A stretch of 44,686 nucleotides of DNA from Magnetococcales bacterium (GCA_002753515.1 PEAK01000032.1:1-44686); one strand, 5' to 3'. Positions 1-44,686 are shown, counted from the stretch's first letter. Notes: generated by a model not told the origin, from the letters alone. Made by a program: numbers and translations.

Positions 1-121
1 GCAGAAAATGCGCCAATTGAATAGGCGTGTGCGATTGGTATTTGACTACCTTGGCATGACGGAAAACACTTGTATCACCATGGCGGTATAGCCTTTACAC
101 GCCAAGAACAAATTTACCGTG
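1..121. repeat. 121-bp terminal inverted repeat, left copy
   Basis: These 121 bases are the exact reverse complement of the last 121 bases of the window (44566-44686). Identity stops abruptly after base 121. In the right copy the sequence continues as a BrnA-like antitoxin gene. In the left copy it runs into unrelated DNA, so only about 17 codons of that antitoxin frame (from base 70) remain here. The repeat may be the edge of a mobile or dispersed element. It may equally be a shared k-mer at which an assembler broke the contig, because both copies end on the same base. Confidence 0.9.
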
Positions 122-198
122 CAAGCGTGAAAAAGTTCGGCGAACTTGTCTTGGGGGGGGCTGAAAACAGCCTTCTTCTTGTCTCAAAGCAAAGAACA
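122..198. other. Short non-coding stretch between the end repeat and the response regulator
   Basis: No gene is supported here. It contains a run of eight G at 153-160 and two small inverted repeats: AAGTTC-GGC-GAACTT at about 134-148, and GGCTG-AAAA-CAGCC just after the G run. The second could be a weak transcription stop for the minus-strand regulator gene that ends at 199, but no T-tract follows it on that strand. I therefore do not call a terminator. Confidence 0.4.
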
Positions 199-624
199 TC
201 AGACCGGATCCTCTTTTTGTTCCCACCATTTTTTTGCAACCAGGTTGTGCTGGCTCAACTTGAGCAACAATTTGGCCGAACTGACGGGTTTGTTGATATA
301 ATCGCTCGCCCCTGTGCTGAAACAGGTTTCCATCTCACTTCGGGCATCCACTGCCGATACAATGATAATAATCGTTTGTTCATCTAGTTCCACACCCAAT
401 TCCCGCTCCAAAGTGCGCATGGTTTGCAACACCTCTATCCCATCCATCCCAGGCATGGTCAGATCCAGCAACACCAGATCGTAAGGTCCTTCCTCAAAGG
501 CCATACGAAACATTTCGATGGCGTCCCGTCCGTTATCCACAGCATCGCAATCACCATAAGGTTTCAAAATGGTGTGCAATAATACCCTGGCTTCATGCAG
601 ATCGTCGATAATCAAGGCTTTCAT
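199..624 (-). CDS. Single-domain response regulator (CheY-like REC)
   Basis: This 141-residue protein is a stand-alone receiver domain. The acidic pair is D7/D8, the phospho-acceptor is D54 in the motif VLLDLTMPGMDG, the Ser/Thr switch residue is S90 and the conserved lysine is K112 in the NKP motif. There is no output domain, so it probably works by protein-protein contact or as a phosphorelay intermediate. Its start codon overlaps the stop of the upstream hybrid kinase (ATGA), which implies translational coupling and suggests that kinase as its phosphodonor. The REC domain resembles that of the REC-PilZ protein at 32844, including the extended segment rich in R and E after the DG motif. Family assignment is secure; the downstream target cannot be told from the sequence. 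Confidence 0.9.
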   Translation of the reverse strand: MKALIIDDLHEARVLLHTILKPYGDCDAVDNGRDAIEMFRMAFEEGPYDLVLLDLTMPGMDGIEVLQTMRTLERELGVELDEQTIIIIVSAVDARSEMETCFSTGASDYINKPVSSAKLLLKLSQHNLVAKKWWEQKEDPV

Positions 625-3600
625 GAGCTATTTTCATCCCCAACATTCAAAACGTTTGCAATCAATTCCAACTCCTGTGTCAAATCGCGCAATCCAACCT
701 GAACAGCCGGCCAATCCCGCAAATCCACTTTTCCCTTGAGACGCAACGCCCGATTTCTGAGCCGAACGGCACCCATGTTGGCCGCCGCATCCAATATCCA
801 ATGGATTTCGGTCATGACCTCTGCAACTGACTGCTGCCGCACCACTTGTTCCAAATGTGCCACATGTCCCGGGGCTTCCAATGTCCATAGATTTCGATGC
901 CGCTCCCGGGTCTCCCGATCCCCCCCAGCAGCAATGACGGTTGCTAAAGCCAATCCCGATCCCTTTTTGGCTCGCGGGCGACGTCTCCGGGTAAAAGGTT
1001 CTACAGTTTTCAACAATTCGCCCGGGCGGTAGGGTTTGAGCAGATAACCGTTAATATTCAATTCATTACAAGTTTCTTCAGTATCGGTCATTATGGTCGC
1101 CGTAACAACCACGATGGGAACTTGCGAATCGCCACCCCAGGAGTCCTCTGGATTTCTAATATGACGAATAGTTTCATAACCATTCATTTTTGGCATATTC
1201 AGATCCATCAATACCAAGTCAAAGGAGTGCTGAGCCAATATGTCCAGCGCCTCCACACCATCGTTGGCCAGGGTGACCTGATGCCCTGCATTGTGCAAAA
1301 TCTCTGTGGCCAGTTTTTGGTTGTTGACCCGGTCCTCGACCAAAAGGATACGAATCGCCATCCCCTGTTGCTCCAGCAAGCGCTGATAAATATTCGTAAC
1401 CTCCACCTCATGAGCATCGTAACCCTGTGCCTGACGCATGGCACTGAGCAAAGCAGAGCGTCGGGCCGGTTTGTTCACATACTGGGGATTGGTCAAACAA
1501 GGATTCTTCTGAATTGCGACTGGAGACACATTCATGGGTTTCAACAAAACGGTATTGATCGTCATGGAACCTTCCTTGTTGAAAGAATCCCACGCATCTT
1601 TATGATTTACCAGGGAGCTGTCGGCCACCAACAGATCAAACGGACAACCCGTTTCCGCCGCCAAACGCATCTGCACCAAAAATGACTCCAAACTGTCAAC
1701 AGCATGCGTCTCGGCACCAAAATATTGAATCATAGTACAGATCACATCCCGTCCCGTGGGATTGGGTTCAAACACCAGGACACGCACCCCGGCGAATTCC
1801 AGGGGGAGCGTGGTGGTCCCTTCGCCGATGGCACGCCGGGATTCTTCTGTTGCGAAATGGGCGGTGAAAGTAAACACCGATCCTTTCTCCTCCTGACTCT
1901 CCACCCAAATTTCGCCCCCCATCATGTCGACCAGACGGCGGGAGATGGACAGACCCAAACCCGTACCCCCGAAACGGCGCGCCATGGAGCCGTCTGCCTG
2001 AGTGAAGGCCTGAAAGATTTCGCCCAATTTATCCCGGGCAATTCCAATACCCGTATCGGCCACGGAAATTTTCAACTCCTGCCCCGCTTGTTCCATTTGG
2101 GGCGGAATGGCCTGAACCCGAACCACAATCTCACCACGTTGGGTAAACTTGATGGCATTGTTGATCAGATTGATCAGTATTTGCCGAAAACGGAGCGGAT
2201 CCCCCAGCAATTCCAGCGGGACATCCCGTTCAATCAAACAAAAGAGTTCCAATTGTTTCTGCCGGGCATTGATGGCCATGGTTTCACAGGCATCCTCAAC
2301 CTGCTTCACCACATCGAAAACAACATGTTCCAACAGCAACTGCCCTGCTTCAATTTTGGAAAAATCCAGGATACTGTTAATGATTCCAAGGAGGCCGCCA
2401 GATGATTGCTGGACAATTTCCATGTATTCCCTGAGTGATTCCGGCAATTCGGGGGCGGTCAACACCAATTCGGTCATCCCCATGATGGCATTCATGGGGG
2501 AACGAATCTCATGGCTCATATTGGCCAAAAATTCACTTTTGGCACGATTCGCCAATTGGGCCACGGACAAGGTATCGTTCAAGGATTTCAATAATTGCTT
2601 GCGGTCGGTAACATCCCGAATAAAGGCGGTATACATCACTTCGCCCTCTTCGATCATTTCCGTAATGGCTATTTCCAAATCCACCAGCGCCCCATCGATA
2701 CGCATCCCCTGGGCTTCCATGCGGCGGGCCACCAGTTTGGACCTGGGATTGGTCAAACGTCTCGCCAAGGCATCGCGGTGTGCCTGACGATTCAAAGGGG
2801 GAACCAGCATGTCACTCAACAATTGGCCAACGAGATCGCCCTTGGCAAAACCAAACAATATTTCGGCAGCGGGGTTGATGTTTTTGACAAAACCTCGACT
2901 GTCCATGACAACGATGGCATCCAGGGCCGATTCAAACATGGCCAAAAGGTAGCGTTCCTGACTGGCGATGCGTTCGCTGTTCAAACGCAATTGCTTCATG
3001 GCTTCTTTTTGTTCGGTGATATCCTGGACGATCCCCACCATGTAGTGGGGATTACCTTGATCGTCCAAGACCATCTCCCAAACTTCCCGAACAAAGCGAT
3101 GTATGCCATTCGGCCGCACAATGACATATTCGGAAGCCAACAGATCGGAGGGTTCCTTCGAGGAATGGTTCGCTATCTGCCGAAACGGGATGTGTTCATC
3201 CGCAAGAACAAGTTGCATGAAGGCTTCGTAGGACGGCTTGAATGTCCGGGGATCAACGCCACAAATCCGATACAACTCATCCGACCAATACACGACTCCG
3301 GTATGCAAGTCCCATCGCCAGCTTCCCACGTGGGCCATTTCCTGCGCCTTTACCAGATTGATCTGGCTTTGCGTCAAACATTCTTCTGCCAGATGCCGCG
3401 CCTGGGCATCCCGGCACCTGTGCCGGGTCAAGAAAACGATACCCCACCCCCCGAGCAACCAAATCAGGACACAACTGACCAGCAGGCTCATCCGCGCATG
3501 GTCATCCATCTTTTGATAATACTTCATGGGGATGGCAATACTCTGGCCACCTCGCACGACACCCCCGTCAGAGCTTTTATCATTATGACATATAAGACAC

Positions 3601-4172
3601 TCATCCTGCATTGTGAACGGGCGCATGATGCGCAGTGTCTCCCCATCGCCACCGGCAACGATTTCGACAACCTCTTTGTCCCCTTTTTCCAAGGCTTCCA
3701 GAGCCTTGCGTTCCCATGGATCGGGGGCATTCGCCGGATTGAGTGGCCTCAGGCTGGTAATCCGATCTGTTTCACCCTGTTCACCCCATTCCTTGGTGGG
3801 CAATTGCCGCATGATACAGGCGGGATTCATCAGGATCAGTTTCTTCCCCGAGGGTGTCTCAATAATGCGTTCCTCAGTGGGAGGCAGAAAGGGATTGGGT
3901 TGGTTATCCGCGCCAAGCGGGACATAGACACCACCATGACCGGCTGCCCATTGCCTGAAGCTCTGGTTTTTGACCAGCGCGTTTCTGGCAATAGTCAGAA
4001 TCTGCTGGTAAACATGTTCCTCTCCCATCCTGATATTGACGATCCAGGCCCCCCAAACCAACAAGGTCCATACCAGAAGGTACGCCACGGCACCCCGAGC
4101 CTGGGGCAGGCGGAAAAATCCCTGCAACGGCATCCTCAGCCTGGACAATCGGATTCTGAACAGAAGATCCAT
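621..4172 (-). CDS. Hybrid sensor histidine kinase with periplasmic haem-c (Tll0287-like/DUF3365) domain, two PAS, REC and Hpt
   Basis: The protein has 1183 residues. Order: a TM helix at about 31-47; a periplasmic domain of Tll0287/DUF3365 type with a CLICH motif at C192-H196, the classical covalent haem-binding CxxCH; a second TM at about 230-250; PAS domains at about 275-390 and 400-530; HisKA with H554 in NMSHEIRSPMN; and a HATPase with intact DTGIGI and GGTGLGLSI boxes. Then come a degenerate receiver (about 815-930, in which the usual MP motif after the candidate aspartate is missing), a good receiver with D990, and a C-terminal Hpt-like helix bundle retaining a histidine at about 1124 (IHWILDAAANMGA). 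Haem-bound domains of this type are thought to sense redox state or gases. The gene forms an overlapping pair with the response regulator at 199-624. Its ligand is inferred, not known. Confidence 0.92.
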   Translation of the reverse strand: MDLLFRIRLSRLRMPLQGFFRLPQARGAVAYLLVWTLLVWGAWIVNIRMGEEHVYQQILTIARNALVKNQSFRQWAAGHGGVYVPLGADNQPNPFLPPTEERIIETPSGKKLILMNPACIMRQLPTKEWGEQGETDRITSLRPLNPANAPDPWERKALEALEKGDKEVVEIVAGGDGETLRIMRPFTMQDECLICHNDKSSDGGVVRGGQSIAIPMKYYQKMDDHARMSLLVSCVLIWLLGGWGIVFLTRHRCRDAQARHLAEECLTQSQINLVKAQEMAHVGSWRWDLHTGVVYWSDELYRICGVDPRTFKPSYEAFMQLVLADEHIPFRQIANHSSKEPSDLLASEYVIVRPNGIHRFVREVWEMVLDDQGNPHYMVGIVQDITEQKEAMKQLRLNSERIASQERYLLAMFESALDAIVVMDSRGFVKNINPAAEILFGFAKGDLVGQLLSDMLVPPLNRQAHRDALARRLTNPRSKLVARRMEAQGMRIDGALVDLEIAITEMIEEGEVMYTAFIRDVTDRKQLLKSLNDTLSVAQLANRAKSEFLANMSHEIRSPMNAIMGMTELVLTAPELPESLREYMEIVQQSSGGLLGIINSILDFSKIEAGQLLLEHVVFDVVKQVEDACETMAINARQKQLELFCLIERDVPLELLGDPLRFRQILINLINNAIKFTQRGEIVVRVQAIPPQMEQAGQELKISVADTGIGIARDKLGEIFQAFTQADGSMARRFGGTGLGLSISRRLVDMMGGEIWVESQEEKGSVFTFTAHFATEESRRAIGEGTTTLPLEFAGVRVLVFEPNPTGRDVICTMIQYFGAETHAVDSLESFLVQMRLAAETGCPFDLLVADSSLVNHKDAWDSFNKEGSMTINTVLLKPMNVSPVAIQKNPCLTNPQYVNKPARRSALLSAMRQAQGYDAHEVEVTNIYQRLLEQQGMAIRILLVEDRVNNQKLATEILHNAGHQVTLANDGVEALDILAQHSFDLVLMDLNMPKMNGYETIRHIRNPEDSWGGDSQVPIVVVTATIMTDTEETCNELNINGYLLKPYRPGELLKTVEPFTRRRRPRAKKGSGLALATVIAAGGDRETRERHRNLWTLEAPGHVAHLEQVVRQQSVAEVMTEIHWILDAAANMGAVRLRNRALRLKGKVDLRDWPAVQVGLRDLTQELELIANVLNVGDENSS

Positions 4173-4354
4173 AACAATTTGAATAATATTGTCAAATAAT
4201 CGCTAGCAAGACCCACTCTCAAGGAACTGCCACCCGTATACCCGGCTCAAATTAACAGACATTCATAATCGAAACAATAGAAATTTCACCATCAATGGGA
4301 AATCAGAGCAAGCGCTTATTCTCTTTACAATTTAACATCAATAATTTGGTTTTC

Positions 4355-4552
4355 ATGGTCAAGAATAAGTCTCTCCCGGCGAGGAGAGAATTCCTGAACC
4401 AAGTGACGATGCAGTTGATGGAAGCGGTGGGCGAACGCGAGAATATGAAAGCAGCCCTACACCGAGTGAAAAGCAACCGGGGATCGCGGCGGGGTGAGTC
4501 AATTATTATTGACTTGCTGAGGAAATGGGCATTTTCGAGGAACTGCGGGTGA
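4355..4552 (+). pseudogene. Remnant of group II intron reverse transcriptase/maturase N-terminus
   Basis: An open frame of about 65 codons contains LMEAVGERENMKAALHRVKS, which matches the characteristic start of group II intron-encoded reverse transcriptases (L-M-E-x-V-x-x-R-E-N-x-x-x-A-L-x-R-V-K-x-N-x-G). Where an intact protein continues with a GVDG-type motif, this frame reads SRRGES and stops soon after, consistent with a frameshift and loss of the rest. No catalytic YADD block is present anywhere nearby. I read it as a decayed mobile intron left between the kinase and the transporter operon. The match rests on a short motif, so confidence is moderate. Confidence 0.55.
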
Positions 4553-4758
4553 GACCCCGCATCCTTCCCGATGGGGGAACGTCGCAGCGAAAACTTGATA
4601 AGCACTCAAAGGAAGTCTAACCAGGTAATCAAGGGGAATAGCAAACGGGTGGCAAAAGGTGTATTGGTAATTCCGGGAGATCGCTCCAGGGGGGACAAAT
4701 GGGCCTCGCTGGGGACAAAATTACAGAATAATCGTGTAATCATTGAGTTTTGCATACC
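4553..4758. other. Non-coding region upstream of the liv-type operon
   Basis: The stretch between the intron remnant and livH shows no convincing gene. A 63-codon frame from 4571 is open but has no recognisable features. The region probably carries the promoter for the transporter genes and may contain further debris of the group II intron. I see no clear promoter hexamers, terminator or riboswitch fold. Confidence 0.3.
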
Positions 4759-5637
4759 ATGAACCGAACCATGATCCTTCAGATGATCGTGAGTGGTGCT
4801 TTGATGGGCCAAGTGTATGCCTTGATCGCCTACGGCTTTCAATTGACTTACGCCACCAGTAAATCCATCAATTTTGGCCAGGGCGAGCTGGTCATGCTTT
4901 CCGCTTTTTTCAGTCTGACCTTGATCAACTGGGGGATTGCCTATCCTTTGGTGGTCGTGGGCGGGCTGTTGTTTGGTGCTGTCCTGGGTTTGTTTGTCGA
5001 ACGGGCAGGGGTACGATTGGCATTGGAGCAAAAAAGCGAAGGGTGGATTTTGCTCACCATTATTCTGGGATTGTTTGGTTTCAGCACTGCCGAAAACATT
5101 TGGGGCCGGGATGATCGTCCGTTTCCCACGCCCATTTCCAGCGATCCCATACACATTTTTGGTATTGGCATCACTCCCCTGGAAGTATCGGTTATTCTCG
5201 GGGTATTCGCCGTCATGGGGCTGATCGAAGGCTTCAAGCGGTATACACTCTTGGGTAAGGCCTTTGCCGCGCTGGCCGCAGATCGGGATGCGGCAGGGTT
5301 GATGGGGATCTCCGCTACCCGTACCATCATGCTGTCCTATGCCCTCTCAGGTTTTGTGTCGGCCATGGCGGGCATTCTGATCGCCCCGATTACCACGGTT
5401 GGCCCAACCATGGCCTCAACCTTGATTCTTAAAGCCTTTTCCGTTGCTGTTGTGGCTGGGCTCGATTCCGGATTTGGCGTTGTCATCACCGGATTGGTGT
5501 TGGGGGCTATCGAAAGTCTGACCAGTTTTTTTCTCGGTTCCGGCTGGCGTGAGGCTCCGGGATTGCTTCTCCTCATCCTCGCCTTGGCGGTTCGCCCCAC
5601 GGGTTTGTTCGGAAAAACCACCATTCGCAAAGTATGA
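4759..5637 (+). CDS. livH: Branched-chain amino-acid-type ABC transporter permease LivH
   Basis: This integral membrane protein of about 292 residues has roughly eight hydrophobic helices and the LivH signature region: SGALMGQVYALIAYG near the N-terminus, INFGQGELVML shortly after, and the cytoplasmic loop ALAADRDAAGLMGI, the family's ATPase-contact (EAA-like) segment. It forms half of the channel of a HAAT-family importer for branched-chain amino acids, amides or urea. I chose ATG 4759; a TTG at 4750 is in frame, and neither has a strong ribosome-binding site. The 3' end overlaps the next gene by 4 nt (ATGA). No periplasmic binding protein gene accompanies it in the window, so the substrate cannot be inferred. 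Confidence 0.88.
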   Translation: MNRTMILQMIVSGALMGQVYALIAYGFQLTYATSKSINFGQGELVMLSAFFSLTLINWGIAYPLVVVGGLLFGAVLGLFVERAGVRLALEQKSEGWILLTIILGLFGFSTAENIWGRDDRPFPTPISSDPIHIFGIGITPLEVSVILGVFAVMGLIEGFKRYTLLGKAFAALAADRDAAGLMGISATRTIMLSYALSGFVSAMAGILIAPITTVGPTMASTLILKAFSVAVVAGLDSGFGVVITGLVLGAIESLTSFFLGSGWREAPGLLLLILALAVRPTGLFGKTTIRKV

Positions 5638-7595
5638 TTATGGGTAAACGGCAACTCCTCATACATGGTTCCGAGCTTTTTCTCTTTGGTTTGCTTGCGG
5701 CGATACCAGGTTTTATCAACAACCCCTATGCCTTGGGTCTTCTTACCTTATTGGCCATCTATGGCATTTTGCTGATCGGGTTGGATGTTACTGTTGGCTA
5801 TCTGGGGCAGGTCAACTTGGCTCAGGTGGCGTTCTTGGGCTTGGGCGCGTATACCGCCGGTTTGTCAGTGACCCTGCTGGGGATGGGTATGCTACCCGCA
5901 CTGTTGCTGAGTTTGGTCGTGGGCTTGGTGTGTGGTGGAGTACTGGCCTTTCCATCGTTGCGCCTGGAGGGTCCACAGTTTGCTCTGGGTACCCTCAGTT
6001 TTTCCGCCCTGACCACAACCATTTTGAACGAATGGGAATCCTTGACCTCGGGTGCCCAGGGTTTAAGCATCGTTCGCCCCCCCTTGTTCGGCATGCACCT
6101 GAAGGCGCAGGGATTTTATTGGTTGTGCCTGGGTTTGTTGGCTTTGATCTGGTTTTTCATGAAGAATCTGCTTTCCGGTCGATGGGGACGCGCCTTCGAA
6201 GCCTTGCGCGATAGCCCGATTGCCACCGATGCCATGGGGGTCGGATGCTTTCGTTATAAAGTGGCCGCATTTGCCTTTGGTTCAAGTTTGGGCAGTCTGG
6301 CGGGGGGATTGTATGCCTTTAACTTTCTCTACCTGCAACCTCAGAGTTTTACTTACGATTTGATGGTCATTCTGTTGTTGGGGGTCGTGTTGGGGGGGCG
6401 TAAAAGTTTGTGGGGGGCGGTCATTGGGGCGATGATCATCGTCTTGCTGCCCAATTTATTGTCCAACCGTTTTTTGTTTCACCTGTTTGCCGCTGTCGGT
6501 CTGACGTTGGCGGTGGTTGCTGCCGTTCGCGGTCGCCTGCATAAAACGACCCCCTGGTTTCAAGCCTTGGCCCCTGTCATTGCCATGGGTTTGCTGTTGA
6601 TCGGTGGTTTTATGATTGGCAATACCGAAGATTGGCGCAAGGCCATCTTTGCCTTGATGCTGTTTTCTGTGGTGGTGGGACTGCCGGAAGGGGTCATGGG
6701 ATTTGTCGGTCGTTTTTTTTCCCGACTATTGCGTATGGCCCCCAGAACCATACCCATTTCGGCACCCTTGGAAGTCGTCCTGCCCCAATTGTCCCCGGGT
6801 AACCAGCCAATCCTGACCATTGATGCCCTGCAGCGCCATTTTGGCGGGGTCAAGGCGGTGGATGGCATTTCCTTGAGCATACGTTCCGGGCAGATCCATG
6901 GCCTGATCGGTCCCAATGGTTCGGGTAAATCCACGGTGGTTAACGTAATTTCTGGTCTCTACCCCCCGACCCAAGGAAAAATTTATAAAAATGGCACTAT
7001 TTTGCCTAGTGGGAGCTTGTATCGGGTTGCGCTTAACGGCATTGCCCGGACGTTTCAAAATTTGCAACTCTTTGGGGAACTTTCCGCATTGGCCAACGTC
7101 ATGGTGGCGCTCAGGGGGATGTACCGCACGCCATTCTTTCTTATCCTGCTGGGATTGGCCCGTTCCGAAGAGCAAAAAGCTGCAAGCCATGCCATGGCAT
7201 TACTTGAGCTTGTTGGTTTGGCTGGGAAGTCGGCAACACCGGCCAAGGATTTAACGTATGGCGACCAGCGTTTTTTGGAAATTGCGCGGGCTTTGGCGCG
7301 GCGTCCCGAACTCCTCATCCTCGATGAACCAGCGGCTGGCCTCAGCCGGCCCGATATTCGTCAACTGATGCAGATCATTAGAAAGATTCATCAGTTGGGG
7401 GTGACCATCATCTTGATTGAACACCATATGGATGTGGTGACGGCCTTGTGCGACCATGTCACGGTATTGGATGGCGGCAAAATCATTGCGGAAGGCACGC
7501 CGCAAGCCATTAAGCGTGACCCCAAGGTGATGGAAGCCTACCTGGGGGAAATGCCTGCTGTCAGGCAGGAACAGGCTGAGGAGGGGGCATGTTAA
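5634..7595 (+). CDS. LivM-LivG fusion: ABC transporter permease joined to ATP-binding protein
   Basis: The 653-residue protein combines two normally separate subunits. Residues 1 to about 310 are a LivM-type permease with the conserved segments QVNLAQVAFLGLGAYTAG and EALRDSPIATDAMG. Residues of about 313-370 add two further hydrophobic helices. From about 395 onward lies a LivG-type ATPase: Walker A GPNGSGKST at 426-434, signature TYGDQRFLEIARAL at about 541-554, Walker B ILDEPAAGL with D564/E565, and the H-loop EHHMD. With LivH and LivF it would make a complete import core. Its start overlaps livH (ATGA) and its end overlaps livF by 7 nt. LivM-LivG fusions occur in several bacterial lineages, and the junction reads through without any sign of a frameshift. 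Confidence 0.9.
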   Translation: MIMGKRQLLIHGSELFLFGLLAAIPGFINNPYALGLLTLLAIYGILLIGLDVTVGYLGQVNLAQVAFLGLGAYTAGLSVTLLGMGMLPALLLSLVVGLVCGGVLAFPSLRLEGPQFALGTLSFSALTTTILNEWESLTSGAQGLSIVRPPLFGMHLKAQGFYWLCLGLLALIWFFMKNLLSGRWGRAFEALRDSPIATDAMGVGCFRYKVAAFAFGSSLGSLAGGLYAFNFLYLQPQSFTYDLMVILLLGVVLGGRKSLWGAVIGAMIIVLLPNLLSNRFLFHLFAAVGLTLAVVAAVRGRLHKTTPWFQALAPVIAMGLLLIGGFMIGNTEDWRKAIFALMLFSVVVGLPEGVMGFVGRFFSRLLRMAPRTIPISAPLEVVLPQLSPGNQPILTIDALQRHFGGVKAVDGISLSIRSGQIHGLIGPNGSGKSTVVNVISGLYPPTQGKIYKNGTILPSGSLYRVALNGIARTFQNLQLFGELSALANVMVALRGMYRTPFFLILLGLARSEEQKAASHAMALLELVGLAGKSATPAKDLTYGDQRFLEIARALARRPELLILDEPAAGLSRPDIRQLMQIIRKIHQLGVTIILIEHHMDVVTALCDHVTVLDGGKIIAEGTPQAIKRDPKVMEAYLGEMPAVRQEQAEEGAC

Positions 7596-8305
7596 TCTGC
7601 GAGCAGGTTCATGCCGGATATGGTAATGTCCGGGTGTTGCACGGTATTTCTTTTGAGGTGCAGGCGGGAAAAGTCGTCGCGTTGATCGGTGCCAACGGGG
7701 CGGGTAAAACCACGGCCATGCGGGCGATTTCCGGTATGATTGCCCCGGATCAAGGATCCATCAAACTGGATCAACAGCCGATTCATCATCTGGAGGCGGC
7801 GCGTATCGCCCATCTGGGATTGGCGCATGTCCCCGAGGGACGGCATGTTTTTGCCCCCTTGACGGTGGAGGACAATCTGCTGTTGGGTGCCTATGGTTGG
7901 TTGCCGCGCCTGTTTGGCTTTCGCAGGAAGGCGGCTCAAGAAATGGATCGGGTGATGCAACTTTTTCCCAAATTGGCCGAGCGGCGGCGGCAATTGGCTG
8001 GTACCTTGTCGGGGGGGGAACAGCAAATGCTTGCCATTGGTCGTGCCATCATGGCGCGGCCCAAGGTCATGCTGCTGGATGAGCCGTCCATGGGATTGGC
8101 TCCGGTTATTGTTCAAGAAGTATTTTCGATTATTCGTCGTTTGAAGGATCAGGGAATGACCCTGTTATTGGTGGAACAGTTTGCCAGCCATGCCCTGGCG
8201 GTGGCCGATTACGCCTATGTGCTGGAACGGGGGCGCATTGTCGTTCAGGGATATCCCGAGGAATTGATGAAAGATGAACAGGTTGTGACTGCCTACCTGG
8301 GTTAG
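7589..8305 (+). CDS. livF: Branched-chain amino-acid-type ABC transporter ATP-binding protein LivF
   Basis: The 238-residue ATPase has Walker A GANGAGKTT at 34-42, Q-loop region HVPEGRHVFAPLTVEDNL, signature LSGGEQQMLAIGRA starting at residue 140, Walker B MLLDEPSMGLAP and H-loop VEQFASHAL. The EGRHVF and SMGLAP motifs are characteristic of LivF rather than LivG. The length is typical. The start lies inside the 3' end of the livM-livG fusion and is preceded by a strong GAGGAGGGGGC Shine-Dalgarno sequence, so translation is coupled. It probably heterodimerises with the LivG half of the fusion on the cytoplasmic face of the transporter. Confidence 0.92.
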   Translation: MLICEQVHAGYGNVRVLHGISFEVQAGKVVALIGANGAGKTTAMRAISGMIAPDQGSIKLDQQPIHHLEAARIAHLGLAHVPEGRHVFAPLTVEDNLLLGAYGWLPRLFGFRRKAAQEMDRVMQLFPKLAERRRQLAGTLSGGEQQMLAIGRAIMARPKVMLLDEPSMGLAPVIVQEVFSIIRRLKDQGMTLLLVEQFASHALAVADYAYVLERGRIVVQGYPEELMKDEQVVTAYLG

Positions 8306-8329
8306 ATAAGCCAGGAGCGAGGAGAACGG

Positions 8330-10138
8330 ATGAGGATTCAATCCTGGATCGTACCCTTGGGAATCGCTGGAATGCTGGTTTTCCTCGGTGCCAGGGATTT
8401 TTTTCCCAACCATCAGGGTGCCTTGGGACGGCATTTTGCCGTCAGTTTGCCGCAACTTTTGGATGGATACCTGTGGATGCGGGTGAATGGATTGGGGACG
8501 GTCCCCTGGTTCACCCCCTCTTTTTGCGGAGGTTTGCCGGTTTTGGCAGATCCCGCCAACCTGTTTTATTCCATTCCGCAATGGTTGACGTTACTTTGGG
8601 ATCCCCTGAAGAGCGCGTTTGTGACGTTTGGTTTGTTTTCCATGGTGGGCCTGATCGGGTTTTATCGCTTGTTGCATGATCGGTTTCACATCTCTTCCGC
8701 CACCTCCTGGATGGGAGGGGTGCTGTTCATGGGGAATCAATACTATGTCAATCAGATGTTGTTGGGTCAATTGGCGTGCCATGTATTCATGCTGACCCCT
8801 TGGATTGCCTGGCTGCTGACATGTCCGTCCCAAGGTGGGACTCCCTTGATCAAAGAACACATGGTTTCCTCTGTGTCCGCCGCATTTCTGCTCGCCTATG
8901 GGGTTTGGAGTGGTGCCATGTTTCTCATGGTACCCATTGGCTTGGCTTTGTTACTGGTGGGGTTGACCTGGAGCCTGCACAGACCCGACACCAATCGGTA
9001 TTTTTTGCGGCGTTTCATGGTTTCCGTTTTCCTGGCGGCGGGGTTGTCGGCAGCCAAATGGTGGCCGGGGGTGCAATGGTTGGCCAATCTGGATGCGGCT
9101 CCGATTCCTTTGGCATTTATAAAAGGGATGGATGATGCGTTCCTCCTGTTGCTTTACAGCTTGTTTGTCTGGCAACCGGGACGGGACACTGTGTTGGCCC
9201 GGTCCTTCGACCCCCAATATCCCCTGGAGACCACCTTTGATTATGGCTTTGGTGTGACTTTTATCCCGTTGCTCTTGCTGATCGTAGCGGCTATTGCCTG
9301 GATGGCAAACCGTTTTGCAACCGTACACAGACCACCCCTGGCCAGGTTGCAACAGATTCGCCTGACCGCCATGATTGTCATTGCCGTCATACCCCTGGCT
9401 TTGAGCAGCTATTCCCCATTGTGGAACGCTTGGCAACGCACTGCCCCCATTTGGAACGAAGGGATGCCGTTGATTCATGGGTGGTCCTCCTGGGTGGTGG
9501 CGATCCTTGTCTGGAGTTGTCTGGCTTATGAACGCTTACCGTGGAGTGTGAGCCAGCGCCGGGAACAAGCTTTGGCCGCCATGCTGATGGTTGTATTGGT
9601 CCAGGTTTTCACCGATCGGTCGTCTTTGCAGGCGGAGTCCTACGACCCCAAACCCATTGTATCCGCATACCACGAAGTGCAAGCCACGGGGCGGCTTCCT
9701 GAGATCAGCCAGATTGGTGCTGCAGTGGATGATCAGACGAAAAATGTCACCCTGCCGTTGTCGCGTAACAATGCTGTGGTGATGGGTATTTCCTTTCTGT
9801 TTTGCAACGAACCAATTTTTGGTTCCCTGTTGCAACGCTTTCCCTATCAACCCCTCGTCCTGGGGCCGGTTACGACCCGGACTGAGGCGGGGTTCAACAT
9901 GAAAAATCCCGCCTGTTACCTGGCGCCGGTGGAAAATCATTGTCGTGTTGGTGGTCACTTTCAGTTCGCGCAGCAGCAGGCTTTGGATCAATTGGTTCAT
10001 TATCGTCCCTTTGCGTTCGCCAAGCCCCAGGGGCAGGAAACCATGGAGTGGGTCTCACTTTTGAGTGTTATTGTACTGGTATTGGCGTTGCTCTGGGTTA
10101 CAATGGACAGAATGAAGGGGACGAAATTGGTTCTCTGA
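8330..10138 (+). CDS. Multi-pass membrane protein, possibly YfhO/GT-C-like
   Basis: This 602-residue protein has about ten to twelve hydrophobic helices spread over its whole length, with a first helix at about 6-24. The loop after helix 1 contains WFTPSFCGGLPVLADPANLF, which resembles the first extracytoplasmic loop of YfhO-like and other GT-C-fold membrane glycosyltransferases (a GG-x-P-x-x-A-D-P pattern). I cannot point to a definite catalytic Asp/Glu pair. It follows livF by 24 bp with a GAGGAGAACGG ribosome site and precedes a GT9 glycosyltransferase, which favours a role in envelope glycan or lipid-linked sugar handling. Membrane location is secure, family is tentative. Confidence 0.5.
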   Translation: MRIQSWIVPLGIAGMLVFLGARDFFPNHQGALGRHFAVSLPQLLDGYLWMRVNGLGTVPWFTPSFCGGLPVLADPANLFYSIPQWLTLLWDPLKSAFVTFGLFSMVGLIGFYRLLHDRFHISSATSWMGGVLFMGNQYYVNQMLLGQLACHVFMLTPWIAWLLTCPSQGGTPLIKEHMVSSVSAAFLLAYGVWSGAMFLMVPIGLALLLVGLTWSLHRPDTNRYFLRRFMVSVFLAAGLSAAKWWPGVQWLANLDAAPIPLAFIKGMDDAFLLLLYSLFVWQPGRDTVLARSFDPQYPLETTFDYGFGVTFIPLLLLIVAAIAWMANRFATVHRPPLARLQQIRLTAMIVIAVIPLALSSYSPLWNAWQRTAPIWNEGMPLIHGWSSWVVAILVWSCLAYERLPWSVSQRREQALAAMLMVVLVQVFTDRSSLQAESYDPKPIVSAYHEVQATGRLPEISQIGAAVDDQTKNVTLPLSRNNAVVMGISFLFCNEPIFGSLLQRFPYQPLVLGPVTTRTEAGFNMKNPACYLAPVENHCRVGGHFQFAQQQALDQLVHYRPFAFAKPQGQETMEWVSLLSVIVLVLALLWVTMDRMKGTKLVL

Positions 10139-10183
10139 AGGGTATATCGTATTTTTCTTCCAGTAAAACCAAGGTAACCGCCT

Positions 10184-11467
10184 GTGCATCCGGATCGCAT
10201 GCGTTTGATTGATCGCTGGTTGGGAAGCCTGTTATGTCTTTTGGCTTCACTGATGCGTTGGATCTGGTTCAGGTTGGTTCCTGCGACGTCAGCATCCCCT
10301 CGGGAGCTTAAGCGAATCCTTTTCATTGGCATTGCCGAGACCGGGGCTTTGGTGCTGGCCCATCCGGCGTTACAGTGGACACGGCAACGCTATCCCAATG
10401 CCGAAATTGCCTTTTTATCGTTCCGCGCCGGTCGGGGGGTCCTCAATCTTTTGGGTTTTGATCCTGCAAGCCAGCAGATCTTATTGCGATCCGCCCCCTG
10501 GTATGTGTTTGCCTGGGACACCTTGAAAACCATTGTGCGTTTACGCCAACGCCGCTTTGACGCAACGGTAAACTTGGAAGTTTACACCCGATTCAGTACC
10601 CTGCTGGCTTTTTTGAGTGGTGCCCCGGTGCGGGTCGGTTTTTATCGTTTTTTTGAAGAGGGGCATTATTTGGGAGAATTGATCACGCATCGGGTGATCT
10701 ACAATCCGCACCAGGCCATTGGTTATTCCTACCTCAGTTTGGCCAAAGCCCTGGCCGAGCCACCCGGTAGGGATCCTTTGGTTAAAATTCCCCTGGGGGT
10801 CGGGGAACCTTTGGAGCGCTTGCAGGTCAGGTGTTCGTATGACAATAAAAGGCGCATGTGGGCAACCATTGAGCGCCTCTATCCTTCCTTAACTCCTCAA
10901 CATCACTTGGTTATTTTAAATGCCAACGCCAGCGATCTGATTCCGGCCCGGCGTTGGCCGAGTGATCGTTTTATCCTTTTGGGGCAACGATTGCTTGCGG
11001 AACGGCCAAAGACGGTGATCTTGCTGACCGGGTCACCGGCGGAACGGGCGGCATTGGAACAATTGCGCCTGCAAATGGCCGCCCCCCGGGTGATCAACAT
11101 GGCGGGGGAGACCACCTTGGAAACCTTGATTGACCTGTATGCGATCAGTCATTTGATGGTGACCAACGATTCGGGTCCGGTGCATTTCTCCTCCATGACC
11201 GATATTCCCCTGCTGGCTTTGTTTGGTCCCGAAACGCCACGTTTGTTTGGTCCTGTCAGTCCGTATGCACGGGTGATTTATCGTTCGTTGGCTTGCAGTC
11301 CGTGTGTGTCGGTGTACAACCAAAAACGCTCCCCGTGTACCGACAACCGTTGTATGCAAGAGATAGATGTCGACGAAGTCTTCACCCATGCATGCTCTTT
11401 GTTGGATTCAGGGGCGGTACCAACCAACGGAGGCTTCATTGATTATGTGGACCGACCCAATTGTTGA
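10184..11467 (+). CDS. GT9-family glycosyltransferase (heptosyltransferase-like)
   Basis: The 427-residue protein has the two-Rossmann GT-B layout of LPS heptosyltransferases (GT9, WaaC/WaaF/WaaQ type). A hydrophobic N-terminal stretch at about 14-32 is followed by RILFIGIAETGALVLAHPAL, in place of the usual IGDxxLxxP nucleotide-side loop. The C-terminal half has NANASDLIPARRWP, then VNDSGPVHFSSMTDIPLLAL and FGPETP, matching the family's donor-binding D-S-G-P-x-H block. A Cys cluster (CSPCVSVYN and a following C-x-D-N-x-C) near the end is also typical of WaaQ-like members. GTG 10184 is the apparent start; ATG 10199 is an in-frame alternative. It probably transfers a sugar to LPS core or a related glycan. 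The acceptor is unknown. Confidence 0.8.
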   Translation: MHPDRMRLIDRWLGSLLCLLASLMRWIWFRLVPATSASPRELKRILFIGIAETGALVLAHPALQWTRQRYPNAEIAFLSFRAGRGVLNLLGFDPASQQILLRSAPWYVFAWDTLKTIVRLRQRRFDATVNLEVYTRFSTLLAFLSGAPVRVGFYRFFEEGHYLGELITHRVIYNPHQAIGYSYLSLAKALAEPPGRDPLVKIPLGVGEPLERLQVRCSYDNKRRMWATIERLYPSLTPQHHLVILNANASDLIPARRWPSDRFILLGQRLLAERPKTVILLTGSPAERAALEQLRLQMAAPRVINMAGETTLETLIDLYAISHLMVTNDSGPVHFSSMTDIPLLALFGPETPRLFGPVSPYARVIYRSLACSPCVSVYNQKRSPCTDNRCMQEIDVDEVFTHACSLLDSGAVPTNGGFIDYVDRPNC

Positions 11468-11648
11468 AGAAGTTCGCAAAAACCGAGAGGAGTTTGCCGC
11501 TCAGTTCAATTTCGACATACGGGCCATGGTCAAAGCATTGCAAGAAATGGAAAAGGAATCTGGCAGAAAACTAGTATCGTTTGCGCCAAATGTTTTGAAA
11601 GAAAAATCTGAGAGAGTAGAAGATTCTTCTCAGAAAAGTTCTTGCTGA
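11445..11648 (+). CDS. Small protein of 67 residues, unassigned, antitoxin-like in size
   Basis: ATG 11445 lies within the last 23 bases of the glycosyltransferase gene and is preceded by GGAGG at 11429-11433. The product begins MWTDPIVEEVRKNREEFAA, is helical and charged, and ends in a Ser/Lys-rich tail. The opening W-T-D-P-I-V-E-E-V-R is a pattern I recognise from short conserved proteins of unknown function that often accompany toxin genes. No partner toxin is visible here. The good ribosome site, overlap with the upstream gene and non-random composition support a real gene; the function is unknown. Confidence 0.6.
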   Translation: MWTDPIVEEVRKNREEFAAQFNFDIRAMVKALQEMEKESGRKLVSFAPNVLKEKSERVEDSSQKSSC

Positions 11649-11651
11649 TCA

Positions 11652-11676
11652 AAAACGTAAAAAATATTCACGTTTT
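11652..11676. terminator. Weak AT-rich hairpin between convergent genes
   Basis: AAAACGT and ACGTTTT form a 7-bp stem around an 11-base loop, between the convergent ends of the small ORF (11648) and pilY1 (11716). A short T run follows. It could act as a bidirectional terminator, but the stem is AT-rich and weak. Confidence 0.3.
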
Positions 11677-11715
11677 CTTGTGTCACCTAAATCTCTAATT
11701 TTGAATTTCAGTTCG

Positions 11716-14700
11716 TTATTCAATCGCCTTGTACCAAAACCGGCGTAATCGCGTCCCCATGCTCACCCCGGGGGGTTGATCGACGCGGATCCCGGAGACA
11801 ACGCCTTCCAAGGTTTTGCCATCGATTTGCACCATAACGGGTGTCGGGGGGGGAAGGAAACCGCCTCCCGGATGAACCTGCTTGCGATCGGATGCGGCCA
11901 ATTTGCTGTCGCTGTTCATATCTTTCACAGCCGTTGCATCGGTATAGGTGACCTGGTACGCCCGTGCGACCCCCAGGTTATTGACGCAACTGCCATCGCT
12001 GGCCACTGAAGAGGGTTGGTTGGTATTGAAGAAGACGGCATTGTTGAGGGTTATGGCGTTTCCGACGACCTTTTCACCTTGATCCAAAGCGATATACCAC
12101 CCTTTGGCTGCGCTCAGCAAAGTGGAGGCAGCGTCAGAGGTCGTCCCGGTTGTGCAAGTACCCGCTGTTTCCTGAGCCGAGGTACAGCAGGCTGTGGAGT
12201 CCTGAATGCAGTTGGCTGTCGCGTTATAAAGATCGCTCTCGGTAATGTTGAGATTGGATGAGGATGTACCGGTATAGGTATCTCTGAACATGTACATGCG
12301 ATCACTGATATTGGTATCCAGGGGGTGTTCCCGGTCGCCACTACCGATCATGATGGCATCATAGCCCGTTTGGTAAACAACATCGGGTGGGTACAAAAAT
12401 TTACGCAATCCACCCGGAATGGTGGATTGATCGGCCACTGCGGCCACTTTGGTGACCGTCCAGTTGTTGACATCGCTATCGGCCATGTTGATCCGCCAGA
12501 TAGTACCGCCGGTATCCCCAACGTATCCCCGGTTGATTTCACTGCCGCCATTGTTGGTGATGACGGTGACATCGCTGGGGATACTGTAATTCATACCGCT
12601 GACGGTCAGGTAGGGATGGGTTCCGCTATCGGTAATGTCGCGGCCCGGACCAGCCTGCCACAGAATGGCACCGGTAGTGGCATCAACGACGAAGATTCCC
12701 CGTCCCATGGTGCGGTTCGTGACGGAGCCACTGGCGGTGACGCTTGTGGAACTGACAGCGGTAATGGTTGACGGGGAGAGATCCTCGACGGAGGGATCAT
12801 AGCCGGCACCGAAGATCAACACGGGTTTGGAGACGTTGACACCGCTTGTTTTAATAGTCTTGGTGACAACCTTGGGTTCCGACCAGGTGTATCCCATCTC
12901 GGTAAAGCCGCTATCCGTATAAGATTTTTTCCACAAAAGCAACGGGGCATCGGGGGTGGTGACATCAAGGGCGTAGAGGAATCGACCGCCGCGTCGCATT
13001 CCCAGGAACAAATAGACTTTGTCACCATTGGCGAGCAAAATTTTGCCGTCCGCGTTGGCGTCGTAATAATAGGTACCGATGGGTCCATCGACAAAATAGG
13101 ATTTTTTATAGGTGCTGCTGATGATGGGATCATTATTGCGCAGGCGTTTCAAGTTACCGAAAAACTCGGTGGGGATGAAGCCCCAGATTTCATGGGCCGG
13201 GTCCGGTTGCCCGGTATCGGCGGAAAAACCACCCTTGATGGCGCGAAACACCCCATCATTGGCACCGTAGAACACAACAATATCGTTATCCGAGCTAAAG
13301 CGGTTGTAGTTGATGACAGCAGGTTTGGAATGCAACACGTCACTGTGGATGGAGGCCCGCACATCGGTCAGGCTGGAGTCAAGATTTTCATCTTCATAAT
13401 TATCCGTGCCTCGGACCCAGTTGATCAGTTCATCTCGTGCCGAAGCTGTGGAGCCGGCAGTGGCTAACGCGGCAGTAATGGTCCCGGAAGCGGTTCCTTG
13501 CGACGAAGGGATGGTGTAAGTGAAATTATTGGCATCGGTCACGGTTACGGTAAACGTCCCATTGAAGTCGGTAGGAGAGGCTCCGGCGATGGTAACGGAG
13601 TTGCCGGTGCTGAAACCGTGGGAAACGGCATAAGCCTTGGCTGTGGTGGAAGCGATGGCGGCGGTGGGAGAACCCGTTGCCGCTTGCAGGGGCGAACTGG
13701 CCAGGGTGTACTTGAACGTGTTGGAATCCAATACGGTGATGCTGTAGGTGCCGTTGAACGTGCTGGGGGTGGCACCACTGATAATGATGGAATTTCCCGT
13801 GGAATAACCGTGACCCGTGAGTGTGGCGAATGCGGTGGGTGAGGTCAGACGGGCGGTGATGGTCCCGGTGGCGGCGCTGGGTGAGGTTGGGGCACTGAAG
13901 GTAAAGGTGTTGGCATCAACATAGGTGATGACATGGGCACCGTTGTAGTCGGTTGGGGTGGCACCACTGATGGTTACCGAATCCCCTGTGGAAAATCCGT
14001 GCGCGGTTACCGATGCGGTAGCTGTGGTGGATACCCCTTTGCTGGCGGTGATGCTGGTTCCGGTTTGGGTTGCCAGGGCCGTACTGGTGGTATAAGTGAA
14101 AGTGGTGCTGCCCGTAACGGTAATGGTGTAGGTGCCGTTGTAGTCGGATGGCGAGGCACCATTGATGGTGATGGAATTACCGGTGGAAAACCCATGGGCC
14201 GCAGCCGTGGTGGCTGTAACCGTGGTGCTGCCCTTGGTGGCGGTTATGGTACCGGAGGCATTGGCAAGGGGTGACGAGGAAAAGGTAAACGTCGTGGTCG
14301 TGGGAACGGAGAGCAGCGTGACCGTGGTGTTATAGCCGGTAGGAGTGGCACCGGCAATGGTAATGCTGTCGCCAACACTGAAACCATGGGCCGTCGAGGT
14401 GGTGGCGGTAGCCGTCGAGGTTTGCCCCGATGCCGTTCCAAAGACGGTCGGTGACGTCAGCACCGACCCCGTAAAGGTGAACGTATTGGCATCCTGAACC
14501 GTGATGGTATAGGTGCCATTGAACCCGGTCGGGGTGACACCGGCGATGGTGACGCTGGTGCCGGTGGAAAAGCCGTGACCCGTGACCGTGGCGGTGACCT
14601 GGGAACTGGTCGTTGTTGCCGTTGCCGACGAGCAGTCGGAGGCACTGCCGTTGGCGATGGCGTAGGTGAAGGTGTTGGTGCCGGTTACGGTGATGGTATA

Positions 14701-16545
14701 GGTTCCAAGATATCTGGAATTACAGGAGGCTCCGGCAATGGTTACCGTCTGCCCGCTGGAATAACCATGACTGGCTATGGTTGCTTGAGCGGTGCCGTTC
14801 GAAGGGCGGGTGAGAAGGGTGATGCTTTTGGTCACTGGCGAGTTGGTTAAATTACTGATGCTGTAGGATTTGGTTGTGGTCAGACTGGAAACTGATTTGG
14901 TGACCGATCCCGTGGTCAGGCTGGAGACCGTCACGGGGCTGGCGGCGGTCGAAAGCGAACTGACGGACTTAACATCGGTCAGGGCGGAAATGGATTGCGT
15001 CACCAAAGCGCTCAGACTTGAAACGGTGTGGGTGTCCAACATGAGTGAAGAGGAGGTGATATCGGCATTGGTGGTATCGAAGGGATAGAGGGAAAGGGCC
15101 GATCCACTGGTACAAGCACCCGTACAGGAGTAGAGTTTCCGAGTGGTTTGAGAAGAGGCGTAATCGGTACGTAATTTTTCCGCCACCCCCCCTTTTTCCA
15201 CCAAGTCGCCATCCGGCAGGTCGGAGGAACCACCCGAACCATTGGAACTGCTATCCCGGAAACTCCAAAAATTGGAACTGGTCGTCCAATAACTGGAGGC
15301 ACCTTGCGTGATAAAACCGGTCGAGGAGTTTTCCGCTTTGACGCCGTTACTGTCCACCATGTACAGCGTGCTGGTCGAGGAGTCATAGCCCAGTTTGTAA
15401 CATTTCAGATTGCCGTACCAACGGGGCAACTTGTTGGCATCGGGGCGAAACATGCCAACGTAGACCTGATTCAAGTTGGTGCCACGAACATTGACGCTGA
15501 CGGGTAGGGTGGTTGCGGCGAACACGCTATTGACCGATTGAATCTCCGTAAATATGGCATTCAAGGTATTGATGATCGCTTGACCACCATTGCTGCTGGA
15601 GACGGAGTAATAGCGTCCCTTTCCCTTGTTGGCCATGCTTTTGAGCAAAGCGGTCATCGAGGGGCCTTGCCCTGTGGTCGTGGGGTCCACCTCGACGGTA
15701 TAGGTGTAAATCGATTGCGTGCCGCTGTAACTGCTGCTGATGTCGGAAGTCGCCAAATAGTTGGCCCACTCATCGGCCCAGTTGGATTGTTGGCCGTTGG
15801 GGGTGATGGAGATGACCGAGGGGGGGGTGGAACTGGTCAGGGTGGCGAGCTTGTCTTCGGAGACACTGAGGGCACTGGCGTTTTCGTTGGCCGGTCCATT
15901 ACTGATGAGAATGATAAAATTTTTCTGACACCCGTTGGCGATGGGGGCGTTGTACAGGCTGGCCGAGGTGGGCGAGGCGGGGAGGGCATAACTCCCAAGG
16001 CTGTTACTCGACGCGAGATTGTTGGCCGAATTGTTGGCATAGTCGGTTTTAATCTTACCATAACTGGCCCGGGATGCCTGACCGGAAAAATAGAGATAGG
16101 CTTCGTACATGGACAAGGCGGTTGTGTTGTTGTTGCCCTTATCGTTCAGTTTGTCCAGGGCATTCACCATGGTGGACAACACGGTTTTGTTGGTGGTCGT
16201 CATCTGCCGAATGGCAAAACGGACGTAGCCGCCATCCACATTGTCGTTGGGGTTGCCAGTTTCCGGATACATCATCAAGCCCAGGTTGAAACTGTCGCTC
16301 AGACCCTGTACCACGGAAACCAGGGCCGATTTCTCGTTGGTGAAAGGTTGATTCCAGTTGGCGGTATTGTCCAGAATGATCAATACATTCGGGCGCTCCG
16401 CCGTCACATTGGGATCGGCGAGGAACAGGTCGGTATCATCGTTGGACGGGTCGAATGTGGCCCAGGCGGTCTGAGTCGCCATCAGACATCCGACAACCAT
16501 CACAAACAACCGGAACAGGGCGGAAATAAGGCAGATTCGTTTCAT
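11716..16545 (-). CDS. pilY1: PilY1-type pilus-tip adhesin with seven internal HGFSTG repeats
   Basis: This 1609-residue exported protein begins with a Sec signal (MKRICLISALFRLFVMVVGC then an ATQTAWA cleavage region). The ATG is preceded by GGAGG at ideal distance. Residues of about 50-340 form a von Willebrand A-like domain (NVLIILDNTANW), with the MIDAS DxSxS reduced to DNTAN. A Ser/Thr-rich linker follows, then seven repeats of 60-66 residues. The C-terminal part is the PilY1 beta-propeller, recognisable by VVFYGANDGVFRAIKGGF, LHSKPAVINYNRF and a calcium-loop-like DANADGK. PilY1 sits at the pilus tip with minor pilins, promoting assembly, adhesion and surface sensing. It is the last gene of the minus-strand minor-pilin operon. 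The repeat insertion is unusual for the family. Confidence 0.9.
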   Translation of the reverse strand: MKRICLISALFRLFVMVVGCLMATQTAWATFDPSNDDTDLFLADPNVTAERPNVLIILDNTANWNQPFTNEKSALVSVVQGLSDSFNLGLMMYPETGNPNDNVDGGYVRFAIRQMTTTNKTVLSTMVNALDKLNDKGNNNTTALSMYEAYLYFSGQASRASYGKIKTDYANNSANNLASSNSLGSYALPASPTSASLYNAPIANGCQKNFIILISNGPANENASALSVSEDKLATLTSSTPPSVISITPNGQQSNWADEWANYLATSDISSSYSGTQSIYTYTVEVDPTTTGQGPSMTALLKSMANKGKGRYYSVSSSNGGQAIINTLNAIFTEIQSVNSVFAATTLPVSVNVRGTNLNQVYVGMFRPDANKLPRWYGNLKCYKLGYDSSTSTLYMVDSNGVKAENSSTGFITQGASSYWTTSSNFWSFRDSSSNGSGGSSDLPDGDLVEKGGVAEKLRTDYASSQTTRKLYSCTGACTSGSALSLYPFDTTNADITSSSLMLDTHTVSSLSALVTQSISALTDVKSVSSLSTAASPVTVSSLTTGSVTKSVSSLTTTKSYSISNLTNSPVTKSITLLTRPSNGTAQATIASHGYSSGQTVTIAGASCNSRYLGTYTITVTGTNTFTYAIANGSASDCSSATATTTSSQVTATVTGHGFSTGTSVTIAGVTPTGFNGTYTITVQDANTFTFTGSVLTSPTVFGTASGQTSTATATTSTAHGFSVGDSITIAGATPTGYNTTVTLLSVPTTTTFTFSSSPLANASGTITATKGSTTVTATTAAAHGFSTGNSITINGASPSDYNGTYTITVTGSTTFTYTTSTALATQTGTSITASKGVSTTATASVTAHGFSTGDSVTISGATPTDYNGAHVITYVDANTFTFSAPTSPSAATGTITARLTSPTAFATLTGHGYSTGNSIIISGATPSTFNGTYSITVLDSNTFKYTLASSPLQAATGSPTAAIASTTAKAYAVSHGFSTGNSVTIAGASPTDFNGTFTVTVTDANNFTYTIPSSQGTASGTITAALATAGSTASARDELINWVRGTDNYEDENLDSSLTDVRASIHSDVLHSKPAVINYNRFSSDNDIVVFYGANDGVFRAIKGGFSADTGQPDPAHEIWGFIPTEFFGNLKRLRNNDPIISSTYKKSYFVDGPIGTYYYDANADGKILLANGDKVYLFLGMRRGGRFLYALDVTTPDAPLLLWKKSYTDSGFTEMGYTWSEPKVVTKTIKTSGVNVSKPVLIFGAGYDPSVEDLSPSTITAVSSTSVTASGSVTNRTMGRGIFVVDATTGAILWQAGPGRDITDSGTHPYLTVSGMNYSIPSDVTVITNNGGSEINRGYVGDTGGTIWRINMADSDVNNWTVTKVAAVADQSTIPGGLRKFLYPPDVVYQTGYDAIMIGSGDREHPLDTNISDRMYMFRDTYTGTSSSNLNITESDLYNATANCIQDSTACCTSAQETAGTCTTGTTSDAASTLLSAAKGWYIALDQGEKVVGNAITLNNAVFFNTNQPSSVASDGSCVNNLGVARAYQVTYTDATAVKDMNSDSKLAASDRKQVHPGGGFLPPPTPVMVQIDGKTLEGVVSGIRVDQPPGVSMGTRLRRFWYKAIE
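13455..14815 (-). repeat. Seven tandem 60-66-residue HGFSTG-type repeats inside pilY1
   Basis: The repeats share HG(F/Y)S(T/S/V)G, then (N/D)S(V/I)TI(A/S/N)GA, a PT(D/G)(Y/F)NGTY core and DANTFTY. Seven copies can be counted, all diverged rather than identical, separated by Ala/Thr/Ser-rich stretches. The pattern is predicted to be all-beta and is common in phage tail and large adhesin proteins. The imperfect, coding nature of the repeats rules out a CRISPR or iteron explanation. Confidence 0.85.
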
Positions 16546-16584
16546 GGTGATACCTCCGTTTACCAGCGCATCCCCGGATTGTTA

Positions 16585-17022
16585 TCAGCAATCCGTGCAA
16601 CAAACTCCAGCCAATTGTCGTATTTGCACCCCTTGATGAATGGTTGCCACAGCACCGGTACTGGAGCTGGTGATGGTTGCGGTCAACTCCCAGGTGTTGT
16701 CTCGTGGCGACATGCCCCAAACGGCGCTGCTCCCCGAGGAGACCCGGGAGTAGATGCAGGCTGGAGCAGACACCGTTCCGCTATCACTGCCACTGGTAAA
16801 TGTCGTCGTCGTTCCACTCGACGAAAAAACGCTGCTTTTGGTCAATACGGTTTCCAAAGCCTGCTGGGTGGTGGCATCCAGGGAACGGCTGGCCTGCAGG
16901 TTGCCGACCACGCGAAAGTTGACCGTACTGACGTTCAAGGAGGAGATGACCATCATGGTCAATAGCATCATGATGAGCAAACTGGCGAGCAGCGTTATGG
17001 CGCCACGGGAATCGGTATTCAT
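16585..17022 (-). CDS. pilX: PilX-like minor pilin
   Basis: The 145-residue protein has a short basic leader and the hydrophobic start RGAITLLASLLIMMLLTMMV, typical of PilX/GspK-like pilins that lack the E5 residue of major pilins. The rest is a small Ser/Thr-rich globular domain with a CC...C pattern at the C-terminus. Its ATG overlaps the stop of pilW by 4 nt and pilY1 follows after 39 bp, the canonical pilW-pilX-pilY1 order. It would join the tip complex that primes pilus assembly. Sequence similarity beyond the N-terminus is weak, so the assignment depends on both the N-terminal pattern and the gene order. Confidence 0.75.
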   Translation of the reverse strand: MNTDSRGAITLLASLLIMMLLTMMVISSLNVSTVNFRVVGNLQASRSLDATTQQALETVLTKSSVFSSSGTTTTFTSGSDSGTVSAPACIYSRVSSGSSAVWGMSPRDNTWELTATITSSSTGAVATIHQGVQIRQLAGVCCTDC

Positions 17023-18125
17023 TCCAGGCTCCTTGGACCCGCCAGGTTGGTCAAGCGGACCTCGCTGGAAAAGAGGTGTCGGCGGTAGGCTGTGTTGAGA
17101 TCCGCTGCTGTAAGGGTGATATCTGCCAAGGTATAGCTTTTATTATCCGATTGACCGGCAGATTGCGACAGGGTGCGCACCAGGAGCCATGCCTGGACCG
17201 ACATGACGGATGTCCACTGGGAGAGCGTGGGCGCGTTGCTGTAAGTTGATGGGACACCCGATCCGACCATGCCCGTTTGGCTGTTGGTTGAGGTGTCCGT
17301 ATCGATGCCGTACAGGATTTTCATGAATTCCACCCCCTCGGCTACGGGGGTGATCACCATGGCGGTCGCGCCGCTTGCTGCTGTCAGATCAAGACGCTTG
17401 AGAGTGGGAATGGTGTCGTCACTGCTGGTACAGATGCCATTGGTGCCACTGCCAACGCTGCAAGGGGCCACGAAAAACAGGGTGACGTGCAGTTTTCGCG
17501 TATCAGCCGCCGATACGGTCGCACCGTTACGTTTGTTGATGGATACCACGCCGCCATCGGCGGTGGTGGACGGGACATTGGCGGTGGAGCTGCCGAACTG
17601 GATGGCTGCGGTGGTGACATTGGCCTGGAGGTAGACCTCGTTGGTAACCGGGGTACCGCTGAGTACGGCAGTATCAGCCCGACGCATCACGATGATATCG
17701 GAGCCGGGTTGCAGGTTGGCATTGGGGAGATAGGATGTTTGACAGCTCGTGCTGCTGATATCGGCGCGACTGGTTTTCGATGTCGCACGATACCCCTGTA
17801 TCGGCAACGCTATGGCAGCCAGGAGGGACGTGGCATCGGTGGCACACGGGTCGGGCAGGGTAGCCGGAGTTGTTGGGGAACTCTGGAAATAATGACCAAA
17901 ATATCCGGTATGGCGCAACTCTTCGTACAGGGTATTGATGGAATAACTCCCATTTTCTTCGATATCACTGGAACTTTGCAATTCTTTCTGCGTTCGCGAT
18001 GAGGTAACCAGCATGGAGATGATCGCCAGCAAAATCACCAAACCAATCGCCATGGAGACCATGAGTTCCACGAGGGAAAATCCCCTTTGCCGATTGGGAT
18101 GAGGGTGTATCACTGTTTGAGCCAT
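17019..18125 (-). CDS. pilW: PilW-like minor pilin
   Basis: The protein has 368 residues. The leader MAQTVIHPHPNRQRG ends at a type III signal peptide site followed by FSLVELMVSMAIGLVILLAI, with the E5 glutamate present. The ectodomain segment EENGSYSINTLYEELRHTGY is a hallmark of PilW (an x-L-x-x-x-L-R-x-A/T-G-Y pattern). Length fits the family. It lies 21 bp downstream of pilV and overlaps pilX. It should be processed by PilD and incorporated into the pilus-tip minor-pilin complex in the inner membrane. The counterpart in the other cluster is at 21473-22837, only distantly similar. Confidence 0.88.
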   Translation of the reverse strand: MAQTVIHPHPNRQRGFSLVELMVSMAIGLVILLAIISMLVTSSRTQKELQSSSDIEENGSYSINTLYEELRHTGYFGHYFQSSPTTPATLPDPCATDATSLLAAIALPIQGYRATSKTSRADISSTSCQTSYLPNANLQPGSDIIVMRRADTAVLSGTPVTNEVYLQANVTTAAIQFGSSTANVPSTTADGGVVSINKRNGATVSAADTRKLHVTLFFVAPCSVGSGTNGICTSSDDTIPTLKRLDLTAASGATAMVITPVAEGVEFMKILYGIDTDTSTNSQTGMVGSGVPSTYSNAPTLSQWTSVMSVQAWLLVRTLSQSAGQSDNKSYTLADITLTAADLNTAYRRHLFSSEVRLTNLAGPRSLE

Positions 18126-18146
18126 GGGTTTGGCACCTTACAGGAG

Positions 18147-18965
18147 TCAAGACGAGGTCAGATTGGCAAAACGGACGGTTTTGCTCACGGCCCGACGTTT
18201 GCTTTCAGATCCGTACAGGCCGTTGGCGCAGACGGCTGTGGGTGCCGTGGTATCGGTCATGCCCTGCCAGGAGATGGTGACGGTATAGGCACCACTGCCG
18301 TCGATGCTTGCCCCCGTACTGTCGGTTAACTGGGTGGTTGCATCGTAGCTGATGCAGGCCCTGGCACCGATCATGCCCCCGGTACCGGAGCCGCTTTTGG
18401 TTTCGGACAAGCCTTGTAACTGACTGTTCAGGGCGCTGAGCGTGGCGTCAGCACGGGTATTGTAAGCGGAAGTACTGGCGGCGCAACCCGTTGGTAACGC
18501 CCAACCGCTCCCTGTCGTTCCGATGAATGGCGTTCCGCTGGTCAGATTGGTGGTGAAGTGGAAGCAGGAGAGGGTCGTGCGATTGACGTTGAGGCGTTCG
18601 CTGATATCCGATAACAGGATCAAGGCCTGGGAACGTTGGTAGGACTCCAGCTCGGAGGCGTGTACCCGGGCCATCAGAGCGGCCAGCCCCAGGAGCCCGA
18701 TGGAAACAATGAGCATGGTGATCAGAACTTCCAACAGGGAAAATCCTAGCTCTACTTTGTCATATTTGTAGTTCGGTGTTTGTAGCCTCTGGATTCCCGC
18801 TTTCGCGGGAATGACAGCTACCTTCTTCAACGGAATTTTTGTTTTGTCATTCCCGCGAAAGCGGGAATCCATGGTGTTTACCCCAATGTGACAAAGTAGA
18901 ACCAGGCTATCCGGGAAGTTTCCCGGCATCCCAAGGCTATGTATGCGAGGGGGTTGCGTTGCCAT
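18147..18965 (-). CDS. pilV: PilV-like minor pilin with MITE-extended leader peptide
   Basis: The mature part begins at FSLLEVLITMLIVSIGLLGL, a typical PilV prepilin start, followed by a helix with SERLNVNRTTL. I chose ATG 18965 because it overlaps the fimT stop as TAATG; a GTG at 18974 is in frame. With this start the leader is 74 residues, far longer than the usual 6-30. A palindromic element (18753-18898) supplies 48 codons of it, including DSRFRGND and VIPAKAGIQ. Its net length of 144 bp keeps the frame. Removing it would restore a leader of about 26 residues. An internal ATG at the start of MDSRFRG, inside the element, could serve as an alternative start and would shorten the leader to about 43. 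Prepilin processing should still occur after LG. Confidence 0.85.
   Translation of the reverse strand: MATQPPRIHSLGMPGNFPDSLVLLCHIGVNTMDSRFRGNDKTKIPLKKVAVIPAKAGIQRLQTPNYKYDKVELGFSLLEVLITMLIVSIGLLGLAALMARVHASELESYQRSQALILLSDISERLNVNRTTLSCFHFTTNLTSGTPFIGTTGSGWALPTGCAASTSAYNTRADATLSALNSQLQGLSETKSGSGTGGMIGARACISYDATTQLTDSTGASIDGSGAYTVTISWQGMTDTTAPTAVCANGLYGSESKRRAVSKTVRFANLTSS
18753..18898. mobile_element. MITE-like palindromic element, copy A, inside pilV leader
   Basis: The element is bounded by TA dinucleotides with inverted ends TACTTTGTCA and TGACAAAGTA (in copy A the match extends outward to TCTAC/GTAGA). Inside are two perfectly complementary 25-bp arms at 18791-18815 and 18846-18870, each itself a palindrome built on TTCCCGC/GCGGGAA. 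No transposase is encoded. The TA flanks suggest a Tc1/mariner-IS630-type non-autonomous element, which is an inference. Counting one TA as the target duplication, the net insertion is 144 bp, a multiple of three. It is a relative of copy B at 21531-21676, in the same orientation relative to its host gene. Confidence 0.8.
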
Positions 18966-19444
18966 TAGGTACACCCATTGGTTGTGTCGTTATCGCCATC
19001 GATTTTGATATGGGGCATGCCGTTGGTACTGACGGTAATACAACGCATGGTTACGCGGGTGTTGCCGGTTACATAAGCCTGGAAATCGCTGACGGTTGCT
19101 GTCGGACGACCGTTACCCTGGAAGGTGACGTTGGTGCTGGGTCCTGAAATGGCCAGTTCGGTATACGGATCCACAGTTTTGAGGACTGTTGTTCCGTACT
19201 GGACAGTCCAACCCCCATTCCAGGTCGTGTTGGGAACGATGGAGACGCTGGCGTTGCGCTTGATGGCTTCACTGCGGGCGTAGAGAAGGCTCAAATGGTA
19301 GTCGGAGACGGCGCTTTTGACCTTTTGGTTCAGAAGGCTGGTTCTCAGGTGTGGCATGCCCACGGCAACCATGATGGCGACGACTGCCACACCGATCAGG
19401 AGCTCTACCAAGGTAAAACCCGATTGCGCAGAATTCCGTTTCAT
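18965..19444 (-). CDS. fimT: FimT/GspH-family minor pseudopilin
   Basis: The predicted protein of about 159 residues starts MKRNSAQSG, then FTLVELLIGVAVVAIMVAVG with E5. This is followed by the GspH/FimT helix pattern LSLLYARSEAIKRNASVSI, where R-S-E-A-I-K-R is the family signature. ATG 19444 gives a normal nine-residue leader; GTG 19474 is an upstream in-frame alternative. A C-terminal Cys pair is present (RCI and the final GCT). Its stop overlaps the pilV start (TAATG). FimT-type pilins act at the pilus tip and in some species bind DNA during uptake. Confidence 0.87.
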   Translation of the reverse strand: MKRNSAQSGFTLVELLIGVAVVAIMVAVGMPHLRTSLLNQKVKSAVSDYHLSLLYARSEAIKRNASVSIVPNTTWNGGWTVQYGTTVLKTVDPYTELAISGPSTNVTFQGNGRPTATVSDFQAYVTGNTRVTMRCITVSTNGMPHIKIDGDNDTTNGCT

Positions 19445-19495
19445 GTTTGGCAAGTACGTGACCATGGTTTTCACTGTTTTGGCAATGCATGACGC

Positions 19496-19912
19496 CTACC
19501 AGCCCGCGACCCCATTGAGTGTTTTGGCGCCGGTGCTGCTCAGGGTCAGGGTGCCATCCTGAAGTTGTGACCCGCTGGGGGTGGCCGTTATGGTGTACGA
19601 AGGTGGGGGACCGGATGAAGCGGCCACCGCCACCGAATAGTAGGAATTGGAGCAGGCCGATGCGGTACAGGTCCAACTGTCGGCGCTGAAATTGAGGGTG
19701 GTCAACGAACTGGTATAACTCAGTGCATCCATGAGGTATTGTTCTTGGCGATTGGCCATGTTGACCATGAGTTGTTGCGCGTCGGACCGCCGGGATTTGC
19801 GCACGGAAGAGGAATAGCTCGGTAGCGCAAAGGCAACCAGGAGACTGATGATCGTAACCACGACCATCAATTCAACCAGGGTGAATCCTTGTGATTTGTC
19901 AGGTTGATACAC
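19496..19912 (-). CDS. pilE: PilE-like minor pilin
   Basis: The protein has 138 residues with an eight-residue leader MYQPDKSQ then GFTLVELMVVVTIISLLVAF, E5 present. The following segment VRKSRRSDAQQLMVNMANRQ closely follows the PilE minor-pilin pattern (K-x-R-R-x-D-A). Two cysteines in the C-terminal half could form the D-region disulphide. It is the first gene of the minus-strand cluster, with the start 64 bp from a good extended -10 promoter. It is a minor pilin by size and context. A major-pilin role cannot be formally excluded. Confidence 0.87.
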   Translation of the reverse strand: MYQPDKSQGFTLVELMVVVTIISLLVAFALPSYSSSVRKSRRSDAQQLMVNMANRQEQYLMDALSYTSSLTTLNFSADSWTCTASACSNSYYSVAVAASSGPPPSYTITATPSGSQLQDGTLTLSSTGAKTLNGVAGW

Positions 19913-20117
19913 GACGGTTTCCCGGAAGATATTGGTGACTGATTCGTATCCTGTTGGATTCTGTTGACTGGCATGATTATACCATCGACCAGGGTAAAGC
20001 GGAATCTCAATGTTGATCGTTTGTTGGCAATAAACACTTTACATTGTTAGTGATTGTTTGTTAATCTTATAGGGAGTGATTGATTCGGTTCCTTTGTTTC
20101 TTTGCCAGGGTGGCCCC
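19913..20117. other. Divergent intergenic region between the two pilus-tip clusters
   Basis: This 205-bp AT-richer segment separates the two head-to-head operons and must carry at least one promoter in each direction. The leftward promoter candidate is listed separately. Rightward, TTTACA at 20038-20043 could be a -35 box with a poor -10 about 18 bp later (TAATCT, 20062-20067). I found no sigma-54 pair with correct GG/GC spacing. Confidence 0.45.
19976..19984 (-). promoter_or_regulatory. Extended -10 promoter element for the minus-strand pilus cluster
   Basis: Read on the minus strand this is TGGTATAAT, a perfect TGN-TATAAT extended -10 box, about 64 bp upstream of the pilE start. The expected -35 position has no good match, which is usual for extended -10 promoters. 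The assignment is by consensus only. Confidence 0.5.
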
Positions 20118-20822
20118 ATGGCCGACTGCTTTCCCAAGAGCGATTTCGCTTGTGTGCCGAACGATGTTCATCCCGTGCATCAATCACGGGTTTGGCGATT
20201 ATTGGCAGCGCCAAGGTACCGAGCGAGCCGGTTTACAGGCTTCACCGTCATAGAACTCATGGTTGCCATCCTGGTACTCGCAGTCCTGGCCATGGTGGCG
20301 GTTCCTTCCTTTAAAACCATGATCCGTACAGCCCGTGTGACTTCCCAGGTCAATGATTTTGTGGGAACGCTTGCTCTGGCCCGCAATACGGCAATCAAAC
20401 GTGGTACCACGGTGACCGTCTGCGCCAGCGATCAATCCACGGGCAGTACTACGTCATCTTCCTGCTCCACAAGTACTTGGCAAATTGGCTGGATGGTGTA
20501 CGTTGGTTCCTATACCACAACCCCGGCTGCCTCCACGATTTTAAAAGTTCATACCAATTTTGCTGGCAGTGCCGGTTCCACACAAAATACGTTGCGCGGC
20601 GTGGATACCAATGTGACGCCCAATATCACCTATTTTGGCTCATTTATCTCTTTTCTGCCTTCGGGGCAGGTCTATATGGCCAGTGGTACCAATCGAGGTT
20701 GTTTTTTTCTGATTGATTCGGTGCAAAATGTGGTTAGCGTGATGCAAATCAGCAAGGGGGGGCGTATCCGCCCGACTTCCATGACGCTGCCTGCATCCGG
20801 GACGGCTATTCCATGTACCTGA
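20118..20822 (+). CDS. fimT: FimT/GspH-family minor pseudopilin (second cluster)
   Basis: Beginning at ATG 20118, preceded by a GGG-rich ribosome site, the product has 234 residues. The leader is about 39 residues, rich in Arg near its end (PRYRASRFTG). It then has FTVIELMVAILVLAVLAMVA with E5 and the FimT/GspH helix FVGTLALARNTAIKRGTTVTV. The family C-terminal strand pattern (FLPSGQVYMASG) is also present. The frame stays open upstream to 20076, so the start is not certain. The leader is long even without any inserted element. It is the first gene of the plus-strand cluster and overlaps pilV by 10 nt. Confidence 0.85.
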   Translation: MADCFPKSDFACVPNDVHPVHQSRVWRLLAAPRYRASRFTGFTVIELMVAILVLAVLAMVAVPSFKTMIRTARVTSQVNDFVGTLALARNTAIKRGTTVTVCASDQSTGSTTSSSCSTSTWQIGWMVYVGSYTTTPAASTILKVHTNFAGSAGSTQNTLRGVDTNVTPNITYFGSFISFLPSGQVYMASGTNRGCFFLIDSVQNVVSVMQISKGGRIRPTSMTLPASGTAIPCT

Positions 20823-21442
20823 TCCCTGATTTTCGATCTTCTACCGTCATAGGCGATCATTCCAGGGCGGGTTTGACCCTGATTGAAGTGCTGATCACCA
20901 TGGCGGTCACGGCGATTGCCCTGCTCGGGGTCGTCAAGATGCAAATCAACGACATGGTTCATGTGCAAAACTCCTACTTGCGTGCTGTGGCAACCCATCT
21001 GGCATCGGACATGATGGATCGGATTCGCGCCAACAAGACCGGGATCAACAATGGCGATTACAACAGCATTACAACCACCCCCACAACCATAACCGCCAAT
21101 GTCACCTGTGTGACGTCAACCTGCTCGACAACCACGGCACCAACCATCGCCACTTATGATGCCTATGTTTGGCGTACCAATGTTGCCAACAGTTTTCCAT
21201 CCAAAGTGGCCACAGCGACGGGCACTGTGACCGGATGCAATCAAAATACGGTTCCCGCTTGCACAGAGTACACAACGCAGGGGACTGAGTTTACCATCGT
21301 CATCAGTTGGCGACTCCCGGGAATCCCCAAACAAGCTTTACTGCCGGCGGGCAGCCCGACCTCCTGTAGCGCGATGGTGGCAGGGAGCAGCGTCCGGGAT
21401 GAAACGTGTTATCAGGTCAGTTTTCGGGCCTTTCCAAACTGA
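20813..21442 (+). CDS. pilV: PilV-like minor pilin (second cluster)
   Basis: The protein has 209 residues. The leader of about 19 residues ends RAG and is followed by LTLIEVLITMAVTAIALLGV (E5 present), then the PilV helix NSYLRAVATHLASDMMDRIRANK, in which the D-M-M-D-R-I-R-A-N pattern is a strong family marker. Cys residues in the C-terminal half could pair. The start codon lies 10 nt inside the end of fimT. It is the normal-leader counterpart of the MITE-bearing pilV at 18147-18965, which makes the pair a natural comparison. Confidence 0.9.
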   Translation: MYLIPDFRSSTVIGDHSRAGLTLIEVLITMAVTAIALLGVVKMQINDMVHVQNSYLRAVATHLASDMMDRIRANKTGINNGDYNSITTTPTTITANVTCVTSTCSTTTAPTIATYDAYVWRTNVANSFPSKVATATGTVTGCNQNTVPACTEYTTQGTEFTIVISWRLPGIPKQALLPAGSPTSCSAMVAGSSVRDETCYQVSFRAFPN

Positions 21443-21472
21443 AGGCATCCCTATAGCAGGGAGGATCGTGTC

Positions 21473-22837
21473 GTGAAACCTGGAAATTACCCCTTTAACC
21501 AAGCTTCTCCCTTCTATTGGTTTTCAGTTCTACTTTGTCACATGGGGAAATACTTCCTGGATCCCCGCTTTCGCGGGGATGACGGCAACTTTTTTCAACG
21601 GATTTTCAGCGTCGTCATTCCCGCGAATGCGGGAATCCAGAGATCACAAACTCCAAACTGGAAATGTGATAAAGTAACATTAGGATCTTCCGCTGGCGAG
21701 CTAGGATTTACCATCGTTGAACTGTTGATGACCACCGCCATCAGTCTTTTCATTATGACGGGTATTTCATTGCTGTACTCCAATACCAGAAACAATCTGC
21801 GCATGCAGGCGGATGCCTCGTTCATGACGGAGAATGCCCAATTCGCCTTGGACGGTCTGGAGTTTCATTTACGCCTTGTCGGTCATTGGGGGGGGGTGAA
21901 GGATGCTGCGGTAACCGGTTTGACCCTGGCTGGTTGCAGCGGTTTCGCCATTCCATCGACGCTGGTATCCCTCCAGGGGTATGCCGGTGGGGCCACCGTA
22001 CCGGCGGGACCCGACCAGTGCATCACCGCCCTGGCGGATTATCAACGCAATTCGGATATCCTGGTTGTTCGTTATGCCCTGCCAGACGCCATTTTTCCCG
22101 TGGATACCACGCTCAGCTATTCCTTGGGGGCCCTGGTACAGACCCCCGACATCACCAGTACCCAAACCTCACCGGCTACCCTCTATCGCTGCTGTACGAC
22201 AGGGATTCCTTCCACTGCCGGAACCTTCAGCGCCGGGGAATGGTCGACTCTGAATAATGCCTATATCGTGCGCAGCCTGGTCGGTAAGAGCGCCCAGATT
22301 CTGCAAACCTCTGGCACGGGACAACTGACCATTCCAGCCACCCTGCCCATGGACCGTTATAATACGACTAATCATATGTTCAAGGTTGAGATTTTTTTCA
22401 TTCGCCCTTGCAGTGATCAAGGTGCCAACGGCGTGTGCGATGCCACGGATGATAACGGCGCGCCGATTCCCACTTTGGTGTCTTATTCTTTGCAGGATGA
22501 TGGTACCATGATCCAACAAGCGGTGGTGGATGGCATTGAAATGATGAAACTGATTTACGGTGTCGATACCGATGGCGATGGCGTCCCCAATCAGTATGTG
22601 ACGGCGGCCAACGTCAGTAACTGGAGTCAGGTGGTTACGGTGCAGATCAGTCTGGTGATGCGTTCCCAGGATTTTAATGATCGTTATGCCAACCTCTACC
22701 AGCAATCTTTCTCCATGGCCGGTGGGTACACCTTTGTTCCCGCGACCGATTCCGCCACCTCAGCCACAGCGCACATCAAATCGTACAAGCGGATCATGTT
22801 TACCAAAGTGGTCCAATTGCGCAATCGGATTTATTGA
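21473..22837 (+). CDS. pilW: PilW-like minor pilin with MITE-extended leader peptide (second cluster)
   Basis: This 454-residue protein starts at GTG 21473 behind AGGGAGG. The mature sequence begins FTIVELLMTTAISLFIMTGI after ELG and shows the PilW pattern ENAQFALDGLEFHLRLVGHW. The leader is 78 residues, of which 48 codons come from the palindromic element at 21531-21676 (PRFRGDDG and VIPANAGIQ). Without it the leader would be about 30. An in-frame ATG at 21542 lies inside the element. A DTDGDGVPNQY segment near 370 looks like a calcium-binding loop. A run of nine G at 21888-21896 lies in the coding region. The stop is closely followed by the pilX start. Confidence 0.85.
   Translation: MKPGNYPFNQASPFYWFSVLLCHMGKYFLDPRFRGDDGNFFQRIFSVVIPANAGIQRSQTPNWKCDKVTLGSSAGELGFTIVELLMTTAISLFIMTGISLLYSNTRNNLRMQADASFMTENAQFALDGLEFHLRLVGHWGGVKDAAVTGLTLAGCSGFAIPSTLVSLQGYAGGATVPAGPDQCITALADYQRNSDILVVRYALPDAIFPVDTTLSYSLGALVQTPDITSTQTSPATLYRCCTTGIPSTAGTFSAGEWSTLNNAYIVRSLVGKSAQILQTSGTGQLTIPATLPMDRYNTTNHMFKVEIFFIRPCSDQGANGVCDATDDNGAPIPTLVSYSLQDDGTMIQQAVVDGIEMMKLIYGVDTDGDGVPNQYVTAANVSNWSQVVTVQISLVMRSQDFNDRYANLYQQSFSMAGGYTFVPATDSATSATAHIKSYKRIMFTKVVQLRNRIY
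21531..21676. mobile_element. MITE-like palindromic element, copy B, inside pilW leader
   Basis: The same architecture as copy A: flanking TA, ends TACTTTGTCA and TGATAAAGTA, and two palindromic arms at 21559-21583 and 21614-21638 that pair with each other with a few mismatches. Net insertion length is again 144 bp. Orientation and reading frame relative to the host prepilin gene are the same as in copy A. The two copies differ at many positions, especially between the arms, so neither is a recent copy of the other. Downstream, both hosts share GAGCTAGGATTT; copy B has an additional 21 bp before it. Confidence 0.8.
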
Positions 22838-22839
22838 CG

Positions 22840-23619
22840 ATGAAAACCAACCGGTCGTTTTCTTTATTTGGTTTGATGTGTTCCTGCGATGAACGGGGGT
22901 ACATCCTGGTCAGCAGCATGGTTTTATTGTTTGTGTTATTGATTGTTGCGTTGTCTGCCATGCAAACCACCACCATGGAGCAACAGGTCACCATCAATTC
23001 CGCCAACGCCACCCTGACCCGCCAGGGATCGGAATGGGGTCGCACGGTCATCAGCGATGTGCTGATTGATCACTTCGCCTATCGGGGATGGCCGGCACCC
23101 ATGGGCACGCTCACCGCCGGATTGTTCAACGTCCCGGCCAAATTGTTCGTCCGCTCGACGGCGGCAACAGTGACCAGTTGTACCCTGATTGGCACAACGC
23201 TACCAACAACACTTCCCGCCTCGCCAGTCAGTCTGGCAGTCAATGACGGTACCGGCGCGCAACTTTCCGACAGCAAGATGGCCGCCGGGGTGGCGACATC
23301 CATCCTCGATTTTCGTTGCCCCGATGCCCGATTGACTTTGAGTACCCGGGGTACCTTGACAAATGCTGGTGCCAGTATCGATGACACGGTCATCAATATT
23401 TACGTGATGCAATTGGGAACGGTTCTGGGGGCAGGTGCCAGTGTGGCGGAAAGTGCTGGCTACGAAGGGACCGGAAAAGGGAGTGCCAGTGGGGGTGGGG
23501 TGACCTATTTGGATGTGCGGGCCTGTAGCAGCAGCGATTTGACCTTGGGTGGGCAATGTCGCTCGGCATCTGCGGCGTCGGTGGTTCTCGGGGCACAGTA
23601 TCAAATGATCATCCGCTGA
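22840..23619 (+). CDS. pilX: PilX-like minor pilin (second cluster)
   Basis: Starting at ATG 22840 (a TTG at 22834 is an alternative), the 259-residue product has a 19-residue leader and the segment RGYILVSSMVLLFVLLIVAL. This is followed by SAMQTTTMEQQ, an almost canonical PilX junction. E5 is absent, as in the PilX/GspK group. The ectodomain is longer than that of the PilX in the other cluster (259 against 145 residues) and contains several Cys. It sits between pilW and pilE in the expected tip-complex gene order. Confidence 0.87.
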   Translation: MKTNRSFSLFGLMCSCDERGYILVSSMVLLFVLLIVALSAMQTTTMEQQVTINSANATLTRQGSEWGRTVISDVLIDHFAYRGWPAPMGTLTAGLFNVPAKLFVRSTAATVTSCTLIGTTLPTTLPASPVSLAVNDGTGAQLSDSKMAAGVATSILDFRCPDARLTLSTRGTLTNAGASIDDTVINIYVMQLGTVLGAGASVAESAGYEGTGKGSASGGGVTYLDVRACSSSDLTLGGQCRSASAASVVLGAQYQMIIR

Positions 23620-23662
23620 GCATACGTGTCGGAATGGAATCAAGAAAAAGGCTTGGAACGAA

Positions 23663-24136
23663 ATGAAATGGCAAGGCGATTGGTATCATTCTTCGGCTTC
23701 GAGGATCCTGGGCGGCAAGGGGGGATTGACCCTGGTTGAGCTTTTGGTTGCCTTGATGATTGTCGGACTGCTCGTTGTCGTGGCTGTTCCCAGTTATTGG
23801 CAAATGGTCCACAAATCCAGGCGAGGCGATGCCATGACCTCTTTGGGCAATCTGGCCAATGCTATGGAGCGGGGCATGTATACCAATAATTGCTATTCCA
23901 ATATTATCACAGGGACGCAAAATTATTCCAATATGTCTGTAGACACCTATTATCAATTGTCCATTACACTTCCTGCTGGTACCTGTCCCACTACCTACAC
24001 CCTGACCGCTACTGCCAACAGCAATACCGCCTCGGGGTACACCAGTCAAACCAAAGATAGCGACTGCCAAACTTTTACTTTAAGCAATACTGGGGTCAAA
24101 ACCTCCGCTCCCTCCACCACGGGATGCTGGAATTGA
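23663..24136 (+). CDS. pilE: PilE-like minor pilin (second cluster)
   Basis: The 157-residue protein has a leader of about 20 residues ending GKGG. It continues LTLVELLVALMIVGLLVVVA (E5 present) and the PilE-type segment MVHKSRRGDAMTSLGNLANAMER. C-terminal cysteines flank the predicted D-region (CPTTYTL, DCQTFTL and the final GCWN). It is placed between pilX and pilY1, whereas in the opposite cluster pilE comes first, so the two clusters differ in this one position. It is likely a minor pilin of the tip complex. Confidence 0.86.
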   Translation: MKWQGDWYHSSASRILGGKGGLTLVELLVALMIVGLLVVVAVPSYWQMVHKSRRGDAMTSLGNLANAMERGMYTNNCYSNIITGTQNYSNMSVDTYYQLSITLPAGTCPTTYTLTATANSNTASGYTSQTKDSDCQTFTLSNTGVKTSAPSTTGCWN

Positions 24137-24227
24137 TTTTTTTTGATCAGGTGTAGATGTGTTGAGCATCTATAAAAAAAAGGGCCAGGTACTACCTCAA
24201 GCCCTCTTGGTGAGGAGCCGCGACGCC

Positions 24228-27200
24228 ATGATGCAATCGACTTTCTCCGAATTTTTCCAATTGTTGCGAGCAATCAATCCTCCACATATCCGATGGGGTT
24301 GGTCGTCCAATTATTTTTGGGTCTTTGTTGTCTTGATGGGGCAGGTATTTCTGTCTCACGACACCTTGGGGACACCGCCATCATCCGGGGGAACGTTGAC
24401 GACCCCCTGTGTGACGACCAGTTGTACCGAAGCCAATTTTTCTTCCACACCGACCAATTTATCCACGGCATCGTCAATTAAACCCCAGGTGATGCTTGCC
24501 GCTGCCAAGGATCACCGACTTTATTACAAAGCCTATGATGATTTTTCCGACATCGACGGTGACGGCGTTATAGACAATACGTATCGCCATAGTATCGATT
24601 ATTATGGCTATTTTGATAGTTATAAATGCTATGATTACGTTGCCGACACCACGGCCAACACGGTAACATCCGGTACCATCGCCCGCTTTGAGCCCAAATC
24701 GGTCAATAACGGTTTGGCATCTACCGCTTCTGCTTCCGACAGAAAATATTGCACTGGAACCAATAATGGTTATTGGAGTGGTAATTTCCTTAATTGGCTC
24801 ACCATGACGCGCATGGATGTGGTGCGCAAGATATTGTTCGGTGGCTACCGTCGCATTGATGCTTCCACCGATTCCAGTTCGACCAGCGCCACGAGTGGCA
24901 CGATCCTGGAGCGGAGTTATTTGCCCCACGATGCCCACAGCTTTGCCAAGTATTACAATGGCAGTGATCTCGCGTCTCTTTCACCTTTTGAAATCACCCC
25001 ATCGACGACGCCGGTGGACCTGAGCAACAAAGTGAGCGCTACCTCCCATACGATTGCCACCGGCAGCAAAACCTTTACCATTACCGGTGGTGTCCTGGTC
25101 AGTGAATTCAGCGTCAACGATTACGTGGATATCTATCGCACCGATAGCGGTACCGCTGTGATGGCCATGCAAGGCTATGTCAGTGCGACCCCTTTTTCCA
25201 CACCTGCAAGTGCCACGGGAACAATTGTTGTCAATATCCTGGATACCTTTTCCACCAGTTCCACCGCCTTGACATCGTGGAAGGTGGTCAACCGGAGTTG
25301 GATTGGACGGGTGACCAAAACCAGTACCACTTCGCAAAACATCGGCACCGGATCCAAGACCTTTACCGTGACTCAGGGTGTCAGTACCGCGACCAACGAA
25401 ATCATGGTCAACGATTTGATGACCGTATACAAAACCTCAGGTACCGAGGCTTGGGCCATGAAAGGGTTGGTTACCGCCGTGACCAGCACTCAGGTAACGG
25501 TCAATGTGACCTCCACCAATGGTTCTGGGAGCGGCATCACTTCTTGGAAACTGGTCGACAATACCCGGGCCGGCATTAGTTTTTGCAACACCACCGATAC
25601 GGTCAGTACCGGTACTTCGGAAACCATTACCGAACCGCCACTCTTGAAAATAATCAAGGGCAACTACAGCTTGTGGGCCAGTAACGAGCGTTGGCAGTGT
25701 ACCTGGGCGAGTGGTGCCCCGGTGGATAATCATGCCATATCCTCAGGCAGTACCGGTACGAACAGTAACGACCCCATCAAGTCTGGCCTGGATGCGTTTC
25801 CCAACAGCCCGAGTTATCCGCCCACGACAACCCCGGCGCAGGGGAATTATGTCGTTCGGGTCCATGCTTGTGTTCCAGGTTTGTTGGGTAGCGAACGCTG
25901 CAAACAATATCCCAGCGGCAACTACAAACCCATCGGCTTGTTGCAGGTGTATGGCGACGATGGCAGTATGAACTTTGGCATGATGGCGGGGACCTTTACA
26001 AAAAATAAGAGTGGAGGCGACCTGGTTAAAAATACGGTCCTGTTGACCGACGAGATCAACGTGAATACCGATGGTACCTTCAAAAAAGTGTACTCGGGTG
26101 TCACCTTTCCCAACGGCGTGGCCAGCAACACTTCCGAGGGCATCATTAATGCCTGGAGTTTGTACCGTGTCATCAGATACCGGCATTCTGACGGCACCTA
26201 TGGCACCAGCGGTACCGACAGCAGCAATTGTAGCTGGGGGCTCAATACGTTCGCCAACAATCAGTGTCAGAATTGGGGCAATCCTTTTGCGGAGATTGTT
26301 TTTAACGTCATCCGCTATTTTGCCGGCAAAAGTTCCAGTACCGTTTTTGACGCTACCGATTCAAGTTTACTGACCGGTCTCAATTATGCCCCGGCTGCGG
26401 TGACCACGCCGGCCACGACAACGCCTTGGGCCGACCCCTTGAACGATCCCTATACCACCTCTTCGCCCCCTTCGCCCCATACTTCCGCCAATTATTGTGC
26501 CCGGGCGTTCACTGTTTTGTTCAACTCCAGCACCCTGTCCTATGATGGCGATGAGCTGGATGGTACCAGCAGCAATGGAGTGGCTTCGCTTTCTACCAGC
26601 GGCTTGACTTCCACGCAATTGACCGATCTGATTGGGGTCAATGAAGGGGTTCATTCGTCTGCCGGAGTTGCCAGCGGCACCTATCTGGTGGGTTCCACCC
26701 CAACAAGCAGTGATGGTCTGTGTACCCCGAAATCCGTTACCAGTCTGGGCTCGGTTTTGGGCATCTGTCCAGAGGCTCCGCGCCTTTCCGGCACCTATAA
26801 AACTTCTGGCTTGGCCTATTTGGCGCATACCCAGGATCTCAGACCCGGTGATGTAACCATTAAGGCGGCCAACCCGACCTATAAGAATAAACTGGATTTT
26901 TATTCGGTCCAGCTCTCCAGCGGCGTTCCCCAGGTGACCATCGCCATTCCGGGCAGTTCCAACACCTTGACCATTTTGCCAGCTTGCCGCAATACGACCA
27001 CCGCCGCCGATGGTAATCCCATTGGCAACTGTGCCATCGTTGATTTCAAGGTAGTGGCGGATAACTTTGCCACCAATGGCACCGGAAAGTTTTATGTCAA
27101 TTGGGAAGACAGTGAGCAGGGGGGGGATTATGACCAGGATATGTGGGGTACCATGGATGTTGCCTTGGTTCCCACCAATGGAGTCAGCGGTCCGCCCTAC

Positions 27201-30200
27201 AATCAGGTGACTATTACTACACAGGTACTCGCTCAATCCACACCCAATATCATGGGTTTCGGATATATCCTCAATGGAACCACCAACCAGGATGGTTTCC
27301 ATGCCCATTCCGGCATCAACGGTTTTGTCTATACCGACCCTGGTCCCACCAACTGTGGGACATCGGGCTGTAAAATTCGTTCCGACACCAGTTTTGGCCC
27401 TTCGACGATTGGCACCGCTTCTTCTGCCACGTACACCCTGGGTACCGGGTCCGCGGGCTTGCTCAAGGATCCTCTGTGGTATGCCGCCAAATATGGTGGT
27501 TTTGATACCTCCACCGCAACCAGCACTTGGCCAACTCCCGAGGCGCAAACCACAGTCAGCAGTGTCCTGCAGAATACGACCTGGGATAAAACCAACAACT
27601 CGACCGGTGCTTCAGGTGCCGATGGCATTCCTGATAATTATTATTATGCAGCCAACCCGGCGCAACTTGAAAGCGCGCTCAACCGGGCGTTCCTGGATAT
27701 TTTGCAGCGCACCTCCTCTGGAACGGCCGCTGCGGTGGTCGCGGCCACCGTCGATGGCGTGGGTGCCACCTATCAGGCTTATTTTGAACCTCTCCGCCAG
27801 GATATTGCCAACCGCAAAGTCACCTGGATCGGTTCGCTCCAGGCGCTGTGGATCGACAAGTATGGCTTTTTGCGCATGGATGGCAACCAGAATGGCCAGC
27901 TTGACAATTATCTGATTGACAAGGTGGTCCAGACCTATTTTGATTCCGTGGATAACAAAACAAAAGTTAAGGTCTACACGACTACCGACAGCACCGGTAC
28001 GACGTTTACGCCGCCGATAGCGACCACGCCGTTGGCCTTGAATCCGAACTACACCGTCATTGACTTAGACGAGGTGACTCCTCTATGGAACGCACGCAAG
28101 CAACTCTCTTCCACCGGCCTGGATGCCACCATCACCAGCCAACGGGATGCCTCGGTTAACCAGGGGAGCAACTTTACGGTGACAGCCGACACCGGTCGGC
28201 ACATTGTTACCTGGTTGGATGTGAACAACAATGGCATTGTGGACACGGGAGAGATTGTCAATTTTGATACCTCTGCCATCGATGCCACCAAGTACGGTTT
28301 TTTCAATTTGCCGAACAGCACTAATCTGAGCAATCTGGTCAATTATATTCGCGGTCAGGAGATCTCCGGCTATCGCAATCGCACCATCAATTATACCAAT
28401 GCAACTTCTGGCACCGCTGAAGTGATGCGTCTGGGCGACATCGTCAACTCGACGCCAGCGGTTGTCGGTGCCCCCAAGGAGGCGTACGATCTCCTGTATA
28501 GTGACCCGAGTTACGCCACCTTTAAAAGTTATTATGCCAATCGGCGGCAGATGGTGTACGTCGGGGCCAACGATGGTCTACTGCACGCCTTTAATGGCGG
28601 TTTTTTCAACGCCGCGACCCTCACTTTCAGCACCAGTGGCAATAAACCGGATGGTGCGGCTGCCATGGCGCACCCCCTGGGCTCTGAGATATGGGCCTAT
28701 CTCCCCATGAATCTGCAACCGCATCTGCAATGGTTGACCGCCAATAGTTACAGCCATGTGTTTTACATGGATGCCAAGCCCCGTACCTTCGACGCCAAAA
28801 TTTTTACCGCCGACAGTAATCATCCCGGGGGATGGGGCACCGTTTTGGTAGCGGGCATGCGCCTGGGTGGCGGTCCCATGACCATTACCCCCTTTGCGGG
28901 CATGACGGGTCTGCCTGCGGGTTTAACCAGTACTTCACAGGTTACCAGACGCTCCGCTTTTGTCCTGCTCGACATTACCAACCCGGAACTGGCACCCAAA
29001 GTGATGGCGGAGATCCCATTACCCGATGGCACGTTTACCACCAATTATCCAACGGTTATGGGTTTTCGTAATGTTGTCATTCCCGCCAGCGATGCCAACA
29101 AATGGTATCTGGTCGTTGGTTCCGGCCCCAATTCGTTAAGTGCCTTTTCCATGGTCAGCAACCAAACCCCCAACCTGTATGTTTACGACTTGGCCAATCT
29201 GTCTTCGGGTCCGGTCAAAACATTTCCTCTTAACGGTGCGGGGACGGCAACGACGACGGTGCTTTCCGGTCCATCGGCTCCCAATACGTTCATTGGCAAT
29301 CCGGTTGCCGTCGATTGGGGTCTGAACTATGGCACCGATGCGATTTATTTTGGTCTGGTGGGAGACTTGCCCGCCAATACCGGCAAACTGATCAAATGGC
29401 CGGTCAACCGTATTGCCACCGCCGCTTCCTGGACGACGCCGCCGTTTGTATTGTTCAACACGGGTCTGCCCTCGGTATTCACCCCGACTTTGGCTTTGGA
29501 TGAGTTGAAAAACCATTGGGTTTTTGGTGGTTCCGGGCGGTTTTTCATCGACAGCGACAAAGGCAGCATCACCCAACAGGAACTTTTTGGGTTCCGGGAT
29601 AAGGAGGATGGTGCTACCTTGTCAACCAATCATTTGATGAACGTTACCAATGTTCAGGTTACTTCCGATGGCAGCATCGAAAATGCTACCGTCAGCCCAA
29701 TCCTGAACACATCTACCAATACCTATACCTATACGATCACCAACAATACACCGGTCTGCAAATTGAATAATTGTACCACCTACGGCTCTTTGACCACACT
29801 CTCCGGTTTGGAAAGCTACATCCAGAGTGGCGATGCCGATGGTAATGGAGTGACAGATTATCTGGGATGGTACCGCACTTTGGCTTACGATGGGTCCAAT
29901 CCCAGCGAACGAATGGTGACGCAGATGCCCCTTGTCGGCGGTACCCTGGTTGCCACATCCTATACCCCCAATGCCGATTTGTGTCAGATAGAGGGAACCA
30001 GCAATCTTTATGGTCTTTATTATAAAACGGGCACCAGCCATTCGTCCGCCATACTCGGTTCCGCCACATTGCAGGGGACTTCCAGTACAACAAAAACACT
30101 TTCATTGACTTCCACATCTTTGGGACGAGGACTGGCCACCAGTCCGGATGTCCACATTGGAACGGGCAAGTCGGCGGGGGATGTGACTGTGGTGGTGCAA

Positions 30201-30293
30201 CAATCGACCGGCTCCATCGGTCAGGCCGATGCCAAACTGGTTACTAAAACCGAACGTAGCGGGGAGATCTCCTGGCGCGAATTTTTGCAGTGA
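24228..30293 (+). CDS. pilY1: PilY1-type pilus-tip adhesin with phage-tail-like repeats and several calcium-type loops
   Basis: The product of about 2021 residues starts at ATG 24228 (GTG 24159 is an in-frame alternative). A hydrophobic signal-anchor segment lies near residues 29-45 (YFWVFVVLMGQVFLS). The N-terminal domain contains the PilY1-group pattern KDHRLYYKAYDDFSDIDGDG and YYGYFDSYKCYDY. Two related repeats of about 85 residues occupy roughly residues 270-445. The C-terminal half is the PilY1 beta-propeller (MVYVGANDGLLHAFNGGFF, then EIWAYLPMNLQPHLQWL). Acidic loops of EF-hand type occur at DIDGDGVID, DGNQNGQLD, DVNNNGIVDTGE and DADGNGVTD. It ends the plus-strand pilus cluster and is about 400 residues longer than the opposite PilY1, with different inserts. 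Confidence 0.9.
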   Translation: MMQSTFSEFFQLLRAINPPHIRWGWSSNYFWVFVVLMGQVFLSHDTLGTPPSSGGTLTTPCVTTSCTEANFSSTPTNLSTASSIKPQVMLAAAKDHRLYYKAYDDFSDIDGDGVIDNTYRHSIDYYGYFDSYKCYDYVADTTANTVTSGTIARFEPKSVNNGLASTASASDRKYCTGTNNGYWSGNFLNWLTMTRMDVVRKILFGGYRRIDASTDSSSTSATSGTILERSYLPHDAHSFAKYYNGSDLASLSPFEITPSTTPVDLSNKVSATSHTIATGSKTFTITGGVLVSEFSVNDYVDIYRTDSGTAVMAMQGYVSATPFSTPASATGTIVVNILDTFSTSSTALTSWKVVNRSWIGRVTKTSTTSQNIGTGSKTFTVTQGVSTATNEIMVNDLMTVYKTSGTEAWAMKGLVTAVTSTQVTVNVTSTNGSGSGITSWKLVDNTRAGISFCNTTDTVSTGTSETITEPPLLKIIKGNYSLWASNERWQCTWASGAPVDNHAISSGSTGTNSNDPIKSGLDAFPNSPSYPPTTTPAQGNYVVRVHACVPGLLGSERCKQYPSGNYKPIGLLQVYGDDGSMNFGMMAGTFTKNKSGGDLVKNTVLLTDEINVNTDGTFKKVYSGVTFPNGVASNTSEGIINAWSLYRVIRYRHSDGTYGTSGTDSSNCSWGLNTFANNQCQNWGNPFAEIVFNVIRYFAGKSSSTVFDATDSSLLTGLNYAPAAVTTPATTTPWADPLNDPYTTSSPPSPHTSANYCARAFTVLFNSSTLSYDGDELDGTSSNGVASLSTSGLTSTQLTDLIGVNEGVHSSAGVASGTYLVGSTPTSSDGLCTPKSVTSLGSVLGICPEAPRLSGTYKTSGLAYLAHTQDLRPGDVTIKAANPTYKNKLDFYSVQLSSGVPQVTIAIPGSSNTLTILPACRNTTTAADGNPIGNCAIVDFKVVADNFATNGTGKFYVNWEDSEQGGDYDQDMWGTMDVALVPTNGVSGPPYNQVTITTQVLAQSTPNIMGFGYILNGTTNQDGFHAHSGINGFVYTDPGPTNCGTSGCKIRSDTSFGPSTIGTASSATYTLGTGSAGLLKDPLWYAAKYGGFDTSTATSTWPTPEAQTTVSSVLQNTTWDKTNNSTGASGADGIPDNYYYAANPAQLESALNRAFLDILQRTSSGTAAAVVAATVDGVGATYQAYFEPLRQDIANRKVTWIGSLQALWIDKYGFLRMDGNQNGQLDNYLIDKVVQTYFDSVDNKTKVKVYTTTDSTGTTFTPPIATTPLALNPNYTVIDLDEVTPLWNARKQLSSTGLDATITSQRDASVNQGSNFTVTADTGRHIVTWLDVNNNGIVDTGEIVNFDTSAIDATKYGFFNLPNSTNLSNLVNYIRGQEISGYRNRTINYTNATSGTAEVMRLGDIVNSTPAVVGAPKEAYDLLYSDPSYATFKSYYANRRQMVYVGANDGLLHAFNGGFFNAATLTFSTSGNKPDGAAAMAHPLGSEIWAYLPMNLQPHLQWLTANSYSHVFYMDAKPRTFDAKIFTADSNHPGGWGTVLVAGMRLGGGPMTITPFAGMTGLPAGLTSTSQVTRRSAFVLLDITNPELAPKVMAEIPLPDGTFTTNYPTVMGFRNVVIPASDANKWYLVVGSGPNSLSAFSMVSNQTPNLYVYDLANLSSGPVKTFPLNGAGTATTTVLSGPSAPNTFIGNPVAVDWGLNYGTDAIYFGLVGDLPANTGKLIKWPVNRIATAASWTTPPFVLFNTGLPSVFTPTLALDELKNHWVFGGSGRFFIDSDKGSITQQELFGFRDKEDGATLSTNHLMNVTNVQVTSDGSIENATVSPILNTSTNTYTYTITNNTPVCKLNNCTTYGSLTTLSGLESYIQSGDADGNGVTDYLGWYRTLAYDGSNPSERMVTQMPLVGGTLVATSYTPNADLCQIEGTSNLYGLYYKTGTSHSSAILGSATLQGTSSTTKTLSLTSTSLGRGLATSPDVHIGTGKSAGDVTVVVQQSTGSIGQADAKLVTKTERSGEISWREFLQ
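25035..25562 (+). repeat. Two phage-tail-type beta repeats inside the second PilY1
   Basis: Both units run T-S-x-x-I-x-T-G-S-K-T-F-T-(I/V)-T, then a (V)-N-D-x-x-x-(I/V)-Y-(R/K)-T segment, AM(Q/K)G and a closing T-S-W-K-(V/L)-V. They are clearly related but diverged. This pattern is familiar from phage tail-fibre and tail-spike proteins (GTGSKTFTV units). It is unrelated to the HGFSTG repeats of the other PilY1. Confidence 0.7.
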
Positions 30294-30421
30294 TGGCGTC
30301 TGGATTCGGAAAGATTCTTGAATGCACGGACATGGATACTGAGGCAATACTGGCGAGAGTTTGGCAACTTTTTTTTTGATTGCTGTTCTATATTAGGCTT
30401 TATTTCGGGTGATCTCGCATC
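30294..30421. other. Gap between the pilus cluster and the MHYT kinase
   Basis: No gene is supported in these 128 bp. A run of nine T at about 30370 could assist termination after pilY1, but I do not see a solid GC-rich stem before it. The kinase may have its own promoter here or be transcribed with the pilus genes. Confidence 0.3.
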
Positions 30422-32752
30422 ATGCTGAGCGATTTTTTTATCACCGGCTCCATGCCGCCGAGCCTCATGGTTGGGTTTTACGACTGGCGCCTGGTCATGC
30501 TCTCCTTCGCCGTTGCCAGTATCACCTCTCTCACCGGCTTGGACATTGCCATTCGCGTCGAATTATCGCATTCAGAACGGTTTGGGAACGTCCTTTCACG
30601 ACAGCTCTGGATCGGTGTCGGGGCGTTGGTTATGGGGGTCGGGGTTTGGTCCATGCATTTTGTCGGCATGCTGGCCTACGATATGAACTGCCGGGTTTCC
30701 TACGATTTCTTGACAACCTTTTTCTCTGTTCTGCCGGCCATTGCCTCCTCCTTTTTCGCCTTGCGACTGGCTGTGCGGAAAAACAGCGGCTTGCAACAAC
30801 ATCTGGCCGGTGGTGTTATCATGGGGTTGGGAATCGGCGTCATGCATTATATCGGCATGGCGGCCATGCGGATGCCGGCTCACATTCGCTATCTTCCAGA
30901 ACTGTTTCTGCTCTCCATTCTGGTTGCCGTTATTGTATCGTTTATCGCTTTGAGATTTACGGCTCGCATGCTCCAATACCAGGGCCAGGACATCATCTTG
31001 CAAAAATTGGTGAGTGCCATGGTCATGGCATTTGCCATTTGTGGCCTGCACTATACGGCGATGTTTGCCGCTGTCTTTATCCCCATTCCCATGTATGCCC
31101 TACCTGCCCCCGGCTTTGCTCCTGAGTTTTTTTCCGGGGCCACCTTTTTTCTCGTTTTTCTAATCATGGTTGGCTATTGGTTGCAACTCAATATCAACGA
31201 ACTGGAGTTGGCTCAGGCACAGGAAAAAGCGGAACGGGCCAATCATGCAAAAAGTTTATTTCTGGCCAATATGAGTCATGAACTCAGAACACCCATGAAT
31301 ACCGTCGTCGGCATGATTGATCTGGTCCTGGACACCAACCTGGATGAACGCCAGCGGCACTATTTGCAAACCGTACATCGTTCTGCCGATGCCCTCTTGG
31401 CCATTATGGACGATATACTCGATTTTTCCTGGTTGGAGGCGGATAAACTGGTTTTGGACCAGGTCCCGTTCGCGATCAAACAGGTGGCTGCCGAGGCCAT
31501 GGAGTTGATTCATCTGCCAGCAAGTCAAAAGGGACTGCGCCTGACCTGGGAGTATGACGAAGGGCTTCCTGCCCAGGTTGCAGGCGATCCGGTCCGCTTG
31601 CGGCAAATCCTGATCAACCTGTTACACAACGCCATCAAATTTACTCAAACCGGTTTTATCGCCCTCGTTATCAAGCCGGGCAGCCTTGTTATGAGCGAAC
31701 GGGCCAACCGGGTTCCGGTACATTTCATGGTCATGGATACCGGCGTGGGTGTTCCCAGAAAGGATCAGGAGGTTATTTTTCACAGCTTTACCCAGGCGGA
31801 TGGCAGCACTACCCGACAATTTGGTGGTACTGGACTGGGGTTGGCCATTTGCCGCCAATTGGTGGAAAAGTCGGGGGGGGGCATTTGGGTGGAAAGTGAT
31901 GGTTCCACGGGCAGTACCTTCCATTTCAGTATTCCCTATCCCCGTTCCGATACCAGCGAATCGTTGGATCCGGTGCCGTCCACCCCGATCTCCGGTGCCG
32001 CCACTTCTCCAATTGAGAAAACCAGACAAGTGGCCATTCTGGCAGTCGATGACGAGGAGAGTAATCTACTCTTGTTGGAACATGCCTTGGAAAAACATGG
32101 TTTCTTGGTCTCCCTGGCGCATGACGGCCATGATGCCCTGAATCAATTGGCTCATAAACCGGTCGATTTGATTCTCATGGATGTTATGATGCCGATCCTG
32201 GATGGCTTGGAGACAACGCGCAAAATTCGGCAGGGTCAGGTTTTCGGGCTCAATCCCCGGGTGCCTGTGATTGCTATTTCCGCTTCAGTCTTGTCGGAAC
32301 AGCGGGCGCAATGTTTGGCTGCCGGAATGAACGCCTTCGTGGCCAAACCGGTGCATATCGACAAACTGGTGGCGGTGATTCGTGAACACCTGCCCGGAAT
32401 GGAAGATCCGAAAACGGTATTGGCACATGAGGATCCGGTTACGCAAGCACCCCATGAGGTGACAATGCCAATCGGGGAAACACCATCGGACGTGATCGCC
32501 CATGTTGGAAATACCACCGAATCTTGGCTACGGTTGGCGGATGGGCTCAAAGAGATCCATGCCCATTTGGCGGTTGCACAGTACGATCAAGTGGTCCAGC
32601 TTGCAGGTCGCATACAGCGATTTGCCGAACAGCAGGGTGAGGATACCATCTTGCGGGTGGCCATGGACTTGATTTTTGCCGCTCGGAGTCGCGATTTGTT
32701 CCAGGCGGAAGGACACTTGGATCGTTTGCATGCGGAGTGGCCCAGCGACTGA
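30422..32752 (+). CDS. MHYT-domain hybrid sensor histidine kinase
   Basis: The protein has 776 residues. The membrane part (about 1-255) has seven hydrophobic helices with three MHYT-type motifs: MHFVGM at about 78, MHYIGM at 141 and LHYTAM near 210. Their Met/His residues are proposed to bind copper and sense O2, CO or NO. HisKA follows with H286 in [11 protein letters not shown], then a HATPase ([15 protein letters not shown]) and a receiver with acidic residues VDDEE and D587 in LILMDVMMP. The last 90 residues look like a degenerate Hpt-like helical region without a phospho-histidine. A run of nine G lies inside the ATPase coding region (31873-31881). It is followed by a REC-PilZ regulator, its probable partner. 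Confidence 0.92.
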
Positions 32753-32843
32753 TGTGGAACATCGTTTGGCTGGGTCGGGGGCCGATCGTTGATAGCACGG
32801 GTTAACCTGATATTGGGTGGGCAAGTCGAGAGGAGGATTGGGT

Positions 32844-33818
32844 ATGGCATTAAAAATATTGGTTGCAGATGATGAGGATGATGCCTGGACTCTGATGCAG
32901 GAGCTGTTAAAAAAAATTGGCGAGGTGGATCGGGTGGCCAATGGTCATGAAGCGGTCGCTGCTTTTATTTTGTCGGCGGTGGATGGAGATCCGTATGATC
33001 TGATATTTTTAGATATCATGATGCCGGGAATCGACGGTTACGAGACGGTCAGCCGCATGCGCTCCGCAGAAAGGGAGCGGGGTGTCAAACAAAACGAACG
33101 TGCGGTGATCATCATGACTTCCGCCTTGTTTTCCCGCGAAAATCAGGCTACCGCCATGGCGCAGGGGGCAACGGACTACATCGTCAAGCCGATCCTTCGC
33201 AGCAAACTGTACGCAATAATCCGCAACTATTTTCCTGAAACGGGAGGGGATGAATCCTCGGTTACGGATGATAAAAGAAAATTTGATCGTCCCTTGTTTC
33301 ATTCCCGTGCCGAGTTGATTCTCAAGTCAGGAATAGTAATTACAGGAAGGACAAAGGATGTCAGTTTCAACGGCATTTTGTTTCAAAGTGATCAGGATGC
33401 GTCGGTGTTGCAACCTCATATCGAGGGATTGCTGCGTATCGCCTTGAGTGATGCGCAGGAAGTCGCGGCCTTCCATGCGGCATTTCCCTGTAAGGTTGTG
33501 CGTATCAACGAGCAGGGCATTGCCTTGAAGATGTCGGCAGCCGCTGCCCGTACTTTTGCCGATGCCGCCATTGCACCCAAGCCCGTGGCCGTACATCGCA
33601 CCGGGGGCAAGGTTGATCCAGGATGGGAGATACTGGACTTTAATCATACCATCCCTGACGACGTTTTGCAAAAATTGCAACGAAAAATTGCCAAAATGTC
33701 TCAGGATGGTCCCGTTGTGGTCTGCTGCAAAAAGGGGACTGCCCATGACGAGGAACTCTATAAGGTGGTGAATATCCGCCATTTGAAGGAAATTCAAAAA
33801 TTGGCACCCTCGTCTTGA
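32844..33818 (+). CDS. Response regulator with REC and PilZ (c-di-GMP-binding) domains
   Basis: The start at ATG 32844 has a strong GAGAGGAGG ribosome site seven bases upstream. The 324-residue product has a receiver domain (DDED at 9-12, D57 in FLDIMMPGIDG, a conserved VKP lysine). A PilZ-like domain begins at about 145, with RKFDR as the RxxxR motif and DVSFNG as the (D/N)xSxxG motif. Together these two motifs make the c-di-GMP site. A C-terminal tail of about 90 residues has no assigned domain. Its position after an MHYT hybrid kinase and the pilus cluster suggests that it couples phosphorylation and c-di-GMP to pilus function or motility. The PilZ assignment rests on motifs and is quite good. 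Confidence 0.85.
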   Translation: MALKILVADDEDDAWTLMQELLKKIGEVDRVANGHEAVAAFILSAVDGDPYDLIFLDIMMPGIDGYETVSRMRSAERERGVKQNERAVIIMTSALFSRENQATAMAQGATDYIVKPILRSKLYAIIRNYFPETGGDESSVTDDKRKFDRPLFHSRAELILKSGIVITGRTKDVSFNGILFQSDQDASVLQPHIEGLLRIALSDAQEVAAFHAAFPCKVVRINEQGIALKMSAAAARTFADAAIAPKPVAVHRTGGKVDPGWEILDFNHTIPDDVLQKLQRKIAKMSQDGPVVVCCKKGTAHDEELYKVVNIRHLKEIQKLAPSS

Positions 33819-33984
33819 GGATGGTGGGCTTTTTCACCTGCTGATCGAACGAATGGCATCACTCTTTGATGGGGTGTTTGGAATTCAACCAAGTTGCAAA
33901 CGTGATAAGGTTGGACGGTATCGGAGGATATAGGGTACCATGTCCTGAGGGAATCGATTGGATTGATTCTGGAAGGGAGCTGCC
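33819..33984. other. Intergenic region before the coiled-coil gene
   Basis: No gene or clear regulatory fold is visible in these 166 bp, apart from the GGAAGGGA ribosome site at 33971-33978 serving the next gene. Confidence 0.3.
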
Positions 33985-34704
33985 GTGAGTACAACCATTG
34001 CCTTCGATACGCATGCCTACGTCAAAAAACTCCGGGATGCCGGGGTGGACGAACGTCAAGCGGAAATCCAGGCAGAAGCTATTCTCGCCCTGGTGGAGGA
34101 TCGTCTCGCAACCAAACAAGATATGGCTACGCTCAAGCGGGATTTGGCTGACGTGGAATCCAATCTTCGTAAGGACATGGCAGCCATCGAATCCAATCTT
34201 CGTAAGGACATGGCAGCTATCGAATCCAATTTTCGTAAGGACATGGCAGCTATCGAATCCAATCTTAAACGAGACTTGGCCGACATGCGCAAGGACATGG
34301 CGACTATTGAAGCCAACCTGAAGCGAGACATCATGGAGCTGGATGTCAAAGCTGAAATCCGAATCAAGGAACTGGATGTCAAAGCCGAAACCCGCGTCAA
34401 GGAACTGGATGTCAAAGCTGAAGCCCGCGTCAAGGAACTGGATGTCAAGATTGAGACAAGCAAACTTGAGTTGCGGAAGGATATTGAATCCGCCAAGGTG
34501 GATACCATCCGATGGACGGCAGGGATGTTCGTTGCCCAAACCGCATTGATTATCGGTGCGTTGTTCGCTGTGATGAAGATGAACCAACCAAGCCTGCAAC
34601 CAACGGGGTACCACACGGCACCCATTCAGGAAATGCGGTTGCCTGCACCTTCAACACCTGCACTATCGGTACCCGTGCCTTCCATAGTTCCACCATCACA
34701 CTGA
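33985..34704 (+). CDS. CCDC90/DUF1640-family coiled-coil membrane-anchored protein
   Basis: The 239-residue protein starts at GTG behind GGAAGGGA. Its N-terminus FDTHAYVKKLRDAGVDERQA is the signature of the CCDC90/DUF1640 family, whose mitochondrial members include MCUR1 and Fmp32. A long coiled coil follows (about 45-175). A C-terminal TM helix at about 180-200 (MFVAQTALIIGALFAVM) and a short Pro/Thr-rich tail complete it. The coiled coil contains two arrays of 11-residue repeats, IESNLRKDMAA and ELDVKAETRVK. Bacterial members have no established role; the mitochondrial ones are assembly or regulatory factors of inner-membrane complexes. An oligomeric membrane scaffold is the most I would infer. 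Confidence 0.85.
   Translation: MSTTIAFDTHAYVKKLRDAGVDERQAEIQAEAILALVEDRLATKQDMATLKRDLADVESNLRKDMAAIESNLRKDMAAIESNFRKDMAAIESNLKRDLADMRKDMATIEANLKRDIMELDVKAEIRIKELDVKAETRVKELDVKAEARVKELDVKIETSKLELRKDIESAKVDTIRWTAGMFVAQTALIIGALFAVMKMNQPSLQPTGYHTAPIQEMRLPAPSTPALSVPVPSIVPPSH
34153..34284 (+). repeat. 33-bp tandem repeat array 1 in the coiled-coil gene
   Basis: Three nearly identical 33-bp units and a diverged fourth encode (I/V)ESN(L/F)RKDMAA. The first three differ at only a few bases, which points to recent amplification by slippage or unequal recombination. Eleven-residue periodicity fits a hendecad coiled coil. Confidence 0.85.
34336..34467 (+). repeat. 33-bp tandem repeat array 2 in the coiled-coil gene
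   Basis: Four units of 33 bp encode ELDVKAE(I/T/A)R(I/V)K, the last one diverged (ELDVKIETSKL). Its sequence is unrelated to array 1, but it has the same 33-bp/11-residue period, so the coiled coil grew by two independent hendecad expansions. Confidence 0.85.
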
Positions 34705-34784
34705 CGACTTGGAATGGTTATGTCCGGTATGACTCTTTGGCTCCCTGCCAAACAGGACGGTGATGAAATGAGGACCGATGCCTT

Positions 34785-35093
34785 ATGAACAACGATGTTA
34801 AAAGTTTGCTGGACAATGCGCAGTCGGTGGATAAACTGATGCAAACGTTGCAACAGGATTCGACGGTGCAATCGATGGTCTCCAATTTTACCGTGGAAGG
34901 CGTTGTTGCGTCGATTGTTTTCAGCATCATCGGCATGGCGTATCTGCGTACCGGAAAGAAAAACGGCCCGTTGAGTACCATGCTGTACGGGCTGGTTTTG
35001 TTGATTTTTCCCTATTTTGTCACCGATTTTTCCAGCATCATGCTGATTGGATGTTTGTTTACCGTGCTTCCTTTTTTGTTCAAGTTTGGTTGA
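34785..35093 (+). CDS. Small membrane protein, unrecognised
   Basis: The 102-residue protein has a polar N-terminal region of about 38 residues and two to three hydrophobic helices (VVASIVFSIIGMAYL, MLYGLVLLIFPYFV and MLIGCLFTVLPFLF). I know no matching family. It follows the coiled-coil gene by 80 bp on the same strand. It ends seven bases before the convergent ackA stop. The clear topology and absence of frame defects suggest a real gene. Any functional link to the CCDC90-like protein is conjecture. Confidence 0.65.
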   Translation: MNNDVKSLLDNAQSVDKLMQTLQQDSTVQSMVSNFTVEGVVASIVFSIIGMAYLRTGKKNGPLSTMLYGLVLLIFPYFVTDFSSIMLIGCLFTVLPFLFKFG

Positions 35094-35100
35094 GCGGTGT

Positions 35101-36276
35101 CTATCTTGTATCAAGGATCTCCTGCACATGGTGGGCGATCATTACATCTTCGTCGGTTGGCAGGACGTAAGCGGGGATTTTGGATTGTCGCGTGGTGATA
35201 AGGGTGGCATGTTGCGTATTGGCGACCTCGTCGAGTTCAAACCCCAACCAGTGCAAACCTTGCAACGTTTTACGCCGTATCAGGCTGGAATTTTCGCCAA
35301 TTCCGGCGGTGAACACCGCGCCGTCCAGCCCCCCGAGGCTTGCGGTCAGGGCACCGAAATATTGTTGGATGCGGTAGACCATCAAGGCGATGGCCCGGGC
35401 TGCTTTGGGGTGGTCCGATTGTTCCAGTTGACGCATGTCATGACTGATGCCGGAAATACCCTTAAGACCTGACTGCCGGTACAGGACATCCTCGATGGAA
35501 TCCAGGGACATGTTGAGTTCTCTGGCCATGTACAGCAGGACGCCGGGATCCAAAGTTCCCGACCTGGTTCCCATGGGTAGGCCATCGGCTGCGGTCATCC
35601 CCATGGTGGAATCGACGCACTTGCCGTTGTCGATGGCACACATGCTGGCACCGTTGCCCAGATGGGCCACGACGACGCGTCCACGGGCCAAATCCGGGTC
35701 CAATTCCTTGAGTTTCATGGCGATATATTCGTAGGACAGGCCATGAAAACCATAGCGCCGCACCCCGGCATCGGTCAGGGTGGCTGGCAAGGGGAAACAT
35801 TGCGCCTCCTGGCGTTTCGTGGCGTGGAAAGCGGTATCGAAGCAGGCCACCTGGGTCAGGCCCGGGTGGAGTGTTGCCAAGGCGCGAATGGGTTCCAGAT
35901 TGTGTGGTTGATGGAGGGGGGCCAGGGGAATCAAGGCTTCCAGATCGGTGATAACGGCAGCGTCCAGAATGACCGGTTGCGAATAGTGGATCCCACCATG
36001 TACTACGCGATGACCTGCAGCATCGACCCGGGCGTGTCGTTCCAACCAGGCCAACAAAAATTCCAGGCAGCGGTGATGTCCGACATGGTTTGATCCCAGG
36101 AGTTGATCGGGTTCTTTGGGATCTGATCCAATCCGAGCGGAAAAGACCGGGTTGGAGGTGATTTCGGCGATTTGCCCGCGGATGCGCCGCAGGGGTCCCT
36201 TAGGGGTCAACTCGAACAGGGAAAATTTCAAGCTGGAAGAGCCGGCATTCAAGACGGCAATGTTTTGTGATTTCAT
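35101..36276 (-). CDS. ackA: Acetate kinase
   Basis: The 391-residue protein carries the family motifs: NAGSSSLKFSLF at the N-terminus, AGHRVVHGGIHYSQP, and the phosphate/nucleotide segment AHLGNGASMCAIDNGKCVDS. It then has MGMTAADGLPMGTRSGTLDP and the C-terminal FTAGIGENSSLIR. Length matches the usual 390-405. It interconverts acetyl phosphate plus ADP with acetate plus ATP in the cytoplasm. It overlaps the upstream phosphotransacetylase gene by 4 nt (ATGA), a classical pta-ackA pair. Acetyl phosphate made by the pair can also donate phosphate to response regulators. Confidence 0.95.
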   Translation of the reverse strand: MKSQNIAVLNAGSSSLKFSLFELTPKGPLRRIRGQIAEITSNPVFSARIGSDPKEPDQLLGSNHVGHHRCLEFLLAWLERHARVDAAGHRVVHGGIHYSQPVILDAAVITDLEALIPLAPLHQPHNLEPIRALATLHPGLTQVACFDTAFHATKRQEAQCFPLPATLTDAGVRRYGFHGLSYEYIAMKLKELDPDLARGRVVVAHLGNGASMCAIDNGKCVDSTMGMTAADGLPMGTRSGTLDPGVLLYMARELNMSLDSIEDVLYRQSGLKGISGISHDMRQLEQSDHPKAARAIALMVYRIQQYFGALTASLGGLDGAVFTAGIGENSSLIRRKTLQGLHWLGFELDEVANTQHATLITTRQSKIPAYVLPTDEDVMIAHHVQEILDTR

Positions 36277-37253
36277 AGCGTCCGTTCGCCCTTTAAGCGC
36301 AATCCTTTTTTTCGGGCCTCCACAACACGTGCGGCCACGGCGACCGAGGCCATGCGGGTACGGGCATTGTCGGATCGACTGGTCAATATGATCGGCACTT
36401 TGGCACCCAAGACGATGCCGGCTCCATCGGCATGGGCTTGCCAGGTCAATTGTTTGGCGAGCATGTTTCCGGACTCCAGATCGGGCACCAGCAGGATGTC
36501 GGCAAAGCCGGCCACCGCGCTTTTGATTCCTTTGGTTTTTGCAGCTTCCAGGCTGACGGCATTGTCATACGCCAGTGGACCATCGACCACCCCGCCGACG
36601 ATTTGTCCCCGTTCCGCCATTTTGGAGAGGGCAGCGGCATCCAGGGTGGATTGAATATCGGGGTTGACGGTTTCCACTGCCGAGAGGACGGCCACTTTGG
36701 GGTTGGGGATGCCCATGGAGTGGGCCAACTCGATGGCGTTTTGACAGATATCGACCTTGATGGACAGAGTTGGGGCGATGTTGATAGCGGCATCGGTGAT
36801 CAGCAGGGGCCTGGGAAAATCGGGGATATCCATTAAAAAGACGTGGCTGATGCGTCGTTCAGTTCGCAAACCTTTGTTTTTCTTGACGACTTCCCCCATG
36901 ACCTCATCGGTGTGCAGACTACCCTTCATCAATGCTTCCACTTCTCCGGAGAGGGCCATGGCGACAGCGATTTCTGCGGCATGATGGCTGTGTTTGGCAT
37001 CGACGATTTTATAGGAAGAAATATCGAGCCCTTCTTTTTCGGCGGTTTTTTCGATGCGACCCTTGGGGCCGATGAGAAAGGGCGTCAGCAGGTTGGCTTG
37101 AGCCGCCTGAATGGCACCCTGTAGGGAATCGTGGTCGCAAGGATGGATGACGCCTGTCAGCAAAGGATTCACAGGGGCGCAGGATTGGATGAGATGATCG
37201 TAGCGCCAATATTCTTCCAGGTGGGGTGGTTCGCAGTGAGATGGATCAGTCAA
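36273..37253 (-). CDS. pta: Phosphate acetyltransferase (short PTA/PTB-type)
   Basis: This 326-residue protein is the single-domain phosphate acetyl/butyryltransferase type (PF01515). Recognisable segments are ALMKGSLHTDEVMGEVV, RRISHVFLMDIPDF, LLITDAAINIAP and AKVPIILTSRSDNARTRMAS, the last being the CoA/phosphate-site SRSD motif. It lacks the N-terminal regulatory domains of long Pta enzymes. The coupling to ackA makes acetyl-CoA the likely substrate. A butyryl preference cannot be excluded from the sequence. It is the first gene of the minus-strand pair, and its promoter must lie in 37254-37497. Confidence 0.9.
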   Translation of the reverse strand: MTDPSHCEPPHLEEYWRYDHLIQSCAPVNPLLTGVIHPCDHDSLQGAIQAAQANLLTPFLIGPKGRIEKTAEKEGLDISSYKIVDAKHSHHAAEIAVAMALSGEVEALMKGSLHTDEVMGEVVKKNKGLRTERRISHVFLMDIPDFPRPLLITDAAINIAPTLSIKVDICQNAIELAHSMGIPNPKVAVLSAVETVNPDIQSTLDAAALSKMAERGQIVGGVVDGPLAYDNAVSLEAAKTKGIKSAVAGFADILLVPDLESGNMLAKQLTWQAHADGAGIVLGAKVPIILTSRSDNARTRMASVAVAARVVEARKKGLRLKGERTL

Positions 37254-37497
37254 GGGGCACTCCTTGGGAACGGTGGATGGACGTCTTTGGGGAAAGGTTT
37301 GAAAAATAAAACATTCATCCCATTTTATTCAGGGACACTTTCTACCCGCTGGGCTCAATTTTCAAGGGATTTTTTTCACTGGCGTGACAATTGCTTCCAT
37401 TATTGAGAGGGATTATTGAAAGGGATTATTGAAAGAAATTTTCCCTGCTGACTGAAGAAAATGGGTGCAACCATTCACGATATCGAGGGATGATACC
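37254..37497. other. Divergent intergenic region with 13-bp tandem repeats
   Basis: This region separates pta (leftward) from the next gene (rightward). It contains a 13-bp direct repeat GGGATTATTGAAA at 37409-37421 and 37422-37434, with a third degenerate copy just before (about 37396-37408). Such spacing, slightly over one helical turn, could be a regulator-binding array. GAGGGA at 37485-37490 is the ribosome site for the 37498 gene. Confidence 0.5.
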
Positions 37498-38190
37498 ATG
37501 GAATCGTTTGATTTTCAGGCGTGGCCGGAAGAAAGGTCACAATCCGGGGAAGTACAAACATCCACAGATGCGGTTGTTGTAAAAGCGGTGGTGCCGGATA
37601 CCTGGTTGATGCGAAGCAGACGGTATTGGTCAGCAGCCAGGCTCGGCAAGCTGTCCCTGGCGGTATTGTCCGTTGTGATCGCCGCCAAGGCGGGTTTGGC
37701 CTTGGACCACAATGTGTTGGCATTTTCCTTGGATTCGGATCGCGAGTCCCGCCAGCGCATGTCTCCAGCTTCCCAGGCGGTCCAACATTCCGCCTTATCC
37801 GGGGATGTCGAATTGTTTCCCGCCGATTTGCGTTTCACCCAATCCTTGAAATGGTTGTCCCAATCGTCCAGTGGACTGAAATTTGCCATGCCCGGCGAAC
37901 ACTTCCAGGCCCAGGAAATGCGGCAAGAAACGCAAGCGGCGGTTCGGGAATTGATGGATATCCCCCTCAGGGTGGACAAATCGAGCCAGGTACGGGATGC
38001 GGTTCCACGTGTGCCAGTGCAACATGGGGCCGGAGTGCGCCTGGATCTGGACCCCGACATGATGAAGTTGGTGGCGGATCTGCCCGATCCTGAAGTTTTC
38101 GCCAAAGGGTTGAATGGAAAATCACGTGATCCGATAAAAAAAGATCCCTTTACTCAGAAAGAGTTGATAGAATTGGCCTCCATGCGCTGA
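37498..38190 (+). CDS. Unrecognised single-TM protein upstream of the diadenylate cyclase
   Basis: Starting at ATG 37498 with GAGGGA seven bases upstream, the 230-residue product has a cytoplasmic-type N-terminus of about 50 residues. One hydrophobic helix (KLSLAVLSVVIAAKAGLAL, about residues 51-69) is followed by a polar region of about 160 residues that is predicted to be outside the membrane. I recognise no domain. It lies 28 bp upstream of the REC-PAS-DAC gene on the same strand, so the two are probably co-transcribed. By analogy only, membrane partners of diadenylate cyclases exist in other bacteria (CdaR with CdaA), but there is no visible homology. Confidence 0.6.
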   Translation: MESFDFQAWPEERSQSGEVQTSTDAVVVKAVVPDTWLMRSRRYWSAARLGKLSLAVLSVVIAAKAGLALDHNVLAFSLDSDRESRQRMSPASQAVQHSALSGDVELFPADLRFTQSLKWLSQSSSGLKFAMPGEHFQAQEMRQETQAAVRELMDIPLRVDKSSQVRDAVPRVPVQHGAGVRLDLDPDMMKLVADLPDPEVFAKGLNGKSRDPIKKDPFTQKELIELASMR

Positions 38191-38218
38191 CCATCCACAT
38201 CGAGGAACCAAACCCGAC

Positions 38219-40231
38219 ATGGCAGACCAGGATACCCCGGTCATTCTCGTCATAGACGATGACGTCATTATTTTACAACTCCTGGAAGCGTTTTTACGGG
38301 ATAATCGTTTCACCGTCCATCTGGCGGAAAACGGGCAGGAAGGTTTAAAAGCGTTTGCAGAGCATCACCCCGATCTGGTGCTGTTGGATGCGCAGATGCC
38401 GATGATGGATGGTTTTGAAACCTGTCGCCGGATCAAAAATCTACCGGGGGGCAGTGATATACCAGTGGTTATGGTCACGTCACTGTCCAGTAGTGATGCG
38501 GTCAACCGGGTTTTTCAGGCCGGGGCGGAGGATTATATTCCCAAACCCATCAACTGGGATCTCCTCAGACAGCGCATGCGGCGCATTCTGCGTGACAAGG
38601 CTTCCTTCATCGCGCTCCGGGAAAAAGAAGAGCAGATACGTCTGGCAACCGATTCGCAAAACGATGCTATCATTACCGCCGATGCGATGGGTAATATCGT
38701 GTTTTGGAATCGAGGTGCCGCATCCATTTTCGGCTTTACCAAGGAGGAGGTTCTGGGGCGTCCTTTGACGATGCTCATGCCGTTGCGCTTTGCCAGTCAA
38801 CACGAAGAGGCGTTGCATCGGGTCCGGGAAACCGGTCGAATCAAGCGGGAAGGGCGGCTGCTGGAGCTGTTGGGACGGCGCAAAAATTTTGAAGAATTTC
38901 CAATGGAAATATCTTTGACCCATTGGAACGTTGACGAAAAAATGTTTTTCTCGGCGGTGATCCGGGATATCAGCGAGCGCAAGCGTGCCTTGGGGGGACA
39001 GGAAGGCTTGGCGCTGTTTGATTTCCATATTATCGATCAAATTTTGGCACTGGCCAACCGGGTTCATCCCGAGGGGGCGGGTTTGTTGGCGTTCCACCAC
39101 GTCAAATCGATTATGGAAAACGTTTTTTTGGCAGGTTTGCGCCGCGAGGAGGATTTACCAGTTCGAGTTAACGTGGCCCTGGGTGATGACACGTTACTTA
39201 CGCAAACACTGGGAACCGATGTACCTTTCATCCGTTTTGAAACTCCCGTTCCTTTCACCGTCGATTCCCTGGTCAAGCTCGGTCCCGGTTTCGATCCAAC
39301 GACCACATCGCTGTTTGTACGTGCCAAAGAGAGCGACCCGAAAAAATTGGAACTCTGGGGGGCTTTGTTTGCCAGCAACCGAGGTCAGGGGGTGTTGGAT
39401 CCTTTTCCACGGCAAAAAAGCCCGCCGCAACTTTTGACTATCGTGACCCGCAAGGCGGGTTCGTTGGTGATTCGCTGGGGGGACAGGATACTGGCCCACT
39501 TCCAGGCGGGACATTTTTCCGAACCTTTGGCCAAGCCATTTGAAGATTGCGTGGTCGCCAAGACAATATTGGATGTCGTATCCCACCACCCGGAATATCA
39601 GGTTGCCGGAGAACTGTACTGGGATATTTATCGATCCGTATTGATGTTTTTGCTCAGGCATGCCTCGGTGGATAGTACCGGTGGCACGCTGATCTGGCTG
39701 CCTGAACACTTCGTGATCAAAACCCAGGAATCCCTCATCGACCGCTATCCTCTTTCGGAAAGCCAGGAAGGGGCCAGAATTATTGACGAATATTGTCAAT
39801 TGGAGATGAAAAGGATGCGCATGGCGGGGGGGAAGAACCAGCCGTCCAGCGTGTCGGACTTCAAACCTTTGGGGCAGGCCTTGCTGGACATCAAGCGTCG
39901 TATGATCGAACACACCGAGTTTTTGTCACACTTAATGCGTATCGACGGGGCCGTGCTGATCTCGCATCGCATCAAACCCATTTCATTCGGAGCGATTCTG
40001 GCGGCCAACTCATGGAATGGCAGGGTGGTCTATGAGGATCGGGGTTTGTCCCATTCCGGGGGGGATGTGGATCGTTCCAAATACGGTACCCGGCATGGTT
40101 CCGCAATCGATTTCGTCGCCCGTTATCCTGGAGCGGTTGCGTTTGTTCTGTCCCACGATGGGCCGGTTTCCGCCCTGACGTTTCGTGGGGAAGCGGTGCG
40201 TTGGGTACCCGACTATATCAGCACCAATTGA
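38219..40231 (+). CDS. REC-PAS-(DACNV-like)-DAC protein, putative response-regulator diadenylate cyclase
   Basis: The protein has 670 residues. The receiver domain (about 8-125) has DDD at 13-15 and D57 in VLLDAQMPMMDG. A PAS domain (about 140-265) ends in FFSAVIRDISERK. From about 280 to 480 lies a domain resembling the DACNV sensor (ENVFLAGLRREEDLPVRVNV). The C-terminal part matches the DisA_N/DAC fold: DGAVLIS at 576-582, then YGTRHGSAIDFVARYPGAVA with G623-T-R-H-G627, and VLSHDGPVSAL. DAC enzymes make c-di-AMP from ATP, using the DGA and RHR motifs. Here the second Arg of RHR is Gly. If active, it would make c-di-AMP under phosphorylation and PAS control. Catalytic competence is uncertain. 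Confidence 0.8.
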   Translation: MADQDTPVILVIDDDVIILQLLEAFLRDNRFTVHLAENGQEGLKAFAEHHPDLVLLDAQMPMMDGFETCRRIKNLPGGSDIPVVMVTSLSSSDAVNRVFQAGAEDYIPKPINWDLLRQRMRRILRDKASFIALREKEEQIRLATDSQNDAIITADAMGNIVFWNRGAASIFGFTKEEVLGRPLTMLMPLRFASQHEEALHRVRETGRIKREGRLLELLGRRKNFEEFPMEISLTHWNVDEKMFFSAVIRDISERKRALGGQEGLALFDFHIIDQILALANRVHPEGAGLLAFHHVKSIMENVFLAGLRREEDLPVRVNVALGDDTLLTQTLGTDVPFIRFETPVPFTVDSLVKLGPGFDPTTTSLFVRAKESDPKKLELWGALFASNRGQGVLDPFPRQKSPPQLLTIVTRKAGSLVIRWGDRILAHFQAGHFSEPLAKPFEDCVVAKTILDVVSHHPEYQVAGELYWDIYRSVLMFLLRHASVDSTGGTLIWLPEHFVIKTQESLIDRYPLSESQEGARIIDEYCQLEMKRMRMAGGKNQPSSVSDFKPLGQALLDIKRRMIEHTEFLSHLMRIDGAVLISHRIKPISFGAILAANSWNGRVVYEDRGLSHSGGDVDRSKYGTRHGSAIDFVARYPGAVAFVLSHDGPVSALTFRGEAVRWVPDYISTN

Positions 40232-40264
40232 CCAGGATCCTTCCTGCGGGATTGTCAGTGTATC

Positions 40265-41203
40265 ATGATGGAATTTTCAAATAATTGCCTGGTTTTGGTT
40301 GCCTTGGGGTGGATGATGGATCGCTGGTTGGGGGAACCGGCGCGTTTTCATCCTTTGGTCGGTTTCGGTAACATGGCGAATGCCTTGGAAAAAGGGATAC
40401 GGAGCCGTTTCGTCCTGAACGGTTTGCAAGGACGTCTTTTGGGTTTGCTGGCGGTGTTGGCGTTGCTCCTGCCCCCTTTTTTATTGGCATTATACCTGTG
40501 TACCTGTGAGTCACTGGGTCTGGTGTGTCACGTCGTCTTGTTGTACGCGGCGTTGGGGGGGCAAAGCCTGGAGCACCATGCCTTGAGGGTGTATCAAGTG
40601 TTGGCTCAGGGTGATTTGCAGGTGGCGCGTCAGCGGGTGGGATATCTGGTCAGTCGCGACACCGGGAACATGGAAGCACCAGAGGTGGCGCGGGCAACGG
40701 TGGAATCGGTGCTGGAAAATGGTAGCGATGCCGTTTTTGGCGCCTTGTTCTGGTTCATGCTTTTGGGAGGACCCGGGGCGCTTTTGTTCCGCCTGGCCAA
40801 TACCCTGGATGCCATGTGGGGCTACCGCAATGATCGTTTTCGCTATTTCGGTTGGGCGGCGGCCCGTTTGGATGATCTTTTAGGTTTGTTGCCCGCCCGT
40901 CTTACGGCTGTGACGTATGGCCTGGCCGGTCAGAGTCGGGGTGCTTTCGCAGCGTGGCGTCGATGCACGCAAAGGAAGAGTCCCAATGCCACACTTGTCA
41001 TGGCAGCCGGGGGTGGGGCTTTGGGGGTGCGCCTGGGGGGCGGCGGGATCTACCATGGCCAGTGGCAACCGGCACCGGAATTGGGGGGGGAACGCCCACC
41101 TGAAGCTTCCGATATTTTCGCGGCAGTACGTCTGGTTGGCATGGGCGGGACGGGTTGGGTGATCGGGAGTCTCATTCTGGGTGTTGTCGCCATGGTATCC
41201 TGA
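40265..41203 (+). CDS. cbiB: Adenosylcobinamide-phosphate synthase CbiB/CobD
   Basis: This 312-residue membrane protein has the CbiB signatures: DRWLGEPARFHPLVGFGNMA near the N-terminus, YLVSRDTGNMEAPEVARATV and ENGSDAVFGALFW in the middle, and SPNATLVMAAGGGALGVRLG near the C-terminus. It attaches the aminopropanol linker to adenosylcobyric acid at the inner membrane. Length fits the family. ATG 40265 has an immediately following in-frame ATG at 40268. It heads the lower-pathway cobalamin genes. I saw no cobalamin riboswitch upstream. A run of eight G at 41083-41090 lies in the coding region. Confidence 0.93.
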   Translation: MMEFSNNCLVLVALGWMMDRWLGEPARFHPLVGFGNMANALEKGIRSRFVLNGLQGRLLGLLAVLALLLPPFLLALYLCTCESLGLVCHVVLLYAALGGQSLEHHALRVYQVLAQGDLQVARQRVGYLVSRDTGNMEAPEVARATVESVLENGSDAVFGALFWFMLLGGPGALLFRLANTLDAMWGYRNDRFRYFGWAAARLDDLLGLLPARLTAVTYGLAGQSRGAFAAWRRCTQRKSPNATLVMAAGGGALGVRLGGGGIYHGQWQPAPELGGERPPEASDIFAAVRLVGMGGTGWVIGSLILGVVAMVS

Positions 41204-41217
41204 AAATCTGTCTGGGA

Positions 41218-41460
41218 ATGGCCTTGTCCGATCACGATTCCATCTATCATCGCCTGTTTTCCCATCCCGAGATGGTAGCCGAGTTGTTGCGGGATTTTTT
41301 GGATGCCGCCATTCTTGCGGAGCTTGAACTTTCTGGAATGAAGCGGCTGAACACCAAGTTTACTGCCATGACGGGGCATCGTCGACGAGGTGACATGGTA
41401 ATGATGACCATTTGCAACCGATCCAGAATGGTGCGACAGGATAACACCTTCAACCAATAG
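41218..41460 (+). pseudogene. Truncated Rpn/YhgA-type (PF04754) nuclease remnant
   Basis: The frame begins ALSDHDSIYHRLFSHPEMVA and continues to GHRRRGDMV, matching the first 60 or so residues of the Rpn (recombination-promoting nuclease, transposase_31) family in order and spacing. After GDMV it loses similarity and stops, whereas intact members have about 300 residues and carry the remaining PD-(D/E)XK catalytic residues there. It is a decayed copy sitting between cbiB and cobU without disrupting either gene. It marks an insertion into the cobalamin operon. Confidence 0.75.
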
Positions 41461-41473
41461 GTTTCAGACAATC

Positions 41474-42001
41474 GTGGCGCTTACATTGATTCTAGGGGGG
41501 GCGAGAAGTGGCAAAACGGCCCTGGCACAAGAGCGGGCCAGCCGATTGCACCATGACGTGGTGTATATCGCCACGGCGCAGGCGCATGACCAGGAGATGC
41601 AGGAGCGGATACAAAGGCATCGCCAGTCGCGTCCATCTCATTGGCACATTGTAGAGGAACCGGTGTACCTGGCTCGGGCCGTTAGTGAGCATGCGGCTCC
41701 CAACCGTACCCTGTTGGTCGATTGTTTGACCCTATGGTTGACCAACCTGTTGACCCATCCCGGAGATCCCCTTATTCTCGGAGAACAAAAGTCGGCACTG
41801 TTGCTTCAGTTGTCCCGGGTGACGGGAGATGTGATCCTGGTGAGCAACGAAACGGGGTTGGGTATCGTTCCCATGGGTGTATTAAGCCGGCGTTTTGTCG
41901 ATGAAAACGGTTGGCTGAACCAGGCCCTGGGCCAATTGTGTCACCGTGTTACCCTGGTGGTGGCTGGTTTGCCCATGGAACTTAAAGGAGGAAATGTCTG
42001 A
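41474..42001 (+). CDS. cobU: Adenosylcobinamide kinase/guanylyltransferase CobU (CobP)
   Basis: The 175-residue protein starts with the P-loop LILGGARSGKTALAQERA. It has the characteristic YIATAQAHDQEMQERIQRHR segment with the guanylylation-site histidine (RHRQSRP), LLVDCLTLWLTNLL and VSNETGLGIVPM. It phosphorylates adenosylcobinamide and transfers GMP to give AdoCbi-GDP. Length is typical. The TGATG junction overlaps cobT by one base, and an AAAGGAGG site near its end serves cobT. Upstream the operon contains the Rpn remnant, so it may need its own promoter. Confidence 0.95.
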   Translation: MALTLILGGARSGKTALAQERASRLHHDVVYIATAQAHDQEMQERIQRHRQSRPSHWHIVEEPVYLARAVSEHAAPNRTLLVDCLTLWLTNLLTHPGDPLILGEQKSALLLQLSRVTGDVILVSNETGLGIVPMGVLSRRFVDENGWLNQALGQLCHRVTLVVAGLPMELKGGNV

Positions 42002-43053
42002 TGTATCCTGATTGGCTTCGTCTTCCCATCCCCTCAGTCTCCATTCCCCACCGGGAGCGTGCGCGTGAACGCCAGAATCAACTGACCAAGCCTCCCGGTT
42101 CCCTGGGCATTCTAGAGGAACTGGCCATACGTGCGGCGGGTTGGCTGGCAAGCGATCGCCCGCAATTGGAACGTGTGCGAATCGTGGTGTTCGCGGGTGA
42201 TCACGGTATTGCCGCGCATGGGGTGTCGGCGTTTCCACAGGCGGTGACATTGGAAATGGTGCGTAATTTTGCCCGAGGGGGGGCAGCCATCTGTGTCCTG
42301 GCTCAGGAGACCGGAGCCGAACTGGAAGTGGTGGATGCCGGTGTTGTCAACCACCCTGGCCAGTTGCCCGGGGTGGTTTCGGCGCGAGTGGCTCCGGGCA
42401 CTGCCGACTTTCGCTCCGCTCCCGCCATGACCCATGCTCAATTTCACGCCGCCCTGGCGTTGGGACGCGAAGCCGTACAGCGGGGACTCGACAAGGGGGT
42501 GCAACTCTTTGTCGGTGGGGAAATGGGGATTGGTAATACCACGGCGGCTTCGGCGGTCGGATCGGTGCTGACGGGTGTTCCCCCGGAATCCATGGTGGGT
42601 CCGGGAACCGGCCTGGATCGGGAAGGGATTGAGAAAAAATCCAAGGCCATTGTCGAGGCTTTGGCTTTTCATCGTCTCTCCAAAGAGGATCCCCTGGAGG
42701 TGATGCGTTGTTTGGGGGGATTGGAGATAGCCGCCCTGACTGGTTTCTATCTGGCGGCGGCCCAGGCGGGTGTTGCTTCGCTGATTGATGGTTTTATCGC
42801 GGCGAGTGCCGCTTTGACGGCATTACGTCTGCAACCCGAGATTCATCCCTGGTTGTTGTTTGCGCACATGTCCAAGGAACCGGGGCATGTCGCCCTGATG
42901 CAGGCGGCCAATGTGGCACCGGTGTTATCTTTGGGGATGCGCTTGGGGGAAGCCAGTGGTGCCGCGACACTGTTACCCATTTTAAAGGTTGCCTGCGCCC
43001 TGCATAATCGCATGGCTACCTTCCAGGAGGCTTCCGTTTCCGGTAAGTTATGA
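42001..43053 (+). CDS. cobT: Nicotinate-nucleotide-dimethylbenzimidazole phosphoribosyltransferase CobT
   Basis: The 350-residue enzyme has the family motifs QNQLTKPPGSLGILEELA, VVFAGDHGIAAHGVSAFPQ, the GEMGIGNTT block and the C-terminal LFAHMSKEPGHVALMQ region containing the catalytic glutamate. It makes alpha-ribazole phosphate from dimethylbenzimidazole and nicotinate mononucleotide. It is translationally coupled to cobU (TGATG) and to cobC (ATGA-type overlap). No bza or bluB gene for the lower ligand is present in the window, so the DMB source is not evident here. Confidence 0.96.
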   Translation: MYPDWLRLPIPSVSIPHRERARERQNQLTKPPGSLGILEELAIRAAGWLASDRPQLERVRIVVFAGDHGIAAHGVSAFPQAVTLEMVRNFARGGAAICVLAQETGAELEVVDAGVVNHPGQLPGVVSARVAPGTADFRSAPAMTHAQFHAALALGREAVQRGLDKGVQLFVGGEMGIGNTTAASAVGSVLTGVPPESMVGPGTGLDREGIEKKSKAIVEALAFHRLSKEDPLEVMRCLGGLEIAALTGFYLAAAQAGVASLIDGFIAASAALTALRLQPEIHPWLLFAHMSKEPGHVALMQAANVAPVLSLGMRLGEASGAATLLPILKVACALHNRMATFQEASVSGKL

Positions 43054-43655
43054 CGGTCAGTTCGGTATTATTGGACATCATGCGCCATGGTGAGGTGACG
43101 GGAAAGCCTGCTTTCAATGGGGTGAGCGATCCGGCGTTGACCGAAGTGGGATGGCGTAGCATGGCGGTTGCGGCGGCGAAATCGTTACGCGCCGATGCCA
43201 TTGTGACATCCCCTTTGATGCGTTGTGTCGCTTTCGCTGAGGATTGGGGGAGGAAACAGCGCATTCCGGTCAGGGTGGAGCCTGATCTCAGGGAATACGA
43301 CTTTGGCCGCTGGGATGGTCGAAGCGTCGATGAGATCATGGCAATGGATCCCGAATTATTGGCCGCTTTTTGGCAGGATCCCCTGCGCAATCCCCCACCC
43401 GAAGGCGAGTCCATGGTCTCTTTCCAGCAACGGATTGTCTCTGCCTTCGCGGCCATACTCCGTTCTTCTTTGGAGGGGCATGTTTTGGTGATCACCCATG
43501 GGGGTGTGATGCGGCAGTTTGTTGCCGAACGGCTCAACTGTTCGTTTACCGCAAGTTGGTCCCTGGATATACCTCTGGGCTCCCTGATGCGTGTTGTGTG
43601 TCACCCCCGGTCGCGAGGCGATTTTTGTGACCTCTTGTTTATGGGCATGGCATGA
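43050..43655 (+). CDS. cobC: Histidine phosphatase family protein, probable alpha-ribazole phosphatase CobC
   Basis: The 201-residue protein has the phosphoglycerate-mutase-like RHG motif (DIMRHGEVTGKPAFNG) with the catalytic histidine. It also has the second-site EYDFGRWDGRSVDEI and the late ITHGGVMR histidine. Its place between cobT and cobS points to removal of phosphate from alpha-ribazole-5'-phosphate or adenosylcobalamin-5'-phosphate. The superfamily is broad, so the specific role relies on context. Both ends overlap neighbours by 4 nt. Confidence 0.88.
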   Translation: MTVSSVLLDIMRHGEVTGKPAFNGVSDPALTEVGWRSMAVAAAKSLRADAIVTSPLMRCVAFAEDWGRKQRIPVRVEPDLREYDFGRWDGRSVDEIMAMDPELLAAFWQDPLRNPPPEGESMVSFQQRIVSAFAAILRSSLEGHVLVITHGGVMRQFVAERLNCSFTASWSLDIPLGSLMRVVCHPRSRGDFCDLLFMGMA

Positions 43656-44398
43656 TCGGGCGCCCCTTGCTGTTGGCGTTGGGATTGCTGACCACGCTGC
43701 CGGTTCCACGGGTTGCGGACCCCCGGGAGCGGGAGATCGGCCTGTCGGTACTGTGGTATCCCTTGGTAGGGGCCATCCTCGGTGTGATGATGTGGGGATT
43801 GGCCGTGTGTGCGGCGGCTTGGCCCGGCGATCTTGTGGCTCTCGGTATCCTTTTGCTCTGGCTCATGGCTACCGGTGGCTTGCACCTGGAAGGCTTGGGT
43901 GATCTGGCCGATGCCTGGGTTGGTGGACTGAGTGGTGGTCCGGAGCGCATGCTGGCCATTATGAAGGATCCCCGTGCCGGACCCATGGCGGTGATGGCCA
44001 TTTGCATGCAACTGCTTTGCAAGGGGGTTGCAATTCACAACCTGTTGCAGCTCCATGCTTTCGTCGTTCTCGGTGTGGCTCCGGTCATCGGACGTACCAT
44101 GATGGTGGCGCTGATGTTGTCCACCCCGTATGTTCGCCCCGAGGGGATGGGAGCGGTGGCGGTACGGGCGTTGCCAAAGAATGCCGGGTGGTGGGTGGTG
44201 GGTGTGACGAGTCTGGCTATCGCCTTCTTGAGTCAACCTTCCCTGGCTTGGTCCGTGCTGGCAACGGGAATTAGCTTGATGACACTGCGTGCGTTGATTC
44301 TGCGCCGTCTGCACGGAGTGACCGGGGATGTGTTGGGGGCCTCCTGCGAATTGTCGGAAACCATTTTTTTGCTGGTCACCGTACTCCTGCTTTTTTAA
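43652..44398 (+). CDS. cobS: Adenosylcobinamide-GDP ribazoletransferase CobS
   Basis: The 248-residue integral membrane protein has about six to seven helices. It has the CobS markers LTTLPVPRVADPRER, GGLHLEGLGDLADAW (the metal-binding H-x-D/E-G-L-x-D pattern) and the following MKDPRAGPMAVMA loop. It joins alpha-ribazole to AdoCbi-GDP to give cobalamin at the inner membrane. It is the last cobalamin gene of the operon. Its stop overlaps by three bases the end of the convergent antitoxin remnant. Confidence 0.94.
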   Translation: MIGRPLLLALGLLTTLPVPRVADPREREIGLSVLWYPLVGAILGVMMWGLAVCAAAWPGDLVALGILLLWLMATGGLHLEGLGDLADAWVGGLSGGPERMLAIMKDPRAGPMAVMAICMQLLCKGVAIHNLLQLHAFVVLGVAPVIGRTMMVALMLSTPYVRPEGMGAVAVRALPKNAGWWVVGVTSLAIAFLSQPSLAWSVLATGISLMTLRALILRRLHGVTGDVLGASCELSETIFLLVTVLLLF

Positions 44399-44617
44399 CT
44401 TGCCGCACGTAATTCCTCACGAATCACTTTCCTGAGCGTTTCTTCCAATGGCTTCTTGCGCATTTCCAGATACGCACGCAATGCGTTGTTGATCATGAAC
44501 TGATAACCAGTTCCGGCCTCTTTCGGCAAGACTCCGAAATTCTACAAGGACATCATCGGATAAGTCACGGTAAATTTGTTCTTGGCGTGTAAAGGCTATA
44601 CCGCCATGGTGATACAA
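44395..44617 (-). pseudogene. Frameshifted BrnA/CopG-like antitoxin gene
   Basis: Two frames together give a BrnA-type antitoxin. The first reads EQIYRDLSDDVLVEFRSLA. After a one-base shift at about 44517-44526, the second reads KEAGTGYQFMINNALRAYLE and then LRKVIREELRAAS. The G-T-G-Y-Q-x-x-I-N-x-A-L-R-x-Y-L block and the terminal LRKVIREEL are typical of this ribbon-helix-helix antitoxin family. The intact first frame runs on as an unrelated tail. The start is unclear, because the sequence upstream belongs to the terminal repeat. No BrnT toxin could be recognised in the remaining bases. Confidence 0.7.
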
Positions 44618-44686
44618 GTGTTTTCCGTCATGCCAAGGTAGTCAAATACCAATCGCACACGCCTATTCAATTGGCGCATTTTCTGC
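44566..44686. repeat. 121-bp terminal inverted repeat, right copy
   Basis: Exact reverse complement of bases 1-121. On this side the repeat overlaps the first part of the BrnA-like gene. A 28-codon frame starting MRQLNRRVRLVFDYLGM, read inward from the end, could be the tail of a partner gene, but it is too short to assign. Confidence 0.9.

Follow-up and report, generated by a model that had tools for sequence, protein, structure and literature searches.

The insertion of MITEs and palindromic elements in frame within genes is established for Rickettsia palindromic elements (RPEs), the 107-bp Correia form, ERIC/RU elements and CGTC REPs (PMC2229807, PMC3733652). Among the Correia elements, a form with an open frame is fused to genes and a form with stops in all frames is almost only intergenic (PMC2229807). 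In Yersinia, part of a predicted signal peptide is supplied by a MITE, YPAL/RU-2 in YPO1552 (PMC2759123), and REPs are known inside coding regions, many at N termini, where many cases are suspected to be untranslated (PMC3733652). The two elements described here were found in a window of 44,686 nucleotides, i.e. the whole stretch of DNA analysed, from a Magnetococcales bacterium (GCA_002753515.1, PEAK01000032.1:1-44686). Two divergent minor-pilin operons lie back to back at 11716-30293 of this window and hold fimT, pilV, pilW, pilX, pilE-like and pilY1-like genes; one element sits in pilV of one operon and the other in pilW of the other operon.

The pilV-like minor prepilin gene (18147..18965, minus strand) was assigned by PF07963 (N_methyl), and pilW (21473..22837, plus strand, GTG start) by PF16074 (PilW, E=3e-23). 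The original prediction of two MITE-like elements inserted in frame was borne out, both being present inside these genes. By copy alignment, TIR and TSD, the pilV copy was located at 18749..18902 on the minus strand and the pilW copy at 21527..21680 on the plus strand, each being 154 bp without the TSD. Alignment of all genome copies defined the element ends as TA-NTTCTACTTTGTCACATT...AATGTGACAAAGTAGAAN-TA with TA as the TSD, one copy of which has decayed to CA in each gene (pilV: TA at 18747-18748 and CA at 18903-18904; pilW: CA at 21525-21526 and TA at 21681-21682). With the TSD the elements span 18747-18904 and 21525-21682, so that the ends lie 6 bp further out than those first proposed (18753-18898 and 21531-21676), and the net insertion in both genes is not 144 bp but 156 bp, or 52 codons (154 bp plus the TA duplication).

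In this family, 18-bp terminal inverted repeats enclose two CGTC-type palindromes. Palindrome matches placed the arms at 18792..18813 (CGTC-REP type) and 18848..18869 in the pilV element and at 21560..21581 and 21616..21637 in the pilW element, the window holding 8 such matches where shuffles predict 0.2. The TA flanks, inverted ends and paired arms originally proposed are all present. The inner arms CGTCATTCCCGCGAAAGCGGGAAT have the form of a CGTC REP, a palindromic unit of 20-40 bp ending in a CGTC tag. The two copies had also been described as having the same orientation relative to their genes, which holds for the long and short outer arms but not for the central spacer TTTTCAACGG, which is inverted in the pilW copy relative to the pilV copy; an inverted centre was also seen in one other genomic copy (L040). 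Likewise, the pilV element does end just before the prepilin peptidase site, 1-2 residues before G|F, whereas about 9 residues separate the two in pilW. The leaders of 74 (pilV) and 78 (pilW) residues were confirmed, and the range of 8-40 residues given for other prepilins widened to 7 to about 47 over the genome, counted from the furthest ATG. When the element is removed and the flanks are joined, the predicted leaders are ordinary ones of 22 residues in pilV (MATQPPRIHSLGMPGNFPDSLG|F) and 27 residues in pilW (MKPGNYPFNQASPFYWFSGSSAGELG|F).

Both elements are copies of one TA-flanked MITE family. In the genome surveyed (Magnetococcales, 4.33 Mb in 134 contigs; sister MAG, nWRX3bin12), the 17-base element end occurs in about 145 copies, corresponding to roughly 70 elements with larger relatives included, and about 35 full copies were read. 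A length of 154-155 bp, an 18-bp TIR, a TA duplication, tens of copies and an empty sister site are the features of a bacterial MITE. Many contigs are terminated by larger multi-copy repeats with the same TIR, ending 121 bases inside them; these repeats have at least three different inner sequences, and one carries an ORF starting with MSGADPP. Judged from their ends, they are candidate autonomous partners. None of the DDE_3 (IS630-type) loci of the genus carries this TIR, so that no IS630 partner was found there and the family does not class as an IS630/Tc1-derived MITE. The genome also contains palindrome arrays and nested combinations, some of them long composites bounded by the same ends (e.g. 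C63:4500-11500). Several copies lie at a stop codon or close to one, the TA target being provided by the stop codon; in one young copy (C87:67731-67886) the insertion is right at the stop of another prepilin gene.

Copies fell into a young and an old form. The young copies (about 30) are nearly identical, have a net length of 157 bp and contain stops in all six frames, whereas the old copies, found in pilV, pilW, the cytochrome gene described below, one contig of the sister species G001 (C201) and another relative, G007, have a net length of 156 bp and are open only when the TA occupies codon positions 2-3. Except for the G007 copy, they are open in one orientation only, and in both pilin genes the short arm comes first. 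The old form therefore has, rare copies apart, essentially one open frame and orientation, which explains why pilV and pilW share both; this sharing accordingly does not show that the two pilins are specially related. The original view that the copies are old and do not stem from one recent event was judged right. An alignment suggested independent frame-restoring deletions in pilV and pilW, an idea that was dropped because the three other old copies, in three genomes, also have a net length of 156 bp. Probably the 156-bp length came first, and copies of the young burst carry one extra base.

By searching the genus with the element-encoded peptide, we listed the open copies. Each of the four copies readable from TA to TA in this genome lies in a sequence encoding an N-terminal export leader, that of PilV, PilW, an RND membrane-fusion protein (C31:9704-11005) or a multihaem cytochrome c (minus strand of contig C120, with the mature part at 9842-10561). 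The cytochrome copy directly follows ATG CTA behind a TAAGGAG ribosome site, and without it the protein would begin with MLKWILAWLGAGLMAAGAAVVVADD, a Sec-type signal. In the fusion-protein gene, which is flanked by an apparent outer-membrane factor and an RND pump, the element amounts to 70 codons and splits the signal sequence; the G001 orthologue has no insert (364 versus 434 codons), its mature part is 99% identical and the TA target is present. The element peptides are hydrophilic with a net charge of +3 to +6, and the hydrophobic core behind the element is intact in all four cases. With starts upstream of the insertion in each of the four genes and translation predicted from them, these are in-frame insertions of a protein-coding palindromic element of the RPE-like kind. 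On a rough estimate, in which export leaders make up 2-5% of coding sequence, finding four out of four in leaders by chance would have a probability below about 1e-5. The cases number only four, and in G001 two of the four readable copies were outside genes; both points count against the explanation favoured below. At least one clear mid-gene disruption was seen: in the Tyr codon of its CAYCH motif, another multihaem cytochrome gene is interrupted by a family copy (C14/C35 contig ends). Other in-gene candidates (C67, C63, C45 and G001 C11) were rejected as palindrome arrays or unsupported short ORFs. Leader insertions together with a broken cytochrome gene are what random insertion followed by selection against damage would be expected to leave.

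Comparison with relatives showed that the pilV and pilW insertions are both in frame in G001, while the pilin orthologues recovered from G002, G006 and G007 lack the element and their leaders are short. The G001 pilV gene is split within the element across two contigs, C124 with the start and first part and C155 with the rest. In C155 (5687-11835), pilV and the element are followed by unrelated DNA that holds a PilT-type ATPase gene, probably through a misjoin at the repeat; the first impression that G001 pilV has unrelated upstream sequence was overturned by C124, which shows the true leader. Between the two species, the pilV element differs at 2 of 35 synonymous and 4 of 118 nonsynonymous sites and the pilW element at 0 of 33 and 1 of 120, regional divergence being patchy in both cases; the mature part of pilW differs at 62 of 220 synonymous and 23 of 683 nonsynonymous sites (omega 0.10). 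Along 18847-22600 of the window, divergence from the sister varies from 0 to 33 mismatches per 100 bp, which suggests recombination tracts. The near-invariance of the pilW element could reflect constraint, but because of this patchiness recombination explains it equally well.

The best explanation of these data, to which we give a probability of roughly 0.8, is survivorship of insertions tolerated in cleaved export leaders. The TA-targeted MITE would land at a TA in codon positions 2-3, short arm first, inside an N-terminal export leader, and the host's own start would translate it as a hydrophilic, net positive extension of 52-70 residues before the intact hydrophobic core. The extension would lengthen the leader on its cytoplasmic, n-region side, targeting would still work, and prepilin peptidase or signal peptidase would then cut off the whole extension. 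Since the mature protein would be unchanged after this removal, the insertion could survive, whereas insertions elsewhere in genes would break the gene and be lost. We infer that leader insertions are neutral rather than beneficial. The suggestion that the leader is the only tolerant site stands as far as its tolerance is concerned, but the tolerance extends to export leaders generally, including those of the cytochrome c and the RND fusion protein, and not just to prepilins.

That the elements are untranslated, with the real starts downstream of or inside them, is a reading that could draw on the in-frame ATG inside each of the two window copies, but it seems very unlikely to us. In the sister species CTG replaces the pilV internal ATG, that of pilW is conserved there but has no ribosome site, and none of the four genes has an in-frame ATG, GTG or TTG from the end of the element up to the cleavage site or hydrophobic core. 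In addition, the upstream starts are either coupled to the preceding gene (the fusion protein, and pilV, whose ATG overlaps the fimT stop as TAATG, or TGATG in the sister species) or placed behind a Shine-Dalgarno sequence (the cytochrome, and pilW, whose GTG follows a GGGAGG ribosome site; Shine-Dalgarno AGGGAGGA at 21458..21465, plus strand, AGGGAGAA in the sister species). Because upstream starts are present, downstream in-frame starts are absent and the pilV internal ATG is unconserved, both pilin insertions are most likely translated whole, as originally proposed; a start inside the element is possible in pilW. Spread of one element between the two pilin genes by recombination had been suggested from GAGCTAGGATTT, which is common to both, and is refuted by the comparison with the sister species. 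This sequence is the element end in one gene and host sequence in the other (GAGCTA is the element's own end in pilV and belongs to the host gene in pilW, some 18 bp past the element), it is replaced by GAACCAGGCTTT in pilV of the sister species, and the sharing is therefore a coincidence; moreover, outer sequence and central orientation differ between the copies, and the same type of insertion occurs in unrelated genes.

Exaptation, in which the element peptide would have been selected as a leader module because it enhances or controls export or pilus assembly, would account for the frame kept in pilV and pilW in two species, for the almost invariant pilW element and for a basic peptide, as an n-region should be. 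It is nevertheless unlikely, since the pilV element shows no clear purifying selection at the site counts given above, the four host genes are unrelated and the sister's fusion-protein gene does without the element. Nothing speaks positively for the original alternative of a retained leader or start-codon module: the sister lacks the in-element ATG of pilV, the cytochrome copy stands behind the gene's own Shine-Dalgarno and ATG, and the frame follows from the single open frame; a selected leader module is unsupported, though conceivable. Because that frame is leader-compatible, being hydrophilic, basic and without a hydrophobic stretch, the family might also be conceived as a mobile n-region module, kept for or tuning export of pilins, cytochromes and efflux parts, which we hold to be doubtful. 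Control at the RNA level, by a 150-nt hairpin at the message start that would act on translation or on message stability, by way of RNase III sites such as those reported for NEMIS, fits the strong predicted hairpins (-78 and -72 kcal/mol, z -13 and -9). However, every copy, intergenic young ones included, folds about as well or better, so that the hairpin is no specific evidence for regulation but comes with the element, and such control appears improbable.

If insertions are tolerated in this way, cleaved export leaders would be a refuge in which mobile DNA can lodge within a gene and leave its function intact, the leader being discarded and the mature protein unchanged. The same genus supplies both the empty sister-species site and the broken-gene control, and frame, phase and position give a simple rule for other REP/MITE-rich genomes. 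The pilV and pilW leaders are unusually long natural prepilin leaders and offer material for prepilin peptidase studies.

A literature search, in which subscription papers were thinly covered, found no report of MITE-lengthened prepilin leaders. As far as these searches show, the family and its restriction to cleaved export leaders are new, as are the insert-free allele of the sister species and the exclusion of starts downstream of the element. The parallel originally drawn with RPEs is apt (Ogata 2000; PMC2229807, PMC10969869): these are also palindromic repeats of about 150 bp with an open frame, inserted in frame in unrelated genes. The likeness is one of description, the host is different, and RPEs are found in many conserved enzymes and even RNA genes, whereas here four of four open copies are in N-terminal export leaders. 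Correia/NEMIS elements of Neisseria, compared through a review (PMC2229807), are likewise TA-flanked MITEs with two size forms, and their contrast of open and stop-rich forms is a direct precedent for the 156- and 157-bp forms; here, however, the stop-rich form is the young, amplified one, the two forms are about one base pair apart, and the element has internal CGTC-type palindromes and the TIR NTTCTACTTTGTCACATT. Yersinia RU-2 is rich in hydrophobic residues, whereas the present element adds hydrophilic, basic residues in front of a hydrophobic core that is still the host's own. The internal arms CGTCATTCCCGCG...CGCGGGAATCCAG are of the type of the CGTC-tagged REPs (PMC3733652), but two such REPs are here enclosed in a TIR-bounded, TA-duplicating element, and downstream starts are excluded, unlike in the N-terminal REPs suspected to be untranslated (PMC3733652). 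In-frame MITEs were already known; their confinement to export leaders appears to be new.
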